This document shows positions 1 through 64,000 of a DNA stretch of 64,000 bases, in pieces (positions within the stretch are counted from its first letter, which is position 1; the number at the start of each line of letters is the position of its first letter). The notes below the pieces were generated by a model. The model ran no database searches and had not been told where the DNA came from. It was given only the letters and a program-made list of their open reading frames with translations. Made by a program: the position numbers and the translations under genes. Origin of the DNA: Triglochin maritima (taxonomy: Eukaryota > Streptophyta > Magnoliopsida > Alismatales > Juncaginaceae); assembly GCA_963682175.1 (NCBI GenBank), contig OY821784.1:31973621-32037620 (forward strand), read 5' to 3'.

Positions 1-237
1 GATATACTTTTTTTGTTGTATTTGGCTTACCACGTGTTAGTTATCATAGATTTTTTACATTTAAGTTTAAGATTTTCTTTCTGGACATTTTGTGCACCGC
101 ATGGATTTTCGGCTAGTATAACAAGCATAAAAGTTTGAAAGGGAAGCTAAACTGTTGTATTGTTAGAAACTCCAACAATTTTACACACATTAGACATTCG
201 TCTCAACTACTACTTCAAGAGTTTACAAGACCATTAA
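1..237. other. Host flank left of the retrotransposon nest
   Basis: AT-rich single-copy-looking DNA with no convincing coding region. It ends at ATTAA (233-237), the left target-site duplication of E1; the right copy is ACTAA at 59452-59456. Before E1 inserted, this stretch lay next to the sequence now at 59452, so it is distal upstream DNA of the HSP70-16-like gene. A CACGTG G-box core lies at 31-36, but one hexamer is weak evidence of regulation. Confidence 0.6.
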
Positions 238-704
238 TGTGAGATCCTAATCCTAATTGTGCCTTAATGATGTTTAGGTGGTGATTAGGAGGAGATGAGA
301 TGAACGGCTGAGATGGGGTGTTGGTGGATGAGGGGTTGAGATGGATTGGAGATGGAATGGATGGTGAGGACTGAAGGAGTGGTAGATATTTATGGTGAGC
401 TCTCTCTCTTCCTCTCTCACAACTCTATCATTCTCTCCCTCACGTTTCTCTCTCTCTCTCAGTGGTGCTCCGGCGAGGAAGAAGAGGTGATCTCCTGCGA
501 AGGGAGGATCGACACGAGTGGTGGTTGGAGGTGAGTTCGTGGTTTTGCCAACTCGTTCCTTTGCTTTGGTTCTCTCTCTCTCTCTCTCAACCTTACTCGT
601 GTTCTGTGGTCGTGGTGGTTGGAGGTTGACAGAGGTGATGGAGTGCTTGAGGTTGTCGAGAGGGTGTTGATCGTGGTTTTGACGCAAGGTTCGTTGACGG
701 ATCG
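238..704 (+). repeat. E1 5' LTR, left part
   Basis: Matches 57169-57624, the start of the E1 3' LTR, almost base for base, including the TCTCTC-rich tract and the block starting GTGAGATCCTAATCC. It is cut at 704/705 by E2, whose left TSD is GATCG (700-704); the LTR resumes at 44819. The small open frames in both orientations here are by-products of the purine/pyrimidine-rich LTR. Confidence 0.92.
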
Positions 705-1878
705 TGATGCATTGCAAACATTGCATCATATGTCTTTCATTTAGATTAATTTTATATCAATAAATGCTACTAAGGTATGTGTTTAGTCTTATTTACAGAA
801 TACAGGGACCTGAATGCAAATTACCCATATCCCGAGCATCAATGCATGCAAGAGACTCATTTCTATCATAAAGACCAAGTTCAAGATTATCCGGGTTCTA
901 ATGTAAGTCCATCGAAGCATAAAAGCAATCAAAGACCTAATTACAAAAAGGTCAGTGACTTAATTGCAAAAAGCCGAGGACCCGACTGCAAATTACGAGT
1001 ACCAAAATATTTTGGAAAAGTTCTAAAGAAAAATCAATTTGGATCTCCAAATATATAAAGAATTAATTCGGAGCTCAAAAGAAATGAAAGAAATCAATCC
1101 AGACGCGCAACGGACAGCTAAAACATACCATAAACACAGAGAAAAAATCCGGATCGAATCTGAGCCAAAAAGGTGGCGATTCCGCCGCACCGCATGTACA
1201 AACGGCGGCAGATTAGCCGCACAAAAGTCGATCCCTGCGCTCAAATTTTTACCAATGTTGTATTGACGCGTGTACTTTTCTTTTATGTATTGGGATCCCT
1301 TGTATCGGCTATAAATAGCCCCGAAATTATGTTGTAAAGACGTTCTTCTTTTTATTCCATTATTTAGCAATAAAGTTCTGTTATTTTATTTTGTGTTTTT
1401 AGTTTTCTTTTGTAGTTTCTCTAGGATCACTTCTCCTTCCCTCCATCCATGAGTTTCTAACTCTCTCAAACGGGTGGGGGTGACAGATTTAGGGTGATGA
1501 GAATAAGAATGATGTTATTATTTTAATTTTGTGTTAGTATATTTTGATTACTTGAGTTTATGTTGAATCATTTATCATGTAATGCTTTATAACTAATGTG
1601 ATTTATTATAAGTTTCAGAATTCTCTAAACAAAACCCGATATCTAATCCCCCACCCGATGGACTCTTATCCATCTTTGGTTTATTTTTAATTTGTTTTTG
1701 TTGTTCTTGCTTTAGAAATTTAAAATCCAAAAATAACAAACCAACCTTATTTTTCTCTCTTTCTTCCCTTAATCAAAAATCACAAAAATATAAGAATCTC
1801 TCCCTCCTTGTGTTCGACCCGTACTTGCCGCGTCTTCATCGACGTCGTGCACTTGCAGTATAAATAAAAGTCTCTTCA
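705..1878 (+). repeat. E2 LTR-a (outer 5' LTR)
   Basis: 1174-bp LTR starting TGATGCATTGCAAACA and ending TCTCTTCA. TATAAATA is at 1310-1317 and AATAAA near 1370, so U3/R/U5 order is visible. A GGCG-ATTC-CGCC hairpin lies at 1175-1186, upstream of the TATA box. It is homologous along its length to LTR-b, LTR-c, LTR-d, LTR-e and the E6 LTRs. It is followed not by internal sequence but by a tRNA copy and a second LTR. Confidence 0.92.
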
Positions 1879-1884
1879 AGTTTT

Positions 1885-1953
1885 TGGCGCCGTTGCCGGG
1901 GATCGAACCCGGTTCACCTGCGTGACAGACGGGAATACTCACCACTATACTAC
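1885..1953 (-). pseudogene. tRNA-Asp(GTC) copy trapped between two LTRs
   Basis: The complement of 1885-1953 reads as a plant tRNA-Asp from nucleotide 7 through the 3' CCA: D-arm, GTC anticodon arm and T-arm with GGGTTCGATCC are recognisable. Only about the first six nucleotides of the mature tRNA are missing, and I count three substitutions against the plant sequence as I know it. Its 3' end lies exactly where the 18-nt PBS begins after an LTR, six bases downstream of the LTR end, as in the normal PBS at 3120. It is therefore best read as a reverse-transcribed primer tRNA, not a nuclear tRNA gene. It lacks the 5' acceptor strand and should not fold into a functional tRNA. Confidence 0.9.
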
Positions 1954-3113
1954 TGCATTGCATCATATGTCTTTCATTTAGATTAATTTTATATCAATAA
2001 ATGCTACTAAGGTATGTGTTTAGTCTTATTTACATAATACAGGGACTTGAATGCAAATTACCCATATCCCGAACATAAACGCGTGCAAGAGACTCATTTC
2101 TATCATAAAGACCAAGTTCAAGATTATCCAGGTTCAAATGGAAGTCCAACCAAGCATAAAAGCAATCAAAGACCTAATTACAAAAAGGTCAGGGACTTAA
2201 TTGCAAAAAGCCGGGGACCCGACTGCAAATTACGAGTACCAAAATATTTTGGAGAAGTTCTAAAAAAAATCGATTTGGATCTCCAAATATATAAAGAATT
2301 AATTCGGAGCTCAAAAAAAGGAAAGAAATCAATCCAGACGCGCAACGGACAACTAAAACATATCATAAACACACAGAAAAAATCTGGATCGAATCTGAGC
2401 CAAAAAGGTGGCGATTCCGCCGCACCCCATGTACAAAATGCGGCGGATTAGCTGCACAAAAGTCGATCCGTGCGCTCAAATTTTTACCAATGTTGTATTG
2501 ACGCGTATACTTTTCTTTTATGTATTGGGATCCCTTGTATCGGCTATAAATAGCCCCGAAATTATGTTGTAAAGACGTTCTTCTTTTTATTCCATTATTT
2601 AGCAATAAAGTTCTGTTATTTTATTTTGTGTTTTTAGTTTTCTTTTGTAGTTTCTCTAGGACCCCTTCTCCTTCCCTCCATCCATGAGTTTCTAACTCTC
2701 TCCAACGGGTGGGGGTGACGGATTTAGGGTGATGAGAATAAGAATGATGTTATTATTTTAATTTTGTGTTAGTATATTTTGATTACTTGAGTTTATGTTG
2801 AATCATTTATGATGTAATGCTTTATAACTAATGTGATTTATTATAAGTTTCAGAATTCTCTAAACAAAACCCGATATCTAATCCCCCACCCGATGGACTC
2901 TCATCCATCTTTGCTTTATTTTTAATTTGTTTTTGTTGTTCTTGCTTTAGAAATTTAAAATCCAAAAATCTCAAACCAACCTTATTTTTCTCTCTTTCTT
3001 CCCTTAATCAAAAATCACAAAAATATAAGAATCTCTCCCTCCTTGTGTTCGACCCGTACTTGTCGCGTCTTCATCGACGGCGTGCACTTGCGGTATAAAT
3101 AAAATTCTCATCA
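1954..3113 (+). repeat. E2 LTR-b (inner 5' LTR)
   Basis: 1160-bp LTR homologous to LTR-a but starting TGCATTGCATCATATG, so the first three bases (TGA) of the E6-type LTR start, or about a dozen of the longer type, are missing at the junction with the tRNA copy. It ends TTCTCATCA. TATAAATA and AATAAA are conserved near 2545 and 2605. It is followed by a normal PBS and leader, so it is the functional 5' LTR position of E2. Confidence 0.92.
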
Positions 3114-3119
3114 AGTTTT

Positions 3120-3137
3120 TGGCGCCGTTGCCGGGGA
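3120..3137 (+). other. E2 primer-binding site (tRNA-Asp)
   Basis: TGGCGCCGTTGCCGGGGA, complementary to the 3' 18 nt of plant tRNA-Asp, six bases after the LTR. After position 3137 the sequence departs from the tRNA, unlike the copy at 1885-1953. Confidence 0.93.
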
Positions 3138-4528
3138 GGCGACAAAGATTTTTTTTTATTTTGGTGATTTCGATTCTATTTAGTTTATCGTGTGCGCGAT
3201 CTAACTATTTGGGTTTGCGTTTCAGGAGACAACAGAGTGCGCGGCGAAATCCGGGCACATTTGGAGCAAGAAGGGCGGCGAAATCGCCGCATCCAAAGAA
3301 CAACTTTTGGCAAAATCGCCACACGTCTGGAGCATCTGGGCTTCAAACTTTTCTGGGGTCGTCTCCATCTCTGGGTGGACGCGTAGAGCAGCTGGAAATT
3401 TTCGAGAGCGGGTGGCGAACCCGACTGAGCATGCGTAGGTAACTTTTGTTGCCTTTTCCTCGTAATTTCTATTTTCGGAAAATTTCCTTTTTGTAGAACT
3501 GCACGTGTTAGGCTCAAATTCCATAATTGGCAATAATTCAACTCTGACCTAAAAATTGGCAAAATTAGAAGGACTTAGTGCATGCATCATATAGTGTTTT
3601 GTTTGCATTATTCTTGCTAAATTCTTGCAAATTATTTTTTGTTGAGGAGTGCTGGAGGCAAGGTACGTGCATGATTTTTATCGATTGCATTTAAGCATAT
3701 AATTTAGTTTGTATACAACCTTGCAATTGTCCCCCACTAAATACCAATGTTTGACTATCTTTTCTAGATTTAAGTTAAATTATCTTAAGGGCAACTCCAT
3801 AGGAAAAGATAGTGGGGATTTCATCACCCTTTCGTGGCCCACAAATAACAATCCCAAAGTGTCACCCAAGCCTTAAATTAAAATCAATTAGACATTGGCC
3901 CCTAAGGATTCAGACTCAATTAAGGAGAAGATTGGTTTGACTTGCTATGACTTGAAGCTGATCGAATTTAATTTGGTATCTAGAAAGTGTTTTTGTGTTG
4001 ACGTAAGTCTTCAGAGCGAAGTGGTTGTCTAATTGGCACCGACTCTGTCGGAAGCGCCCCCACTAGCTATACATTGCCTGGCCAATTTGGTTTGATTAGT
4101 GAGGGAGGTGAATCAAGCAAACCAATTCGACTCAACAAGTTAGAAGTCGTCTAGATCTAAGCTACATTAGGTCTAGGATTGTTTGAACCGTGCTTGTTTA
4201 GGAAACTTCTGACCAACCCTCTCATCTATCTTTTAGAGTTAAGTTTCCCTTCTCATCTGAGTCTTCTTTATCTTCTCATCTCAATTCTCTAGATTATGAT
4301 TCCTTTCTCATCTTCCCCCCCCCCCCTTTCTATTGTTTGTTTCCATTTTTGAGAAAAAAATCAATTGATTCTTGAATTTGAATTTGGAATTTGAATTCAA
4401 AAATTAATTCAAACCGGTGCACTTATATTTGGGTTCGGGACTTGAGCAATCGACTCTCACGAGTTCATCTAGATTCCAGTCTAGAGCTCAACCCCAATCC
4501 ACATGTTGCACCACCTCACCCGGATCCA
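3138..4528 (+). promoter_or_regulatory. E2 leader with hairpin and conserved block
   Basis: 1.4-kb untranslated leader between PBS and gag. It holds a perfect hairpin GCGGCG-AAAT-CGCCGC (3275-3290), an AAG|GTACGT sequence near 3660 that looks like a splice donor, and a block from about 3788 to 4210 (GTGGGGATTTCATCACCC, GACATTGGCCCCTAAGGA, then GGATTGTTTGAACC) that recurs in the leaders of E3, E5 and E6. A run of C lies near 4315-4327. Small frames here are not convincing genes. The conserved block is a candidate packaging or translation signal (inference). Confidence 0.6.
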
Positions 4529-4562
4529 ATGGGTGAGAATGTAGTGGACCCACCTGTTGCAC
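4529..4562 (+). pseudogene. E2 gag unit 1, N-terminal fragment
   Basis: ATG at 4529 opens a frame reading MGENVVDPPVA, the same start as the E5 gag at 36486. It is cut after eleven codons by E3, which duplicated TGCAC (4558-4562 and 30224-30228). Gag resumes at 30229. An in-frame ATG at 4391 upstream is possible but less likely, because the E3 gag aligns from the inner ATG. Confidence 0.8.
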
Positions 4563-4930
4563 TGATTGACATCATTTCATGCTCATATTTGTATCTTATA
4601 TCCATTATCTTTCACCTAAATAATGCTATGTCACGAGTTTTATGTTTAGTTTTCAGGAATAAATAGGTTTGAAGAGATGAAGGATAAAAAGACCTAAAAG
4701 CTGGGAAAAGGACTGAATTGTGAGATCTAGGGACCAAGATGCAAGGGAGAAGGACCTGAACGCAAGACAGAAGGACCTAAGAGCAAACCAGAATACTCCA
4801 CACCATCATGGGGAGTATTTTGGCAATTCTATTCGGGTCGGAGCTCCAATAAACGAAGTAGATGCATCTAAGACCACCAAATACACTAAGCAAAACCCAG
4901 CACAAATTCCCGATGGATCCGGACTTTTTA

Positions 4931-4969
4931 GACCGCCGATTGGCGGTCCAAGACCGCTAATGGGCGGTC
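4931..4969 (+). promoter_or_regulatory. Two GC hairpins in E3 U3
   Basis: GACCGCC-GATT-GGCGGTC (4931-4948) has perfect 7-bp arms and a 4-nt loop; GACCGC (4952-4957) pairs with GCGGTC (4964-4969) across a 6-nt loop. The 3' LTR keeps only one fused unit near 12172-12188. Two similar hairpins occur in the leader at 6132-6173. Function unknown. Confidence 0.8.
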
Positions 4970-5046
4970 ACGTTTGGCCCAAATCCGCTAAGATTTCTCT
5001 GGGTTACGTATTAGTGTATATTTAGTCCATTTTTGGTATTGGTTTA

Positions 5047-5097
5047 GTCCCACATCGGGGGATTGTCCCGGCTTGCCTTGTTCCATGGCTATAAATA
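5047..5097 (+). promoter_or_regulatory. E3 LTR promoter: USE-like motif plus TATA box
   Basis: GTCCCACATCG (5047-5057) matches the consensus RTCCCACATCG of the upstream sequence element of plant snRNA genes. TATAAATA starts at 5090, leaving 32 nt between them. The 3' LTR preserves motif and spacing (12266-12276, TATA 12309-12316). In plant snRNA genes a gap of this size belongs to the Pol II class (U1, U2 and similar), shorter gaps to Pol III. The TATA call is firm; USE function is inferred from sequence and spacing only. Confidence 0.7.
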
Positions 5098-5981
5098 GAA
5101 CTCTTCACCTTCCATTGTAATCACTCCATATTTTAAGTGGCTATTCTTCCTACTATAAGTGAGGCCTTGAAGCACACACTAAAGTAGAAGGATGCTACTT
5201 GAAATGTGAGTCATTTTATCAATAAAGTTTTGTGTTTCTTTCATTGTTTGTTTATGCTTCTTTTATTGTTTGTGCATGTTTTAGTTTAATCGTCTTTTAT
5301 TTCTAGCTTAGTTTTAATATGCTTTCTTTGCTTAGTTTAATAATTAGTGTAATATTTAGTGAGTAGTTCCATCCCCTTTGGGGGGGTGGAGTAGATGTAC
5401 ATACATGCATTAGAGAATGGGATGAATGCTTTATTTTTGATGTGTTGATAAAACATGAATGTATGTTTGCTTGTTTAGCATAGAATTTATAACTTGATGA
5501 GTTTTGCCAAAATGATTAGACACCTCTCATGCTTGTTTAGGTTCTGAAATAAACAACTTGCATATGTAAATGTTAATCAACTAAGTTGGTGAATAGATTG
5601 ATAGGTTTTGCCATAACATTTAGACACTTCCTATGCTTGATAAACACCACCTTCATGTGCTTAAAGAATGTATTCTACACCCACCTCTTTTCATATGTGC
5701 ACTCACTCCACCCCTTAGGGGTTTTCCCATTTCTGTATTCCAGCATTCTTCTTTTGTTCTTAGCTTAGTTGTCATTTCATTGTTTGTTTCTTTCGGTCGC
5801 ATTTCAAACTTCTTAGAGTAGTTTAGTGTAGAGTAGCATAATCAATCTTTCTCCCCCAATTTTTGCCACTTGATTTCGTACAAGCAAGAGGCTACTCACC
5901 TCCCTGAGGACGACCCGTACTTGCCACCGCTTTATCGCGGTCGTGCACTTGCGGTTTAAATTAAAACGTTCAACAAGTTTT

Positions 5982-5999
5982 TGGCGCCGTTGCCGGGGA
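5982..5999 (+). other. E3 primer-binding site (tRNA-Asp)
   Basis: TGGCGCCGTTGCCGGGGA, six bases after the end of the LTR, identical to the E2 site. Confidence 0.93.
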
Positions 6000-7197
6000 G
6001 GTGCCAGTCCAGACTCTTGTTTGGACGATTCGAGTGGATTTAATTTGTGTTTTGTAGTTTTTCTTTGTTTTAGGAGACTGCGAATAGCAAATGGAGGCTA
6101 CTGGAGAAATTTCCAGACGACCTGAGCACTTCAGACCACCAATCGGCGGTCTGAGACCGCCAATCAGCGGTCTGGAGAGATCTGTTTATCTTTTAATTTC
6201 TTTCTGTTGTTGCTCTAAATAATCTAGTTATCTGGGACTCAATTTGGCATGTTTTGACTTATAGTTCGTTCCCAGATCAATAATCAAACCTCCTTTAAGC
6301 AACTTGGACCCTAAAACTCAAACCAAAAGACTAGGCATTCTTTCTTGTTTAGGTCATGCACCATGTATGTGACTTAAGCATTTAGATTGTCTTTTATTTT
6401 AGCTTTATTTTCAGTTTCTGAGTGCTGGCGTGAGGTACGCACCTTCTACTCTCATTCATGCATTTCGTATGACATGCATTAGTTAGTAGGAAGTGCATTG
6501 CAACAAGTGTGAGTTGAGCGTTGTTTGGAGAGTTGATTGTTATATTTAGGACTCCAAAATGCTACTAAGGAGGGGCTGTCCCGTAAAAGATAAGGTGGGG
6601 GATTTCATCACCCTTTCCTTCGCCCCAAAAACCACACTAATCAAGAGCCTAATTTCTAAAATCAAGTAGACATTGGCCTTAAGGAATTCGGACGTATTAG
6701 GAGAGTGATCCGGTCCCGACCGTCATAACCTGATCGGCGTTGCCTACTTTGTTGATAATAGGAGAGACGAGATCCCCAGATCTTGACTCACTTGCTGGGC
6801 TTTGTGGTCCTCATCATAGGGAGGTGAGGCGTGTTGAAGCCGCGTGACCTCGCAGTTAGGCGTCGTCTAGCTGTAAGGACCTATAGCGACCTTAGGATTG
6901 CTTGAACCTTGTTTGCTTGTGTGCTTCTACTTGTACCCATCCGCCGTAGCATAAGGACTTCTTCCCTTCTCTCCTGAGTCATTCTTTCTCTCCTGTGTTC
7001 CCTAGTCTTCTCTTCTACGTACATTCTTTGTTTGAAAAAAAAGGAAAAAAAAGAGTTTTTTTGTGTGTGCACCATTGTGCTTGCTTTCGTGGACACGAGA
7101 CGAGAGTGGTCGTTTGACGAGGAGCGTTGTCAATCCGGCTTCGGTCATCGATTTCTCGACGCCTTCCTCCTCTCGTGTCGTACGTAGTTCGGGTCCA
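6000..7197 (+). promoter_or_regulatory. E3 leader with two hairpins and conserved block
   Basis: 1.2-kb leader. Hairpins: 6132-6153 (9-bp arms with one mismatch, loop AATC) and 6174-6193 region AGACCGC/GCGGTCT (perfect 7 bp); both share the GACCGCC/GGCGGTC sequence of the LTR hairpins. The block from about 6568 to 6930 (GGTGGGGGATTTCATCACCC, GACATTGGCCTTAAGGA, GGATTGCTTGAACC) is homologous to the leaders of E2, E5 and E6. GAG|GTACGC near 6434 is a possible splice donor at the equivalent place. Confidence 0.6.
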
Positions 7198-10191
7198 ATG
7201 GCTGCTAATTTCCGTGAGGAGGAGCAGTTGCTGGACCCGCCTGCTCGACCTGTTCTTCCAGTTGTCGTTCTCATACCTCTTCGTGATCGATGCTACCCGA
7301 GCCGTACCGCTCTACCCTCGTGCATCGTATTACCAGAGGCTAAAAGGAACCATTTTGAGGTTAAGCCTCAATTCATTTCCATGCTCCCTCGCTTCACTGG
7401 GAAAAGTGACCCCTATATCTTTCTCACGGAATTTGAGGAGGTCTGTGCTATGTTCAAGTTGCAACAACTTAGCACAGACTCCATCCATCTTAGGCTCGTT
7501 CCTTTCGCATTAAAGGATGATGCCAAGAAGTGGTTGTACAGCAACCAGGCGAATTCCTTTAGGACTTGGGATGAGTTTCAATCTGCATTCCTCAAGAAGT
7601 ACTTTCCAAATCATCGGACTCAAAAATTAAGGAACGAAATCAATTCGTTCTATCAACATGAGACCGAACCATTTCATGCATATCTAGAGAGGTTCAAAGA
7701 GCTACTATCCTCGTGCCCTCACCATGGCATTGAGTTGTGTCATCTTTGTCAGATTGTTTACGAAGGTCTTCACATCCCGTCAAGAACGCTCCTTGAGTCC
7801 ATGTGTCAAGGAGAGTTCTTGGGAAATGATGAAACGGAGGCATGGGCCTTCCTAGAAGACCTCGCTGAGAAAACCATGCAATGGGAGAGTGTGAGGGAAC
7901 CACCTGCATCATCTAGCATAGGAGCAAGGATCGCGAATGCAAACTCGACTAGATCGGGTGCCGCATTTGTCGTCGATACCACTACGGCCACCGAGGCGCG
8001 CATGGCAGCCTTAATGCGCCGTATGGATTCGATTGAGCTCCAAAACCAACATGGTGCACCTCACATGTCCACATCTGGTCCAGTTCCCTGTCATTCATGT
8101 GGTAGGATAGGTCATGTAGAAAGCGAGTGTTAGTCCATTCCTCCTGAGATGGAGCGTGTCAACGCCATCTATGATAGAGCCAGGAATGACCCATACTCAT
8201 CATCTTATAATCCTGGATGGAGGAACCACCCCAATGTTTCATGGAACCAAACTAATGCCCCGGGTGGTCCTTCAAACTCCTCTAGACCACATTACCAATC
8301 ACATCAACCTCCCATGCATGCACATTCCTATCAGCCACCCCAAGCGCAAACCACCAATCAGTCGGGTTTCCCAAATTCCAATAATATGGAAACCCGATTC
8401 AATTCGCTTGAGACCTTAACTCGTGGACTTGAAAACTCAATGAAAATTTTTATGTCAACTACGAGTCAAGTTCTCACTTCCAATCAGCAGACCATCAAAT
8501 CTCTAGAGCTTCAGATGGGCCAATTGGCTCAGTCTGTACATGAAAGAGAGAGATGGTCTTTTCCTAGCCAGTCTGAGGCTAACCCCCGTGTGTACCAGCA
8601 ACAACACATACAAAATGAGAATGTGGTACCTCGGGGGAGGCAAGTGAACCGTGTGGAGGAACCTGTTCACCATGTCAATGCCATTGTTACCTTAAGGAAT
8701 GGAAAACAAGTTGACAATCACATTTCCTTGCCACACCCACCACCATCTATGCAGCCCCTCAGTGGGATTGGTGGTGAAGAAGAAGCTGAGAGTGAGGGTA
8801 ATACACCAACGCTTCTTTCTTCTCAGGCACCGCAGAAAACCTACATTCCAAAAGCTCCCTATCCAAGTAGGTTAACCAAAAAGCAGAGTGACAACATGGA
8901 CAAGATATTAGAGGTGTTTAAGCAAGTAAAGGTTAACATCCCCTTGTTGGATGTCATCCAACAAATACCTCAATATGCCAAAGTGTTGAAGGATCTCTGC
9001 ACAACCAAGAGGAAGACCAATGTTCCTAAGAAAGCATTCTTGGCTGCAAATATCAGCTCACTTTTGTCCAATCCTACCTACACAAAATACAAGGACCCTG
9101 GGTGTCCTACTATTCAGTGTACGATAGGGGACACTAGAATGAGCAATGTTTTGCTTGATTTAGGATCAGCGGTCAACCTCCTCCCATTCTCTATTTATAA
9201 ACAGTTGAACTTGGGAGAATTGAAACCAACGAAGATCACCCTCCAATTGGCGGATAGATCCATTCGTATTCCCATGGGGATTAATGAGGATGTGCTTATC
9301 AAAGTTGGAGATTTTATATTTCCAGTCGATTTTGTTGTCCTTGATACCAATCCTGTTGCGAACACCCACTCTCAAATACCTTTGATTTTGGGTAGACCAT
9401 TTCTGGCAACCTCCAATGCCTTGATTAATTGTAGAAATGGTCTCATGAAGCTCTCATTCGGTAACATGAGTGTCGAGTTTCATGTGTTCAACTCTGGTAA
9501 GCAACAAGAACCCATGGATGAACCTTTAAATCTAAATCTCATCCGCCAATTGGAGAAAGCACCACAGAATCAACGAACACCCCTAACCCAAATGCAACCC
9601 GTTGAGAATGTTCGTGGGCCCAGCGAAAACTCATTGCCTGTCTTCGCAATGCAACAGAGTGAGCTGGCCTCGAACATGAATGTCGAAAGGGAGTGTTCGT
9701 TGCATGATTCAGTTGAGAGTACTAGTGAGAGTGAGACACCTCATCATATGCCTATACCAGAAGGTATCTCTATCTCATGTCCCATGGACATTGAGCCATT
9801 TGAGCTTCATATTGACTCCAACAAGGACCCACCTATGACCGAGCTTATGCTTGATGATCTAAATGATGGTGGGAGGTCCTTGTTGGATGACTTGGGGAGA
9901 AACCTCATTCTTAGTGATGCAGGTCTGCTGCATCCATCGAATGAGCATGAGGAACTCATTCCGATGCACCCGCCTATTGGTTGGAGGGTTTTGTTTGATG
10001 AGCAACTAAACCCTAGTGAGGCAACACAACTTCATTCTTTGTTTCCCACACCCAACCAATATCATGAGGGGTTCGAGCCGTTCAGCTTTGACCTTTCACC
10101 CCTCATGACACCTCAGAGTACCAGTGAAGTTTGCACATCTCAGCAAGTCTCTGGTCCTCAAAACTTGATGTTCTCATTTGATGTTCCTTGA
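7198..10191 (+). pseudogene. E3 gag-protease polyprotein (one internal stop)
   Basis: One frame of 998 codons interrupted only by TAG at 8131-8133, probably CAG to TAG. The start at 7198 is chosen because the Gag aligns with the E5 start (DPPA then LRDRCYP); the frame itself opens further upstream. The Gag capsid region of Retrotrans_gag type spans roughly residues 70-200 (FALKDDAKKWLY, FLKKYFPNHRT). A CCHC knuckle, CHSCGRIGHVESEC, lies just before the stop. The aspartic protease follows with active site LLDLGSAVNLLP and ILGRPFLAT; DLG[AS] in place of DTG/DSG is usual for Athila proteins. After the protease comes a tail of about 230 residues with IGWRV and MFSFDVP motifs, shared with E6. No RT follows. 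Confidence 0.9.
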
Positions 10192-11801
10192 CCAAATGAT
10201 TATGAGAATATCTTGGTTGATGTATATATCTTGTAAAAAACACAAAGAAAAACAAAAACAAAAAAAAGAAAAAAAAAGAAAAAAAAAGTGTGTAATAAAA
10301 GACTCCTTCAGTGAGCATCGATTGTTGTGGGTCCCAAGCCTTGTGTACTTGGGCCCACTTCCTTCACGTATTTATGTCCCTTCTTCAGCTTCTCACAGGT
10401 TTTGAGGGAATTTGGGTTTGTGTCCATCAACATGACCCTGAACGTCCCTTTGTACTTCATGTTGGTGAGATCTTTCCTTTTTCATGCATATATCCATGTA
10501 GTATCTTGTTTACATTCATTGAGGACAATGCATGAAGTAGGTGTGGGGGGTGTTTTACGTGTGTACATAGTCGAGTCTTTTCTTTTGATTTTTTTGTTTT
10601 CTTTTGTGTGCATTGTTAGGGTCATGTTAGTGTGCCGCATTTAATATCGATATATCTGTTTGCCATGATCCTTGGGTAACTTGTCTTCTTTTGCTTGCCT
10701 AGTGCTTTAAAGTTTTCACATTTCTTTCCAAATCTTCATGTGTTTGCGAAAGAAAATGTTTTTGTGGGTTTTGCGTGTGTTTAGCATGTGCAAAACCATT
10801 GAGAGGCAAAGTAAAAAGAAAGCTCCCAAAATTGTCTTGAACTTGATGCATTAGGATTTTTGGTTTACTGGCTTTAGGTCTTATCGAGTCGTTAGGATGC
10901 ACCCTGGTTTTCCCTCGGGGGGCGTGTAATCATAGGGTTTCAGCACTCAAACATTTAAAGAAGTCCACCCTGAACCTAGTGAGTCAAATAATTCGTGTTT
11001 GTTAGTATAAGGAAGTTTGTCGTAGTCAAGGGCCCTTAATTTCTTTTTGTGAAACTTAAGTGTAGGGGTTTTGGTTCCCATGTAGATAAATGAATAAGTG
11101 GTGTTCTCTCTTCTCGCACGGCTCCTATCACTCGGGAAAGTAGGTCTGAGGGGCCTTTGTGCCTGGTGCTTTCGAGTCATCTGACATGGGATGCACCGAC
11201 CAAACTCCCGTTACTCGGGTGGTAGGGATCGCCCTATGTGGAGATTTCGGGGAAGGTGTACGTGATAGTGTAAGTCCTCATAGGCAATGATGCACGAAAC
11301 CCGACCCTGGGAGAATCAAACACCAACCAATAAAATGCTCCAAAGAAAAAAAAAGAAAAAAAGAAGAAAAGAAAAAAAGAGTCAAATAAGAACCAAAATG
11401 GACTTTACACATTGTATCACATTCAGAAGTTAAGGTTGCCCATGTCTTTCACTCAAGTCCTTAACTAACTTTCACGAATAACTAATTAGGCTAGGTGTGT
11501 GGATCGATTACATACAGAGAGTCGACCCGTAGTGTTACCGCGTCCCATGATCGACAAAATGAGTCCAACGAGTCGTGTAGCTAGATTGATTAATGCATCT
11601 TGTTCGGATTTTGTGGGTGTATCCGATGAAAACCCTCAGGAGACAACACTCCTCCTCCTTGGCGACAGGGAGGTTTAACGGCTTGTTGCACGTGCTAACT
11701 GCAACCGTGATTCCTACGAAAGTGAGGATTTCTTGTTTTTCGCATGCTTTTCTCTTTCTTTGTTTTGCTCGGGACTAGCAAAAGTTAGGTGTGGGGGTAT
11801 T
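10192..11801 (+). other. E3 3' untranslated region with two polypurine tracts
   Basis: 1.6 kb. Starts with an A-rich tract, then TTGAGGACAATGCATGA followed by AGGTGTGGGGGGTG (10539-10552), an internal PPT-like tract found at the same place in E2 and E5. The terminal PPT AGGTGTGGGGGTA (11788-11800) abuts the 3' LTR. A second A-rich tract lies near 11345-11385. The short ORF at 11559-11678 is listed separately. No RT, integrase or env-like frame is present. Confidence 0.75.
11559..11678 (+). CDS. Conserved short 3' ORF of E3
   Basis: 39-codon frame ending SDFVGVSDENPQETTLL...GDREV and TAA. E5 has a longer version (39716-39919) with the same end, and E2 has a degraded one near 43455-43516. The conserved stretch continues past the stop as GGCTTGTTGCAC.TGCTAA.TGCAACCGTGATTCCTACGAAAG, so the constraint could be at RNA rather than protein level. 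No known family recognised. It lies between the internal and terminal polypurine tracts. Confidence 0.4.
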   Translation: MSPTSRVARLINASCSDFVGVSDENPQETTLLLLGDREV

Positions 11802-12365
11802 TGATTGACATCATTTCATGCTCATATTTGTATCTTATATCCATTATCTTTCACCTAAATAATGCTATGTCACAAGTTTTATGTTTAGTTTTCAGGAATA
11901 AATAGGTTTGAAGAGATGAAAGATAAAAAGACCTAAAAGCTGGGAAAAGGACTGAATTGTGAGATCTAGGGACCAAGATGCAAGGGAGAAGGACCTGAAC
12001 GCAAGACAGAAGGACCTAAGAGCAAACCAGAATACTCCACACCATCATGGGGAGTATTTTGGCAATTCTATTCGGGTCAGAGCTCCAATAAACGAAGTAG
12101 ATGCATCTAAGACCACCAAATACACTAAGTAAAGCCCAGAGACAAATTCCAGATGGATCCGGACTTTTTAGACTGCTAATTGGCGGTCACTTTTGGCCCA
12201 AATCCGCTAAGATTTCTCTGGGTTACGTATTAGTGTATATTTAGTCCATTTTTGGTGTTGGTTTAGTCCCACATCGGGGGATTGTCCCGGTTTGCCTTTT
12301 TCCATGGCTATAAATAGAACTCTTCACCTTCCACTGTAATCACTCCATATTTTAAGTGGCTATTC
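11802..12365 (+). repeat. E3 3' LTR, left part
   Basis: Matches 4563 onward, with the USE and TATA retained but one hairpin unit deleted. Interrupted by E4 after TATTC (12361-12365); the LTR continues at 29396 after the second TATTC. Confidence 0.93.
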
Positions 12366-14487
12366 TGAAGGGAATGTGTTCTAAAAGTTTTACTTTTAAA
12401 TGTCAATTATTATGAATTGAATGAGAAATCATTTTGTTCCTTGTTTATGTTATTCGTCTTTTAGAAGTGTTAAGGAAGAGGCTCTTGGTCCTGAACCGTA
12501 GAGCTCTAAAAGATATTGGTTTACATAAAACAAAAGATATTCGCAATCATGGTAATTAACATGGAACATTAATTACCGAGTTAAGATTGTCGTGTTGGTC
12601 ATAGATCATTGTAGCTCTACAAGTGAGTGACAACACGGGTATGCAAAAGAAGAAAATATAACTTTTGTATACTGAATAGACCTAATAAGTAAAATATTAT
12701 AGAAATGTGTTTCTGTGTCATTAATATTTTACTGTGTCTTTGGTCCTTTGATATGAGACTTATATCTAATCACTTAAGGAATACTTAGTTAGATCAGTGT
12801 CTTGAACTATCGATCAGTGTAGTGTAAAGGCATTGGTTGGTTAAGTACAACTTTTGTTGGAGAAGATAGCTAGTCAAAAGATTATCATTGCCCCTCTTAA
12901 TTGAGTGATGATATTAGTGGGCCCCTTGATAAAGCAAAGTTATAATGTGCACAATGTGATTTGAGTTAAGTCACATATTTATAACTAGCTTAAAGAGATC
13001 AAGAAATGAATACTAATACAAAGATGACACAATACTACTTTGTGTATATTCTTAATATCATGAGGCAAGGGACGGACACAAGTGGTGCACTCCATCACTA
13101 AATGGATCGGATTTTGGTTCGAGTGGAATTAAGACGTCTAACTAATTGGGAGCTATAATGTGTAGCTAGATACCGCTTATAGCTTGTGATATTAAGCTCT
13201 TAATATCACTGCCAACTTAGTTTAGATCCTCCCATAGGTCACACCGCAAAAACCGTGAAACAAGAAGCTTGATTTTTGGTTCATATGATGTGTCGGGTTT
13301 CTTATAGAAAATATGACACATGTGGTGAACAAGTAAAATCAATTATGTAATATATAACATAATTAGAATCATGATAAATTCATATGACATGCATATATTA
13401 TGAGGTGCAATAATTTATTGTTGCATATGATAATATATTGCATAAGTTGTGAATTTGCTAAAACCCCCTCAAGTTCAAATTTTGTTGGAAATAAATCCAA
13501 AATTTGAAAAAGGCAAAATCGGGTAAAAGTTCGGTAATCCGTTGAGGTTCGGTCGACCGAAGGATCTGTGGATCGGTCAACCGAACATGGAACGGATAGT
13601 CATATTTGATTGACCGAACTTGACCAAAGTGCCTGGAACTTTGGTACGGTGTACCGAACCAAAATCGGTCGACCGAATAATATTAAGTTCCGATATTTTC
13701 GGTTAACCGAATGGCACTCGGTCTTAGACGAGAATTCGTCCGATCGGTTAAGGAGAATTTTTCCCTTTAAGAATCGGTCATCCGTCTAGTACTCGGTCAA
13801 CCAATCGTGACATATTCGGTTAACCGAATGGGTCTCGGTCAACCGAACAGCGATTGATTTTCTGCCTTTGATTATTAAGAGATTAATTTGATTGATGGTT
13901 GGATTAGCTCCAAACTTGGTCAAACGTTTTGTGGGTGCATGTAATACATGAAGGAATTAATTTATGAGAGAAAATATAAAGAAAAACGTGGCTAAAGAAT
14001 AGCCATGATTAAGAGTAAGATTGGAACATATAAATAGGTCCTTATTCTCCCTAATTGGTACACACAATTCAATAATTATTTTCTCTCTTAATTCACCACA
14101 AAAACCCACGAAAATTCTCTTAGTTTTCTAAGTCTTTGGAAGGAGAAATCTTAGAGGCTAAGGAAGGGGTTTGTAGCTAGATTCTAAGCTTGTTTGGAGA
14201 TCGATTGGCTAGCTCCTTTCTCTCCAACCTTGTTTAGGGTTTCGGTGAACACTCGGAGGCATCCGGCGCGGCGAGAAGCATCCCCAACGTCTCCGAATCT
14301 TCAAGAAGTTTTTGAGAACTTCTAGGTATGAATTTCGGAGCCCTTGTTTGTTTTAATAGAGTTTTGAAACTAGATGTTAAAACAAACCGATGCATGCAAG
14401 AAATAAATCAAAGAAAATTGTAATTGATCCTTATTATACATAAAAATTTCGAAAATATATATGTATAATTAAACATGAAATCCTACA
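12366..14487 (+). repeat. E4 LTR1
   Basis: 2122-bp LTR with TATAAATA at 14029-14036. The palindrome array lies upstream at 13530-13848. It differs from LTR2 at several sites in its left half but agrees with LTR2 against LTR3 in its right half. Confidence 0.94.
13530..13848 (+). repeat. Array of TTCGGTCGACCGAA-type palindromes in E4 LTR1
   Basis: About a dozen full or half sites in 320 bp: TTCGGTCGACCGAA at 13548-13561, TTCGGTTAACCGAA twice (one at 13815-13828), ATCGGTCGACCGAAT, CTCGGTCAACCGAA and weaker forms. Spacing is irregular and the intervening sequence is not repeated. The same array occurs in LTR2 (20980-21298) and LTR3 (28433-28751). The same palindrome is dense in the unrelated LTRs of E1. 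Confidence 0.85.
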
Positions 14488-14488
14488 G

Positions 14489-14500
14489 TGGTATCAGAGC
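14489..14500 (+). other. E4 primer-binding site, copy 1
   Basis: TGGTATCAGAGC one base after the LTR end, complementary to the 3' end of initiator tRNA-Met. Copy 2 is at 21939-21950. Confidence 0.9.
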
Positions 14501-16003
14501 ATAGGGTTCAATTTTCTCATGATTTATGGCTGTAAACAAATTTAGTTTACCATCTAGGATTTAAACAATTCGTTTTACCGGTTTTTCGGTCTTTAAATGT
14601 TTGTTGAAATAATTCTTTATAATAATTCGTTTTAAATGTTTTGAATGTTTAAAACATGTCATGTAATTATTAGAATTATGATTTAGACATAAGTCTAACT
14701 TGCAATAATTTCGTTTTAAGTATAAACGATTATTTTGTAAGAGAATCAACAAAACCGAAAAACTGTGATTCATCTTTCCATTGGAAATTGGATGGACAGC
14801 GGTTCATAATTAATTTTTGAATTATGTATGCATGAAAAACGTTTTTAATGGATTTTAAAATGTTTTTCAAAGAATTGTTTGGGATTCTAGATGCTTGATA
14901 AACTAGGTTGGATAGTTTATAGCGATATTGCGTGCATGGATGCTCGAGTTGTTTTTGCAGGAATTGTGAGTTTATATGTTCCAAATCAGCGATTGTGAAT
15001 GTATGTTATTATTATAATACAGGGGCTTATGTATGTAAAAGCCAAAATTCTCTCTATTTCCATCTTTTAGATAGTTGCATTTGCATATGAGAGGTTTTTA
15101 CATAGGACTTGCACTAGTCGGTTTTTATCGAATGTGAGGAGCATGTTTATTTTCTGTAAAATCTACATCTCCGGTGCAAGAGGAAGTCGCCGCTGTAGCG
15201 CATCGATCAAGGATCGAGGATCGGGGATCGAGGATCAAGGATCGAAGGGAACATATAAAGTCACACGATGTGGATTGTGTGAATGTTTAATTTCTGGTTT
15301 TTAATTTCTGCTATGCATGTGATGAATGTGGTGAATGTTAGGATGTGTATGAATATTAATATGCATGATAACCTAAAATTCTAAATCACATGTAAATATA
15401 TGAAATTGTCCAACAAAAATTAAGAATAAATTTCCTTCTTATTTCATCCACTAGCAGCCATTGATCGAGGGATACTCTGCTCGCCCTTAGCGGGAGATAG
15501 CTCCCTCTATCTTTGGGAATAGTGGGAGATATAAAGGTTGTCTGTTGTTGTGCCACAATTAAATATATGAGGTGTGTTTCACCCTAGTGAACCCCAAGTA
15601 TGTTTAGTTGTGAATACAATAGATAAACGTATCTCGTATCAAATGAAAATAAGTTTTCTTAACATTACCTAGAGCCCTCGCTCGGTTTTGGGAAAAAGTT
15701 TTTCTTACGAGGATAGGTCGTATTCCCTCATAATTAAAACGACAAGAGTCACAAGAGTTTGAAGATGCTAAATGTTGCTAAAATTCAAAAAGGTTGTGAT
15801 TAGAAAATGTTTTCTTACCTTGATATTGTAATGTATTCGATAGCCCTTAGCTAGTCTATATTACAATTAATGGGATCTTGGATTGTTGCATTTATGGGCA
15901 AAACTTTTATTTGTAACATTTACATTTATATATTCGATATATGTATGCATGTGTATTAAAACATAAAATTGGCATTAAAACCTGTATAATTTATTTTGTA
16001 GAA
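14501..16003 (+). other. E4 leader, copy 1
   Basis: 1.5 kb between PBS and gag without a convincing gene; two open frames on the minus strand (14561-14773, 14730-14984) are low-complexity AT-rich by-products. A short imperfect tandem of GGATCGA/GGATCAA units lies at 15204-15250. AGTGGGAGAT near 15528 repeats the element's own PPT sequence. Copy 2 is at 21951-23453. Confidence 0.6.
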
Positions 16004-16975
16004 ATGTCTAATATCCAACCAATTGTGCGATCTATGATCGAAAAGAATCCTTTGCAAAATGATGGCTCAAACTTCATGAAATGGCAACTCAATCTTAACA
16101 TCGTGTTGAGGTTTGAAAAACTATCTCATATTTTGAATGGTGAAATCCCAAAATTGAATGAGAAGACAACCGATAATGAGAAGGAGGCGATAGCCAAGTG
16201 GGAAGACCAAGAGAACAAAGTTCACGGTCTAATGTTGGCATCCATGGGTGACTCGCTTCAAGCGAAATACTTGGATTCAAAACCCAAGAAGACCATGGAG
16301 GCTTTAACAAAGATGTTCATGGATAGTGCCCGAAAGAAGCGCTATAAGACCACCATCGCACTCACAAGGTGCCATATGGCGGAGGGAACATCGGTATCTA
16401 TGCATTTTCTCACGATGCAAGGATACCTTGAGAAATTGTCGAAGCTCTCTTCTCCAATGCCCGAGGACATTGCCGAAGATCTGATTCTTGGCTCTCTAGC
16501 CCCATCCTTCAAGGACTTTGTGATGCACTATCATGTGCGTGAAAAAGGGGTGAGTCTTGAGGAGCTTCACAACGCTCTCAAAACGGCTGAAGTTGACATG
16601 GGCAAAGGTCAGGACAATCACGTCCTAGCCGTCCATGAGAGGAGCAAAAAGATCAACAAAGGTAAAGGCAAATTTACCAAAGATACGTCAATCAGGAGCA
16701 AGGGAGTAGGAGGTACTCATGGGAGTACCTCAAGGGGGAAATTTTTCGAATCTCCAACTCCCAACACGGAGTGCTTTCACTGCGGTGAAAAGGGACACAT
16801 CCGACTGAATTGCCCCAAGTACAAGGAAGACCTTGAAAATGGGATGATTGAATGTAGGCGCCCGAGAAGCGCCATAGGTATGTTTGTTATTAAAATAAAT
16901 TTAATCACCTCTATCCTTGATTTGGTAATGGTTACCGGATTTTGTGCTCACATAATTTTGATGTGCAGCTATTGA
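16004..16975 (+). CDS. gag: E4 copia Gag, copy 1, reading into degraded protease
   Basis: ATG at 16004 (MSNIQPIVRS) is preferred to the in-frame ATG at 15941 because the Gag homology begins here. Residues of roughly 1-200 are a UBN2-type copia Gag (NFMKWQLNLNIVLRFEKL, LILGSLAPSFKDFV). A CCHC knuckle, CFHCGEKGHIRLNC, lies near residue 260. The last 35 residues (VTGFCAHI) look like the protease active-site region of copia, with D lost and a frameshift, so the frame ends at TGA 16973. Gag binds RNA and assembles the particle. The frame is intact and nearly identical to copy 2. Confidence 0.85.
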   Translation: MSNIQPIVRSMIEKNPLQNDGSNFMKWQLNLNIVLRFEKLSHILNGEIPKLNEKTTDNEKEAIAKWEDQENKVHGLMLASMGDSLQAKYLDSKPKKTMEALTKMFMDSARKKRYKTTIALTRCHMAEGTSVSMHFLTMQGYLEKLSKLSSPMPEDIAEDLILGSLAPSFKDFVMHYHVREKGVSLEELHNALKTAEVDMGKGQDNHVLAVHERSKKINKGKGKFTKDTSIRSKGVGGTHGSTSRGKFFESPTPNTECFHCGEKGHIRLNCPKYKEDLENGMIECRRPRSAIGMFVIKINLITSILDLVMVTGFCAHIILMCSY

Positions 16976-19458
16976 AGGATAGGAAGGAACTCGTGGAGAA
17001 CGAGATGATATTGAAGATTGGAAATAGTACAACCATCACTGCGATTGTACAAGATTCTATGGAGCTTCAATAGTCTAGTGATTTAAATTTATGCTTTGAA
17101 GAATGTTTGTTATATGCCTTCGATTAGCAAGAACATTTCTGTATCAAGTTTTAGATATGGATAAATTTTAATAAATATTTTAATTCTTGCTTGTCTATAT
17201 CGAAGAATGGAATTTTCTATGCAAATACATTCATATAGAATGATTTCTATTTGCTTGAAATAAATAATAAACAAACTCAAACAAACCATAACAAAAGAGA
17301 AACTAAGATAACTCACGTGAATGATACAATCTTGTAGCACATCGGATTGGTCAAATAAATGACCAAGAGACCTTTCAAGAAGAAAGGAGCGAAAACGAAT
17401 AACTAATTGGATATGATACATTCTAATGTATGTGGTCCGATAAGTACAAGTGCAAGAGATGGTTTAAGGTACTTCATTTTGTTCATGGACAACTATAGTC
17501 ATTATGGCTATATTTGTCTAATGGGAAGCAAATTGAATTCTTTGACAAGTTCAAGGAATTCGAGGGTGAAGTAGTGAACCGACTCAACAAGAATATCGAT
17601 TCTCTATGAACGGTTCGTAGGGGTGAGTGCTTAGGATACCTAATTTGACTCATTCCTAAAGTAGGAATAGGATATTGCTCGACATGGTTCGATCAATAAT
17701 GAGTCAATTTAAATTGCCAATTTACTTTTGGAATTATGCACTACAAATAATGACAAACTCACTAAATAATGTTCCATCCAAATCCGTGGAGAAATTGGTT
17801 TATGAGCTATGGAGTTGAAAGACACCTAAGCTCAACTTTCTCAAGATTTGGGGTTGTGAGGTCTACGTCGAGAAATTGATGTCGACCAAACTTCAACCAA
17901 AAACGGATTAAGTGCTTCTTTATAGGTTATCCTCGTATGACAAGAGGGTACTACTTTTGATATATCACCTCCAATCGAAAGATTGTAGAGAGAGATATGT
18001 TTTTCTGGAATTTCTGGAAAAGAGAGAAACGTAGTGGGAGTAGAGTTAAGCTTGAGAAAACTCAAGATACTCTACAAGATCATGATGTGAATGTTGCATT
18101 CAAGATCATGAAAGCCCAGCCGAGATTCATTTGGTTAGTGGGAGCGTGAGCGAGAGATCCTTACAAGAAATTGTGAGAGAATCCCAATCATCCTCACCTA
18201 GTGTGCGTTCGAGAGTCGAACATGAAACTATTCCTCAAGAAATTGTGGAAGAAGCTCGAGAGACACGAGAAGAACCAAAAGAACTAAGAAGGTCAATGAG
18301 GGAAAGGAAGAAACCCAATAAGTATTTGGGACTTCATGAGATCATGGTACTAGATACCAAAGATCCCTCGACCTTCCGAGAAGCAATAGAAAAGACTCCA
18401 AACTATGGTTAAAAGCCATGGAATCCGAAGTAGAATCCATGTATGATAATCAAGTATGAAACTTGATTAGCCTTCCTCAAGAGAAAATATCATTTGGTAT
18501 AAATGAGCTTTTAGGAGGAAGATGGACATGGATAGTAACTTGACAACCTACAAAGCAAGGCTTGTAGCAAAAGTTATACTCAAATTCAAGAAATTGACTT
18601 TGATGAAATTTTTGAGAAGTTGCCATATTAAAATCTATTCGGATTATGCTCACTATTACCGCATTTCACAATTGTGGGATATGGAAGATGAATATCAAAA
18701 TGGCGTTCCTTAAACAGGAACTGGGAGGAGGATATGTACATGGTACAACCTCAAGGTTTTGATGATCCAAATAGTAGCGAGAAGAAATACAAGTTTCGAG
18801 AATCTATTTATGGATTGAAGCAAGCATCGAGGAGTTGGAACAGACGCTTTGACGAAGAGGTGAAGAAAATTCACTTCATTCAAAGTAAAGGAGTACCTTG
18901 TATATACAAGGAGATTAGTGGGAGCCATGTAGTACTTCTGATCTTATATGTCGATGACATATTGCTCATGAGCAATCATATACCTTTGCATTAGCAAACG
19001 AGAAATTTCGTTGAAATCAGTGTATTCAATGAAAAGAAAAGGATGAGGCTCAACAAATCTTGAGAATCAAGATACATTGAGATACGTCCTGTAGACTCAT
19101 TGGCTTCGGTCAACGTGCATACATTGACAAGGTCTTTGGAAATGTTCAGGGTGAACAATTCCGATATGGACAATATGCCAATAAGTATGAGTATAGGTGT
19201 GCAACTCAAGAAGTCTCAATGTGCTCAATCACACAAAGACTTGGAGTACATGAAGGTATCCCTTATGCTTCGGCAAAAGGAAGGACCATGTACACAATGA
19301 CTTGCACAAGACTCAATATCTCGTATGCTCTAAACGTGACAAGTGGTCACCAATCCAACGCAAGTCCTAATCGTAGGATTGCGGTCAAGAATATTCTGAA
19401 GTACCTTAACCGGACTAAAGATAAGGTTCTTGTTTATGGAAGACAAAGGAGAAAATAG
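16976..19458 (+). pseudogene. pol: E4 copia pol remnant, copy 1
   Basis: Several frames carry recognisable pieces in the right order: integrase core near 17430-17570 (ISTSARDG, DNYSHYGYI), an integrase C-terminal/linker part at 18131-18412 (MRERKKPNKYLGLHE), RT at 18734-18994 (FRESIYGLKQASRSWNRRF, then LYVDDILLMSN with the catalytic DD), and RNase H-proximal sequence at 19219-19458 (IPYASAKGRTMY, IAVKNILKYLNRTKD). Stops and frameshifts separate them and sizeable parts are missing. It cannot give an active polyprotein. Copy 2 has the same lesions. Confidence 0.85.
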
Positions 19459-19818
19459 CCGAGGGCTGTTTTGATGCAATTTTTATAGGAATTCTAGACA
19501 ATAAGAGGTTGGAGTGATGATGCGTCATCATTATCGAAGGTGGAGGTATGAGCTAGTGTAGTTAGGAGTAATATCACTACAGCTAACTCAACCACCAACG
19601 AAAGACAAAATAAATAAATAGGTGGACACAACAGTGACACAACTGATCCATTCAACAAACCTTCATACCAAGCTAAGAGACGAAATATATTTCGAGTCCA
19701 TGGATCCGAGGATCCATGTGGATTGGCTTGATAGGTGATTTAGGAAGGTTACCCTAGTTATTAATGTTTTATACATTGAGAATGTATGTGAAATAAACTT
19801 TGATAACAAGTGGGAGAT
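19459..19818 (+). other. E4 3' untranslated region and PPT, copy 1
   Basis: Non-coding tail ending in the polypurine tract AAGTGGGAGAT (19808-19818) directly before LTR2. Copy 2 occupies 26909-27268. Confidence 0.75.
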
Positions 19819-21937
19819 TGAAGGGAATGTGTTCTAAAAGTTTTACTTTTAAATGTCAATTATTATGAATTGAATGAGAAATCATTTTGTTCTTTGTTTA
19901 TGTTATTCGTCTTTTAGAAGTGTTAAGGAAGAGGCTCTTGGTCCTTAACCGTAGAGCTCTAAAAGATATTGGTTTACATAAAACAAAAGATATTCGCAAT
20001 CATGGTAATTAACATGGAACATTAATTACCGAGTTAAGATTGTCGTGTTGGTCATAGATCATTGTAGCTCTACAAGTGAGTGACAACACGAGTATGCAAA
20101 AGAGGAAAATATTACTTTTGTATATTGAATAGACCTAATAAGTAAAATATTATAGAAATGTGTTTCTGTGTCATTAATATTTTACTGTGTCTTTGGTCCT
20201 TTGATATGAGACTTATATCTAATCAAAGGAATACTTAATTAGATCAGTGTCTTGAACTATCGATCAGTGTAGTGTAAAGGCATTGGTTGGTTAAGTACAA
20301 CTTTTGTTGGAGAAGATAGTTAGTCAAAAGATTATCATTGCCCCTCTTAATTGAGTGATGATATTAGTGGGCCCCTTGATAAAGCAAAGTTATAATGTGC
20401 ACAATGTGATTTGAGTTAAGTCACATATTTATAACTAGCTTAAAGAGATCAAGAAATGAATACTAATACAAAGATGACACAATACTACTTTGTGTATATT
20501 CTTAATATCATGAGGCAAGGGACGGACACAAGTGGTGCACTCCATCACTAAATGGATCGGATTTTGGTTCGAGTGGAATTAAGACATCTAACTAATTGGG
20601 AGCTATAATGTGTAGCTAGATACCGCTTATAGCTTGTGATATTAAGCTCTTAATATCACTGCCAACTTAGTTTAGATCCTCCCATAGGTCACACCGCAAA
20701 AACCGTGAAACAAGAAGCTTGATTTTTGGTTCATATGATGTGTCGGGTTTCTTATAGAAAATATGACACATGTGGTGAACAAGTAAAATCAATTATGTAA
20801 TATATAACATAATTAGAATCATGATAAATTCATATGACATGCATATATTATGAGGTGCAATAATTTATTGTTGCATATGATAATATATTGCATAAGTTGT
20901 GAATTTGCTAAAACCCCCTCAAGTTCAAATTTTGTTGGAAATAAATCCAAAATTTGAAAAAGGCAAAATCGGGTAAAAGTTCGGTAATCCGTTGAGGTTC
21001 GGTCGACCGAAGGATCTGTGGATCGGTCAACCGAACATGGAACGGATAGTCATATTTGATTGACCGAACTTGACCAAAGTGCCTGGAACTTTGGTACGGT
21101 GTACCGAACCAAAATCGGTCGACCGAATAATATTAAGTTCCGATATTTTCGGTTAACCGAATGGCACTCGGTCTTAGACGAGAATTCGTCCGATCGGTTA
21201 AGGAGAATTTTTCCCTTTAAGAATCGGTCATCCGTCTAGTACTCGGTCAACCAATCGTGACATATTCGGTTAACCGAATGGGTCTCGGTCAACCGAACAG
21301 CGATTGATTTTCTGCCTTTGATTATTAAGAGATTAATTTGATTGATGGTTGGATTAGCTCCAAACTTGGTCAAACGTTTTGTGGGTGCATGTAATACATG
21401 AAGGAATTAATTTATGAGAGAAAATATAAAGAAAAACGTGGCTAAAGAATAGCCATGATTAAGAGTAAGATTGGAACATATAAATAGGTCCTTATTCTCC
21501 CTAATTGGTACACACAATTCAATAATTATTTTCTCTCTTAATTCACCACAAAAACCCACGAAAATTCTCTTAGTTTTCTAAGTCTTTGGAAGGAGAAATC
21601 TCAGAGGCTAAGGAAGGGGTTTGTAGCTAGATTCTAAGCTTGTTTGGAGATCGATTGGCTAGCTCCTTTCTCTCCAACCTTGTTTAGGGTTTCGGTGAAC
21701 ACTCGGAGGCATCCGGCGCGGCGAGAAGCATCCCCAACGTCTCCGAATCTTCAAGAAGTTTTTGAGAACTTCTAGGTATGAATTTCGGAGCCCTTGTTTG
21801 TTTTAATAGAGTTTTGAAACTAGATGTTAAAACAAACCGATGCATGCAAGAAATAAATCAAAGAAAATTGTAATTGATCCTTATTATACATAAAAATTTC
21901 GAAAATATATATGTATAATTAAACATGAAATCCTACA
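19819..21937 (+). repeat. E4 LTR2, central hybrid LTR
   Basis: 2119 bp. From its start to about 20590 it agrees with LTR3 against LTR1 at about nine sites (for example TCCTTAACC, GAGTATGCAAAAGAGG, ACTTAATT, AAGACATCT). From about 21033 it agrees with LTR1 against LTR3 at about seven (CCGAACATGG, AACATATAAAT, AATTGGTAC, GGCGCGGCG, AATTTCGG, GCATGCAAG, AAATTGTAAT). One T unique to LTR1 (14152) and two LTR3-only changes do not contradict this. It has a private short deletion at about 20224 (AATCAAAGG). Confidence 0.9.
20980..21298 (+). repeat. Palindrome array in E4 LTR2
   Basis: Same sequence as the LTR1 array, 7450 bp downstream. Confidence 0.85.
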
Positions 21938-23453
21938 GTGGTATCAGAGCATAGGGTTCAATTTTCTCATGATTTATGGCTGTAAACAAATTTAGTTTAC
22001 CATCTAGGATTTAAACAATTCGTTTTACCGGTTTTTCGGTCTTTAAATGTTTGTTGAAATAATTCTTTATAATAATTCGTTTTAAATGTTTTGAATGTTT
22101 AAAACATGTCATGTAATTATTAGAATTATGATTTAGACATAAGTCTAACTTGCAATAATTTCGTTTTAAGTATAAACGATTATTTTGTAAGAGAATCAAC
22201 AAAACCGAAAAACTGTGATTCATCTTTCCATTGGAAATTGGATGGACAGCGGTTCATAATTAATTTTTGAATTATGTATGCATGAAAAACGTTTTTAATG
22301 GATTTTAAAATGTTTTTCAAAGAATTGTTTGGGATTCTAGATGCTTGATAAACTAGGTTGGATAGTTTATAGCGATATTGCGTGCATGGATGCTCGAGTT
22401 GTTTTTGCAGGAATTGTGAGTTTATATGTTCCAAATCAGCGATTGTGAATGTATGTTATTATTATAATACAGGGGCTTATGTATGTAAAAGCCAAAATTC
22501 TCTCTATTTCCATCTTTTAGATAGTTGCATTTGCATATGAGAGGTTTTTACATAGGACTTGCACTAGTCGGTTTTTATCGAATGTGAGGAGCATGTTTAT
22601 TTTCTGTAAAATCTACATCTCCGGTGCAAGAGGAAGTCGCCGCTGTAGCGCATCGATCAAGGATCGAGGATCGGGGATCGAGGATCAAGGATCGAAGGGA
22701 ACATATAAAGTCACACGATGTGGATTGTGTGAATGTTTAATTTCTGGTTTTTAATTTCTGCTATGCATGTGATGAATGTGGTGAATGTTAGGATGTGTAT
22801 GAATATTAATATGCATGATAACCTAAAATTCTAAATCACATGTAAATATATGAAATTGTCCAACAAAAATTAAGAATAAATTTCCTTCTTATTTCATCCA
22901 CTAGCAGCCATTGATCGAGGGATACTCTGCTCGCCCTTAGCGGGAGATAGCTCCCTCTATCTTTGGGAATAGTGGGAGATATAAAGGTTGTCTGTTGTTG
23001 TGCCACAATTAAATATATGAGGTGTGTTTCACCCTAGTGAACCCCAAGTATGTTTAGTTGTGAATACAATAGATAAACGTATCTCGTATCAAATGAAAAT
23101 AAGTTTTCTTAACATTACCTAGAGCCCTCGCTCGGTTTTGGGAAAAAGTTTTTCTTACGAGGATAGGTCGTATTCCCTCATAATTAAAACGACAAGAGTC
23201 ACAAGAGTTTGAAGATGCTAAATGTTGCTAAAATTCAAAAAGGTTGTGATTAGAAAATGTTTTCTTACCTTGATATTGTAATGTATTCGATAGCCCTTAG
23301 CTAGTCTATATTACAATTAATGGGATCTTGGATTGTTGCATTTATGGGCAAAACTTTTATTTGTAACATTTACATTTATATATTCGATATATGTATGCAT
23401 GTGTATTAAAACATAAAATTGGCATTAAAACCTGTATAATTTATTTTGTAGAA
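21938..23453 (+). other. E4 PBS and leader, copy 2
   Basis: Copy of 14488-16003 with PBS TGGTATCAGAGC at 21939-21950 and the GGATCGA-type repeat at 22654-22700. Confidence 0.8.
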
Positions 23454-24425
23454 ATGTCTAATATCCAACCAATTGTGCGATCTATGATCGAAAAGAATCC
23501 TTTGCAAAATGATGGCTCAAACTTCATGAAATGGCAACTCAATCTTAACATCGTGTTGAGGTTTGAAAAACTATCTCATATTTTGAATGGTGAAATCCCA
23601 AAATTGAATGAGAAGACAACCGATAATGAGAAGGAGGCGATAGCCAAGTGGGAAGACCAAGAGAACAAAGTTCACGGTCTAATGTTGGCATCCATGGGTG
23701 ACTCGCTTCAAGCGAAATACTTGGATTCAAAACCCAAGAAGACCATGGAGGCTTTAACAAAGATGTTCATGGATAGTGCCCGAAAGAAGCGCTATAAGAC
23801 CACCATCGCACTCACAAGGTGCCATATGGCGGAGGGAACATCGGTATCTATGCATTTTCTCACGATGCAAGGATACCTTGAGAAATTGTCGAAGCTCTCT
23901 TCTCCAATGCCCGAGGACATTGCCGAAGATCTGATTCTTGGCTCTCTAGCCCCATCCTTCAAGGACTTTGTGATGCACTATCATGTGCGTGAAAAAGGGG
24001 TGAGTCTTGAGGAGCTTCACAACGCTCTCAAAACGGCTGAAGTTGACATGGGCAAAGGTCAGGACAATCACGTCCTAGCCGTCCATGAGAGGAGCAAAAA
24101 GATCAACAAAGGTAAAGGCAAATTTACCAAAGATACGTCAATCAGGAGCAAGGGAGTAGGAGGTACTCATGGGAGTACCTCAAGGGGGAAATTTTTCGAA
24201 TCTCCAACTCCCAACACGGAGTGCTTTCACTGCGGTGAAAAGGGACACATCCGACTGAATTGCCCCAAGTACAAGGAAGACCTTGAAAATGGGATGATTG
24301 AATGTAGGCGCCCGAGAAGCGCCATAGGTATGTTTGTTATTAAAATAAATTTAATCACCTCTATCCTTGATTTGGTAATGGTTACCGGATTTTGTGCTTA
24401 CATAATTTTGATGTGCAGCTATTGA
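23454..24425 (+). CDS. gag: E4 copia Gag, copy 2
   Basis: Same Gag as 16004-16975. Within the frame I see one replacement only, H to Y in the degraded protease end (CAYI instead of CAHI). UBN2-type Gag core, CCHC knuckle CFHCGEKGHIRLNC and the same premature end in the protease. Being an allelic-type duplicate, it adds no new function. Confidence 0.85.
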   Translation: MSNIQPIVRSMIEKNPLQNDGSNFMKWQLNLNIVLRFEKLSHILNGEIPKLNEKTTDNEKEAIAKWEDQENKVHGLMLASMGDSLQAKYLDSKPKKTMEALTKMFMDSARKKRYKTTIALTRCHMAEGTSVSMHFLTMQGYLEKLSKLSSPMPEDIAEDLILGSLAPSFKDFVMHYHVREKGVSLEELHNALKTAEVDMGKGQDNHVLAVHERSKKINKGKGKFTKDTSIRSKGVGGTHGSTSRGKFFESPTPNTECFHCGEKGHIRLNCPKYKEDLENGMIECRRPRSAIGMFVIKINLITSILDLVMVTGFCAYIILMCSY

Positions 24426-26908
24426 AGGATAGGAAGGAACTCGTGGAGAACGAGATGATATTGAAGATTGGAAATAGTACAACCATCACTGCGATTGTAC
24501 AAGATTCTATGGAGCTTCAATAGTCTAGTGATTTAAATTTATGCTTTGAAGAATGTTTGTTATATGCCTTCGATTAGCAAGAACATTTCTGTATCAAGTT
24601 TTAGATATGGATAAATTTTAATAAATATTTTAATTCTTGCTTGTCTATATCGAAGAATGGAATTTTCTATGCAAATACATTCATATAGAATGATTTCTAT
24701 TTGCTTGAAATAAATAATAAACAAACTCAAACAAACCATAACAAAAGAGAAACTAAGATAACTCACGTGAATGATACAATCTTGTAGCACATCGGATTGG
24801 TCAAATAAATGACCAAGAGACCTTTCAAGAAGAAAGGAGCGAAAACGAATAACTAATTGGATATGATACATTCTAATGTATGTGGTCCGATAAGTACAAG
24901 TGCAAGAGATGGTTTAAGGTACTTCATTTTGTTCACGGACAACTATAGTCATTATGGCTATATTTGTCTAATGGGAAGCAAATTGAATTCTTTGACAAGT
25001 TCAAGGAATTCGAGGGTGAAGTAGTGAACCGACTCAACAAGAATATCGATTCTCTATGAACGGTTCGTAGGGGTGAGTGCTTAGGATACCTAATTTGACT
25101 CATTCCTAAAGTAGGAATAGGATATTGCTCGACATGGTTCGATCAATAATGAGTCAATTTAAATTGCCAATTTACTTTTGGAATTATGCACTACAAATAA
25201 TGACAAACTCACTAAATAATGTTCCATCCAAATCCGTGGAGAAATTGGTTTATGAGCTATGGAGTTGAAAGACACCTAAGCTCAACTTTCTCAAGATTTG
25301 GGGTTGTGAGGTCTACGTCGAGAAATTGATGTCGACCAAACTTCAACCAAAAACGGATTAAGTGCTTCTTTATAGGTTATCCTCGTATGACAAGAGGGTA
25401 CTACTTTTGATATATCACCTCCAATCGAAAGATTGTAGAGAGAGATATGTTTTTCTGGAATTTCTGGAAAAGAGAGAAAAGTAGTGGGAGTTGAGTTGAG
25501 CTTGAGAAAACTCAAGATACTCTACAAGATCATGATGTGAATGTTGCATTCAAGATCATGAAAGCCCAGCCGAGATTCATTTGGTTAGTGGGAGCGTGAG
25601 CGAGAGATCCTTACAAGAAATTGTGAGAGAATCCCAATCATCCTCACCTAGTGTGCGTTCGAGAGTCGAACATGAAACTATTCCTCAAGAAATTGTGGAA
25701 GAAGCTCGAGAGACACGAGAAGAACCAAAAGAACTAAGAAGGTCAATGAGGGAAAGGAAGAAACCCAATAAGTATTTGGGACTTCATGAGATCATGGTAC
25801 TAGATACCAAAGATCCCTCGACCTTCCGAGAAGCAATAGAAAAGACTCCAAACTATGGTTAAAAGCCATGGAATCCGAAGTAGAATCCATGTATGATAAT
25901 CAAGTATGAAACTTGATTAGCCTTCCTCAAGAGAAAATATCATTTGGTATAAATGAGCTTTTAGGAGGAAGATGGACATGGATAGTAACTTGACAACCTA
26001 CAAAGCAAGGCTTGTAGCAAAAGTTATACTCAAATTCAAGAAATTGACTTTGATGAAATTTTTGAGAAGTTGCCATATTAAAATCTATTCGGATTATGCT
26101 CACTATTACCGCATTTCACAATTGTGGGATATGGAAGATGGATATCAAAATGGCGTTCCTTAAACAGGAACTGGGAGGAGGATATGTACATGGTACAACC
26201 TCAAGGTTTTGATGATCCAAATAGTAGCGAGAAGAAATACAAGTTTCGAGAATCTATTTATGGATTGAAGCAAGCATCGAGGAGTTGGAACAGACGCTTT
26301 GACGAAGAGGTGAAGAAAATTCACTTCATTCAAAGTAAAGGAGTACCTTGTATATACAAGGAGATTAGTGGGAGCCATGTAGTACTTCTGATCTTATATG
26401 TCGATGACATATTGCTCATGAGCAATCATATACCTTTGCATTAGCAAACGAGAAATTTCGTTGAAATCAGTGTATTCAATGAAAAGAAAAGGATGAGGCT
26501 CAACAAATCTTGAGAATCAAGATACATTGAGATACGTCCTGTAGACTCATTGGCTTCGGTCAACGTGCATACATTGACAAGGTCTTTGGAAATGTTCAGG
26601 GTGAACAATTCCGATATGGACAATATGCCAATAAGTATGAGTATAGGTGTGCAACTCAAGAAGTCTCAATGTGCTCAATCACACAAAGACTTGGAGTACA
26701 TGAAGGTATCCCTTATGCTTCGGCAAAAGGAAGGACCATGTACACAATGACTTGCACAAGACTCAATATCTCGTATGCTCTAAACGTGACAAGTGGTCAC
26801 CAATCCAACGCAAGTCCTAATCGTAGGATTGCGGTCAAGAATATTCTGAAGTACCTTAACCGGACTAAAGATAAGGTTCTTGTTTATGGAAGACAAAGGA
26901 GAAAATAG
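24426..26908 (+). pseudogene. pol: E4 copia pol remnant, copy 2
   Basis: Same order and lesions as copy 1: integrase pieces, linker (25581-25862), RT with LYVDDILLMSN (26184-26444) and RNase H-proximal part (26669-26908). Differences from copy 1 are a few point changes, for example GTTCACGGAC for GTTCATGGAC near 24930, three changes near 25480-25500 and one near 26140. Confidence 0.85.
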
Positions 26909-27268
26909 CCGAGGGCTGTTTTGATGCAATTTTTATAGGAATTCTAGACAATAAGAGGTTGGAGTGATGATGCGTCATCATTATCGAAGGTGGAGGTATG
27001 AGCTAGTGTAGTTAGGAGTAATATCACTACAGCTAACTCAACCACCAACGAAAGACAAAATAAATAAATAGGTGGACACAACAGTGACACAACTGATCCA
27101 TTCAACAAACCTTCATACCAAGCTAAGAGACGAAATATATTTCGAGTCCATGGATCCGAGGATCCATGTGGATTGGCTTGATAGGTGATTTAGGAAGGTT
27201 ACCCTAGTTATTAATGTTTTATACATTGAGAATGTATGTGAAATAAACTTTGATAACAAGTGGGAGAT
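26909..27268 (+). other. E4 3' untranslated region and PPT, copy 2
   Basis: Copy of 19459-19818, ending AAGTGGGAGAT before LTR3. Confidence 0.75.
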
Positions 27269-29390
27269 TGAAGGGAATGTGTTCTAAAAGTTTTACTTTT
27301 AAATGTCAATTATTATGAATTGAATGAGAAATCATTTTGTTCTTTGTTTATGTTATTCGTCTTTTAGAAGTGTTAAGGAAGAGGCTCTTGGTCCTTAACC
27401 GTAGAGCTCTAAAAGATATTGGTTTACATAAAACAAAAGATATTCGCAATCATGGTAATTAACATGGAACATTAATTACCGAGTTAAGATTGTCGTGTTG
27501 GTCATAGATCATTGTAGCTCTACAAGTGAGTGACAACACGAGTATGCAAAAGAGGAAAATATTACTTTTGTATATTGAATAGACCTAATAAGTAAAATAT
27601 TATAGAAATGTGTTTCTGTGTCATTAATATTTTACTGTGTCTTTGGTCCTTTGATATGAGACTTATATCTAATCACTTAAGGAATACTTAATTAGATCAG
27701 TGTCTTGAACTATCGATCAGTGTAGTGTAAAGGCATTGGTTGGTTAAGTACAACTTTTGTTGGAGAAGATAGTTAGTCGAAAGATTATCATTGCCCCTCT
27801 TAATTGAGTGATGATATTAGTGGGCCCCTTGATAAAGCAAAGTTATAATGTGCACAATGTGATTTGAGTTAAGTCACATATTTATAACTAGCTTAAAGAG
27901 ATCAAGAAATGAATACTAATACAAAGATGACACAATACTACTTTGTGTATATTCTTAATATCATGAGGCAAGGGACGGACACAAGTGGTGCACTCCATCA
28001 CTAAATGGATCGGGTTTTAGTTCGAGTGGAATTAAGACATCTAACTAATTGGGAGCTATAATGTGTAGCTAGATACCGCTTATAGCTTGTGATATTAAGC
28101 TCTTAATATCACTGCCAACTTAGTTTAGATCCTCCCATAGGTCACACCGCAAAAACCGTGAAACAAGAAGCTTGATTTTTGGTTCATATGATGTGTCGGG
28201 TTTCTTATAGAAAATATGACACATGTGGTGAACAAGTAAAATCAATTATGTAATATATAACATAATTAGAATCATGATAAATTCATATGACATGCATATA
28301 TTATGAGGTGCAATAATTTATTGTTGCATATGATAATATATTGCATAAGTTGTGAATTTGCTAAAACCCCCTCAAGTTCAAATTTTGTTGGAAATAAATC
28401 CAAAATTTGAAAAAGGCAAAATCGGGTAAAAGTTCGGTAATCCGTTGAGGTTCGGTCGACCGAAGGATCTGTGGATCGGTCAACCAAACATGGAACGGAT
28501 AGTCATATTTGATTGACCGAACTTGACCAAAGTGCCTGGAACTTTGGTACGGTGTACCGAACCAAAATCGGTCGACCGAATAATATTAAGTTCCGATATT
28601 TTCGGTTAACCGAATGGCACTCGGTCTTAGACGAGAATTCGTCCGATCGGTTAAGGAGAATTTTTCCCTTTAAGAATCGGTCATCCGTCTAGTACTCGGT
28701 CAACCAATCGTGACATATTCGGTTAACCGAATGGGTCTCGGTCAACCGAACAGCGATTGATTTTCTGCCTTTGATTATTAAGAGATTAATTTGATTGATG
28801 GTTGGATTAGCTCCAAACTTGGTCAAACGTTTTGTGGGTGCATGTAATACATGAAGGAATTAATTTATGAGAGAAAATATAAAGAAAAACGTGGCTAAAG
28901 AATAGCCATGATTAAGAGTAAGATTGGAACCTATAAATAGGTCCTTATTCTCCCTAATTCGTACACACAATTCAATAATTATTTTCTCTCTTAATTCACC
29001 ACAAAAACCCACGAAAATTCTCTTAGTTTTCTAAGTCTTTGGAAGGAGAAATCTCAGAGGCTAAGGAAGGGGTTTGTAGCTAGATTCTAAGCTTGTTTGG
29101 AGATCGATTGGCTAGCTCCTTTCTCTCCAACCTTGTTTAGGGTTTCGGTGAACACTCGGAGGCATCCGGCGTGGCGAGAAGCATCCCCAACGTCTCCGAA
29201 TCTTCAAGAAGTTTTTGAGAACTTCTAGGTATGAATTTTGGAGCCCTTGTTTGTTTTAATAGAGTTTTGAAACTAGATGTTAAAACAAACCGATGCATGC
29301 ATGAAATAAATCAAAGAAAATTATAATTGATCCTTATTATACATAAAAATTTCGAAAATATATATGTATAATTAAACATGAAATCCTACA
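27269..29390 (+). repeat. E4 LTR3
   Basis: 2122-bp right LTR ending ATCCTACA, followed by TSD TATTC. It carries its own changes in the right half, several of them C to T or G to A (GGCGTGGCG, AATTTTGG, CCAAACATGG), which LTR2 lacks. Palindrome array at 28433-28751. Confidence 0.93.
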
Positions 29391-30223
29391 TATTCTTCCT
29401 ACTAGAAGTGAGGCCTTGAAGCACACACTAAAGTAGGAGGATGCTACTTGAAATGTGAGTCATTTTATCAATAAAGTTTTGTGTTTCTTTCATTGTTTGT
29501 TTATGCTTCTTTTATTGTTTGTGCATGTTTTAGTTTAATCATCTTTTATTTCTAGCTTAGTTTTAATATGCTTTCTTTGCTTAGTTTAATAATTAGTGTA
29601 ATATTTAGTGAGTAGTTTCATCCCCTTTGGGGGGTGGAGTAGATGTACATACATGCATTAGAGAATGGGATGAATGCTTTATTTTTGATGTGTTGATAAA
29701 ACATGAATGTATGCTTGCTTGTTTAGCATAGAATTTATAAGTTGATGAGTTTTGCCAAAATGATTAGACACCTCTCATGCTTGTTTAGGTTCTGAAATAA
29801 ACAACTTGCATATGTAAATGTTAATCAACTAAGTTGGTGAATAGATTGATAGGTTTTGCCATAACATTTAGACACTTCCTATGCTTCATAAACACCACCT
29901 TCATGTGCTTAAAGAATGTATTCTACACCCACCTCTTTGCATGTGTGCACGCACTCCACCCCTTAGGGGTTTTCCCATTTCTGTATTCCAGCATTCTTCA
30001 TTTTTTCTTAGCTTAGTTGTCATTTCATTGTTTGTTTCTTTCGGTCGCATTTCAAACTTCTTAGAGTAGTTTAGTGTAGAGTAGCATAATCAATCTTTCT
30101 CCCCCAATTTTTGCCACTTGATTTCGTACAAGCAAGAGGCTACTCACCTCCCTGAGGACGACCTGTACTTGCCACCGCTTCATCGCGGCCGTGCACTTGC
30201 GGTTTAAATTAAAACGTTCAACA
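29391..30223 (+). repeat. E3 3' LTR, right part
   Basis: Begins with the second TATTC of the E4 TSD, then continues the E3 LTR (AATAAA near 29471, U5 end CGTTCAACA at 30215-30223). Followed by TSD TGCAC of E3. Confidence 0.93.
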
Positions 30224-30228
30224 TGCAC

Positions 30229-32623
30229 CACCTAGGACTCTGAGGGATCGGTGCTGCCCAACGATGGCTGTTCAGCCATCGTGCATCGTTATGCCCACCA
30301 TACCGGGTCGCGAATTCGAACTAAAGGCACATTACATTAGTATGTTGCCCAAGTTCACCTCTAAGGAAGACACATATCTGTTCCTTAGAGAATTTCAGGA
30401 AATCTGCTCCCTTATGCAATACCAGCATATCTCTGTGGAGGCAGTGAGTCTTAAATTCGTGCCACTAGCACTGAAGGACGACGCTAAGAAATTGTTATAT
30501 AGTCTAGCTGAAAGATCTATTAGGAGTTGGGCCGAGTTTGTTCAAGTGTTCTTTAAAAAATATTTCCCCAACCATAAGACTAGTAGGATTAGGAATGAAA
30601 TTGTTGCATTCGTTCAATCTGAGAGTGAGCCATTTTATTCCTATTTAGAAAGATTTAAAAGTCTGTTGACCCAATGCCCTCATCATGGAATTCCAAGATG
30701 ACAATTGTGCCAAATTATTTATGAGGGATTGACACCTACATCTAGGGTTATGGTAGAATCTGTAAGCCAAGGAATCTTCATGTCCAAAAATGAGAATGAT
30801 GCTTGGACTTTTCTTGAGAATTTAGCCGAAAATAGTATGCAATGGGACATTGCTAGAGCACTGAATAACTCGAGTATTGGATCTAGAATAGCAAGTCAAC
30901 CAGGTGTCTTAGCTGTAGATGCTACTGTAGCTGCTGAAGCAAAACTAGCTACCCTTATGCGTAGAATGGAAAGTCTAGAGCTAAAAACCCGACCCCTAGT
31001 GAATCAAGCCTCTTCTATCCCTTGCTCTAGATGTGGTCAAACTGGTCATATAATGGAGGATTGTGCGGACGTGGAACAAGTTAATGCTGCATTTAACCAT
31101 TCTAGAGATGACCCATACGCATCAACCTATAACCCGTGTTGGCGTAATCATCCCAATCTTTCATGGAACAAAAAGGTCAACCTCCTAGACAACAACCAAA
31201 CTCGTATAACAAAAATAATACATCATCTGGGTTTAGTAACAATGGAGATTATGATGTTAGGTTGACTAGCTTGGAAAATTTGGTTAAAACTTTTATGCAA
31301 ACAACCACCCAATCCTTCCACAGGCTAGAAACACAGGTCAGCCAACTAGCACAAATTGTAGGTGAAAGAGAAAAGGGTCAGTTTCCAAGTCAACCTGAGG
31401 TGAATCCAAGACCTAATAATCAATATCAGCCCTATCAACCACCTCTAGGAAGTAACAACCCTAGACCGGTTCAAATGGTTAATGAGGAATGACTGTTCCA
31501 ACAAATAAATGCAGTAGTATCATTACGGTCTAGAAAACACGTTGATAACAATGTGGTAAATCCTAAGGATCCTAATCAATCTAGCCGTCAAGCACCCACA
31601 CGTGACCTGACCATTGAACCTGAAGTCCAATTTGAAAAGCCCAACACACCTACTCAACCTGACCCTATAGCTCAACCTAAGCGAGTCTATGTTCCTAAAG
31701 CCTCATTCCCCAATAGACTCAAGAAGAGCTCAAGTGCACAAATGGAGAAAATCTTGGAAGTATTTAAGCAAGTTAAGGTGAATATTCCACTCCTAGATAT
31801 GATTCAACAAATACCTGCTTATGCTAAATTCTTAAAAGATCTGTGCACTAAAAAGAGAAAAACAAACGTACCAAAGAAGGCATTCTTAACTGCAAACATA
31901 AGCTCTATTCTGTCAAACTCGTCTCCTATAAAGTATAAGGACCCTGGGTGTCCCACAATTTCATGTGCGATAGGAGATACTTTTATCAACAAAGACCTTT
32001 TAGACGTTGGTGCTAGTATTAACTTACTCCCGTTCTCTGTCTATGAGCAACTAAACCTTGGTCCACTAAAACCCTCTAAGACAACCCTTCAATTTGCTGA
32101 TTGCTCTATTAAGAAACCAAGAGGTATAGTAGAGGATGTTTTGATTAAGGTTGGTGACTTCATTTACCCAGTGGATTTTGTCATTCTAGACACTGAACCA
32201 GTTGTCAATCCTAAGAAACAAATCCCTGTAATACTAGGCAGACCCTTTTTAGCCACTTCTGAAGCTTTGATAAATTGTCGAAATGGGCTAATGCAACTAT
32301 CTTTTGGAAACTTAAAAGCTGAATTTAATATCTTTCATGTTGATAATGAACCAGAAATAGTATGCAATCAAAGTGATGTTGTGATGAGATCGCGTATCTA
32401 TAAGATTTCTGAATCAAATAAATCATCAGAAAATCAGAAAGAAAGTGAGAAAAAGGGGAGTAATTCATCTACCCACCCACTATCACTCGAGCAAATAAGA
32501 AAACAAATACATGTGAGGGGTGTGGAATCTGTGCCTCAGGACTCTCAGTGCAACATGGGGAACAATTCAACTGGATACATGCACCAACATGGTGACATTC
32601 AATCCAATTTTGACTATGGTTGA
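30229..32623 (+). pseudogene. E2 gag-protease unit 1 (rest)
   Basis: Continues the gag cut at 4562. Retrotrans_gag region (FVPLALKDDAKKLLY, FFKKYFPNHKT), then TGA at 30699-30701 where E5 has TGG (PRWQLCQ). The CCHC knuckle CSRCGQTGHIMEDC follows near 31025. A frameshift lies near 31165 (AACAAAAAGGTCAA against AACCAACAAGGTCAA in E5) and TGA at 31490 replaces GGA. The protease is open at 31553-32623, but its active site reads LLDVGASINLLP; the flap ILGRPFLAT is intact. The 100-residue tail resembles E5 and lacks the GWRV motif of E3/E6. Dead. Confidence 0.88.
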
Positions 32624-32873
32624 CACTGAACAAATTCAACCCCTCTAGCGCAAGTTGACTCAGGTAATAAGTGCATTTGCTTTATCTTTGCATACATTGA
32701 GGACAATGCATGATTTAGGTGTGGGGGGTGTTTATCTATCTATCTGTTTTATTTTTGGTTTAAAAAAAAATAAAAAAAATCAATGTTTCATGACATAGCT
32801 TAAGATTGAACTGTCAAAACCCATGTACAAATTGCATTGAGTTTTTGTTCCTTATTATATAGTTCTGCTTGTG
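32624..32873 (+). other. E2 3' untranslated region, unit 1, with internal PPT
   Basis: TTGAGGACAATGCATGA precedes AGGTGTGGGGGGTG (32716-32730), the internal polypurine-like tract. The UTR breaks off at about 32873, where GCTTGTGGAAAT switches to gag sequence again; in the other elements about 0.8-1 kb more would follow before the 3' LTR. Confidence 0.8.
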
Positions 32874-33809
32874 GAAATCTGCTCCCTTATGCAATACCAG
32901 CATATCTCTGAGGAGGCAGAGCGTCTTAAATTCGTGCCTCTAGCATTGAAGGACGACGCTAAGAAATGGCTATATAGTCTAGCCGAAAGATCTATTAGGA
33001 GTTGGGCCTAGTTTGTTCAAGTATTCTTAAAGAAATATTTCCCCAACCATAAGACTATTAGGATTAGGAATGAAATTGTTGCATTCGTTCAATCTGAGAG
33101 TGAGCCGTTTTATTCCTATTTAGAAAGATTTAAAAGTTTGTTGACCCAATGCCCTCATCATGGAATTCCAAGATGACAATTGTGCCAAATTATTTATGAG
33201 GGATTGACACCTACATCTAGGGTTATGGTAGAATCTGTAAGCCAAGGAATCTTCATGTCCAAAAATGAGAATGATGCTTGGACTTTTCTTGAGGATTTAG
33301 CCGAAAATAGTATGCAATGGGACAATGCTAGAGCACCGAATAACCCGAGTATTGGATCTAGAATAGCAAGTCAACCCAAACCAGGTGTCTTAGCTGTAGA
33401 TGCTACTGTAGTTGCTAAAGCAAAACTAGCTACCCTTATGCGTAGAATGGAAAGTCTAGAGCTAAAAACCCGACCCCTAGTGAATCAAGCCTCTTCTATC
33501 CCTTGGTCTAGATGTGGTCACACTGGTCATATAATGGAGGATTGTGCGGACTTGGAACAAGTTAATGCCGCATTTAACCATTCTAGAAATGACCCATACG
33601 CCTCAACCTATAACCCGGGTTGGCGTAATCATCCCAATCTTTCATGGAACCAAAAGGTCAACCTCCTAGACAACAACCAAACTCGTATAACAAAAATAAT
33701 ACATCATCTGGGTTTAGTAACAATGGAGATTATGATGTTAGGTTGACAAGCTTGGAAAATTTGGTTAAGACTTTTATGCAAACAACCACCCAATCCTTCC
33801 AAAGGCTAG
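32874..33809 (+). pseudogene. E2 gag unit 2, left part (tandem duplicate)
   Basis: A second copy of gag starting inside the capsid region (GGAAATCTGCTCCC, equal to 30399 onward). It shares with unit 1 the TGA for TGG at PR*QLCQ and the frameshift after the CCHC, so these lesions predate the duplication. It has its own TAG near 33008 (SWA* for SWAE), and the CCHC's second C is mutated (WSRCGHTGH). Interrupted by E5 after GCTAG (33805-33809). Confidence 0.88.
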
Positions 33810-35037
33810 TGATGCATTGCATACATTGCATCATATTTCTTTCATTTAGATTACTTTTACATCAATAAATGCTACTAAGGTATGTGTTTAGTCTTATTTA
33901 CAGAATACGGGGACCTGAATGCAATTTACCCACATCCCGAGCATAAACGCATGCAAAAGACTCATTTCTATCATAAAGACGAAGTTCAAGATTATCGGGT
34001 TACGAATGGAAATGTATCCAAGCATAGAAGCATTCAAGTACTAATTGCAAAAAGAACAAGGACTTAAGCACAAAACTAACCGGGGACTTAACTGCAAAAA
34101 GTCAAGGACCTAATTACAAATCACGAGTAGCTTTTATTCTCTTGGAGAAAATATATAGAAAAATCAATGTATATCTCCAAATATGTGAAAGAATTAATCC
34201 GGAGTTCAAAAGAATGGAAAGAATCAATCCAGACGCGCAAAGAAGGATCAAATCATACTTTAAACATTCAACCAAAATTCGGACAAAATCAGGCCAGATT
34301 GTGCGGCGTTTCCGCCGCACCACACACACAATGTGCGGCGTTTCCGCCGCCCAAGCATCGATCCGCGTCTCCCAATTTCGTCCAGTCGTGTCTGGACACG
34401 TGTACTTTCCAATATTATACCTAGATCCCTTGTATCAACTATAAATAGACCCGAGAACGATGTTAGAAGGGTCCTTAGTCTTTGGTGGTAGTTTTTATTC
34501 TTAATCTTAGTTTTGTATTCTTCTTTTCATTAATAAAATTCTGTCTTTTATTTCTTACTTTTAGTTTTCTTTTGTAATGTCTCAAGGACCCCTTCTTCCT
34601 CCCTCTATGAGTTTCTAACTCCTTCCAAAGGGTGGAGGTGACGGATTAGGGTGAAGAGAAGATGAATGAATGTTATTATTTTAATTTCGTGTTAGTATAT
34701 TTTGATTACTTGAGTTTATGTTAAATCATTTATCATGTAATGCTTTATAACTAATATGATTTATTATAAGTTTCTAAATTCTCTGATCTAAACCTTAAAT
34801 CTAAACCTCCACCCGACGGAATTCACATCTTTGTCCTTGCTTTAGTTTTAATTGTTTTTGTTTCTTGCTTTAAATAAATAAAACCCAAAAATCTCAAAAC
34901 CCAATTATTTCTTCTCTCCTTCTTTCCCCCAATCGAAATCACACTAATAACAAAATCTCTCCCTCCTTGTGTTCGACCCGTATTTGCCACGTCTTCATTG
35001 ATGCCGTGCACTTGCGGTATAAATTTAATTCTCATCA
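33810..35037 (+). repeat. E5 LTR-c (5' LTR)
   Basis: 1228 bp, TGATGCATTGCATACA to TTCTCATCA. Two hairpins precede TATAAATA (about 34440): GTGCGGCG-TTTC-CGCCGCAC (34301-34320, perfect 8-bp arms) and GCGGCG-TTTC-CGCCGC (34335-34350). AATAAA-like polyadenylation signal near 34532. Confidence 0.93.
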
Positions 35038-35043
35038 AGTTTT

Positions 35044-35061
35044 TGGCACCGTTGTCGTGGA
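35044..35061 (+). other. E5 primer-binding site, mutated
   Basis: TGGCACCGTTGTCGTGGA, three changes from the tRNA-Asp complement seen in E2 and E3. The changes probably arose after insertion. Confidence 0.8.
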
Positions 35062-36485
35062 GGCGACGCAGATTTTGTTTTTTTTGTTAATTTCGATTTT
35101 ATTCTGTTTATCTTGTGCGCGATCTGAGTATTTGGATTTGTGTTTCAGGAGACAACAGAGTGCGCTGCGAAATCCGAGCACCATCTGAGCTAAACGAGCG
35201 GCGAAATCGCCGCACCTGAAGAACAACTGGCGGCGAATCCGCCGCACAAGCGAAGCATCTGGGCTTCAAATTTTTCTGGGGTTAGCACCATCTCTGGGTG
35301 GACGCGTGGAGCTACTGAAATTTCGAGAGCGGGCGGCGAACCCGACTGAGCATTGCGTAGGTAACCTTTGTTGCCTTTTTCCTCGTAATTTCTAGTTTCA
35401 GAAAATTTCCTTTTATTAGAATTGCACGTGTTAAGCTTAAATTCCATAATTGGCAATAATTCAACTCTGACCTAAAAATTGGCAAAACTAGAAGAACTTA
35501 GTGCATGCATCATATAATGTTTTGTTTGCATTATTCTTCCTAAATTCTTGCAAATTATTTTTATTGTTGAAGAGTGTTGGAGGCAAGGTACGTATCGCGT
35601 TTTAACGATTGCATTTAAGCATATAATTTTGTTTGCATACAACCTTGCAATTGCCCCCCACTAAAGACCATTGTTTGACTATCTTTGCTAGATCTAAGTT
35701 AAACTATCTTAAGGGCAACTCCATAGGCAAAGATACGGTGGGGATTTCATCACCCTTCCGTGGGCCACAAATCACAATCCTAAAGTGTCACCTAAGCCTT
35801 AAATTTAAAATCAATTAGACATTGGCCCCTAAGGACTCAGACTCATTTAAGGAGAAGAATTGGTTTGACTTGCTATGACCTGAAGCCAATTGAATTTAAT
35901 TTGGTGTCTAGAAAGTGTTTTTGTGTTGACGTAAGTCTTCCAAGCGAAGTGGTTGTCTAATTGGCACCGACTCTGTCGGAAGCGCCCCCACTAGCTATAC
36001 ACGGCCTGGCCAAGTTGGTTTGATTAGTGAGGGAGGTGAATCAAGCGAATCAATTCGACTCAACCAGTTAGGAGTCGTCTAGATCTAAGCGACACTAGGT
36101 CTAGGATTGTTTGAACCGTGCTTTCTTAGGAATTTTCTGACCAACCCTCTTTCTATTTTTAGAGTTAGGTTTCCCTTCTCATCTGAGTCTTCGTTCTCTT
36201 CTCACCTAAATTCTCTAGATTAGGATTCCTTTATTATCTTTCCCAATTCTATTGTCTGTTTCCCTTAAAAAAACATTAAAAAAACGAAAATTAAAAAAAA
36301 AATTGTAATTAATTCTTGAAATTAAATTTGGAATTTAAATTTCGAATTTGAATTCAAAAATTGATTCAACCCGGTGCACTCAGATCTGGATTCGGGACTT
36401 GAGTAATCGACTCTCACGAGTTCATCTAGATTCCAGTCTGGAACTTAGCCCCAATCCACCTGTTACACCACCTCACCTAGATCCA
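35062..36485 (+). promoter_or_regulatory. E5 leader
   Basis: Two hairpins, GCGGCG-AAAT-CGCCGC (35198-35213) and GCGGCG-AATC-CGCCGC (35230-35245), AAG|GTACGT near 35587, and the conserved leader block from about 35711 to 36140 shared with E2, E3 and E6. A-rich tract near 36268-36305. No gene recognised. Confidence 0.6.
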
Positions 36486-37397
36486 ATGGGTGAGAACGTA
36501 GTGGACCCGCCTGTTGCGCAACCTATAACTCTGAGGGATCGATGCTATCCAGCGATGACTGCTCAGCCATCGTGCATCGTTATGCCCACCATACCGGGTC
36601 GCAACTTCGAACTTAAGGCACAATACATGAGTATGTTGCCTAAGTTCACCTCTAGGGAAGACCCATATCTCTTCCTTAGAGAATTTGAGGAAATCTGCTC
36701 TCTTATGCAATACCAGCATATCCCTGAAGAGGCAGTGCGTCTGAAATTTGTGTCTCTTGCACTAAAGGACGACACTAAGAAATGGCTATATAGTCTAGCC
36801 GAAAGATCCATTAGAAGTTGGGCTGAGTTTGTTCAAGTATTCCTAAAAAAATATTTCCCCAACCATAAGACTATGAGGATTAGGAATGAAATTGTTGCAT
36901 TCGTTCAGTCTGAGAGCGAGCCGTTCTATTCCTATCTAGAAAGATTTAAGAGTGTACTGACCCAATGCCCTCATCATGGAATTCCAAGATGGCAATTATG
37001 CCAAATTATTTATGAGGGATTGACACCCACATCTAGGGTTATGGTAGAATCCGTAAGCCAAGGGAACTTTATGTCAAAAAATGAAAATGATGTCTGGACT
37101 TTCCTTGAGGATTTAGCTGAAAACAGTATGCAATGGGACAATGCTAGAACACCGCTTAACCCGAGTATTGGATCTAGAATAGCAAGTCAACCCAAACCAG
37201 GTGTCTTAGCTGTAGATGCCAACATAGCGGCTGAAGCAAAACTAGCTACCCTTATGCGCAGAATGGAAAGTTTAGAGCTACAAACCCTAAACCGAGTGAA
37301 TCAAGCCTCGACTATCCCATGCTCTAGATGTGGTCAGACTGGTCATGTAAAGGAGGATTGTGCGGAATGGGACCAAGTTAATGCCATGTATAACTGA
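36486..37397 (+). pseudogene. E5 gag, N-terminal part
   Basis: Open frame from ATG 36486 (MGENVVDPPVA; the frame also has an ATG at 36348). Retrotrans_gag region with LKDDTKKWLY and FLKKYFPNHKT, linker, and CCHC knuckle CSRCGQTGHVKEDC near residue 280. It ends at TGA (37395-37397), which is the first codon of an inserted LTR tip, directly after MYN. The rest of the polyprotein is in another frame from 37429. Confidence 0.9.
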
Positions 37398-37428
37398 TGC
37401 ATTGCATACATTGCATCATATGTCTTTC
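37395..37428 (+). mobile_element. 34-bp LTR tip inserted in E5 gag
   Basis: Exactly the first 34 bp of an E2/E5-type LTR (TGATGCATTGCATACATT onward, ending TGTCTTTC) placed between TATAAC and AACCATGCTAG. E2 reads AACCATTCTAG without it. AAC is repeated on both sides, so it is either a 3-bp duplication or the remains of a 5-bp TSD (ATAAC) after a deletion that removed the rest of the LTR. Confidence 0.85.
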
Positions 37429-38955
37429 AACCATGCTAGAAATGACCCATACGCATCAACCTATAACTCGGGTTGGCGTAATAATTCCAATTTCTCATCA
37501 AACCAACAAGGTCAACCTCCTAGACAACAACCAAACCCGTATAACCAAAATAATACATCATCTGGGTTTAGTAACAATAACGATCATGAGGTTAGGTTGA
37601 CAAGCTTGGAAAATTTGATGAAAACTTTTATACAGACAACCAACCAGACCTTCCAAAGGCTAGAGACACAAGTCAGCCAACTAGCACAAATAGTAGGTGA
37701 AAGAGAAAAGGGTTGGTTTCCAAGTCAACCTGAGGTGAACCCTAGATCTAATAATTCATATCAATCCTATCAACCACCTTCAGGAAATAACAACCCTAGA
37801 CCGGTTCAAATGGTTAATGAGGAAGGATCGTTCCAACAAATAAATGCAGTAGTATCATTACGGTCCGGAAGACAAGTTGATAACAATGTGGTAAATCCTA
37901 GAGTGTCCAATCAATCTAGCCATCAAGCACCCACATATGACCTGTCCATTGAACCTGACGTCCAATCTGAAACGCCCAACCCACCTACTCAACCTGAACC
38001 CATAGCTCAACCTGAACCTGAGCGAGTCTATGTTCCTAAAGCTCCATTCCCTAATAGACTCAAAAAGAACTCAAGTGCACAAATAGAGAAAATCTTGGAA
38101 GTATTTAAGCAAGTTAAGGTGAACATTCCACTCTTAGACATGATTCAACAAATACCTGCTTATGCTAAATTCTTAAAAGATTTGTGCACTAAAAAGAGAA
38201 AAACGAACGTACCAAAGAAGGCATTCTTAACTGCAAACATAAGTTCTATTTTGTCCAACACATCTCCTATAAAATATAAGGATCCTGGATGTCCCACAAT
38301 TTCATGTGTAATAGGAGATACTTTTATCAACAAAGCCCTTCTAGACCTTGGTGCTAGTGTTAACCTACTCCCGTACGCTGTCTATGAGCAAATGAACCTT
38401 GGTCCACTAAAACCCTCTAAGACAACCCTCCAATTTGCTGATTGTTCTATTAAGAAACCAAGAGGTATAGTCGAGGATGTTTTGATCAAGGTTGGTGACT
38501 TCATTTACCCAGTGGATTTTGTCGTACTAGATACTGCACCTGTTGTAAATCCTAATCGACAAATCCCTATAATTCTAGGCAGACCCTTTTTAGCCACTTC
38601 GGAAGCATTGATAAACTGTCGAAATGGGCTCATGCAATTATCTTTTGGGAACCTAAAAGCTGAATTTAATATCTTTCATATTTATAGTGAGCCAGAAATA
38701 ATATGCAATCAAAGTGACGTTGTGATGAAATCGCGTATCTATAATATTTCTGAATCATCACAAAATCAAAAAGGAAGTAAGAAAAAGGGGAGGAATTCAT
38801 CTACACACCCACCGTCACTCGAGCAAATAAGAGAACCAATTTATGTGAGGGGTGTGGAACCTGTAACTCAGGATGCTCATTGCAACATGAGGAACAATTC
38901 AACTGGATACATGCACCAATATGGTGTCATTCAATCCAGTTCTGATTATGGTTGA
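37429..38955 (+). pseudogene. E5 gag C-terminus and aspartic protease
   Basis: Open to TGA at 38953. It starts with the region after the CCHC (NHARNDPYAST), then a Gln/Pro-rich linker, and the protease with active site LLDLGASVNLLP, IVEDVLIKVGDF and flap ILGRPFLATSEAL. The 100-residue polar tail ends SSSDYG. Apart from the LTR tip there are no stops from 36486 to here, so this element's coding region decayed very little. The protease would process Gag; no RT domain follows. Confidence 0.88.
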
Positions 38956-40038
38956 CTTTGAGCAAATTCCATCCGTCCACCGCAGTTCATCAAGGTAATA
39001 AGTGCATTTGCTTTATATTTGCATACATTGAGGACAATGCATGATTTAGGTGTGGGGGGGGTGTTTATGTATATATTTATCTATATATTCTGTCTTTTAT
39101 TTAAAAAAAATTGTTTCATGATATAGCTTAAGATTGAACTGCTAAAACCCGTGTACAAATTGCATTGAGTTTTTGTTCCTTATTATATAGTTATGCTTGT
39201 AGAAATTGTGACATAAATCTAAGTTCCAAAGAAATAACCCATTGCCCTTTAAGATATGTATGCACTTAAATTGGATGAATCAAATCTTTGAAGTGGTTGA
39301 TAAAAAGCAGAGGTTGAGGAAAATATAACGGGAAGTGTGGACTTCTAATAGTAATTAAGCCTTGAGGAAATAAAAAATAAAGGAATAAAGTGAGGAAAAC
39401 ACATTCTGCAAAATGATTACAAAAGCCCAAGCCTTTGAGTCACTGGTCCGTAGGGGTATCTTGAAACTCGGTAACTTGAGTCTACCAGCTCGGGATTATC
39501 GACCAAACTCGCTACACAAATGCAAAAAGGGTAAAAGTGTCAAAAAACAAATGTGTTGAATCACGGAAGAAAAGAAAAAGAAAAAAAATAATACTCAAGG
39601 CCCAAAGCTAAAAGAATGATCCATGCCATGGTTGATCTGAATGATACTTCACCACCAGAGGAGGCGTGCAAAATAATTCAAGTGATAAACATGTGTAAAA
39701 GGGTTAGTGGTGTGAATGTTGGAGGAACAAAGACCAATTCATATTTTTAATGAGTTAGATTTATATAATGCGCATGCAAGAATTCTCAGTGAGAAGTATA
39801 TGGTTGAGGTAGGGACATTGAGAACTATTAATGAAATGTTGATTCAGGATTTTGTGGGTATATCCGCTGAAAACCCTCAGGAGACAACACTCCTCCCCCT
39901 TGGCAACAAGGAGGTTTAAAGGCTTGTTGCACATGCTAAGTGCAACCGTGATTCCTACGAAAGTGAGTTAGGATTTCCCTATTTTTTTCGTATCTTCTGT
40001 TTTGCTAGGGACTAGCAAAATCTAGGTGTGGAGGTATT
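38956..40038 (+). other. E5 3' untranslated region
   Basis: Internal PPT AGGTGTGGGGGGG (39048-39062) after TTGAGGACAATGCATGA; terminal PPT AGGTGTGGAGGTA (40024-40036) before LTR-d. Holds the short ORF at 39716-39919. Confidence 0.75.
39716..39919 (+). CDS. Conserved short 3' ORF of E5
   Basis: 67 codons, MLEEQRPIHIFNELD at the start and QDFVGISAENPQETTLL with GNKEV at the end. The last 25 codons match the E3 frame at 11559-11678 and the degraded E2 copy near 43455. No known domain recognised, no membrane segment. It may be a real small protein or the coding face of a conserved RNA element. Confidence 0.4.
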   Translation: MLEEQRPIHIFNELDLYNAHARILSEKYMVEVGTLRTINEMLIQDFVGISAENPQETTLLPLGNKEV

Positions 40039-41265
40039 TGATGCATTGCATACATTGCATCATATGTCTTTCATTTAGATTACTTTTACATCAATAAATG
40101 CTACTAAGGTATGTGTTTAGTCTTATTTACAGAATACAGGGACCTGAATGCAATTTACCCACATTCCGAGCATAAACGCATGCAAAAGACTCATTTCTAT
40201 CATAAAGACGAAGTTCAAGATTATCGGGTTACGAATGGAAATGTATCCAAGCATAGAAGCATTCAAGTCCTAATTGCAAAAAGAACAAGGACTTAAGCAC
40301 AAAACTAACCGGGGACTTAACTGCAAAAAGTCAAGGACCTAATTGCAAATCACGAGTAGCTTTTATTCTCTTGGAGAAAATATATAGAAAAATCAATGTA
40401 TATCTCCAAATATGTGAAAGAATTAATCCGGAGTTCAAAAGAATGGAAAGAATCAATCCAGACGCGCAAAGAAGGATCAAATCATACCTTAAACATTCAA
40501 CCAAAATCCGGACAAAATCAGGCCAGATTGTGCGGCGTTTCCGCCGCACCACACACACAATGTGCGACGTTTCCGACGCCCAAGCATCGATCCGCGTCTC
40601 CCAATTTCGTCCAGTCGTGTCTGGACACGTGTACTTTCCAATATTATACCTATATCCCTTGTATCAACTATAAATAGACCCGAGAACGATGTTAGAAGGG
40701 TCCTTAGTCTTTGGTGGTAGTTTTTATTCTTAATCTTAGTTTTGTATTCTTCTTTTCATTAATAAAATTCTGTCTTTTATTTCTTACTTTTAGTTTTCTT
40801 TTGTAATGTCTCAAGGACCCCTTCTTCCTCCCTCTATGAGTTTCTAACTCCTTCCAAAGGGTGGAGGTGACGGATTAGGGTGAAGAGAAGATGAATGAAT
40901 GTTATTATTTTAATTTCGTGTTAGTATATTTTGATTACTTGAGTTTATGTTAAATCATTTATCATGTAATGCTTTATAACTAATATGATTTATTATAAGT
41001 TTCTAAATTCTCTGATCTAAACCTTAAATCTAAACCTCCACCCGACGGAATTCACATCTTTGTCCTTGCTTTAGTTTTAATTGTTTTTGTTTCTTCCTTT
41101 AAATAACTAAAACCCAAAAATCTCAAAACCCAATTATTTCTTCTCTCCTTCTTTCCCCAATCGAAATCACACTAATAACAAAATCTCTCCCTCCTTGTGT
41201 TCGACCCGTATTTGCCACGTCTTCATTGACGCCGTGCACTTGCGGTATAAATTTAATTCTCATCA
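40039..41265 (+). repeat. E5 LTR-d (3' LTR)
   Basis: 1227 bp, near-identical to LTR-c. The second hairpin carries changes (GTGCGACG-TTTC-CGACGCC) that weaken one arm relative to LTR-c. Confidence 0.93.
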
Positions 41266-42517
41266 GCTAGAAACACAAGTCAGCTAACTAGCACAAATAG
41301 TAGGTGAAAGAGAAAAGAGTCAGTTTCCAAGTCAACTTGAGGCGAATCCAAGACCTAATAATCAATATTTGCCCTATCAACCACCTATAGGAAGTAACAA
41401 CCCTAGACCGGTTCAAATGGTTCATAAGGAGGGATCGTTCCAACAAATAAATGCAGTTGTATCATTACGGTCCGGAAAGCAAGTTGATAACAATGTGGTA
41501 AATTCTAGGTTTCCTAATCAATATAGTCGTCAAGCACCCACATGTGACCTAACCATTGACCCTGAAGTCTAATTTGAAAAGCCCAACCCACCTAGTCAAC
41601 CTGACCCTATAGCTCAACTTGAGCGAGTTTATGTTCCTAAAGCCCCATTCCCCAATAGACTCAAGAAGAGCTCAAGTGCACAAATGGAGAAAATCTTGGA
41701 AGTATTTAAGCAAGTTAAGGTGAATATTCCACTCCTAGATATGATTCAAAAAATACCTGCTTATGCTAAATTCTTAAAGGATCTGTGCAGTAAGAAGAGA
41801 AAAACGAACGTACCAAAGAAGGTATTCTTAACTGCAAACATAAGCTCTATTCTGTCCAACTCGTCTCCTATAAAGTATAAGGAGCCTGGGTGTCCCACAA
41901 TTTCTTGTGCGATAGGAGATACTTTTATCAACAAAGCCCTTCTAGACCTTGGTGCTAGTGTTAACCTACTCCCATTCTCTGTCTATGAGCAACTAAACCT
42001 TGGTCCACTAAAACCCTCTAAGACAACCCTTCAATTTGCTGATTGCTCTGTTAAGAAACCAAGATGTATAGTAGAGGATGTTTTGATTAAGGTTGGTGAT
42101 TTCATTTACCCAGTGGATTTTGTCTTTCTAGACACTGAACATGTTGTCAATCCTAAGAGACAAATCCTTGTAATACTAGGCAGACCCTTTTTAGCCACTT
42201 CTGAAGCTTTGATAAATTGTCAAAATGGGCTCATGCAACTATCTTTTGGAAACTTAAAAGCTGAATTTAATATCTTTCATGTTGATAGTGAACCAGAAAT
42301 AGTATGCAATCAAAGTGATGTTGTGATAAGATCGCGTATCTATAAGATTTCTAAATCAAATAAATCATCACAAAATCAAAAAGAAAGTGAGAAAAATGGG
42401 AGTAATTCATCTACCCAACCACCATCACTCGAGCAAATAAGAGAACCAACACATGTGAGGGGTGTGGAATCTTTACCTCAGGACTCTCAGGGCAGCATGG
42501 GGAACAATTCAAATTGA
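41266..42517 (+). pseudogene. E2 gag-protease unit 2, right part
   Basis: Resumes after E5 with the second GCTAG. TAA near 41286 (QVS* where E5 has QVSQ), TAG near 41568, then protease open at 41684-42517 with LLDLGASVNLLP and ILGRPFLATSEAL intact. The tail ends early at TGA 42515 (GNNSN*), where unit 1 continues a little further. Confidence 0.88.
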
Positions 42518-43645
42518 TACATGCACCAACATGGTGACATTCAATCCAATTTTGACTATGGTTGACTCAAAGCAAATTCAATCCCTCTACCACAGTTGAC
42601 TCAGGTAATAAGTGCATTTGCTTTATCTTTGCATACATTGAGGACAATGCATGATTTAGGTGTGGGGGGTGTTTATCTATCTATCTATCTATATATTCTG
42701 TTCGTTTAAAAATATAATTTTTTTAATGCTCTATGACATAACTTAAGATTGAACTGCCAAAACCCGTGTACAAATTGCATTAAGTTTTTGTTCATTATTA
42801 TATAGTTCTGCTTGTAGAAACTATGACATAAATCTAAGTTCCAAAGAAATAACCCATTACCTTTTAAGACATGTATGCACTTAAATTGGATGAATCAAAT
42901 CTTTGAAGTGGTTGATAAAAAGCAGAGGTTGAGGAAAATATACCGGGAAGTGTGGACTTCTAATAGCAATTAAGCCTTGAGGAAAATAAAAGTAAAAAAA
43001 TAAAGGAATAAAGTGAGGAAAGCACATTTTGCAAAATGATTACAAAAACTCAAGCCTTCGAGTCACTGGTCCGTAGGGGTATCTTAAAACCCGATAACTT
43101 GAGTCTACCAGCTCGGGATTATCGACCAAACTCGCTAAACGAACGCAAAAGGGTAAAAGTGTCAAATAAGCAAATTTGTTGAATCACGAGAAAAATACTC
43201 AAGGCCCAAAGTTAAAAGAATGATTCATGCCATGGTTGATCCGAATGATACTTCACCACCAGAGGCGGCGTCCAAAATAATTTAAGTGATAACATGTGTA
43301 GAAGGGTTAGTGGTGTGAATGTTGGAGGAACAAAGACCAAGTTAGAATTTTTATGAGTTAGATTTATATAATGAGCATGCAAGAATTCTAAGTAAGATGT
43401 ATAAGATTGAGATGGAGATATTGAGAGTTATTAATGAAATGTTGAATCAAGACTTTGTGGGTGTGTCAACTGAAAACCCTCATGAGACAAAACTCGTCCT
43501 CTAAGGAAACTTAGGGGTTTAAAGGCTTGTTGCACATGCTAAGTGCAATCGTGATTCCTACGAAAGTGAGTTAGGATTTCCCTGTTTTCATTTCTCTTAT
43601 ATTTTGTTTTGCTAGGGACTAGCAAAATCTAGGTGTGGGGGTATT
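42518..43645 (+). other. E2 3' untranslated region, complete copy
   Basis: Internal PPT AGGTGTGGGGGGTG (42658-42671), a TATC microsatellite after it, a degraded copy of the short ORF (DFVGVSTENPHET, TAA near 43502) and terminal PPT AGGTGTGGGGGTA (43631-43643) before LTR-e. Confidence 0.75.
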
Positions 43646-44818
43646 TGATGCATTGCATACATTGCATCACATGTCTTTCATTTAGATTAATTTTATATCA
43701 ATAAATGCTACTAAGGTATGTGTTTAGTCTTATTTACAGAATACAGGGACCTGAATGCAAATTACCCATATCCCGACCATAAACGAGTGCAAGAGACTCA
43801 TTTCTATCATAAAGACCGAGTTCAAGATTATCAAGGTTCAAATGGAAGTCCATCCGAGCATAAAAGCAATCAAAGACCTAATTACAAAAAGGTCACGGAC
43901 TTAATTACAAAAGGCCGAGACCCGACTACAAATTACGAGTACCAAAATATTTTGGAGAATTTCTAAAGAAAAATCAATTTGGATCTCCAAATATATAAAG
44001 AATTAATTCGGAGCTCAAAAGAGAGGAAAGAAATCAATCCAGACGAGCAAAGGACAGCTAAAACATACCATAAACACACAGAAAAAATCCGGATCGAATC
44101 TGAGCCAAAAAGGTGGCGATTCCGTTGCAACCCATGTACAAAATGCGGCAGATTAGCCGCACAAAAGTCGATCCGTGCGCTCAAATTTTTACCAATGTTG
44201 TATTGACGCGTGTACTTTTCTTTTATGTATTGGGATCCCATGTATCGGCTATAAATAGCCCCGAAATTATGTTGTAAAGACGTTCTTCTTTTTATTCCAT
44301 TACTTAGCAATAAAGTTCTGTTCTTTTATTTTGTGTTTTTAGTTTTCTTTTGTAGTTTCTTTAGGACACATTCTCCTTCTCTCCATCCATGAGTTTCTAA
44401 CTCTCTCCAAATGGTGGGGATGACGGATTTAGGGTGATGAGAAGAAGAATGATGTTATTATTTTAATTTTGTGTTAGTATATTTTGATTACTTGAGTTTA
44501 TGTTGAATCATTTATCATGTAATGCTTTATAACTAATGTGATTTATTATAAGTTTCCGAATTCTCTAAATAAAACCCGATATCTAATCCCCCACCCACTG
44601 GACTCTCATCCATCTTTGCTTTATTTTTAATTTGTTTTTGTTGTTCTTGCTTTAGAAATTTAAAATCCAAAAATCTCAAACCAACCTTATTTTTCTCTCT
44701 TTCTTCCCTTAATCAAAAATCACAAAAATATAAGAATCTCTCCCTCCTTTTGTTCGACCCATACTTGCCGCGTCTTCATCGACGCCGTGCACTTGCGGTA
44801 TAAATAAAATTTTCATCA
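43646..44818 (+). repeat. E2 LTR-e (3' LTR)
   Basis: 1173 bp, ends TTTTCATCA and is followed by TSD GATGG (44819-44823). TATAAATA and AATAAA conserved. Its hairpin is degraded (GGCGATTCCGTTGC). Confidence 0.92.
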
Positions 44819-44989
44819 GATGGTGATTTTGGGAGGCGTGCTCGTGGAAGCGCAGTCGTGGTTCTTCTAAGGTTTCTTCAAACCTTCTGGTATGTCAACT
44901 TCCTCACTTAAGTAGTGTGAGTATTTGGAAGTCGACGGTAGGCCTTCCGGCTCGTCGCAAGTAAACGTGCAGCAGATTTTATTGCTTGA

Positions 44990-45669
44990 TCGGTCAACCG
45001 GTTGGTGCAAACGGTCTACCGTTCGTATTGAGATTTCGGGTTCTGCCTCACATCGGTCGAACGATGCCCCAGGGGCGGTCGACCGATTGCGCGTGGGAGG
45101 CAAGCCTGGGGAGATTCGGTCGAACGGGTCCCCTTTGCAGTTCGACCGTATGCACTGTCATAGGTCGGTTGAGGGCGTTGACCATCTAAATGGTCGACCG
45201 CTCATTGACTTCGTCCGACCGTGACTTAAGTTGGAATAGTGGTCGGTTCGACCGAAGGTGATTTCGGTCGACCGGACTTGATGAGGAGCTTGGGGGAATT
45301 CTCTAGACGAATTCGGTCGACCGAGAGTGCTCGGGCGTTCGACGGATTCGTGGTAAGAGTTGAGGGATTTCCCTGCAGGGATTCGGTCGACCGGGAGTAC
45401 TCGGGGTTCGACCGAATTCGTTGTGAATTTTGTGGGATTTGTCCCTGGTGACTTTCGGTCGAACGGGGTCCCTTTGTCGTTCGACCGATTGGTCGTTTTG
45501 TTCGTTGAACCTGGGAGTTGACCATCTAAACGGTCTACCGTCCCTTGATTCGGGTTCGACCGAACGAGCGATGTTGGTGGGAATCGGTCGACCGAGGGAG
45601 TGCCGGTCGAGGCGATTGCCCTGTGTTTTCGTGATTCGGTCGACCAAGACTTTTGGTTCGGTCGACCGT
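44990..45669 (+). repeat. CGGTCGACCG palindrome array in E1 5' LTR
   Basis: About twenty full or half sites in 680 bp, including several ATTCGGTCGACCG sites and many TTCGACCG or CGGTCGAAC half sites. A parallel array lies at 57791-58469 in the 3' LTR. Frames across it translate as Asp/Arg/Ser/Thr/Pro-rich strings and are not genes. Confidence 0.85.
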
Positions 45670-45778
45670 TTGTGTCCAGTTTTGTACTATGGAGGTGCGG
45701 TTGTTGTGGTCGTCCGTGTGGGGCGAGTGGTGGTGTCGATGTTCTTCCGGCGAGTGTGCTAGGGTGCACGAGAGTTGC

Positions 45779-46265
45779 GGTGGTTGGGTGAAAAAGCCCT
45801 GGAGCCCCGTAACAGTGTGAGAGCTTGGGTTGGCTGAAAAAGGCCTAGAGCCCAGCATAGAATTTGTGGCGTTGCGGTGGTTGGGTGAAAGAGCCCTGGT
45901 GCCCCGTAACTGTGTGAGAGCTGTGTTTGGTTGAAAAAGACCTGGAGCCCAGCTAGTCTGTGCGGGGTTGGCTGAAAAAGACCTGGAGCTCCGTAGTGCG
46001 TTCAGGTTGGCTGAAAAAGGCCTGGAGCCTGAGCTGGGACCGCGTGTTAAGGGTTGGTTGAAAAAGACCTGGAGCCTTTGGACGTTTAGGTTGGTTGAAA
46101 AAGACCTGGAGCCCTTGGTTGTGTCGTGGTAGTTGCGGTTGGCTGAAAAAGGCCTGGAGCCCAGTTTGGCGACAAGCGAGATTTGCGGTGGTTGGGTGAA
46201 AAAGCCATGGAGCCCCGTGACGGTGGTGTGTGTTGTGGTTGGGTGAAAAAACCCTGGAGCCCAGC
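45779..46265 (+). repeat. Minisatellite in E1 5' LTR (11 units)
   Basis: Eleven copies of a core GGTTGGNTGAAAAAG followed by NCCTGGAGCCC, at about 38-50 bp intervals with variable spacers. Parallel array in the 3' LTR at 58580-59063. Confidence 0.88.
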
Positions 46266-46644
46266 CTGTTTGAGATGCTTTTCTGGTTAGTAGAATTGCA
46301 TGCTAGGGTGCTTCATTTCATGCATTGTAGAGTTTGGCATACGGGGTTTCCGTCTGGAAACTCAGGCATTGTTGCATGTTTACTTTCAGGCCGTGATCGG
46401 CGATAATGGGTGGTGACTGAGGAGAGGAGCACCGCTTCCGGATCCAGCTTTCTCTCAGTTGAGGTCGGGTGATTACTGTATCCGTTGTATAGTCTTTTGA
46501 TGTAATCACAACTTTTGAAATACTCTGATATTCATATATATATTATATATGTTGGTGCACCTGTTTCCTGTTATTTCGTAATATCCTCTGTTGATTGTGA
46601 GTTATTAAAAATTTAAAATTCTTCTGCTGTTTGAGGATGTTACA

Positions 46645-46985
46645 ACTAACTTTGGATACCATTTCCCACCAGTAAGCATGATCAAACATTTTCATTGTTG
46701 TTTACCTTCTTTTCATAATATCATCTCTGATGTAATTGGAATTTCTGCCACATCTGGCCTCGTCCTTGGATCATGTTCACGCCTTTATCCATCCCCAAAA
46801 TTCGTCTTTGCATTGTTTCTACTTAAACCATACTAATGACCCACAACTTCACATTATCTCATCTCAATACAAAGGAAAAATAATGTTATTAACATTACAT
46901 GCTTAACAAGCGTGGGGAAAACATACTAAGGATAAATAAATAAATAGCAAAACTAAATAATTGACCTTGACTAACAAAACCAAAT
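46645..46985 (+). repeat. Copy of host flank embedded at the E1 5' LTR end
   Basis: Starts ACTAACTTTGGATACC and runs to CTAACAAAACCAAAT. It is a close copy of 59452-59815, the host DNA right after the E1 3' LTR, differing by point changes and shorter AATA repeats. It ends at AAAT shared with the LTR, where a second copy of the LTR end starts. Confidence 0.9.
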
Positions 46986-47108
46986 ACTCTGATGTTAATA
47001 TATATATTATATATGTTGGTGCACCTGTTTCCTGTTATTTCGTAATATCCTCTGTTGATTGTGAGTTATTAAAATTTTAAAATTCTTTTGCTGTTTGAGG
47101 ATGTTACA
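46986..47108 (+). repeat. Second copy of the E1 LTR 3' end
   Basis: ACTCTGATGTTAATATATA to GATGTTACA repeats 46522-46644. The PBS follows, so this short piece is the functional boundary of the internal region. Confidence 0.9.
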
Positions 47109-47111
47109 ACT

Positions 47112-47123
47112 TGGTATCAGAGC
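47112..47123 (+). other. E1 primer-binding site (tRNA-iMet)
   Basis: TGGTATCAGAGC three bases after the LTR end. Confidence 0.9.
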
Positions 47124-47229
47124 GTTCGGTTCCAGTGTCCTTATCCAAAGAAGTCACCTTTAGAGTTTTAGAGTCTGCATTAGCTCATGCATTCATGGTT
47201 CTGATGTGTGCTATTTTCTTTGTGTATAG

Positions 47230-48162
47230 ATGCCTCCGAGACGCGTGAGACCTCTCCCACGGGACCGTAGAACCAGTGATGAGACTAGGGGCACGGACTA
47301 GGCAGAGGAGTGGCGGATGCTCTATGACACAGTGGGGCGACTGTGTGCGATGTTGGATCGCCAGTCAGGCATAGGAGAGCCAGCAGCAGGAGCGATGCTC
47401 GACCACTTTATGAGACCGCACCCGCCTACCTTTGATGGTAGAGGAGAGTCTGAGGTTGCGGAGCACTGGGTCCTGAAGATTCAGGAGATCCTTCAGGCGA
47501 TTGATTGCCCGCCTAAGAGGCAGGCAGGCTTGGCAGCATATGTGTTGGGCGGAGACGCGTCCAACTTGTGGAGGACCACATCTGTAGTGGTGTTTGAGGG
47601 AAGGACTGAGGTTAGCTGGGACGAATTCCTGCGGGAGTTCAATGAGCAGTATTTCCCAGAGCATGTCATAGATGGGAGGAGAGAGGAGTTTATGACCCTC
47701 GAGCAGGGGGATGCGACCCTGGCTGAGTATACCCGGAGGTTCAACGCGATGGAGCGTTACTGTCTGGAGATCTGTGTGACGCCGCTGCAGAGGGCGAGGA
47801 AGTTTATACGGGGGCTGAGGAAGCACCTCCGTACTCCGGTGACATACAGTATGCCACAGACACTGGTCGATGCCGTGAGATTTGCCACGATCATTGATCA
47901 GGATTACCAGCAGAATTATGCTGAGGCCAGGAGAGCACCGGGGAAGGTCAGTGGACGTAGATCACGCCAGCCTGAGGTGTGCAAAGGTTGTGGTCGAGTT
48001 CACTCCGTAGAGTGTTGGGGCCATGGGGTTTGTCACGGGTGTGGCAAGCCAGGCCATTTTGTGCGAGATTGTCCGAGCGGGCCAGGTGGGTCCAGGAGGC
48101 ATTCAGGGCCGCCAGCAGTAGGCAGAGGTGGAGGTCGCCGACCTTTTGTGCCGCCACAATAG
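47230..48162 (+). pseudogene. gag: E1 gag
   Basis: ATG at 47230 (MPPRRVRPLPRD) with in-frame TAG at 47299, then open from 47302 to TAG at 48160. Retrotrans_gag core around EVSWDEFLREFNEQYFPE; a CCHC knuckle CHGCGKPGHFVRDC near the end, preceded by a Cys-rich stretch CKGCGRVHSVECWG. The frame continues past 48162 into protease, as in Tekay elements with a single gag-pol frame, so TAG 48160 is a mutation (likely CAG). Confidence 0.88.
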
Positions 48163-49551
48163 GGTCAGAGGACTGGACAAGTCTTTACCATCCAGGCGGA
48201 TGAGGCGAGAGACGCCAGCACGGTGGTGGAAGGTACGCTCTTTGTTGCTGGGTTGAGTGCGAGAGTGCTGTTTGATTGTGGGGCCACACACTCATTCATT
48301 TCGGAGCGATTTACGAGCGTGTTGGGTCGTACCCTTGCGATGTTGACTGCCACGTTGGAAGTCAGCACACCCTTGGGTCTGGTGGGCATTGTGGGGAGCT
48401 TTCTCCCTAGCGCCACGATTGTTTCGGAAGATCAAGAGTTTCAGGCTGACCTGATCTTGTTGCCGATGGAGAACTTCGACGTCATACTGGGGATGGATTG
48501 GCTGTCCCAGTATGATGTGCGAGTCTTGTGCCCGAATAAGAAGATTCTGGTCCTAAGGAAGGGTCTACCTGATGTGTTGATCAGGGGGACGAAGGACAGA
48601 GGAGGTAGAGTGGTCGTATCAGCAGTGAGGGCACAAAAGTTGTTGCAGCAGGGTTGCAGAGCTTTTGTGGAAACTCTAGTAGTTCCAGATCCAGAGGCGA
48701 GGAGATTGGAGGACATTGAGATAGTCCGAGAGTTCCCAGAGGTATTTTCCGATGAAGTCTCCGGGTTGCCGCCTCAGAGAGAGATTGAGTTTGGGATTGA
48801 TTTGGTAGCTGGGACTACGCCGCAGTCGAAGGCGCCGTATCGGATGGCACCTGCTGAGCTGGCAGAGCTGAAGAGACAGTTGCAGGAGCTGATGGATTAG
48901 GGTTTATCTGTCCCAGTGTCTCACCTTGGGGAGCGTCAGTACTCTTCGTGAAGAAGAAGGATGGATCGCTGCGGATGTGTATTGACTACAGGATGCTGAA
49001 CAAGGTTACCGTTAGGAATCGGTATCCCTTGCCCAGGATCGAGGACCTGTTTGACCAGTTGCAGTCAACGCAGGTATTCTCGAAGAACGATCTGCGGTCA
49101 GGTTATCACCAGTTGAGGATCAGAGAGGCAAATGTGAAGAAGACAGCTTTCAGGACGAGGTACGGGCATTATGATTTTTTGGTGATGTCGTTTGGATTGA
49201 CAAACGCTCCTGCAGCATTTATGGATTTGATGAACAAGACGTTCAGTCAGTACCTTGACCGGTTTGTGACTGTCTTCGTGGATGATATTTTGGTCTACTC
49301 GCCAGATGTGGAGCAGCATCGAGAGCACTTGAGAGTTGTACTTGGCATTTTGAGGGATCATTAGTTGTATGCCAAGTTTTCGAAGTGCGAGTTCCGGCTG
49401 AGCAGTGTCTCCTTTCTGGGACACATTGTGTCAGGAGCTGGGATTTTAGTAGATTCGGCGAAGGTCGAGGCAGTGACGTAGTGAAGAAAACCGACTAGTG
49501 TAGCGGAGATCAGGAGTTTTGTGGGACTGGCGGGTTATTATCGCCGCTTTA
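48163..49551 (+). pseudogene. pol: E1 protease and reverse transcriptase, left part
   Basis: Protease at about 48170-48560: active site LFDCGATHSFIS, later VILGMDWLSQYD. RT from about 48790. TAG at 48898 and a one-base deletion just after it break the frame; RT resumes with [31 protein letters not shown] and FVDDILVYS (catalytic DD kept). TAG at 49362 ([11 protein letters not shown]) and TAG-TGA near 49478 follow. Cut by E6 within GYYRRF, at TSD CTTTA (49547-49551). Confidence 0.9.
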
Positions 49552-50812
49552 TGATGCATTGCATCATATGTCTTTCATTTAGATTAATTTTATATCAATA
49601 AATGCTACTAAGGTATGTGTTTAGTCTTATTTACAGAATACAGGGACCTGAATGCAAATTACCTATATCCCGAGCATAAATGTGTGCAAGAGACTCATTC
49701 CTGTCATAAAGACCAAGTTCAAGATTATCGGGTTTCAAATGGAAATGCATCCAAGCATAAAAGCATTCAAGACCTAATTACAAAAAAGGACAAGGACTTA
49801 AGCACAAAAGTAGACAACGACTTAATTGCAAAAAGCCAAGGACCTAATTGCAAATTACGAGTAGCTTTTATTAATTATGGAGAAAATCTAAAGAAAAATC
49901 AATGTGGATCTCCAAATATATAAAGAAATAAAGTCGGAGCTCAAAAGAAAGGAAAGAATCAATCCAGACGCGCAAAGGATATTGAAATCAAACCATAAAC
50001 ACACAGGAAAAATCTGGATTAAATCGGAGCTAAAAAGGTGGCGAATCCGCCGCACCCTATGTACAAAATGCGGCGAATCCGCCGCACCCTATGTACAAAA
50101 TGCGGCGAATCCGCAGCACAAAATTAGATCCATGCTCTAAATTTTTTACCCGTTTCGTGTTGACGCGTGTACTTTCCTATTTTATACCTAAGTCCCTTGT
50201 ATCGGCTATAAATAGCCCTGAAACGATGTTGTAGAGGATCTTCTTAATTTTAACCTTAGTTTTTAATTCTTAGTCTTAGTTTTGTATTCTTCTCTTTAGC
50301 AATAAAATTCTGTTATTTTATTTCTTGTTTTTAGTTTTCTTTTATAATTCCTCTAGGACCCCTTCTCCTTCCCTCCATCTATGAGTTTCTAACTCTTTCC
50401 AAAGGGTGGATGTGACGGATTTAGGGTGATGAGAAGAGAATAAAGTTATTATTTTAATTTCGTGATTAGTATATTTTGATTACTTGAGTTTGTGTTAAAT
50501 CATTTATCATGTAATGCTTTATAACTAATATGATTTATTATAAGTTACTGAATTATCTAATCTAAACCCGATATCTAAACCTCCACCCAACGGAATTCAC
50601 CATCTTTGTTCTTATTTTAGTTTTATTTGTTCATGTTTCATGCTTTAGAAAATTAAAAACCAAAAATCTCAAAACCAAACTTATTCTTCTCTCCTTCTTT
50701 CCCCTACTCGAAAATCACACAAATAACAAATCTCTCCATCCTTGTGTTCGACCCGTACTTGCCACGTCTTCATTGACGTCGTGCACTTACGGTATAAATT
50801 TAATTCTCATCA
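49552..50812 (+). repeat. E6 5' LTR
   Basis: 1261 bp, starting TGATGCATTGCATCATATG (nine bases shorter at the start than the E5 type). Three tandem 32-33-bp hairpin units at 50038-50118, the middle one TGCGGCG-AATC-CGCCGCA (50069-50086). TATAAATA near 50208 and AATAAA near 50301. Confidence 0.92.
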
Positions 50813-50818
50813 AGTTTT

Positions 50819-50836
50819 TGGCGTCGTTGCCGGGGA
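50819..50836 (+). other. E6 primer-binding site
   Basis: TGGCGTCGTTGCCGGGGA, one change from the tRNA-Asp complement. Confidence 0.88.
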
Positions 50837-52074
50837 GGCGACGCAGATTTTGTTTTTTATTGATTTCGATTCTATCTTGTTTATCTTGTGCGCGATCTAA
50901 CTATTTGGGTTTGCGTTTCAGGATTTAACAGAGTGCACGGCGAAATCCGGGCACAGTTGGAGCAAGAAGGGCGACGGAATCGCCGCATACCAAGAAGAAT
51001 CTGCGGCGGAATCACCGCACATTTGAAGAATCTGGGTTTCATCTCTGGGTGGACGTGTAGTGTATCTGGGAATTTTCGAGAGCGGGCGGCGAACCCGTCT
51101 GAGCGTTGCGGAGGTAACTTTTCTTGCCTTTCTCGTAAAATCTTAATTTTCAAAAAGTTCCTTTTCGTAGAACTGCACGTGTTAGGAAAAATTCCATAAT
51201 TGGCAATAATTCAACTCTGACCTAAAAATTGGCAAAATTAGAAGGACTTAGTGCATGCATCATATAATATTTTGTTTGCATTATTCTTGCTAAATTCTTG
51301 CAAATTATTTTTATTGTTGAAGAGTGTTGGAGGCAAGGTACGTATCGCATTTTAACGATTGCATTTAAGCATATAATTTAGTTTGCATATAACCTTGCAA
51401 TTGCCCCCAATTAAAGACCAATGTTTGACTATCTTTGCTAGATTTAAGTTAAACTATCTTAAGGGCAACTCCGTAGGAAAAAATACGGTGGGGATTTCAT
51501 CACCCTTCCGTGGCCCACAAATCACAATCCTAAAGTGTCACCCAATCTTTAAAATTAAAATCAATTAGACATTGACCCCTAAGGATTCAGACTCAATTAA
51601 GGAGAAGATTGGTTTGACTTGCTATGACCTAAAGCTGATCGAATTTAATTTGGTGTCTAGAAAGTGTTTTTGTGTTGACGAAAGTCTTCCAAGCGAAGTG
51701 GTTGTCTAATTGGCACCGACTCTGTCGGAAGCGCCCCCACTAGCTATACACGGCCTGGCCAAGTTGGTTTGATTAGTGAGGGAGGTGAATCAAGCAAATC
51801 AATCCGACTCAACTAGTTAGGAGTCGTCTAGATTTAAGCGACACTAGGTCTAGGATTGTTTGAACCGTGCTTGTTTAGGAAACTTCTGACCAACCCTCTT
51901 ATATATCTTTTAGAGTTAAGTTTCCCTTCTCCTCTGAGTCATCTTCTTCTCACCTTATTCTACGTTATAATCTCCTCCCCTTTACACTCTCTGGTAGCGT
52001 TTTTAGGGTCGAGTCGAGCACTTTTTACGAGTTTAGCCTCGTGGTGGTGAGAGTGGTCGACTCTAGAGCTCTTT
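50837..52074 (+). promoter_or_regulatory. E6 leader
   Basis: Weaker leader hairpins at 50970-50984 and 51002-51019, AAG|GTACGT near 51337 and the conserved block from about 51462 to 51890. The leader is as well preserved as those of E2 and E5 although the Gag and protease regions are gone. Confidence 0.6.
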
Positions 52075-53571
52075 GTGAAGATCGAAGGTTACATGGGCGA
52101 CCATCCATATCATTGTTGGGACCAGGACAATTGGTCCTGGTATTCCAGACCCATGCAACCTGGGGTGGCTCAGACTAACACCCCATATGGTTGGGACAAT
52201 CCTAATTGTGTGGCTGAGCAATCTTCATATTGGGGTAACATGAGAGAGGCACCGACTGCTAGACCACAATCTAGTTATGTCGGATCATATGCTGGTCAAC
52301 AAACTGAGACATTACAACAAACTTTTGCCTCCTTCATGCGTAGGACAGACAACATGAGTGCATCGGTGGCTCCAGTAGCCGTACCATGCGACTGTTGTGG
52401 GTTGAGTGGTCATGTTATCAGGGAATGTCCTTATGTTCCCCCAGAGCCTGAGTATGAGCATACCTTTTCCCAAAACGCTCAATATGACTATTACGCATCC
52501 GCGTACAACCCGAGAGTGATGGATTCGTGGAGAGACAGTTCATATCCAAATTCTTGTACTTCATTTTCACCTCAGTATCCTCCTCCCGAATACCCAGAGT
52601 CCTACCAACACCCCACTCCAAACCATTGGACATACTCTCACCCCATCAACACCCAACCAAAAAAGTACCCAAGCTCTGACTTGAACCTCATAGTTGACCG
52701 CATACCTGATTCCCTGGAACAAACTCTCTTTACATTCTTGGAAAGCACTCAATAGTCCGTACAAAATATGGTACTACAATTGAGTCAAATGTCGCAACAA
52801 TTAAGTAAACGTGAGGAGAGTAACTTGTCTTGTCAACATGAGGATTCATCTTTTGATATCGAACCACCACCACATCCACAAATTCAAAGCACAATATTTT
52901 AAAGCCAAACTCCTAGTCAGTCTGAAGGACTTGGGGTTTCAATTCACGATCACTTAGTGGAGGATTCGATACACTTTGAGAATAAAATTGACCAATTTCA
53001 TCATGAGTCGGCCCAGGATTGTGTCTTATCTTCTTGCCCCGTGACCCTTGAGCCACATGATCTTCATGTTGTGCCTCTTAAGGACTCAACTCCGGTGGAG
53101 CAAGAGATCCCTAGCACCCTCAATTTCAAACAACCTGATGAGAGTTTGCCTCTCACTATTGTTCCTGATCATCTTGGAAATGATGGAACATCAAACGACT
53201 ACATTGCTCATGAGGGTATTAGGAGTTCCTTGGAGGATACATTGGGTATGAGACCCATTTTTTGTTCGCCTGGTGAGTCGGACTTGCCTGACAAGGCTCT
53301 TGACCTCGCTCCGACGCACCAGCCAGTTGGTTGGAGAGTTTGGATTGACGATCATAACTTCAGCACTGCAATGGGAGAAACTCTTCTTCCGTTGCCCCTT
53401 ATTTCCCAAACTCTCGAGAGGTTCAAGCTCTTTCAGTTTGATCCTTTGAATGAGACGCATTTGCGTCCAATTTATGAACCTCTCATTTCATCTTGTGCTC
53501 TTTGTGAAGGAGGCCCACGCATGAATATTCTGGCCCCACGTGGTGTCATGTTCCCTTTTGATGTCTTTTGA
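52075..53571 (+). pseudogene. E6 zinc-knuckle and GWRV-tail protein, two internal stops
   Basis: One frame of 499 codons with TAG at 52753 and TAA near 52900. The likely start is ATG 52093 (MGDHPYHCWDQDNW). N-terminal 110 residues are Trp/Gln/Pro-rich; a CCHC knuckle CDCCGLSGHVIREC is near residue 105; then a Tyr/Pro-rich stretch (YYASAYNPRVMDSWRD) like the region after the knuckle in E3 and E5 (YASTYNPGWRN). The C-terminal third has HQPVGWRVWIDD, FKLFQFDPL and GVMFPFDVF, matching the tail of E3. No capsid or protease motifs. Function unknown. Confidence 0.75.
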
Positions 53572-53878
53572 CAAATGAAGATGGGAACTTATGTTTGTAC
53601 ATAGTTATATATTTCAAAAAAACATAAAAAAAATAAAAAATAAATAAATAAAAGACTCCTTCAGTGAGCATTGTTTGTGTGGGTTCCAACACTTAAGTAT
53701 TTGAGCCTCATTTGTTTCCCGTATTTGACTCCCTCTTTAGCATCTCACAGGTTTTTGTCGGAATTCGGGTTTTGTCCATCAACATAGCCATGAACTTTCC
53801 TTTGTACTTCACGTTGGTGAGATCTTTTCCTTTTTCATGCATAAATCCATGTAGTATCTTGCTCACATTCGTTGAGGA
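53572..53878 (+). other. E6 3' UTR remnant
   Basis: A-rich tract, a segment homologous to E3 10290-10535 (TTCAGTGAGCAT, CTCACAGGTTTT, CATGTAGTATCTTG), ending GTTGAGGACA. In E3 this is followed by the internal PPT and 1.2 kb of UTR, all missing here. Confidence 0.8.
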
Positions 53879-55069
53879 CATTGCATCATATGTCTTTCAT
53901 TTAGATTAATTTTATATCAATAAATGCTACTAAGGTATGTGTTTAGTCTTATTTACAGAATACAGGGACCTGAATGCAAATTACCCATGTCCCGAGCATA
54001 AATGCGTGCAAGAGACTCATACCTGTCATAAAGACCAAGTTCAAGATTATCGGGTTTCAAATGGAAATGCATCCAAGCATAAAAGCATTCAAGACCTAAT
54101 TACAAAAAAGGACAAGGACTTAAGCACAAAAGTAGACAACGACTTAATTGCAAAAAGCCAAGGACCTAATTGCAAATTACGAGTAGCTTTTATTAATTAT
54201 GGAGAAAATCTTAAGAAAAATCAATGTGGATCTCCAAATATATAAAGAAATAAAGTCGGAGCTCAAAAGAAAGGAAAGAATCAATCCAGACGCGCAAAGG
54301 ATATTGAAATCATACCATAAACACACAGGAAAAATCCGGATTAAATAGGAGCTCAAAAGGCGGCGGATCCGCCGCACAAAATTAGATCCATGCTCTAAAA
54401 TTTTTACCGGTTGCGTGTTGGCGCGTGTACTTTCCTATTTTATACCTAAGTCCATTGTATCGGCTATAAATAGCCCTGAAACCATGTTGTAGAGGATCTT
54501 CTTAATTTTAACCTTAGTTTTTAATTCTTAGTCTTAGTTTTGTATTCTTCTCTTTAGCAATAAAATTCTGTTATTTTATTTCTTGTTTTAGTTTTCTTTT
54601 GTAATTCCTCTAGGACCCCTTCTCCTTCCCTCCATCTATGAGTTTCTAACTCTTTCCAAAGGGTGGAGGTGACGGATTTAGGGTGGTGAGAAGAGAATAA
54701 AGTTATTATTTTAATTTCGTGATTAGTATATTTTGATTACTTGAGTTTGTGTTAAATCATTTATCATGTAATGCTTTATAACTAATATGATTTATTATAA
54801 GTTTCTGAATTATCTAATCTAAACCCGATATCTAAACCTCCACCCAACGGAATTCATCATCTTTGTTCTTATTTTAGTTTTATTTGTTCATGTTTCATGC
54901 TTTAGAAAATTAAAAACCAAAAATCTCAAAACCAAACTTATTCTTCTCTCCTTCTTTCCCCTACTCGAAAATCACACAAATAACAAATCTCTCGCTCCTT
55001 GTGTTCGACCCGTACTTGTCACGTCTTCATTGACGTCGTGCACTTGCAGTATAAATTTAATTCTCATCA
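53879..55069 (+). repeat. E6 3' LTR, start truncated
   Basis: Begins CATTGCATCATATG, lacking about the first five bases. It has a single hairpin unit near 54359-54375 (GGCGGCGGATCCGCCGC) where the 5' LTR has three. Ends TTCTCATCA and is followed by CTTTA. Confidence 0.92.
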
Positions 55070-57135
55070 CTTTATTCAGGATTTCTCGAGGTTGGCTTCG
55101 TCGTTGACGGCTCTTACGCGGAAGGGCATCGAGTTTGTGTGGTCTCAGAAGTGCGAGGACAGTTTCCAGGAACTGAAGAGTCGGCTGATGATTGCTCTAG
55201 TTCTGACACTTCCCAGTGGTAGCGGTGGGTTTGTGATTTACAGCGACGCGTCAGGCGTTGGACTGGGATGCGTAGTCATGCAGCACGGACAGGTGGTTGC
55301 GTACGCATCGAGACAACTGAAGGTGCACGAGAGGAACTACCCCACTCATGATTTGGAGTTAGCAGCAGTGGTGCACACTTTGAAGACTTGGAGGCATTAC
55401 TTGTATGGCGAGCAGATTGAGGTTTTCACCGATCATCAGAGCCTGAAGTATCTGTTTTCGCCGAAGGAGCTGAATATGAGGCAGCGTAGATGGCTCGAGC
55501 TGATTAAGGATTATGATTTCACCATCTCGTACCATCCGGGGAAGGTGAATTCGGTTGCTGGTGCTTTGAGCAGGAAGATGGAGGTTTTCGTAGCAGGTTT
55601 GTGTATCGAGGAGTGGAAGCTGCTTGAAGCGTTGACCGAATGGAGGCCGTTCACTGATGAGTCGTGAGGTGCAGTGATTGTTGGGCTGAGAGTGGAGCCT
55701 CAGTTGGTCTCGAGTATTGTTAAGGCTCAGAGTGCTGATGATGAGTTAGCCGGGTTGTTACAGTTAGCGGCCAGAGATGGGTCAGACTTCAGTATTGGAG
55801 TTGATGGTGGGCTGAGGTTCAGAGGTCGTGTCTGGGTGCCGAAGGGAGGAGATCTGAGGAAAGATATTCTGGAGGAGGCGCACAGATCCCGTTATTCGAT
55901 CCACCCGGGAAGCACGAAGATGTATAGAGATCTTTAGAGAAATTTCTGGTGTAAGAGGATGAAGACGGAGATCGTAGAGTTCGTTGACAGATGTCTGATT
56001 TGTCAACAGGTGAAGATTGAGCACCAGAGACCTGCAGGGCCGATGCAGAGGATCGAGCTTCCAGAGTGGAAGTGGGAGCACGTGACGATGGATTTTGTCA
56101 CCGGGCTGCCGAGGACAAGAGGTTTCCATGACGCAATTTAGGTTATAGTCAATCGACCGACCAAGTCGGCGCACTTCTTAGCTATCCGGACCACTTTACC
56201 TCTGGAGTGTCTAGCTAAGTTGTATATTGAGGAGATCGTCGGACTTCACGGAGTGCCCGTGAGTTTTATTTTGGATCAAGATCCGAGGTTCACTTCCAGA
56301 TTATGGGGGAGTTTGCAGCAGGCCTTGGGGACTCGGTTGAAGTTCACTACGGCATTCCATCCGCAAACAGATGGTCAGTCTGAGAGGACCATCCAGACGC
56401 TAGACGATATGTTGCGAGCTTGTCCTCTGGATTGGGCAGGTCATTGGGATGAGCATTTACCGTTGATCGAGTTCGCGTACAACAACAACTACCATTCAAG
56501 CATTGGGATGACACCGTACGAGGCCCTGTACGGGAGTCCGTGTATATCACCGGTATGCTGGAGTGATGTAGGTGAGAGACAACTAGTTGGTCCTGAGATT
56601 GTGCAGAGGTATGTTGAGAAGGTAGATGTGGCAGAGACTAGCGACGGCTCGGAGCAGGCAGAAGAGCTACGCTGATAGGCATAGGCGAGAGCTGAGGTTT
56701 GAGGTAGGTGACCATGTCTTCCTGAAGATTTCACCATCTCGAGGAGTGATGAGGTTCGGGAAGAAAGGGAAGCTCAGTCCGAGATATGTCGGACCGTTTG
56801 AGATTCTCGATCGGGTTGGAGAGGTTGCCTACAGGGTTGCACTGTCGCCGCAGTTTTCTGGTCTTCACAACGTCTTCCATGTTTCGATGTTGAGGAAGTA
56901 CGTAGCGGATCCTTCTCATGTGATTCAGTTGAAGGTTCCAGAGATCCGTCAGGATTTGTCTCTTGAGGAGAGACCGGTTGAGATTGTGGATCGGATGGAG
57001 CATCAGTTGAGGAGGAGGACCATTGCTATGGTGAAGGTTAGGTGGCAGCACCACAGTGAGCGAGAGGCCACTTTGGAGATTGAGGAGGAGGTCCGGAAGG
57101 AGTTCCCGGAGCTATTTGGTGAGCTTCGGTCTTAA
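55070..57135 (+). pseudogene. pol: E1 RNase H, integrase and chromodomain
   Basis: Resumes RT/RNase H with [16 protein letters not shown]. RNase [41 protein letters not shown] at 55665. The integrase zinc finger includes IHPGSTKMYRDL and CLICQQVK, with TAG at 55935; the DDE core has TMDFVTGLP, TAG at 56139 (DAI*VIV), DPRFTS and GQSERTIQ. A one-base frameshift lies near 56630. The last part (56626-57135) ends with a chromodomain-like VKVRWQHHSEREATLE and ELFGELRS, defining a chromovirus. Inactive. Confidence 0.9.
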
Positions 57136-57155
57136 TTTCGAGGACGAAATTCTTT

Positions 57156-57168
57156 TAGGAGGGTGGAT
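57156..57168 (+). other. E1 polypurine tract
   Basis: AGGAGGGTGGA directly before TGTGAGATCC of the 3' LTR, after GAGGACGAAATTCTTTT, the usual end of Tekay-type internal regions. Confidence 0.85.
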
Positions 57169-57790
57169 TGTGAGATCCTAATCCTAATTGTGCCTTAATG
57201 ATGTTTAGGTGGTGATTAGGAGGAGATGAGATAGACGGCTGAGATGGAGTGTTGGTGGATGAGGGGTTGAGATGGATTGGAGATGGAATGGATGGTGAGG
57301 ATTGAAGGAGTGGTAGATATTTATGGTGAGCTCTCGCCCTCCCTCTCTCATGACTCTCTCATTCTCTCCCTCACGTTTCTCTCCCTCTCTCAGTGGTGCT
57401 CCGGCGAGGAAGAAGAGGTGATCTCCGACGAAGGGAGGATCTGCACGAGTGGTGGTTGGAGGTGAGTTTGTGGTTTTGCCAACTCGTTCCTTTGCTTTGG
57501 TTCTCTCTCAACCTTACTCGTGTTATGTGGTCGTGGTGGTTGGAGGTTGACGGAGGTGTTGGAGTGCTCGAGGTTGTCGAGAGGGTGTTGAATGTGGTTC
57601 AGACGCAAGGTTCGTCGACGGATCGTGATTTTGGGAGGTGTGCTCGTGGAAGCACCGTCGTGGTTCTTCTAAGGTTTCTTCAAACCTTCTGGTATGTCAA
57701 CTCGCTCACTTAAGTAGTGTGAGTATTTGGAAGTCGACGGTCGGCCTTCCGGCTCGTCGCAAGTAAACGTGCAGTAGATTGTATTGCCTG

Positions 57791-58469
57791 ATCGGTCGAC
57801 CGGTTGGTGCAAACGGTCGACCGTCCGTATTGAGATTTCGGGTCCTGCCTCACATCGGTCGAACGATGCCCCAGGGGTGGTCGACCGATTGTGCGTGGGA
57901 GGCAAGCCTGGGAAGATTCGGTCGAACGGGTCCCCTTTGCCGTTCGACCGTGTGCACTGTCATAGGTCGGTTGGGGGCGTTGACCATCTAAACGATCGAC
58001 CGCTCATTGACTTCGTCCGACCGTACTTAAGTTGGAATAGTGGTAGGTTCGACCGAAGGTGGTTTCGGTCGACCGGACTTGATGAGGAGCTTGGGGGAAT
58101 TCTCTGGACGAATTCGGTCGACCGAAAGTTCTCGGGCGTTCGACCGGATTCGTGGTGAGAGTTGAGGTATTTCCCTGGAGGGATTCGGTCGACCGGGAGT
58201 GCTCGGGGTTCGACTGAATTCGTTGTGAATTTTGTGGGATTTGTCCCTGGTGACTTTCGGTCGAACGGGGCCCCTTTGTCGTTCGACCGATTGGTCGTTT
58301 TGTTCGTTGAACCTGGGAGTTGACCATCTAAACAGTCACCGTCCCTTGATTCGGGTTCGACCGAACGAGTGATGTTGGTGGTAATCGGTCGACCGAGGGT
58401 CTGCCGGTCGAGGCGATTGCCCTGTGTTTTTGTGATTCGGTCGACCGGGACTTTTGGTTCGGTCGACCG
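57791..58469 (+). repeat. CGGTCGACCG palindrome array in E1 3' LTR
   Basis: About twenty full or half sites, aligned with those at 44990-45669; several sites that are full palindromes here are damaged in the 5' LTR and the reverse. Confidence 0.85.
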
Positions 58470-58579
58470 TTTGTGTCCAGTTTTGCACTATGGAGGTGCG
58501 GTTGTTGTGGTCGTCCATGTGGGGCGAGTTGTGGTGTCGATGTTCTTCCGGCGAGTGTACTAGGGTGCACGAGAGTTGC

Positions 58580-59063
58580 GGTGGTTGGGTGAAAAAGCCC
58601 TGGAGCCTCGTAACTGTGTGAGAGCTTGGGTTGGCTGAAAAAGGCCTGGAGCCCAGCATAGAATTTGTGGCGTTGCGGTGGTTGGGTGAAAGAGCCCTGG
58701 AGCCCCGTAACTGTGTGAGGGCTGCGGTTGGTTGAAAAAGACATGGAGCCCAGCTAGTCTGTGCGGGGTTGGTTGAAAAAGACCTGGAGCTCCGTAGTGC
58801 GTTCAGGTTGGCTGAAAAAGGCCTGGAGCCTGAGCAGGGACCGCGTGTTAAGAGTTTGTTGAAAAAGACCTGGAGCCCTTCGACGTTTGGGTTGGTTGAA
58901 AAAGACCTGGAGCCCTTGGTCGTGTCATGGTAGCTGCGGTTGGCTGAAAAAGGCCTGGAGCCTAGCTTGGCGACAAGCGAGAGTTGCGGTGGTTGGGTGA
59001 AAAAGCCCTGGAGCCCCGTGACGGTGGTGTGTGCTGTGGTTGGGTGAAAAAGCCCTGGAGCCC
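58580..59063 (+). repeat. Minisatellite in E1 3' LTR
   Basis: The same eleven GGTTGGNTGAAAAAG-type units as at 45779-46265, in the same order. Confidence 0.88.
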
Positions 59064-59451
59064 GGCCTGTTTGAGATGCTTTTCTGGTTAGTAGAATTGC
59101 ATGCTATGGTGCTTCATTTCATGCATTGTAGAGTATGACATACAGGGTTTCCTTCTGGAAACTCAGGCATTGTTGCATGTTGACTTTCAGGCCGTGATCG
59201 GCGATAGGGGGTGGTGACCGAGGAGAGGACCACCGCTACCGGATCCAGCTTTCTCTCAGTTGAGGTCGGGTGATTACTGTATCCGTTGTATAGTCTTTTG
59301 ATGTAATCACAACTTTTGAAATACTCTGATATTCATATATATATATATATTATATATGTTGGTGCACATGTTTCCTGTTATTTCGTAATATCCTCTGTTG
59401 ATTGTGAGTTATTAAAAATGTAAAATTCTTCTGCTGTTTGAGGATGTTACA

Positions 59452-59958
59452 ACTAACCTTGGATATCACTTCCCACTAGTAAGCATGATCAAACATTTTC
59501 ATTGTTGTTTACCTTCTTTTCACAATATCATCTCTCATGTAATTGGAATTTCTGCCACATCTGGCCTCGTCCTTGGATCATGTTCACGCCTTTATCCATC
59601 CCCAAAATTCGTCCTTGCATTGTTTCTACTTAAACCATACTAATGACCCCACAACTTCACATTATCTCATCTCAATACAAAGGAAAAATAATGTTATTAA
59701 CAACATTACATGCTTAACAAGCGTGGGGGAAAACATACTAAGGATAAATAAATAAATAAATAAATAAATAAATAGCAAAACTAAATAATTGACCTTGACT
59801 AACAAAACCAAATTAGGAACTTTTTTTCTTTTTTGTATTTCCACCCCTTCCATTTCCTCAAGTCAACTCTCTCGAACAAACATTCGTTAAAACCTTCTCT
59901 CTTCATCTTCGGAAAAATTGATCACTCCAATCAATAGACATTAATTCTTCCAACGGCG
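59452..59958 (+). promoter_or_regulatory. Upstream region of the HSP70-16-like gene
   Basis: Host DNA between the E1 3' LTR and the ATG. Contains an AATA/TAAA microsatellite (about 59740-59774) and a TC-rich stretch close to the ATG. No clear TATA box or convincing heat-shock element cluster was seen. The first 360 bp are duplicated at 46645-46985. Confidence 0.55.
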
Positions 59959-62559
59959 ATGAGTTGTGTGGGAATCGATATAGGAAATAACAGCAGCGTC
60001 ATGGCAGAAGCCACTTCCAATACGATTAAAGTCGTCTGTAACGCTGAGTTCAATTACGAGACGCCCTCAATAATCTCATTTGCCGGTAAAAGGCGCCAAT
60101 TCGGGTGGCCAGCGAAGGCTTTTTCGGTATCCAATCCAATCGTAACGATCTCCCAAATCAAACGGTTGGTCGGGAGGGAATTCGCATCGGTCAACTCCGA
60201 AGATTTTTTGTTTCCCATTTTGCCAAACCCGGATGGCGGAATTATAATCCGAGCAGCCAATCAAGACTTCCATCCGGTGCAAATCTTGGCAATGCTTTTG
60301 TCACATTTCAAGAAAGAAGCTGAGGCAGCAACGAACCGTTCGATAGCGGATTGCGTGATTGCAATTCCATCATATTTCGGCGACGCAGAGAGAGCTGCTT
60401 ACTTAGACGCTGCGAAGGTTGCTCGATTGAAGCCGAGGCAATTGATGCACGAGGGCACTGCGATCGCGTTGGGGTACGGATACTACAAGGATGATATCAA
60501 GAGTGACAGTCATGTTGCGTTCGTTGATGTTGGACATTGCTCTACGCAGGTACATCTTGTCTTGTTGAGAAATGTTGTCATGTTAAGAATCATTTACTTG
60601 AAAACGTAGAACCCATGACTTGGGTTGACTTGGTGTACATTGATTTAACTGGGTTGATTTGTTTTAGTTTGATTTACATCTACCTAAGTGCATAATATGA
60701 AACTTCGTGATCAAGTTTTAGTCTAGACTAATACTTCCTTTCGTTTGTGACATTTCTTTATGTACAATAAGTAAAAAAACTTTCAAAGTAATTAAGAAGT
60801 TTATAAAACAGGAGGTAGTATGACATAGAAGGTAGAACGATCAAGCCAAATACAAATTAAATCCTTACTAACATTTTCATACGTATGGGATCCCGTAGAG
60901 TTTTAACCTTGCCGATCATAACACGTTTTATTTTCCATCTCATTCTTGCTCTGTAATGTGTAGATCACGATTGTGAAGTTCTACGAAGGAGGAATGAGAG
61001 TCCTTTCACACTCGTATGATCAAAATCTTGGGGGACGCGATTTCGACAAGCTCCTCTTCACTCACTTCTCAACTAAACTCAAACAAAAGCACAACATTGA
61101 TATCGACAATGTCGGCCCTCGTGCTCATGCTCGATTGCTAGCTTCTTGTGAAAAAGTGAAGATAGTACTCACAGCAAACACTGAGGCATCCTTAAGCGTT
61201 GAGGGCTTGACGAATGGCGTAGATTTCTCCCACTCAATTGAAAGAGAAGAATTCGAACGATTATCGTCAAATTTGTTAGAAAGAATACTAGTTGTCTGCA
61301 AGAGATCAATGAAAGAGGCCAACTTGAGCACATCTGAACTTCAAGTTGTTGAGTTGGTCGGTTCGGGGTCTCGGATTCCAGCTATATCAAAGATATTGTT
61401 GGAACAATTTGATATGAACCTTAGTCGTACTTTAAATTCGATTGAGAGTGTTTCTCGTGGATGTGCACTTCAATGCGCTATGCATAACAAGAGTTCCTGG
61501 CTCATTCCCTATAAGGTGTGTTTCTTACATTATTTATTTACAACTGTGAAAAAAATATTTTCATAAATTAGTGTGGTGTTAGTTTTATCTTTTAAATGGA
61601 TTGCGTAATTGCTTCTCACTAATTATGGATTGTTATTTGAGTGGGAATTGAACCTGTTTCAAGAAGTCTAAACAGGTTCAAAATCGGATCGGAATCAGTT
61701 TGGGGCATTAAGGAACCCCATTGGTTAATTATATGTTTTGTTATAATCTAGTTATTTTCTAAAACTTACTATTAATTAATATTAATTTATGATTAGAAAA
61801 CTAAAAAAATTGGTTTTAGATTGTTATATTAAAACTAATTTTGGTATGAAAAATATAAAAGTACATTAAAAAATTAAAACGGTTAAAACCCGACCGAATC
61901 AAACCGAACAGGACTGGTACCGGAAATTGAGAAATCTCCAAACCTGGTTTCAGATTGGCTCCATTGGTTCTAGTCGATCGAACCAGACATCACTATACAT
62001 ACCCGTATCTGCGTCTCACCCTACCAAACTATTCATTGGACCAATTGAAAAAAATTAATATTTCATCATATATACGAGTACGACGCATTTATATCACATC
62101 GCTTTTTGCAAGCTTGGGAACTATTATAATATTTTTTCTTGAAAAATTAACTTTAACATATTTTTCAATTTTTATTTGCAGCTTTCTTTTCTATTGAAGA
62201 AAAGTAGGTTTCAAAAGAATAAAGATAAATTTCACTATTTTCATACGATTTTTTTGGGGGTATATATGCAATCGCTATTGTCGATAAGGTCAAACCTATG
62301 AACACAAAAAATATAAACCATGTTACCATACCATATTGTAATATTATGTTGGTATTTCATGCAGGTGGAAGATTCAATTCCATTCACCGTTGGATTATCG
62401 TTGAATCATATTGCTCAGACACGTTCAGATGTGTTTCAAAATGGTCAATTATTTCCCAACACTACAACAGTGGAAATTGAATCTACCCACAAGACATTCG
62501 ATGTTTTTCTCTGTCATATTGACAGAGACAATTCATATCAAATAGGCAGGCGTTACAAG
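59959..62559 (+). CDS. HSP70-16-like (Hsp110 class) chaperone, three exons visible, 3' end not in view
   Basis: Exon 1 is 59959-60549, exon 2 60964-61515, exon 3 62365-62559, all phase 0 with GT-AG introns, giving 446 residues. The nucleotide-binding domain shows MSCVGIDIGNNSS (phosphate loop 1), HEGTAIALGYG, VAFVDVGHCSTQ (phosphate loop 2 in the Hsp110 form), LGGRDFDKLLFTHF and ELVGSGSRIPAISKIL (adenosine motif). Exon 3 starts the substrate-binding region (DSIPFTVGLSLN). Wording such as DGGIIIR, PVQILAMLLSHF and SGSRIP is closest to plant HSP70-16 rather than classical HSP70. Such proteins act as nucleotide-exchange co-chaperones in cytosol or nucleus. Later exons are expected, but I cannot place any before 64000; a truncated gene is possible. 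Confidence 0.85.
60550..60963 (+). other. Intron 1 of the HSP70-16-like gene
   Basis: 414 bp, GTACAT to TGTAG; AT-rich, nothing else recognised. Confidence 0.8.
61516..62364 (+). other. Intron 2 of the HSP70-16-like gene
   Basis: 849 bp, GTGTGT to ATGCAG. Contains a small inverted repeat (GAACCTGTTT ... AAACAGGTTC, about 61649-61678) and an AT-rich stretch to about 61990 whose ends (CCGACCGAATCAAACCGAACAG-like words) resemble degenerate short repeats; identity not established. Confidence 0.7.
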
Positions 62560-63424
62560 GTATCCCAGTTATATAATCTTGCTTTTGCTTAAAAGTGTTT
62601 CATAATTCACACTTTGATTATTTTTTTAAAGCAATTAAGGTAAATTACAGTTTGTCCTCTCAACTATTGTTATGTAACACTTTCACCACTTCAACTTTAA
62701 AACAACACACTTACATCACTTAAATTTTAATTTGTGTAAAACTTTGACACATTATCCATCAAAATATTATTATTTTTCAACATATTTATTATTTTTCTAA
62801 AATATTTTTGTGTGTTTGCCGAACATGCTTCTAACGTATCATATGGTAAAGTTTGAATTAAATCAAATATCAAATTTTACTCGAACTTTACACTAATTTG
62901 TTCAAAATCTAAGCCAAATTTAAAGCAAATTCGACATCAAATTTGACTAGAACTTTGCCACAAATATAGATTAGAAATATGTTTAGCAAACAATACTAAA
63001 ATAATTGAGAAAAAACGAGTAATACGTTGAAAAATAATAATTTTTTTGATAAAAAATGTTACACAAATCAAAATTTAAGGGATGTAAGTGTGACGTTTTA
63101 AATTTCAAGAGGTCAAAACGTTACTCGGTTACCGTTGAGAATGGAAAACTGTAATTTACCAAAAAATTATCATTAAATTGGATAAGCAATTTCAAATATG
63201 TTAGCTAGCTTTGATTAAGGTTCCTCTAGAGTAACCAGCTCAACCATCTCAACCCACCCGAACTTCAAATAATTTGTCAATTCACGCATGACAAGAGAAT
63301 TGCATTCTTGCATTGGCAAATTCGTTTCTCATATCGTTACCATTAATTTAGTGTAAAGTTAAAAGTACACCACAAGAACACATTATCTCAATTCACTTCT
63401 CGTATATCCCCGTGGGGGTAACAT
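62560..63424 (+). other. Region after exon 3: putative intron 3 or downstream DNA
   Basis: AT-rich, holding the inverted-repeat element at 62639-63160. GTATCC at the end of exon 3 is a weak donor; reading through it gives a stop after ten more codons (VSQLYNLAFA). No further exon recognised. Confidence 0.5.
62639..63160. mobile_element. 522-bp inverted-repeat (foldback/MITE-like) element
   Basis: Starts GGTAAATTACAGTTT and ends AAACTGTAATTTACC. Complementarity runs through much of each half (for example CACTTACATC.CTTAAATTTT near the left end and its complement near 63070-63090), so it would fold into one long hairpin. No coding capacity. I could not define a target duplication, so the superfamily is open. 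Confidence 0.75.
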
Positions 63425-63775
63425 TGTAACGCCCCGAAACAACAGAAAATTTAAAACTTTAAAAGATAGGGATCAAGCACAGGGTCATTACGAAAATCAC
63501 ACGTACACATATATATATCGACTGACACACTGTATGTGATACAGAAAATCAAAAGTATGATTACAACAACAAATGATATACAACTGTAATCATCAACCTC
63601 AAACACAAGAAAAGCAGGATCTAGTCCAGGTGCTCCCGCCCTCAGTTGTCACCTCCTAAACACGCTTATGACCTGAAATGCAACCATAACTATGCCTGAG
63701 TTTCCCATAAGGAAATCTTGTATGTCAAACTCCTAAAATATGAATAGAACAAATATGAGATGATATGAAAATGCA

Positions 63776-63812
<37 letters not shown>

Positions 63813-64000
63813 AACCACCGTCCGACTGGGTTCTTGGGACCTCTCTCCCAACCACAGTCGACGCCACAACACGGGTCTCAAAGGTCCTCACACCCCAACC
63901 CCACAACAACTCGTGCACACAAGGCACCTGTCGGAAAATCATCGGTCACGGGTCTCAAGTGTCCTCTCACCCCAACCCCACCATCACACATGCATAAAGG
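63425..64000 (-). mobile_element. Tekay-type LTR on the minus strand, continuing past the window
   Basis: Begins TGTAACGCCCCGAAACA, the complement of a CGGGGCGTTACA-type LTR end. Read on the minus strand it shares with the E1 LTR the order GGAAACTCAGGCA, a TTTCAGGYC word, GATTACAGT and an AT-rich end, but is clearly a different family. Whether it is a solo LTR or full element cannot be seen. Confidence 0.7.
63779..63809. repeat. TA microsatellite
   Basis: About fifteen TA units within the minus-strand LTR. Confidence 0.95.

Follow-up and report, generated by a model that had tools for sequence, protein, structure and literature searches.

Nested LTR retrotransposons make up most of the sequence read in the window, by which we mean the whole 64-kb stretch of DNA analysed (positions 1-9000, 28000-58000, and 58000-64000 were read directly, and 9001-27999 via repeat and ORF searches only). 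From its element types and its tRNA, the DNA looks plant-like. Near its start lies a compound element with three LTRs (LTR-a, LTR-b, and LTR-e), flanked by a target-site duplication (TSD) and interrupted by two nested elements. Between LTR-a and LTR-b, it carries a spacer, a primer-binding site, and tRNA sequence only. The features considered here are as follows.

700..704, +: left TSD, gatcg
705..1878, +: LTR-a, starting TGATG and ending TTCA
1879..1884, +: spacer agtttt, from LTR-a to the primer-binding site
1885..1902, +: 18-nt primer-binding site, the complement of the tRNA-Asp 3' end including CCA
1903..1953, -: extension of the primer tRNA-Asp copy, from tRNA nucleotide 58 back to 7
1954..3113, +: LTR-b, directly adjoining the tRNA copy
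3120..3137, +: ordinary 18-nt primer-binding site 3' of LTR-b
3138..4562, +: first part of the compound element's internal region
4563-30223: nested element inside the first internal part, TSD tgcac
30224..33809, +: continuation of the internal region, gag and protease-like, gag tandemly duplicated
33810-41265: nested element, LTR-c to LTR-d, TSD gctag
41266..43645, +: remainder of the internal region as far as LTR-e
43646..44818, +: LTR-e, right end of the compound element
44819..44823, +: right TSD, gatgg, differing from gatcg at one base
57621..57625, +: empty paralogous target site, gatcg, without insert and without tRNA

The junction between LTR-a and LTR-b

Allowing up to three mismatches, we found five primer-binding sites in the 64-kb window, and the spacer that follows LTR-a is identical at the other four sites. 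tRNA homology ends after 18 nt at four of the five. At the remaining one it runs on: past the primer-binding site, antisense tRNA homology extends for 51 bases, up to tRNA nucleotide 7, and at base 1954 the match is over. The start of LTR-b can be read in two ways. It may begin at 1954, with three bases (TGA) missing and one 9-bp tandem unit lost, or at 1956, with its first 14 bases missing and a 2-base filler ahead of it. The loss of one of two 9-bp units has a parallel in LTR-f, which shows the same contraction. At the junction, the tRNA is thus 6 nt short of its 5' end and the LTR 3 (or 14) short of its own, and inspection of the sequence revealed no evident microhomology between the tRNA copy and LTR-b.

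Identity of the tRNA copy

As an approximate yardstick we used a plant tRNA-Asp(GUC) sequence. Positions 1885-1953 agree with it at 65 of 69 positions, and the stretch past the primer-binding site (1903-1953) at 47 of 51. As a control, the letters of the first 6 kb were shuffled five times; on the + strand, which alone was scanned, the first 50 bases past the primer-binding site found a best match of 22-24/50. A soybean small RNA printed in PMC3519564 agrees with the first 24 bases of the yardstick. The Rfam tRNA family (RF00005) matches the minus strand at 1895-1953; its score of 32.4 bits exceeds the gathering score of 29, and no other Rfam match in the 64 kb reaches the gathering threshold. 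Hence, the identification as tRNA is independent of the yardstick. ARAGORN reported no tRNA gene in the window, and its blank at the tRNA copy is expected because nucleotides 1-6 are absent from the piece. An earlier note on this DNA had placed the end of LTR-a at 1878 and the primer-binding site six bases on, had seen 51 more bases of tRNA-Asp up to nucleotide 7 where the other elements stop after 18 nt, and had described LTR-b as lacking its first bases; the coordinates, the sequence agreement, the Rfam match, the other four primer-binding sites, and the 3 (or 14) missing bases bear out each of these points.

In orientation and register, the copy corresponds to a primer attached at the U5 end. 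The complement of CCA (TGG) sits immediately after the spacer; plant nuclear tRNA genes are not known to encode CCA, and the tail therefore indicates that the source was a mature tRNA. No host sequence follows the tRNA, which abuts the LTR directly. The four differences from the yardstick fall at tRNA positions 20a, 31, 41, and 48 and have no clear link to modified bases. Compared with the 1.6 differences expected from LTR decay, 4/69 is an excess that is not significant (P 0.08). Both internal promoter boxes, the A box (1952-1942) and the B box (1909-1899), fit consensus patterns, the B box lying partly inside the primer-binding site, and there is a T run near the tRNA copy and U5 sequence. 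The tRNA copy folds no better than shuffled sequences (z 0.49; 140 of 200 shuffles fold at least equally well), so a working tRNA is not supported.

A single insertion and its empty site

The two TSD copies, gatcg and gatgg, are alike at four of five positions (the chance of at least 4/5 is 0.016). A second copy of the repeated host sequence, matched over 57169-59407, is empty at the insertion point, where it reads gacggatcg-tgattttggg. Because this empty copy has gatcg, the target was gatcg and one base has changed in the right TSD. The blocks that flank the insertion differ from the empty copy at 25/457 and 86/1868 aligned sites. The empty paralogous site therefore identifies LTR-a to LTR-e as one insertion with a 5-bp target duplication, made at a place with no prior tRNA.

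The insertion lies in repeated sequence that reads like the LTR of another gypsy element, presumably a chromovirus by the look of its ORFs. The sequence shared by the two host LTR copies extends past the LTR end (46655-46975 and 59462-59803; 92% over 342 columns). The "empty" copy is therefore not necessarily the second LTR of a single element; it may be part of a tandem or segmental duplication. These copies also contain minisatellite-like repeats of the ggttgggtgaaaaagccctggagcc type (45770-46260 and 58570-59065), with many cggtcgaccg-like motifs nearby. Farther on, at 59958-62560, are exons that we take, from their reading, to be those of a plant HSP70-family gene.

Divergence of the three LTRs

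LTR-a and LTR-b differ at 45/1161 sites (96.1% identity), LTR-b and LTR-e at 53/1160 (95.4%), and LTR-a and LTR-e at 63/1173 (94.6%), which makes a and e the least alike; all three are 14-22% different from the other four family LTRs in the window. A likelihood tree unites a and b by a branch of 0.0024 (support 68), with tips of 0.023, 0.015, and 0.031. All three groupings stay in the 95% confidence set of a topology test with 2000 replicates, which are few for an AU test. This near-star divergence suggests that LTR-a, LTR-b, and LTR-e were born about together. The mean tip corresponds to about 1.8 million years at a substitution rate of 1.3e-8 per site and year, or to about 3.5 million years at 6.5e-9.

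At 60 sites with different bases in a and e, LTR-b carries one of the two: it is a-like at 34 and e-like at 26. These states switch 28 times along LTR-b (shuffle P 0.40) and have no left-right order; on these figures, we rejected a left/right chimera of a and e as the make-up of LTR-b. Private changes number 25 in LTR-a, 15 in LTR-b, and 34 in LTR-e (p 0.026 for equality), and 13 of the 15 in LTR-b fall in its left half (p 0.007). Such uneven and clustered changes depart from a clean star and imply that rates differed or that LTR-b was partly converted later.

A second three-LTR element, of copia type, occupies 12366-29390 (TSD tattc; primer-binding site tggtatcagagc, which we take to be of the initiator-Met type). 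It sits in the 3' LTR (11806-12365 and 29391-30223) of the gypsy element at 4563-30223. Its middle LTR has no private substitutions and resembles C3 in its left part but C1 in its right part (2 exceptions in 20), a pattern such as unequal recombination would leave. LTR-b, with no left-right pattern, is unlike this middle LTR.

Internal region and relatives

The compound element has LTR ends TG...CA, a 5-bp TSD, and a primer-binding site after a short spacer. It contains a Pfam Retrotrans_gag domain (62 bits, cut-off 24.1) and an Asp_protease_2 match of 21 bits, below the cut-off of 24.3; a nested relative reaches 24.4. Between 30200 and 43700 there are nine ORFs of at least 120 aa, nested elements included. 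The Pfam scan covered four of the nine and returned gag, zinc-knuckle, and protease-type matches; no reverse transcriptase or integrase appeared in these four, and the other five were read by eye only. From its tRNA-Asp primer and gag type, we tentatively take the compound element to be Ty3/gypsy and Athila-like. It was probably mobilised by a relative.

A gag-protease segment is tandemly duplicated in the compound element (30394-32868, and 32869-33809 plus 41266-42820). The duplicates show 143 differences in 2474 aligned sites and a similarity of about 96% in the left part and 93% in the right part, giving the duplication an age similar to that of the insertion or somewhat older. In the nested LTR-c to LTR-d element, gag is interrupted by a 35-base U3-tip piece of the LTR (37395-37429) that starts exactly with TGATG and has aac on both sides. 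A further family member, at 49552-55069 (LTR-f and LTR-g, TSD cttta), lies inside the pol region of the host element; LTR-f begins with the short form, one 9-bp unit fewer, and the starts of LTR-f and LTR-g differ.

Neither the primer-binding site extended by six tRNA bases nor the tRNA-Asp body had an exact match in viral contigs. The gag of the nested relative likewise had no match there, and in genome contigs 17 stretches fit its pattern, none of them a relative. These zeros say little, since the contig collections scanned are viral, bacterial, and archaeal.

Discussion

The core of our best reading is that the compound element contains a copied primer and integrated once, and of this core we are confident. 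Orientation, primer-binding-site register, and CCA establish, from the sequence itself, a U5 end tipped with tRNA. Such an end most likely arose when a gypsy-type element was reverse transcribed from a tRNA-Asp primer and plus-strand synthesis ran past the usual 18 nucleotides to about primer nucleotide 7; the product was a U5 end carrying a tRNA copy at its tip. In HIV, according to the review PMC13191261, plus-strand strong-stop synthesis usually terminates ahead of methylated A58; a primer that lacks the modification is copied right to its 5' end in vitro, and in human cells a methyltransferase mutation leads to synthesis past A58. A comparable read-through took place here once.

A tRNA-tipped end should be no substrate for integrase. 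We suggest that the tip was joined end-to-end to a sister cDNA whose U3 end had been slightly trimmed. End joining is indicated by the absence of visible microhomology and by the closeness of the junction to a natural end on either side: a break that costs the tRNA 6 nt at its 5' end and the LTR 3 (or 14) is what the joining of two ends would be expected to leave. Integrase would then have inserted the compound molecule once, via its outer LTR ends, producing the 5-bp TSD gatcg. If the first cDNA was complete, it would subsequently have lost its internal region by LTR-LTR recombination; alternatively, only a terminal fragment was joined, which would also account for a lone LTR-a. What remained would be the form LTR-a-tRNA-LTR-b-internal-LTR-e, in which the tRNA piece decayed like the rest. 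No trace of an internal region once left of the tRNA was found at the locus, so the removal step is assumed, and this counts against our reading. We lean towards the whole path, end joining included, with less assurance than towards its core.

The earlier note had proposed copying past position 58, joining to the U3 end of another LTR by end joining or circle formation, and a single integration, which it derived from the TSDs around LTR-a and LTR-e. Copying past position 58, U3 joining, and single integration remain the best reading, and the last of these is now firm through the empty site at 57621-57625. Circle formation is unneeded, and it would not, on its own, be expected to give LTR-a and LTR-e as free ends. 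A linear joined cDNA trimmed by LTR-LTR recombination, or a plus-strand jump, seems to fit better than a circle.

The plus-strand jump would place the whole event in one reverse transcription, yielding a single cDNA with LTR-tRNA-LTR at its left end. A plus strand from the polypurine tract would copy U3-R-U5 and the tRNA to nucleotide 7, then jump onto minus-strand U3 and make a second LTR with the normal 18-nt stop, followed by an ordinary second transfer. On this course no later recombination is required, and the three LTRs are predicted to start out identical, which is close to what is observed; for plant insertions with three LTRs and TSDs, a proposal of abnormal template switching is on record (PMC1950507). 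However, the jump must land by chance within 3-14 bases of the LTR end, and at a junction with no microhomology. We regard it as possible but rather unlikely.

More doubtful is a history in two steps, in which an ordinary LTR-internal-LTR element inserted first and an unintegrated LTR-tRNA-LTR cDNA or circle later recombined into its 5' LTR. A retrovirus circle with tRNA between its LTRs is on record (PMC12220202), recombination of cDNA into resident copies is described in a review (PMC12786077), and the uneven private changes of the three LTRs leave room for it. Yet the cDNA of another or later copy should push one LTR clearly off the star, but the branch uniting a and b is just 0.0024 (support 68), with no grouping excluded.

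An origin from a genomic tRNA-Asp gene or pseudogene, with LTRs inserted beside or into it or recombined with it through the primer-binding site, is very improbable. Both promoter boxes fit the consensus, and recombination through 15-18 shared bases is conceivable; against this, spacer, CCA complement, and register all match a primer copy, ARAGORN lists no tRNA gene in the window, and the block lies inside one TSD. We set this origin aside because the empty site holds no tRNA. Long similar repeats are difficult to assemble, but it is just as improbable that the assembly falsely joined two LTRs over a tRNA read, given that LTR-a and LTR-b differ at 45/1161 sites, that the tRNA piece has four differences of its own from the yardstick, and that the outer ends fit one TSD.

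Several known systems resemble parts of the compound element. In the account given in PMC12220202, Colicelli and Goff (1986) found a tRNA-Gly copy, 4 nt short, between the LTRs of circular MMLV DNA. There too, a primer tRNA was copied nearly to its 5' end and lies between two LTRs, with four 5' nucleotides missing compared with six here. The MMLV case, as described there, is a cloned circle attributed to a spurious primer in virus with introduced mutations, whereas the compound element carries its cognate tRNA-Asp primer and is chromosomal, one insertion with a TSD in plant-like DNA. The same paper reports an HIV provirus beside a reverse-transcribed tRNA-Gly at its 3' LTR, 5 nt short. In both this case and ours, a mature tRNA was copied with its CCA and adjoins an LTR. 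By that account, however, the HIV example is a cell-line provirus, and its tRNA is non-cognate and outside the provirus; its authors proposed self-primed copying and independent insertion (PMC12220202). Also recorded there are tRNA pieces captured in nef of HIV variants (63 nt of tRNA-Asp or 65 nt of tRNA-Glu), and Neurospora mitochondrial retroplasmids with tRNA copies at their ends (PMC12220202).

Three-LTR complex retrotransposons within one TSD were described from grasses by Sabot and Schulman (2007; PMC1950507). Like the compound element, they combine three LTRs, one insertion, and one 5-bp TSD. They contain two complete internal regions, whereas the first "internal region" here is the copied primer alone, and their outer LTRs are highly alike, whereas a and e, at 94.6%, are our lowest pair. 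Helenus and other TRIMs have tRNA- or 5S-like sequence in the LTR (PMC10886601), and with Helenus the compound element shares tRNA sequence with Pol III-type boxes on a non-autonomous LTR element. By that account, the Helenus tRNA lies within the LTR, is attributed to SINE insertion, and has no match to the primer-binding site; in the compound element, unlike Helenus and TRIMp3, the tRNA is antisense, lies between LTRs, continues the primer-binding site, and equals the primer. Copied primers are not treated in the examined parts of the literature on an Echinococcus TRIM, HERV-K, and yeast circles.

The compound element unites an MMLV-type tRNA junction with a three-LTR insertion, with a cognate primer copied to six bases short of its end, inside one TSD. 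Among the open-licence papers searched, we found no plant or chromosomal case with a cognate primer, which is weak evidence, as subscription papers are mostly outside this set. The element preserves, in integrated and roughly datable form, a plus-strand stop that failed. As a single fossil it is of moderate interest, and of more if the event is recurrent. An LTR followed by spacer, primer-binding site, tRNA past position 58, and a second LTR makes a scannable signature if more exist, and scans of plant genomes could then give the frequency of read-through, its stop points, and any conversion to promoters or SINE-like elements.

An origin of SINEs from tRNA-primed strong-stop DNA is a long-standing proposal. 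Going by sequence features, we raise as a long shot that primer-tRNA copies may repeatedly enter chromosomes, placing a tRNA with Pol III boxes beside U5 and a T run. If true, this would be a direct natural route from the primer of an LTR element to a new tRNA-headed element, and the loss of 4, 5, and 6 tRNA 5' bases in the two cases from PMC12220202 and in the compound element, respectively, would mark a common copying end point.
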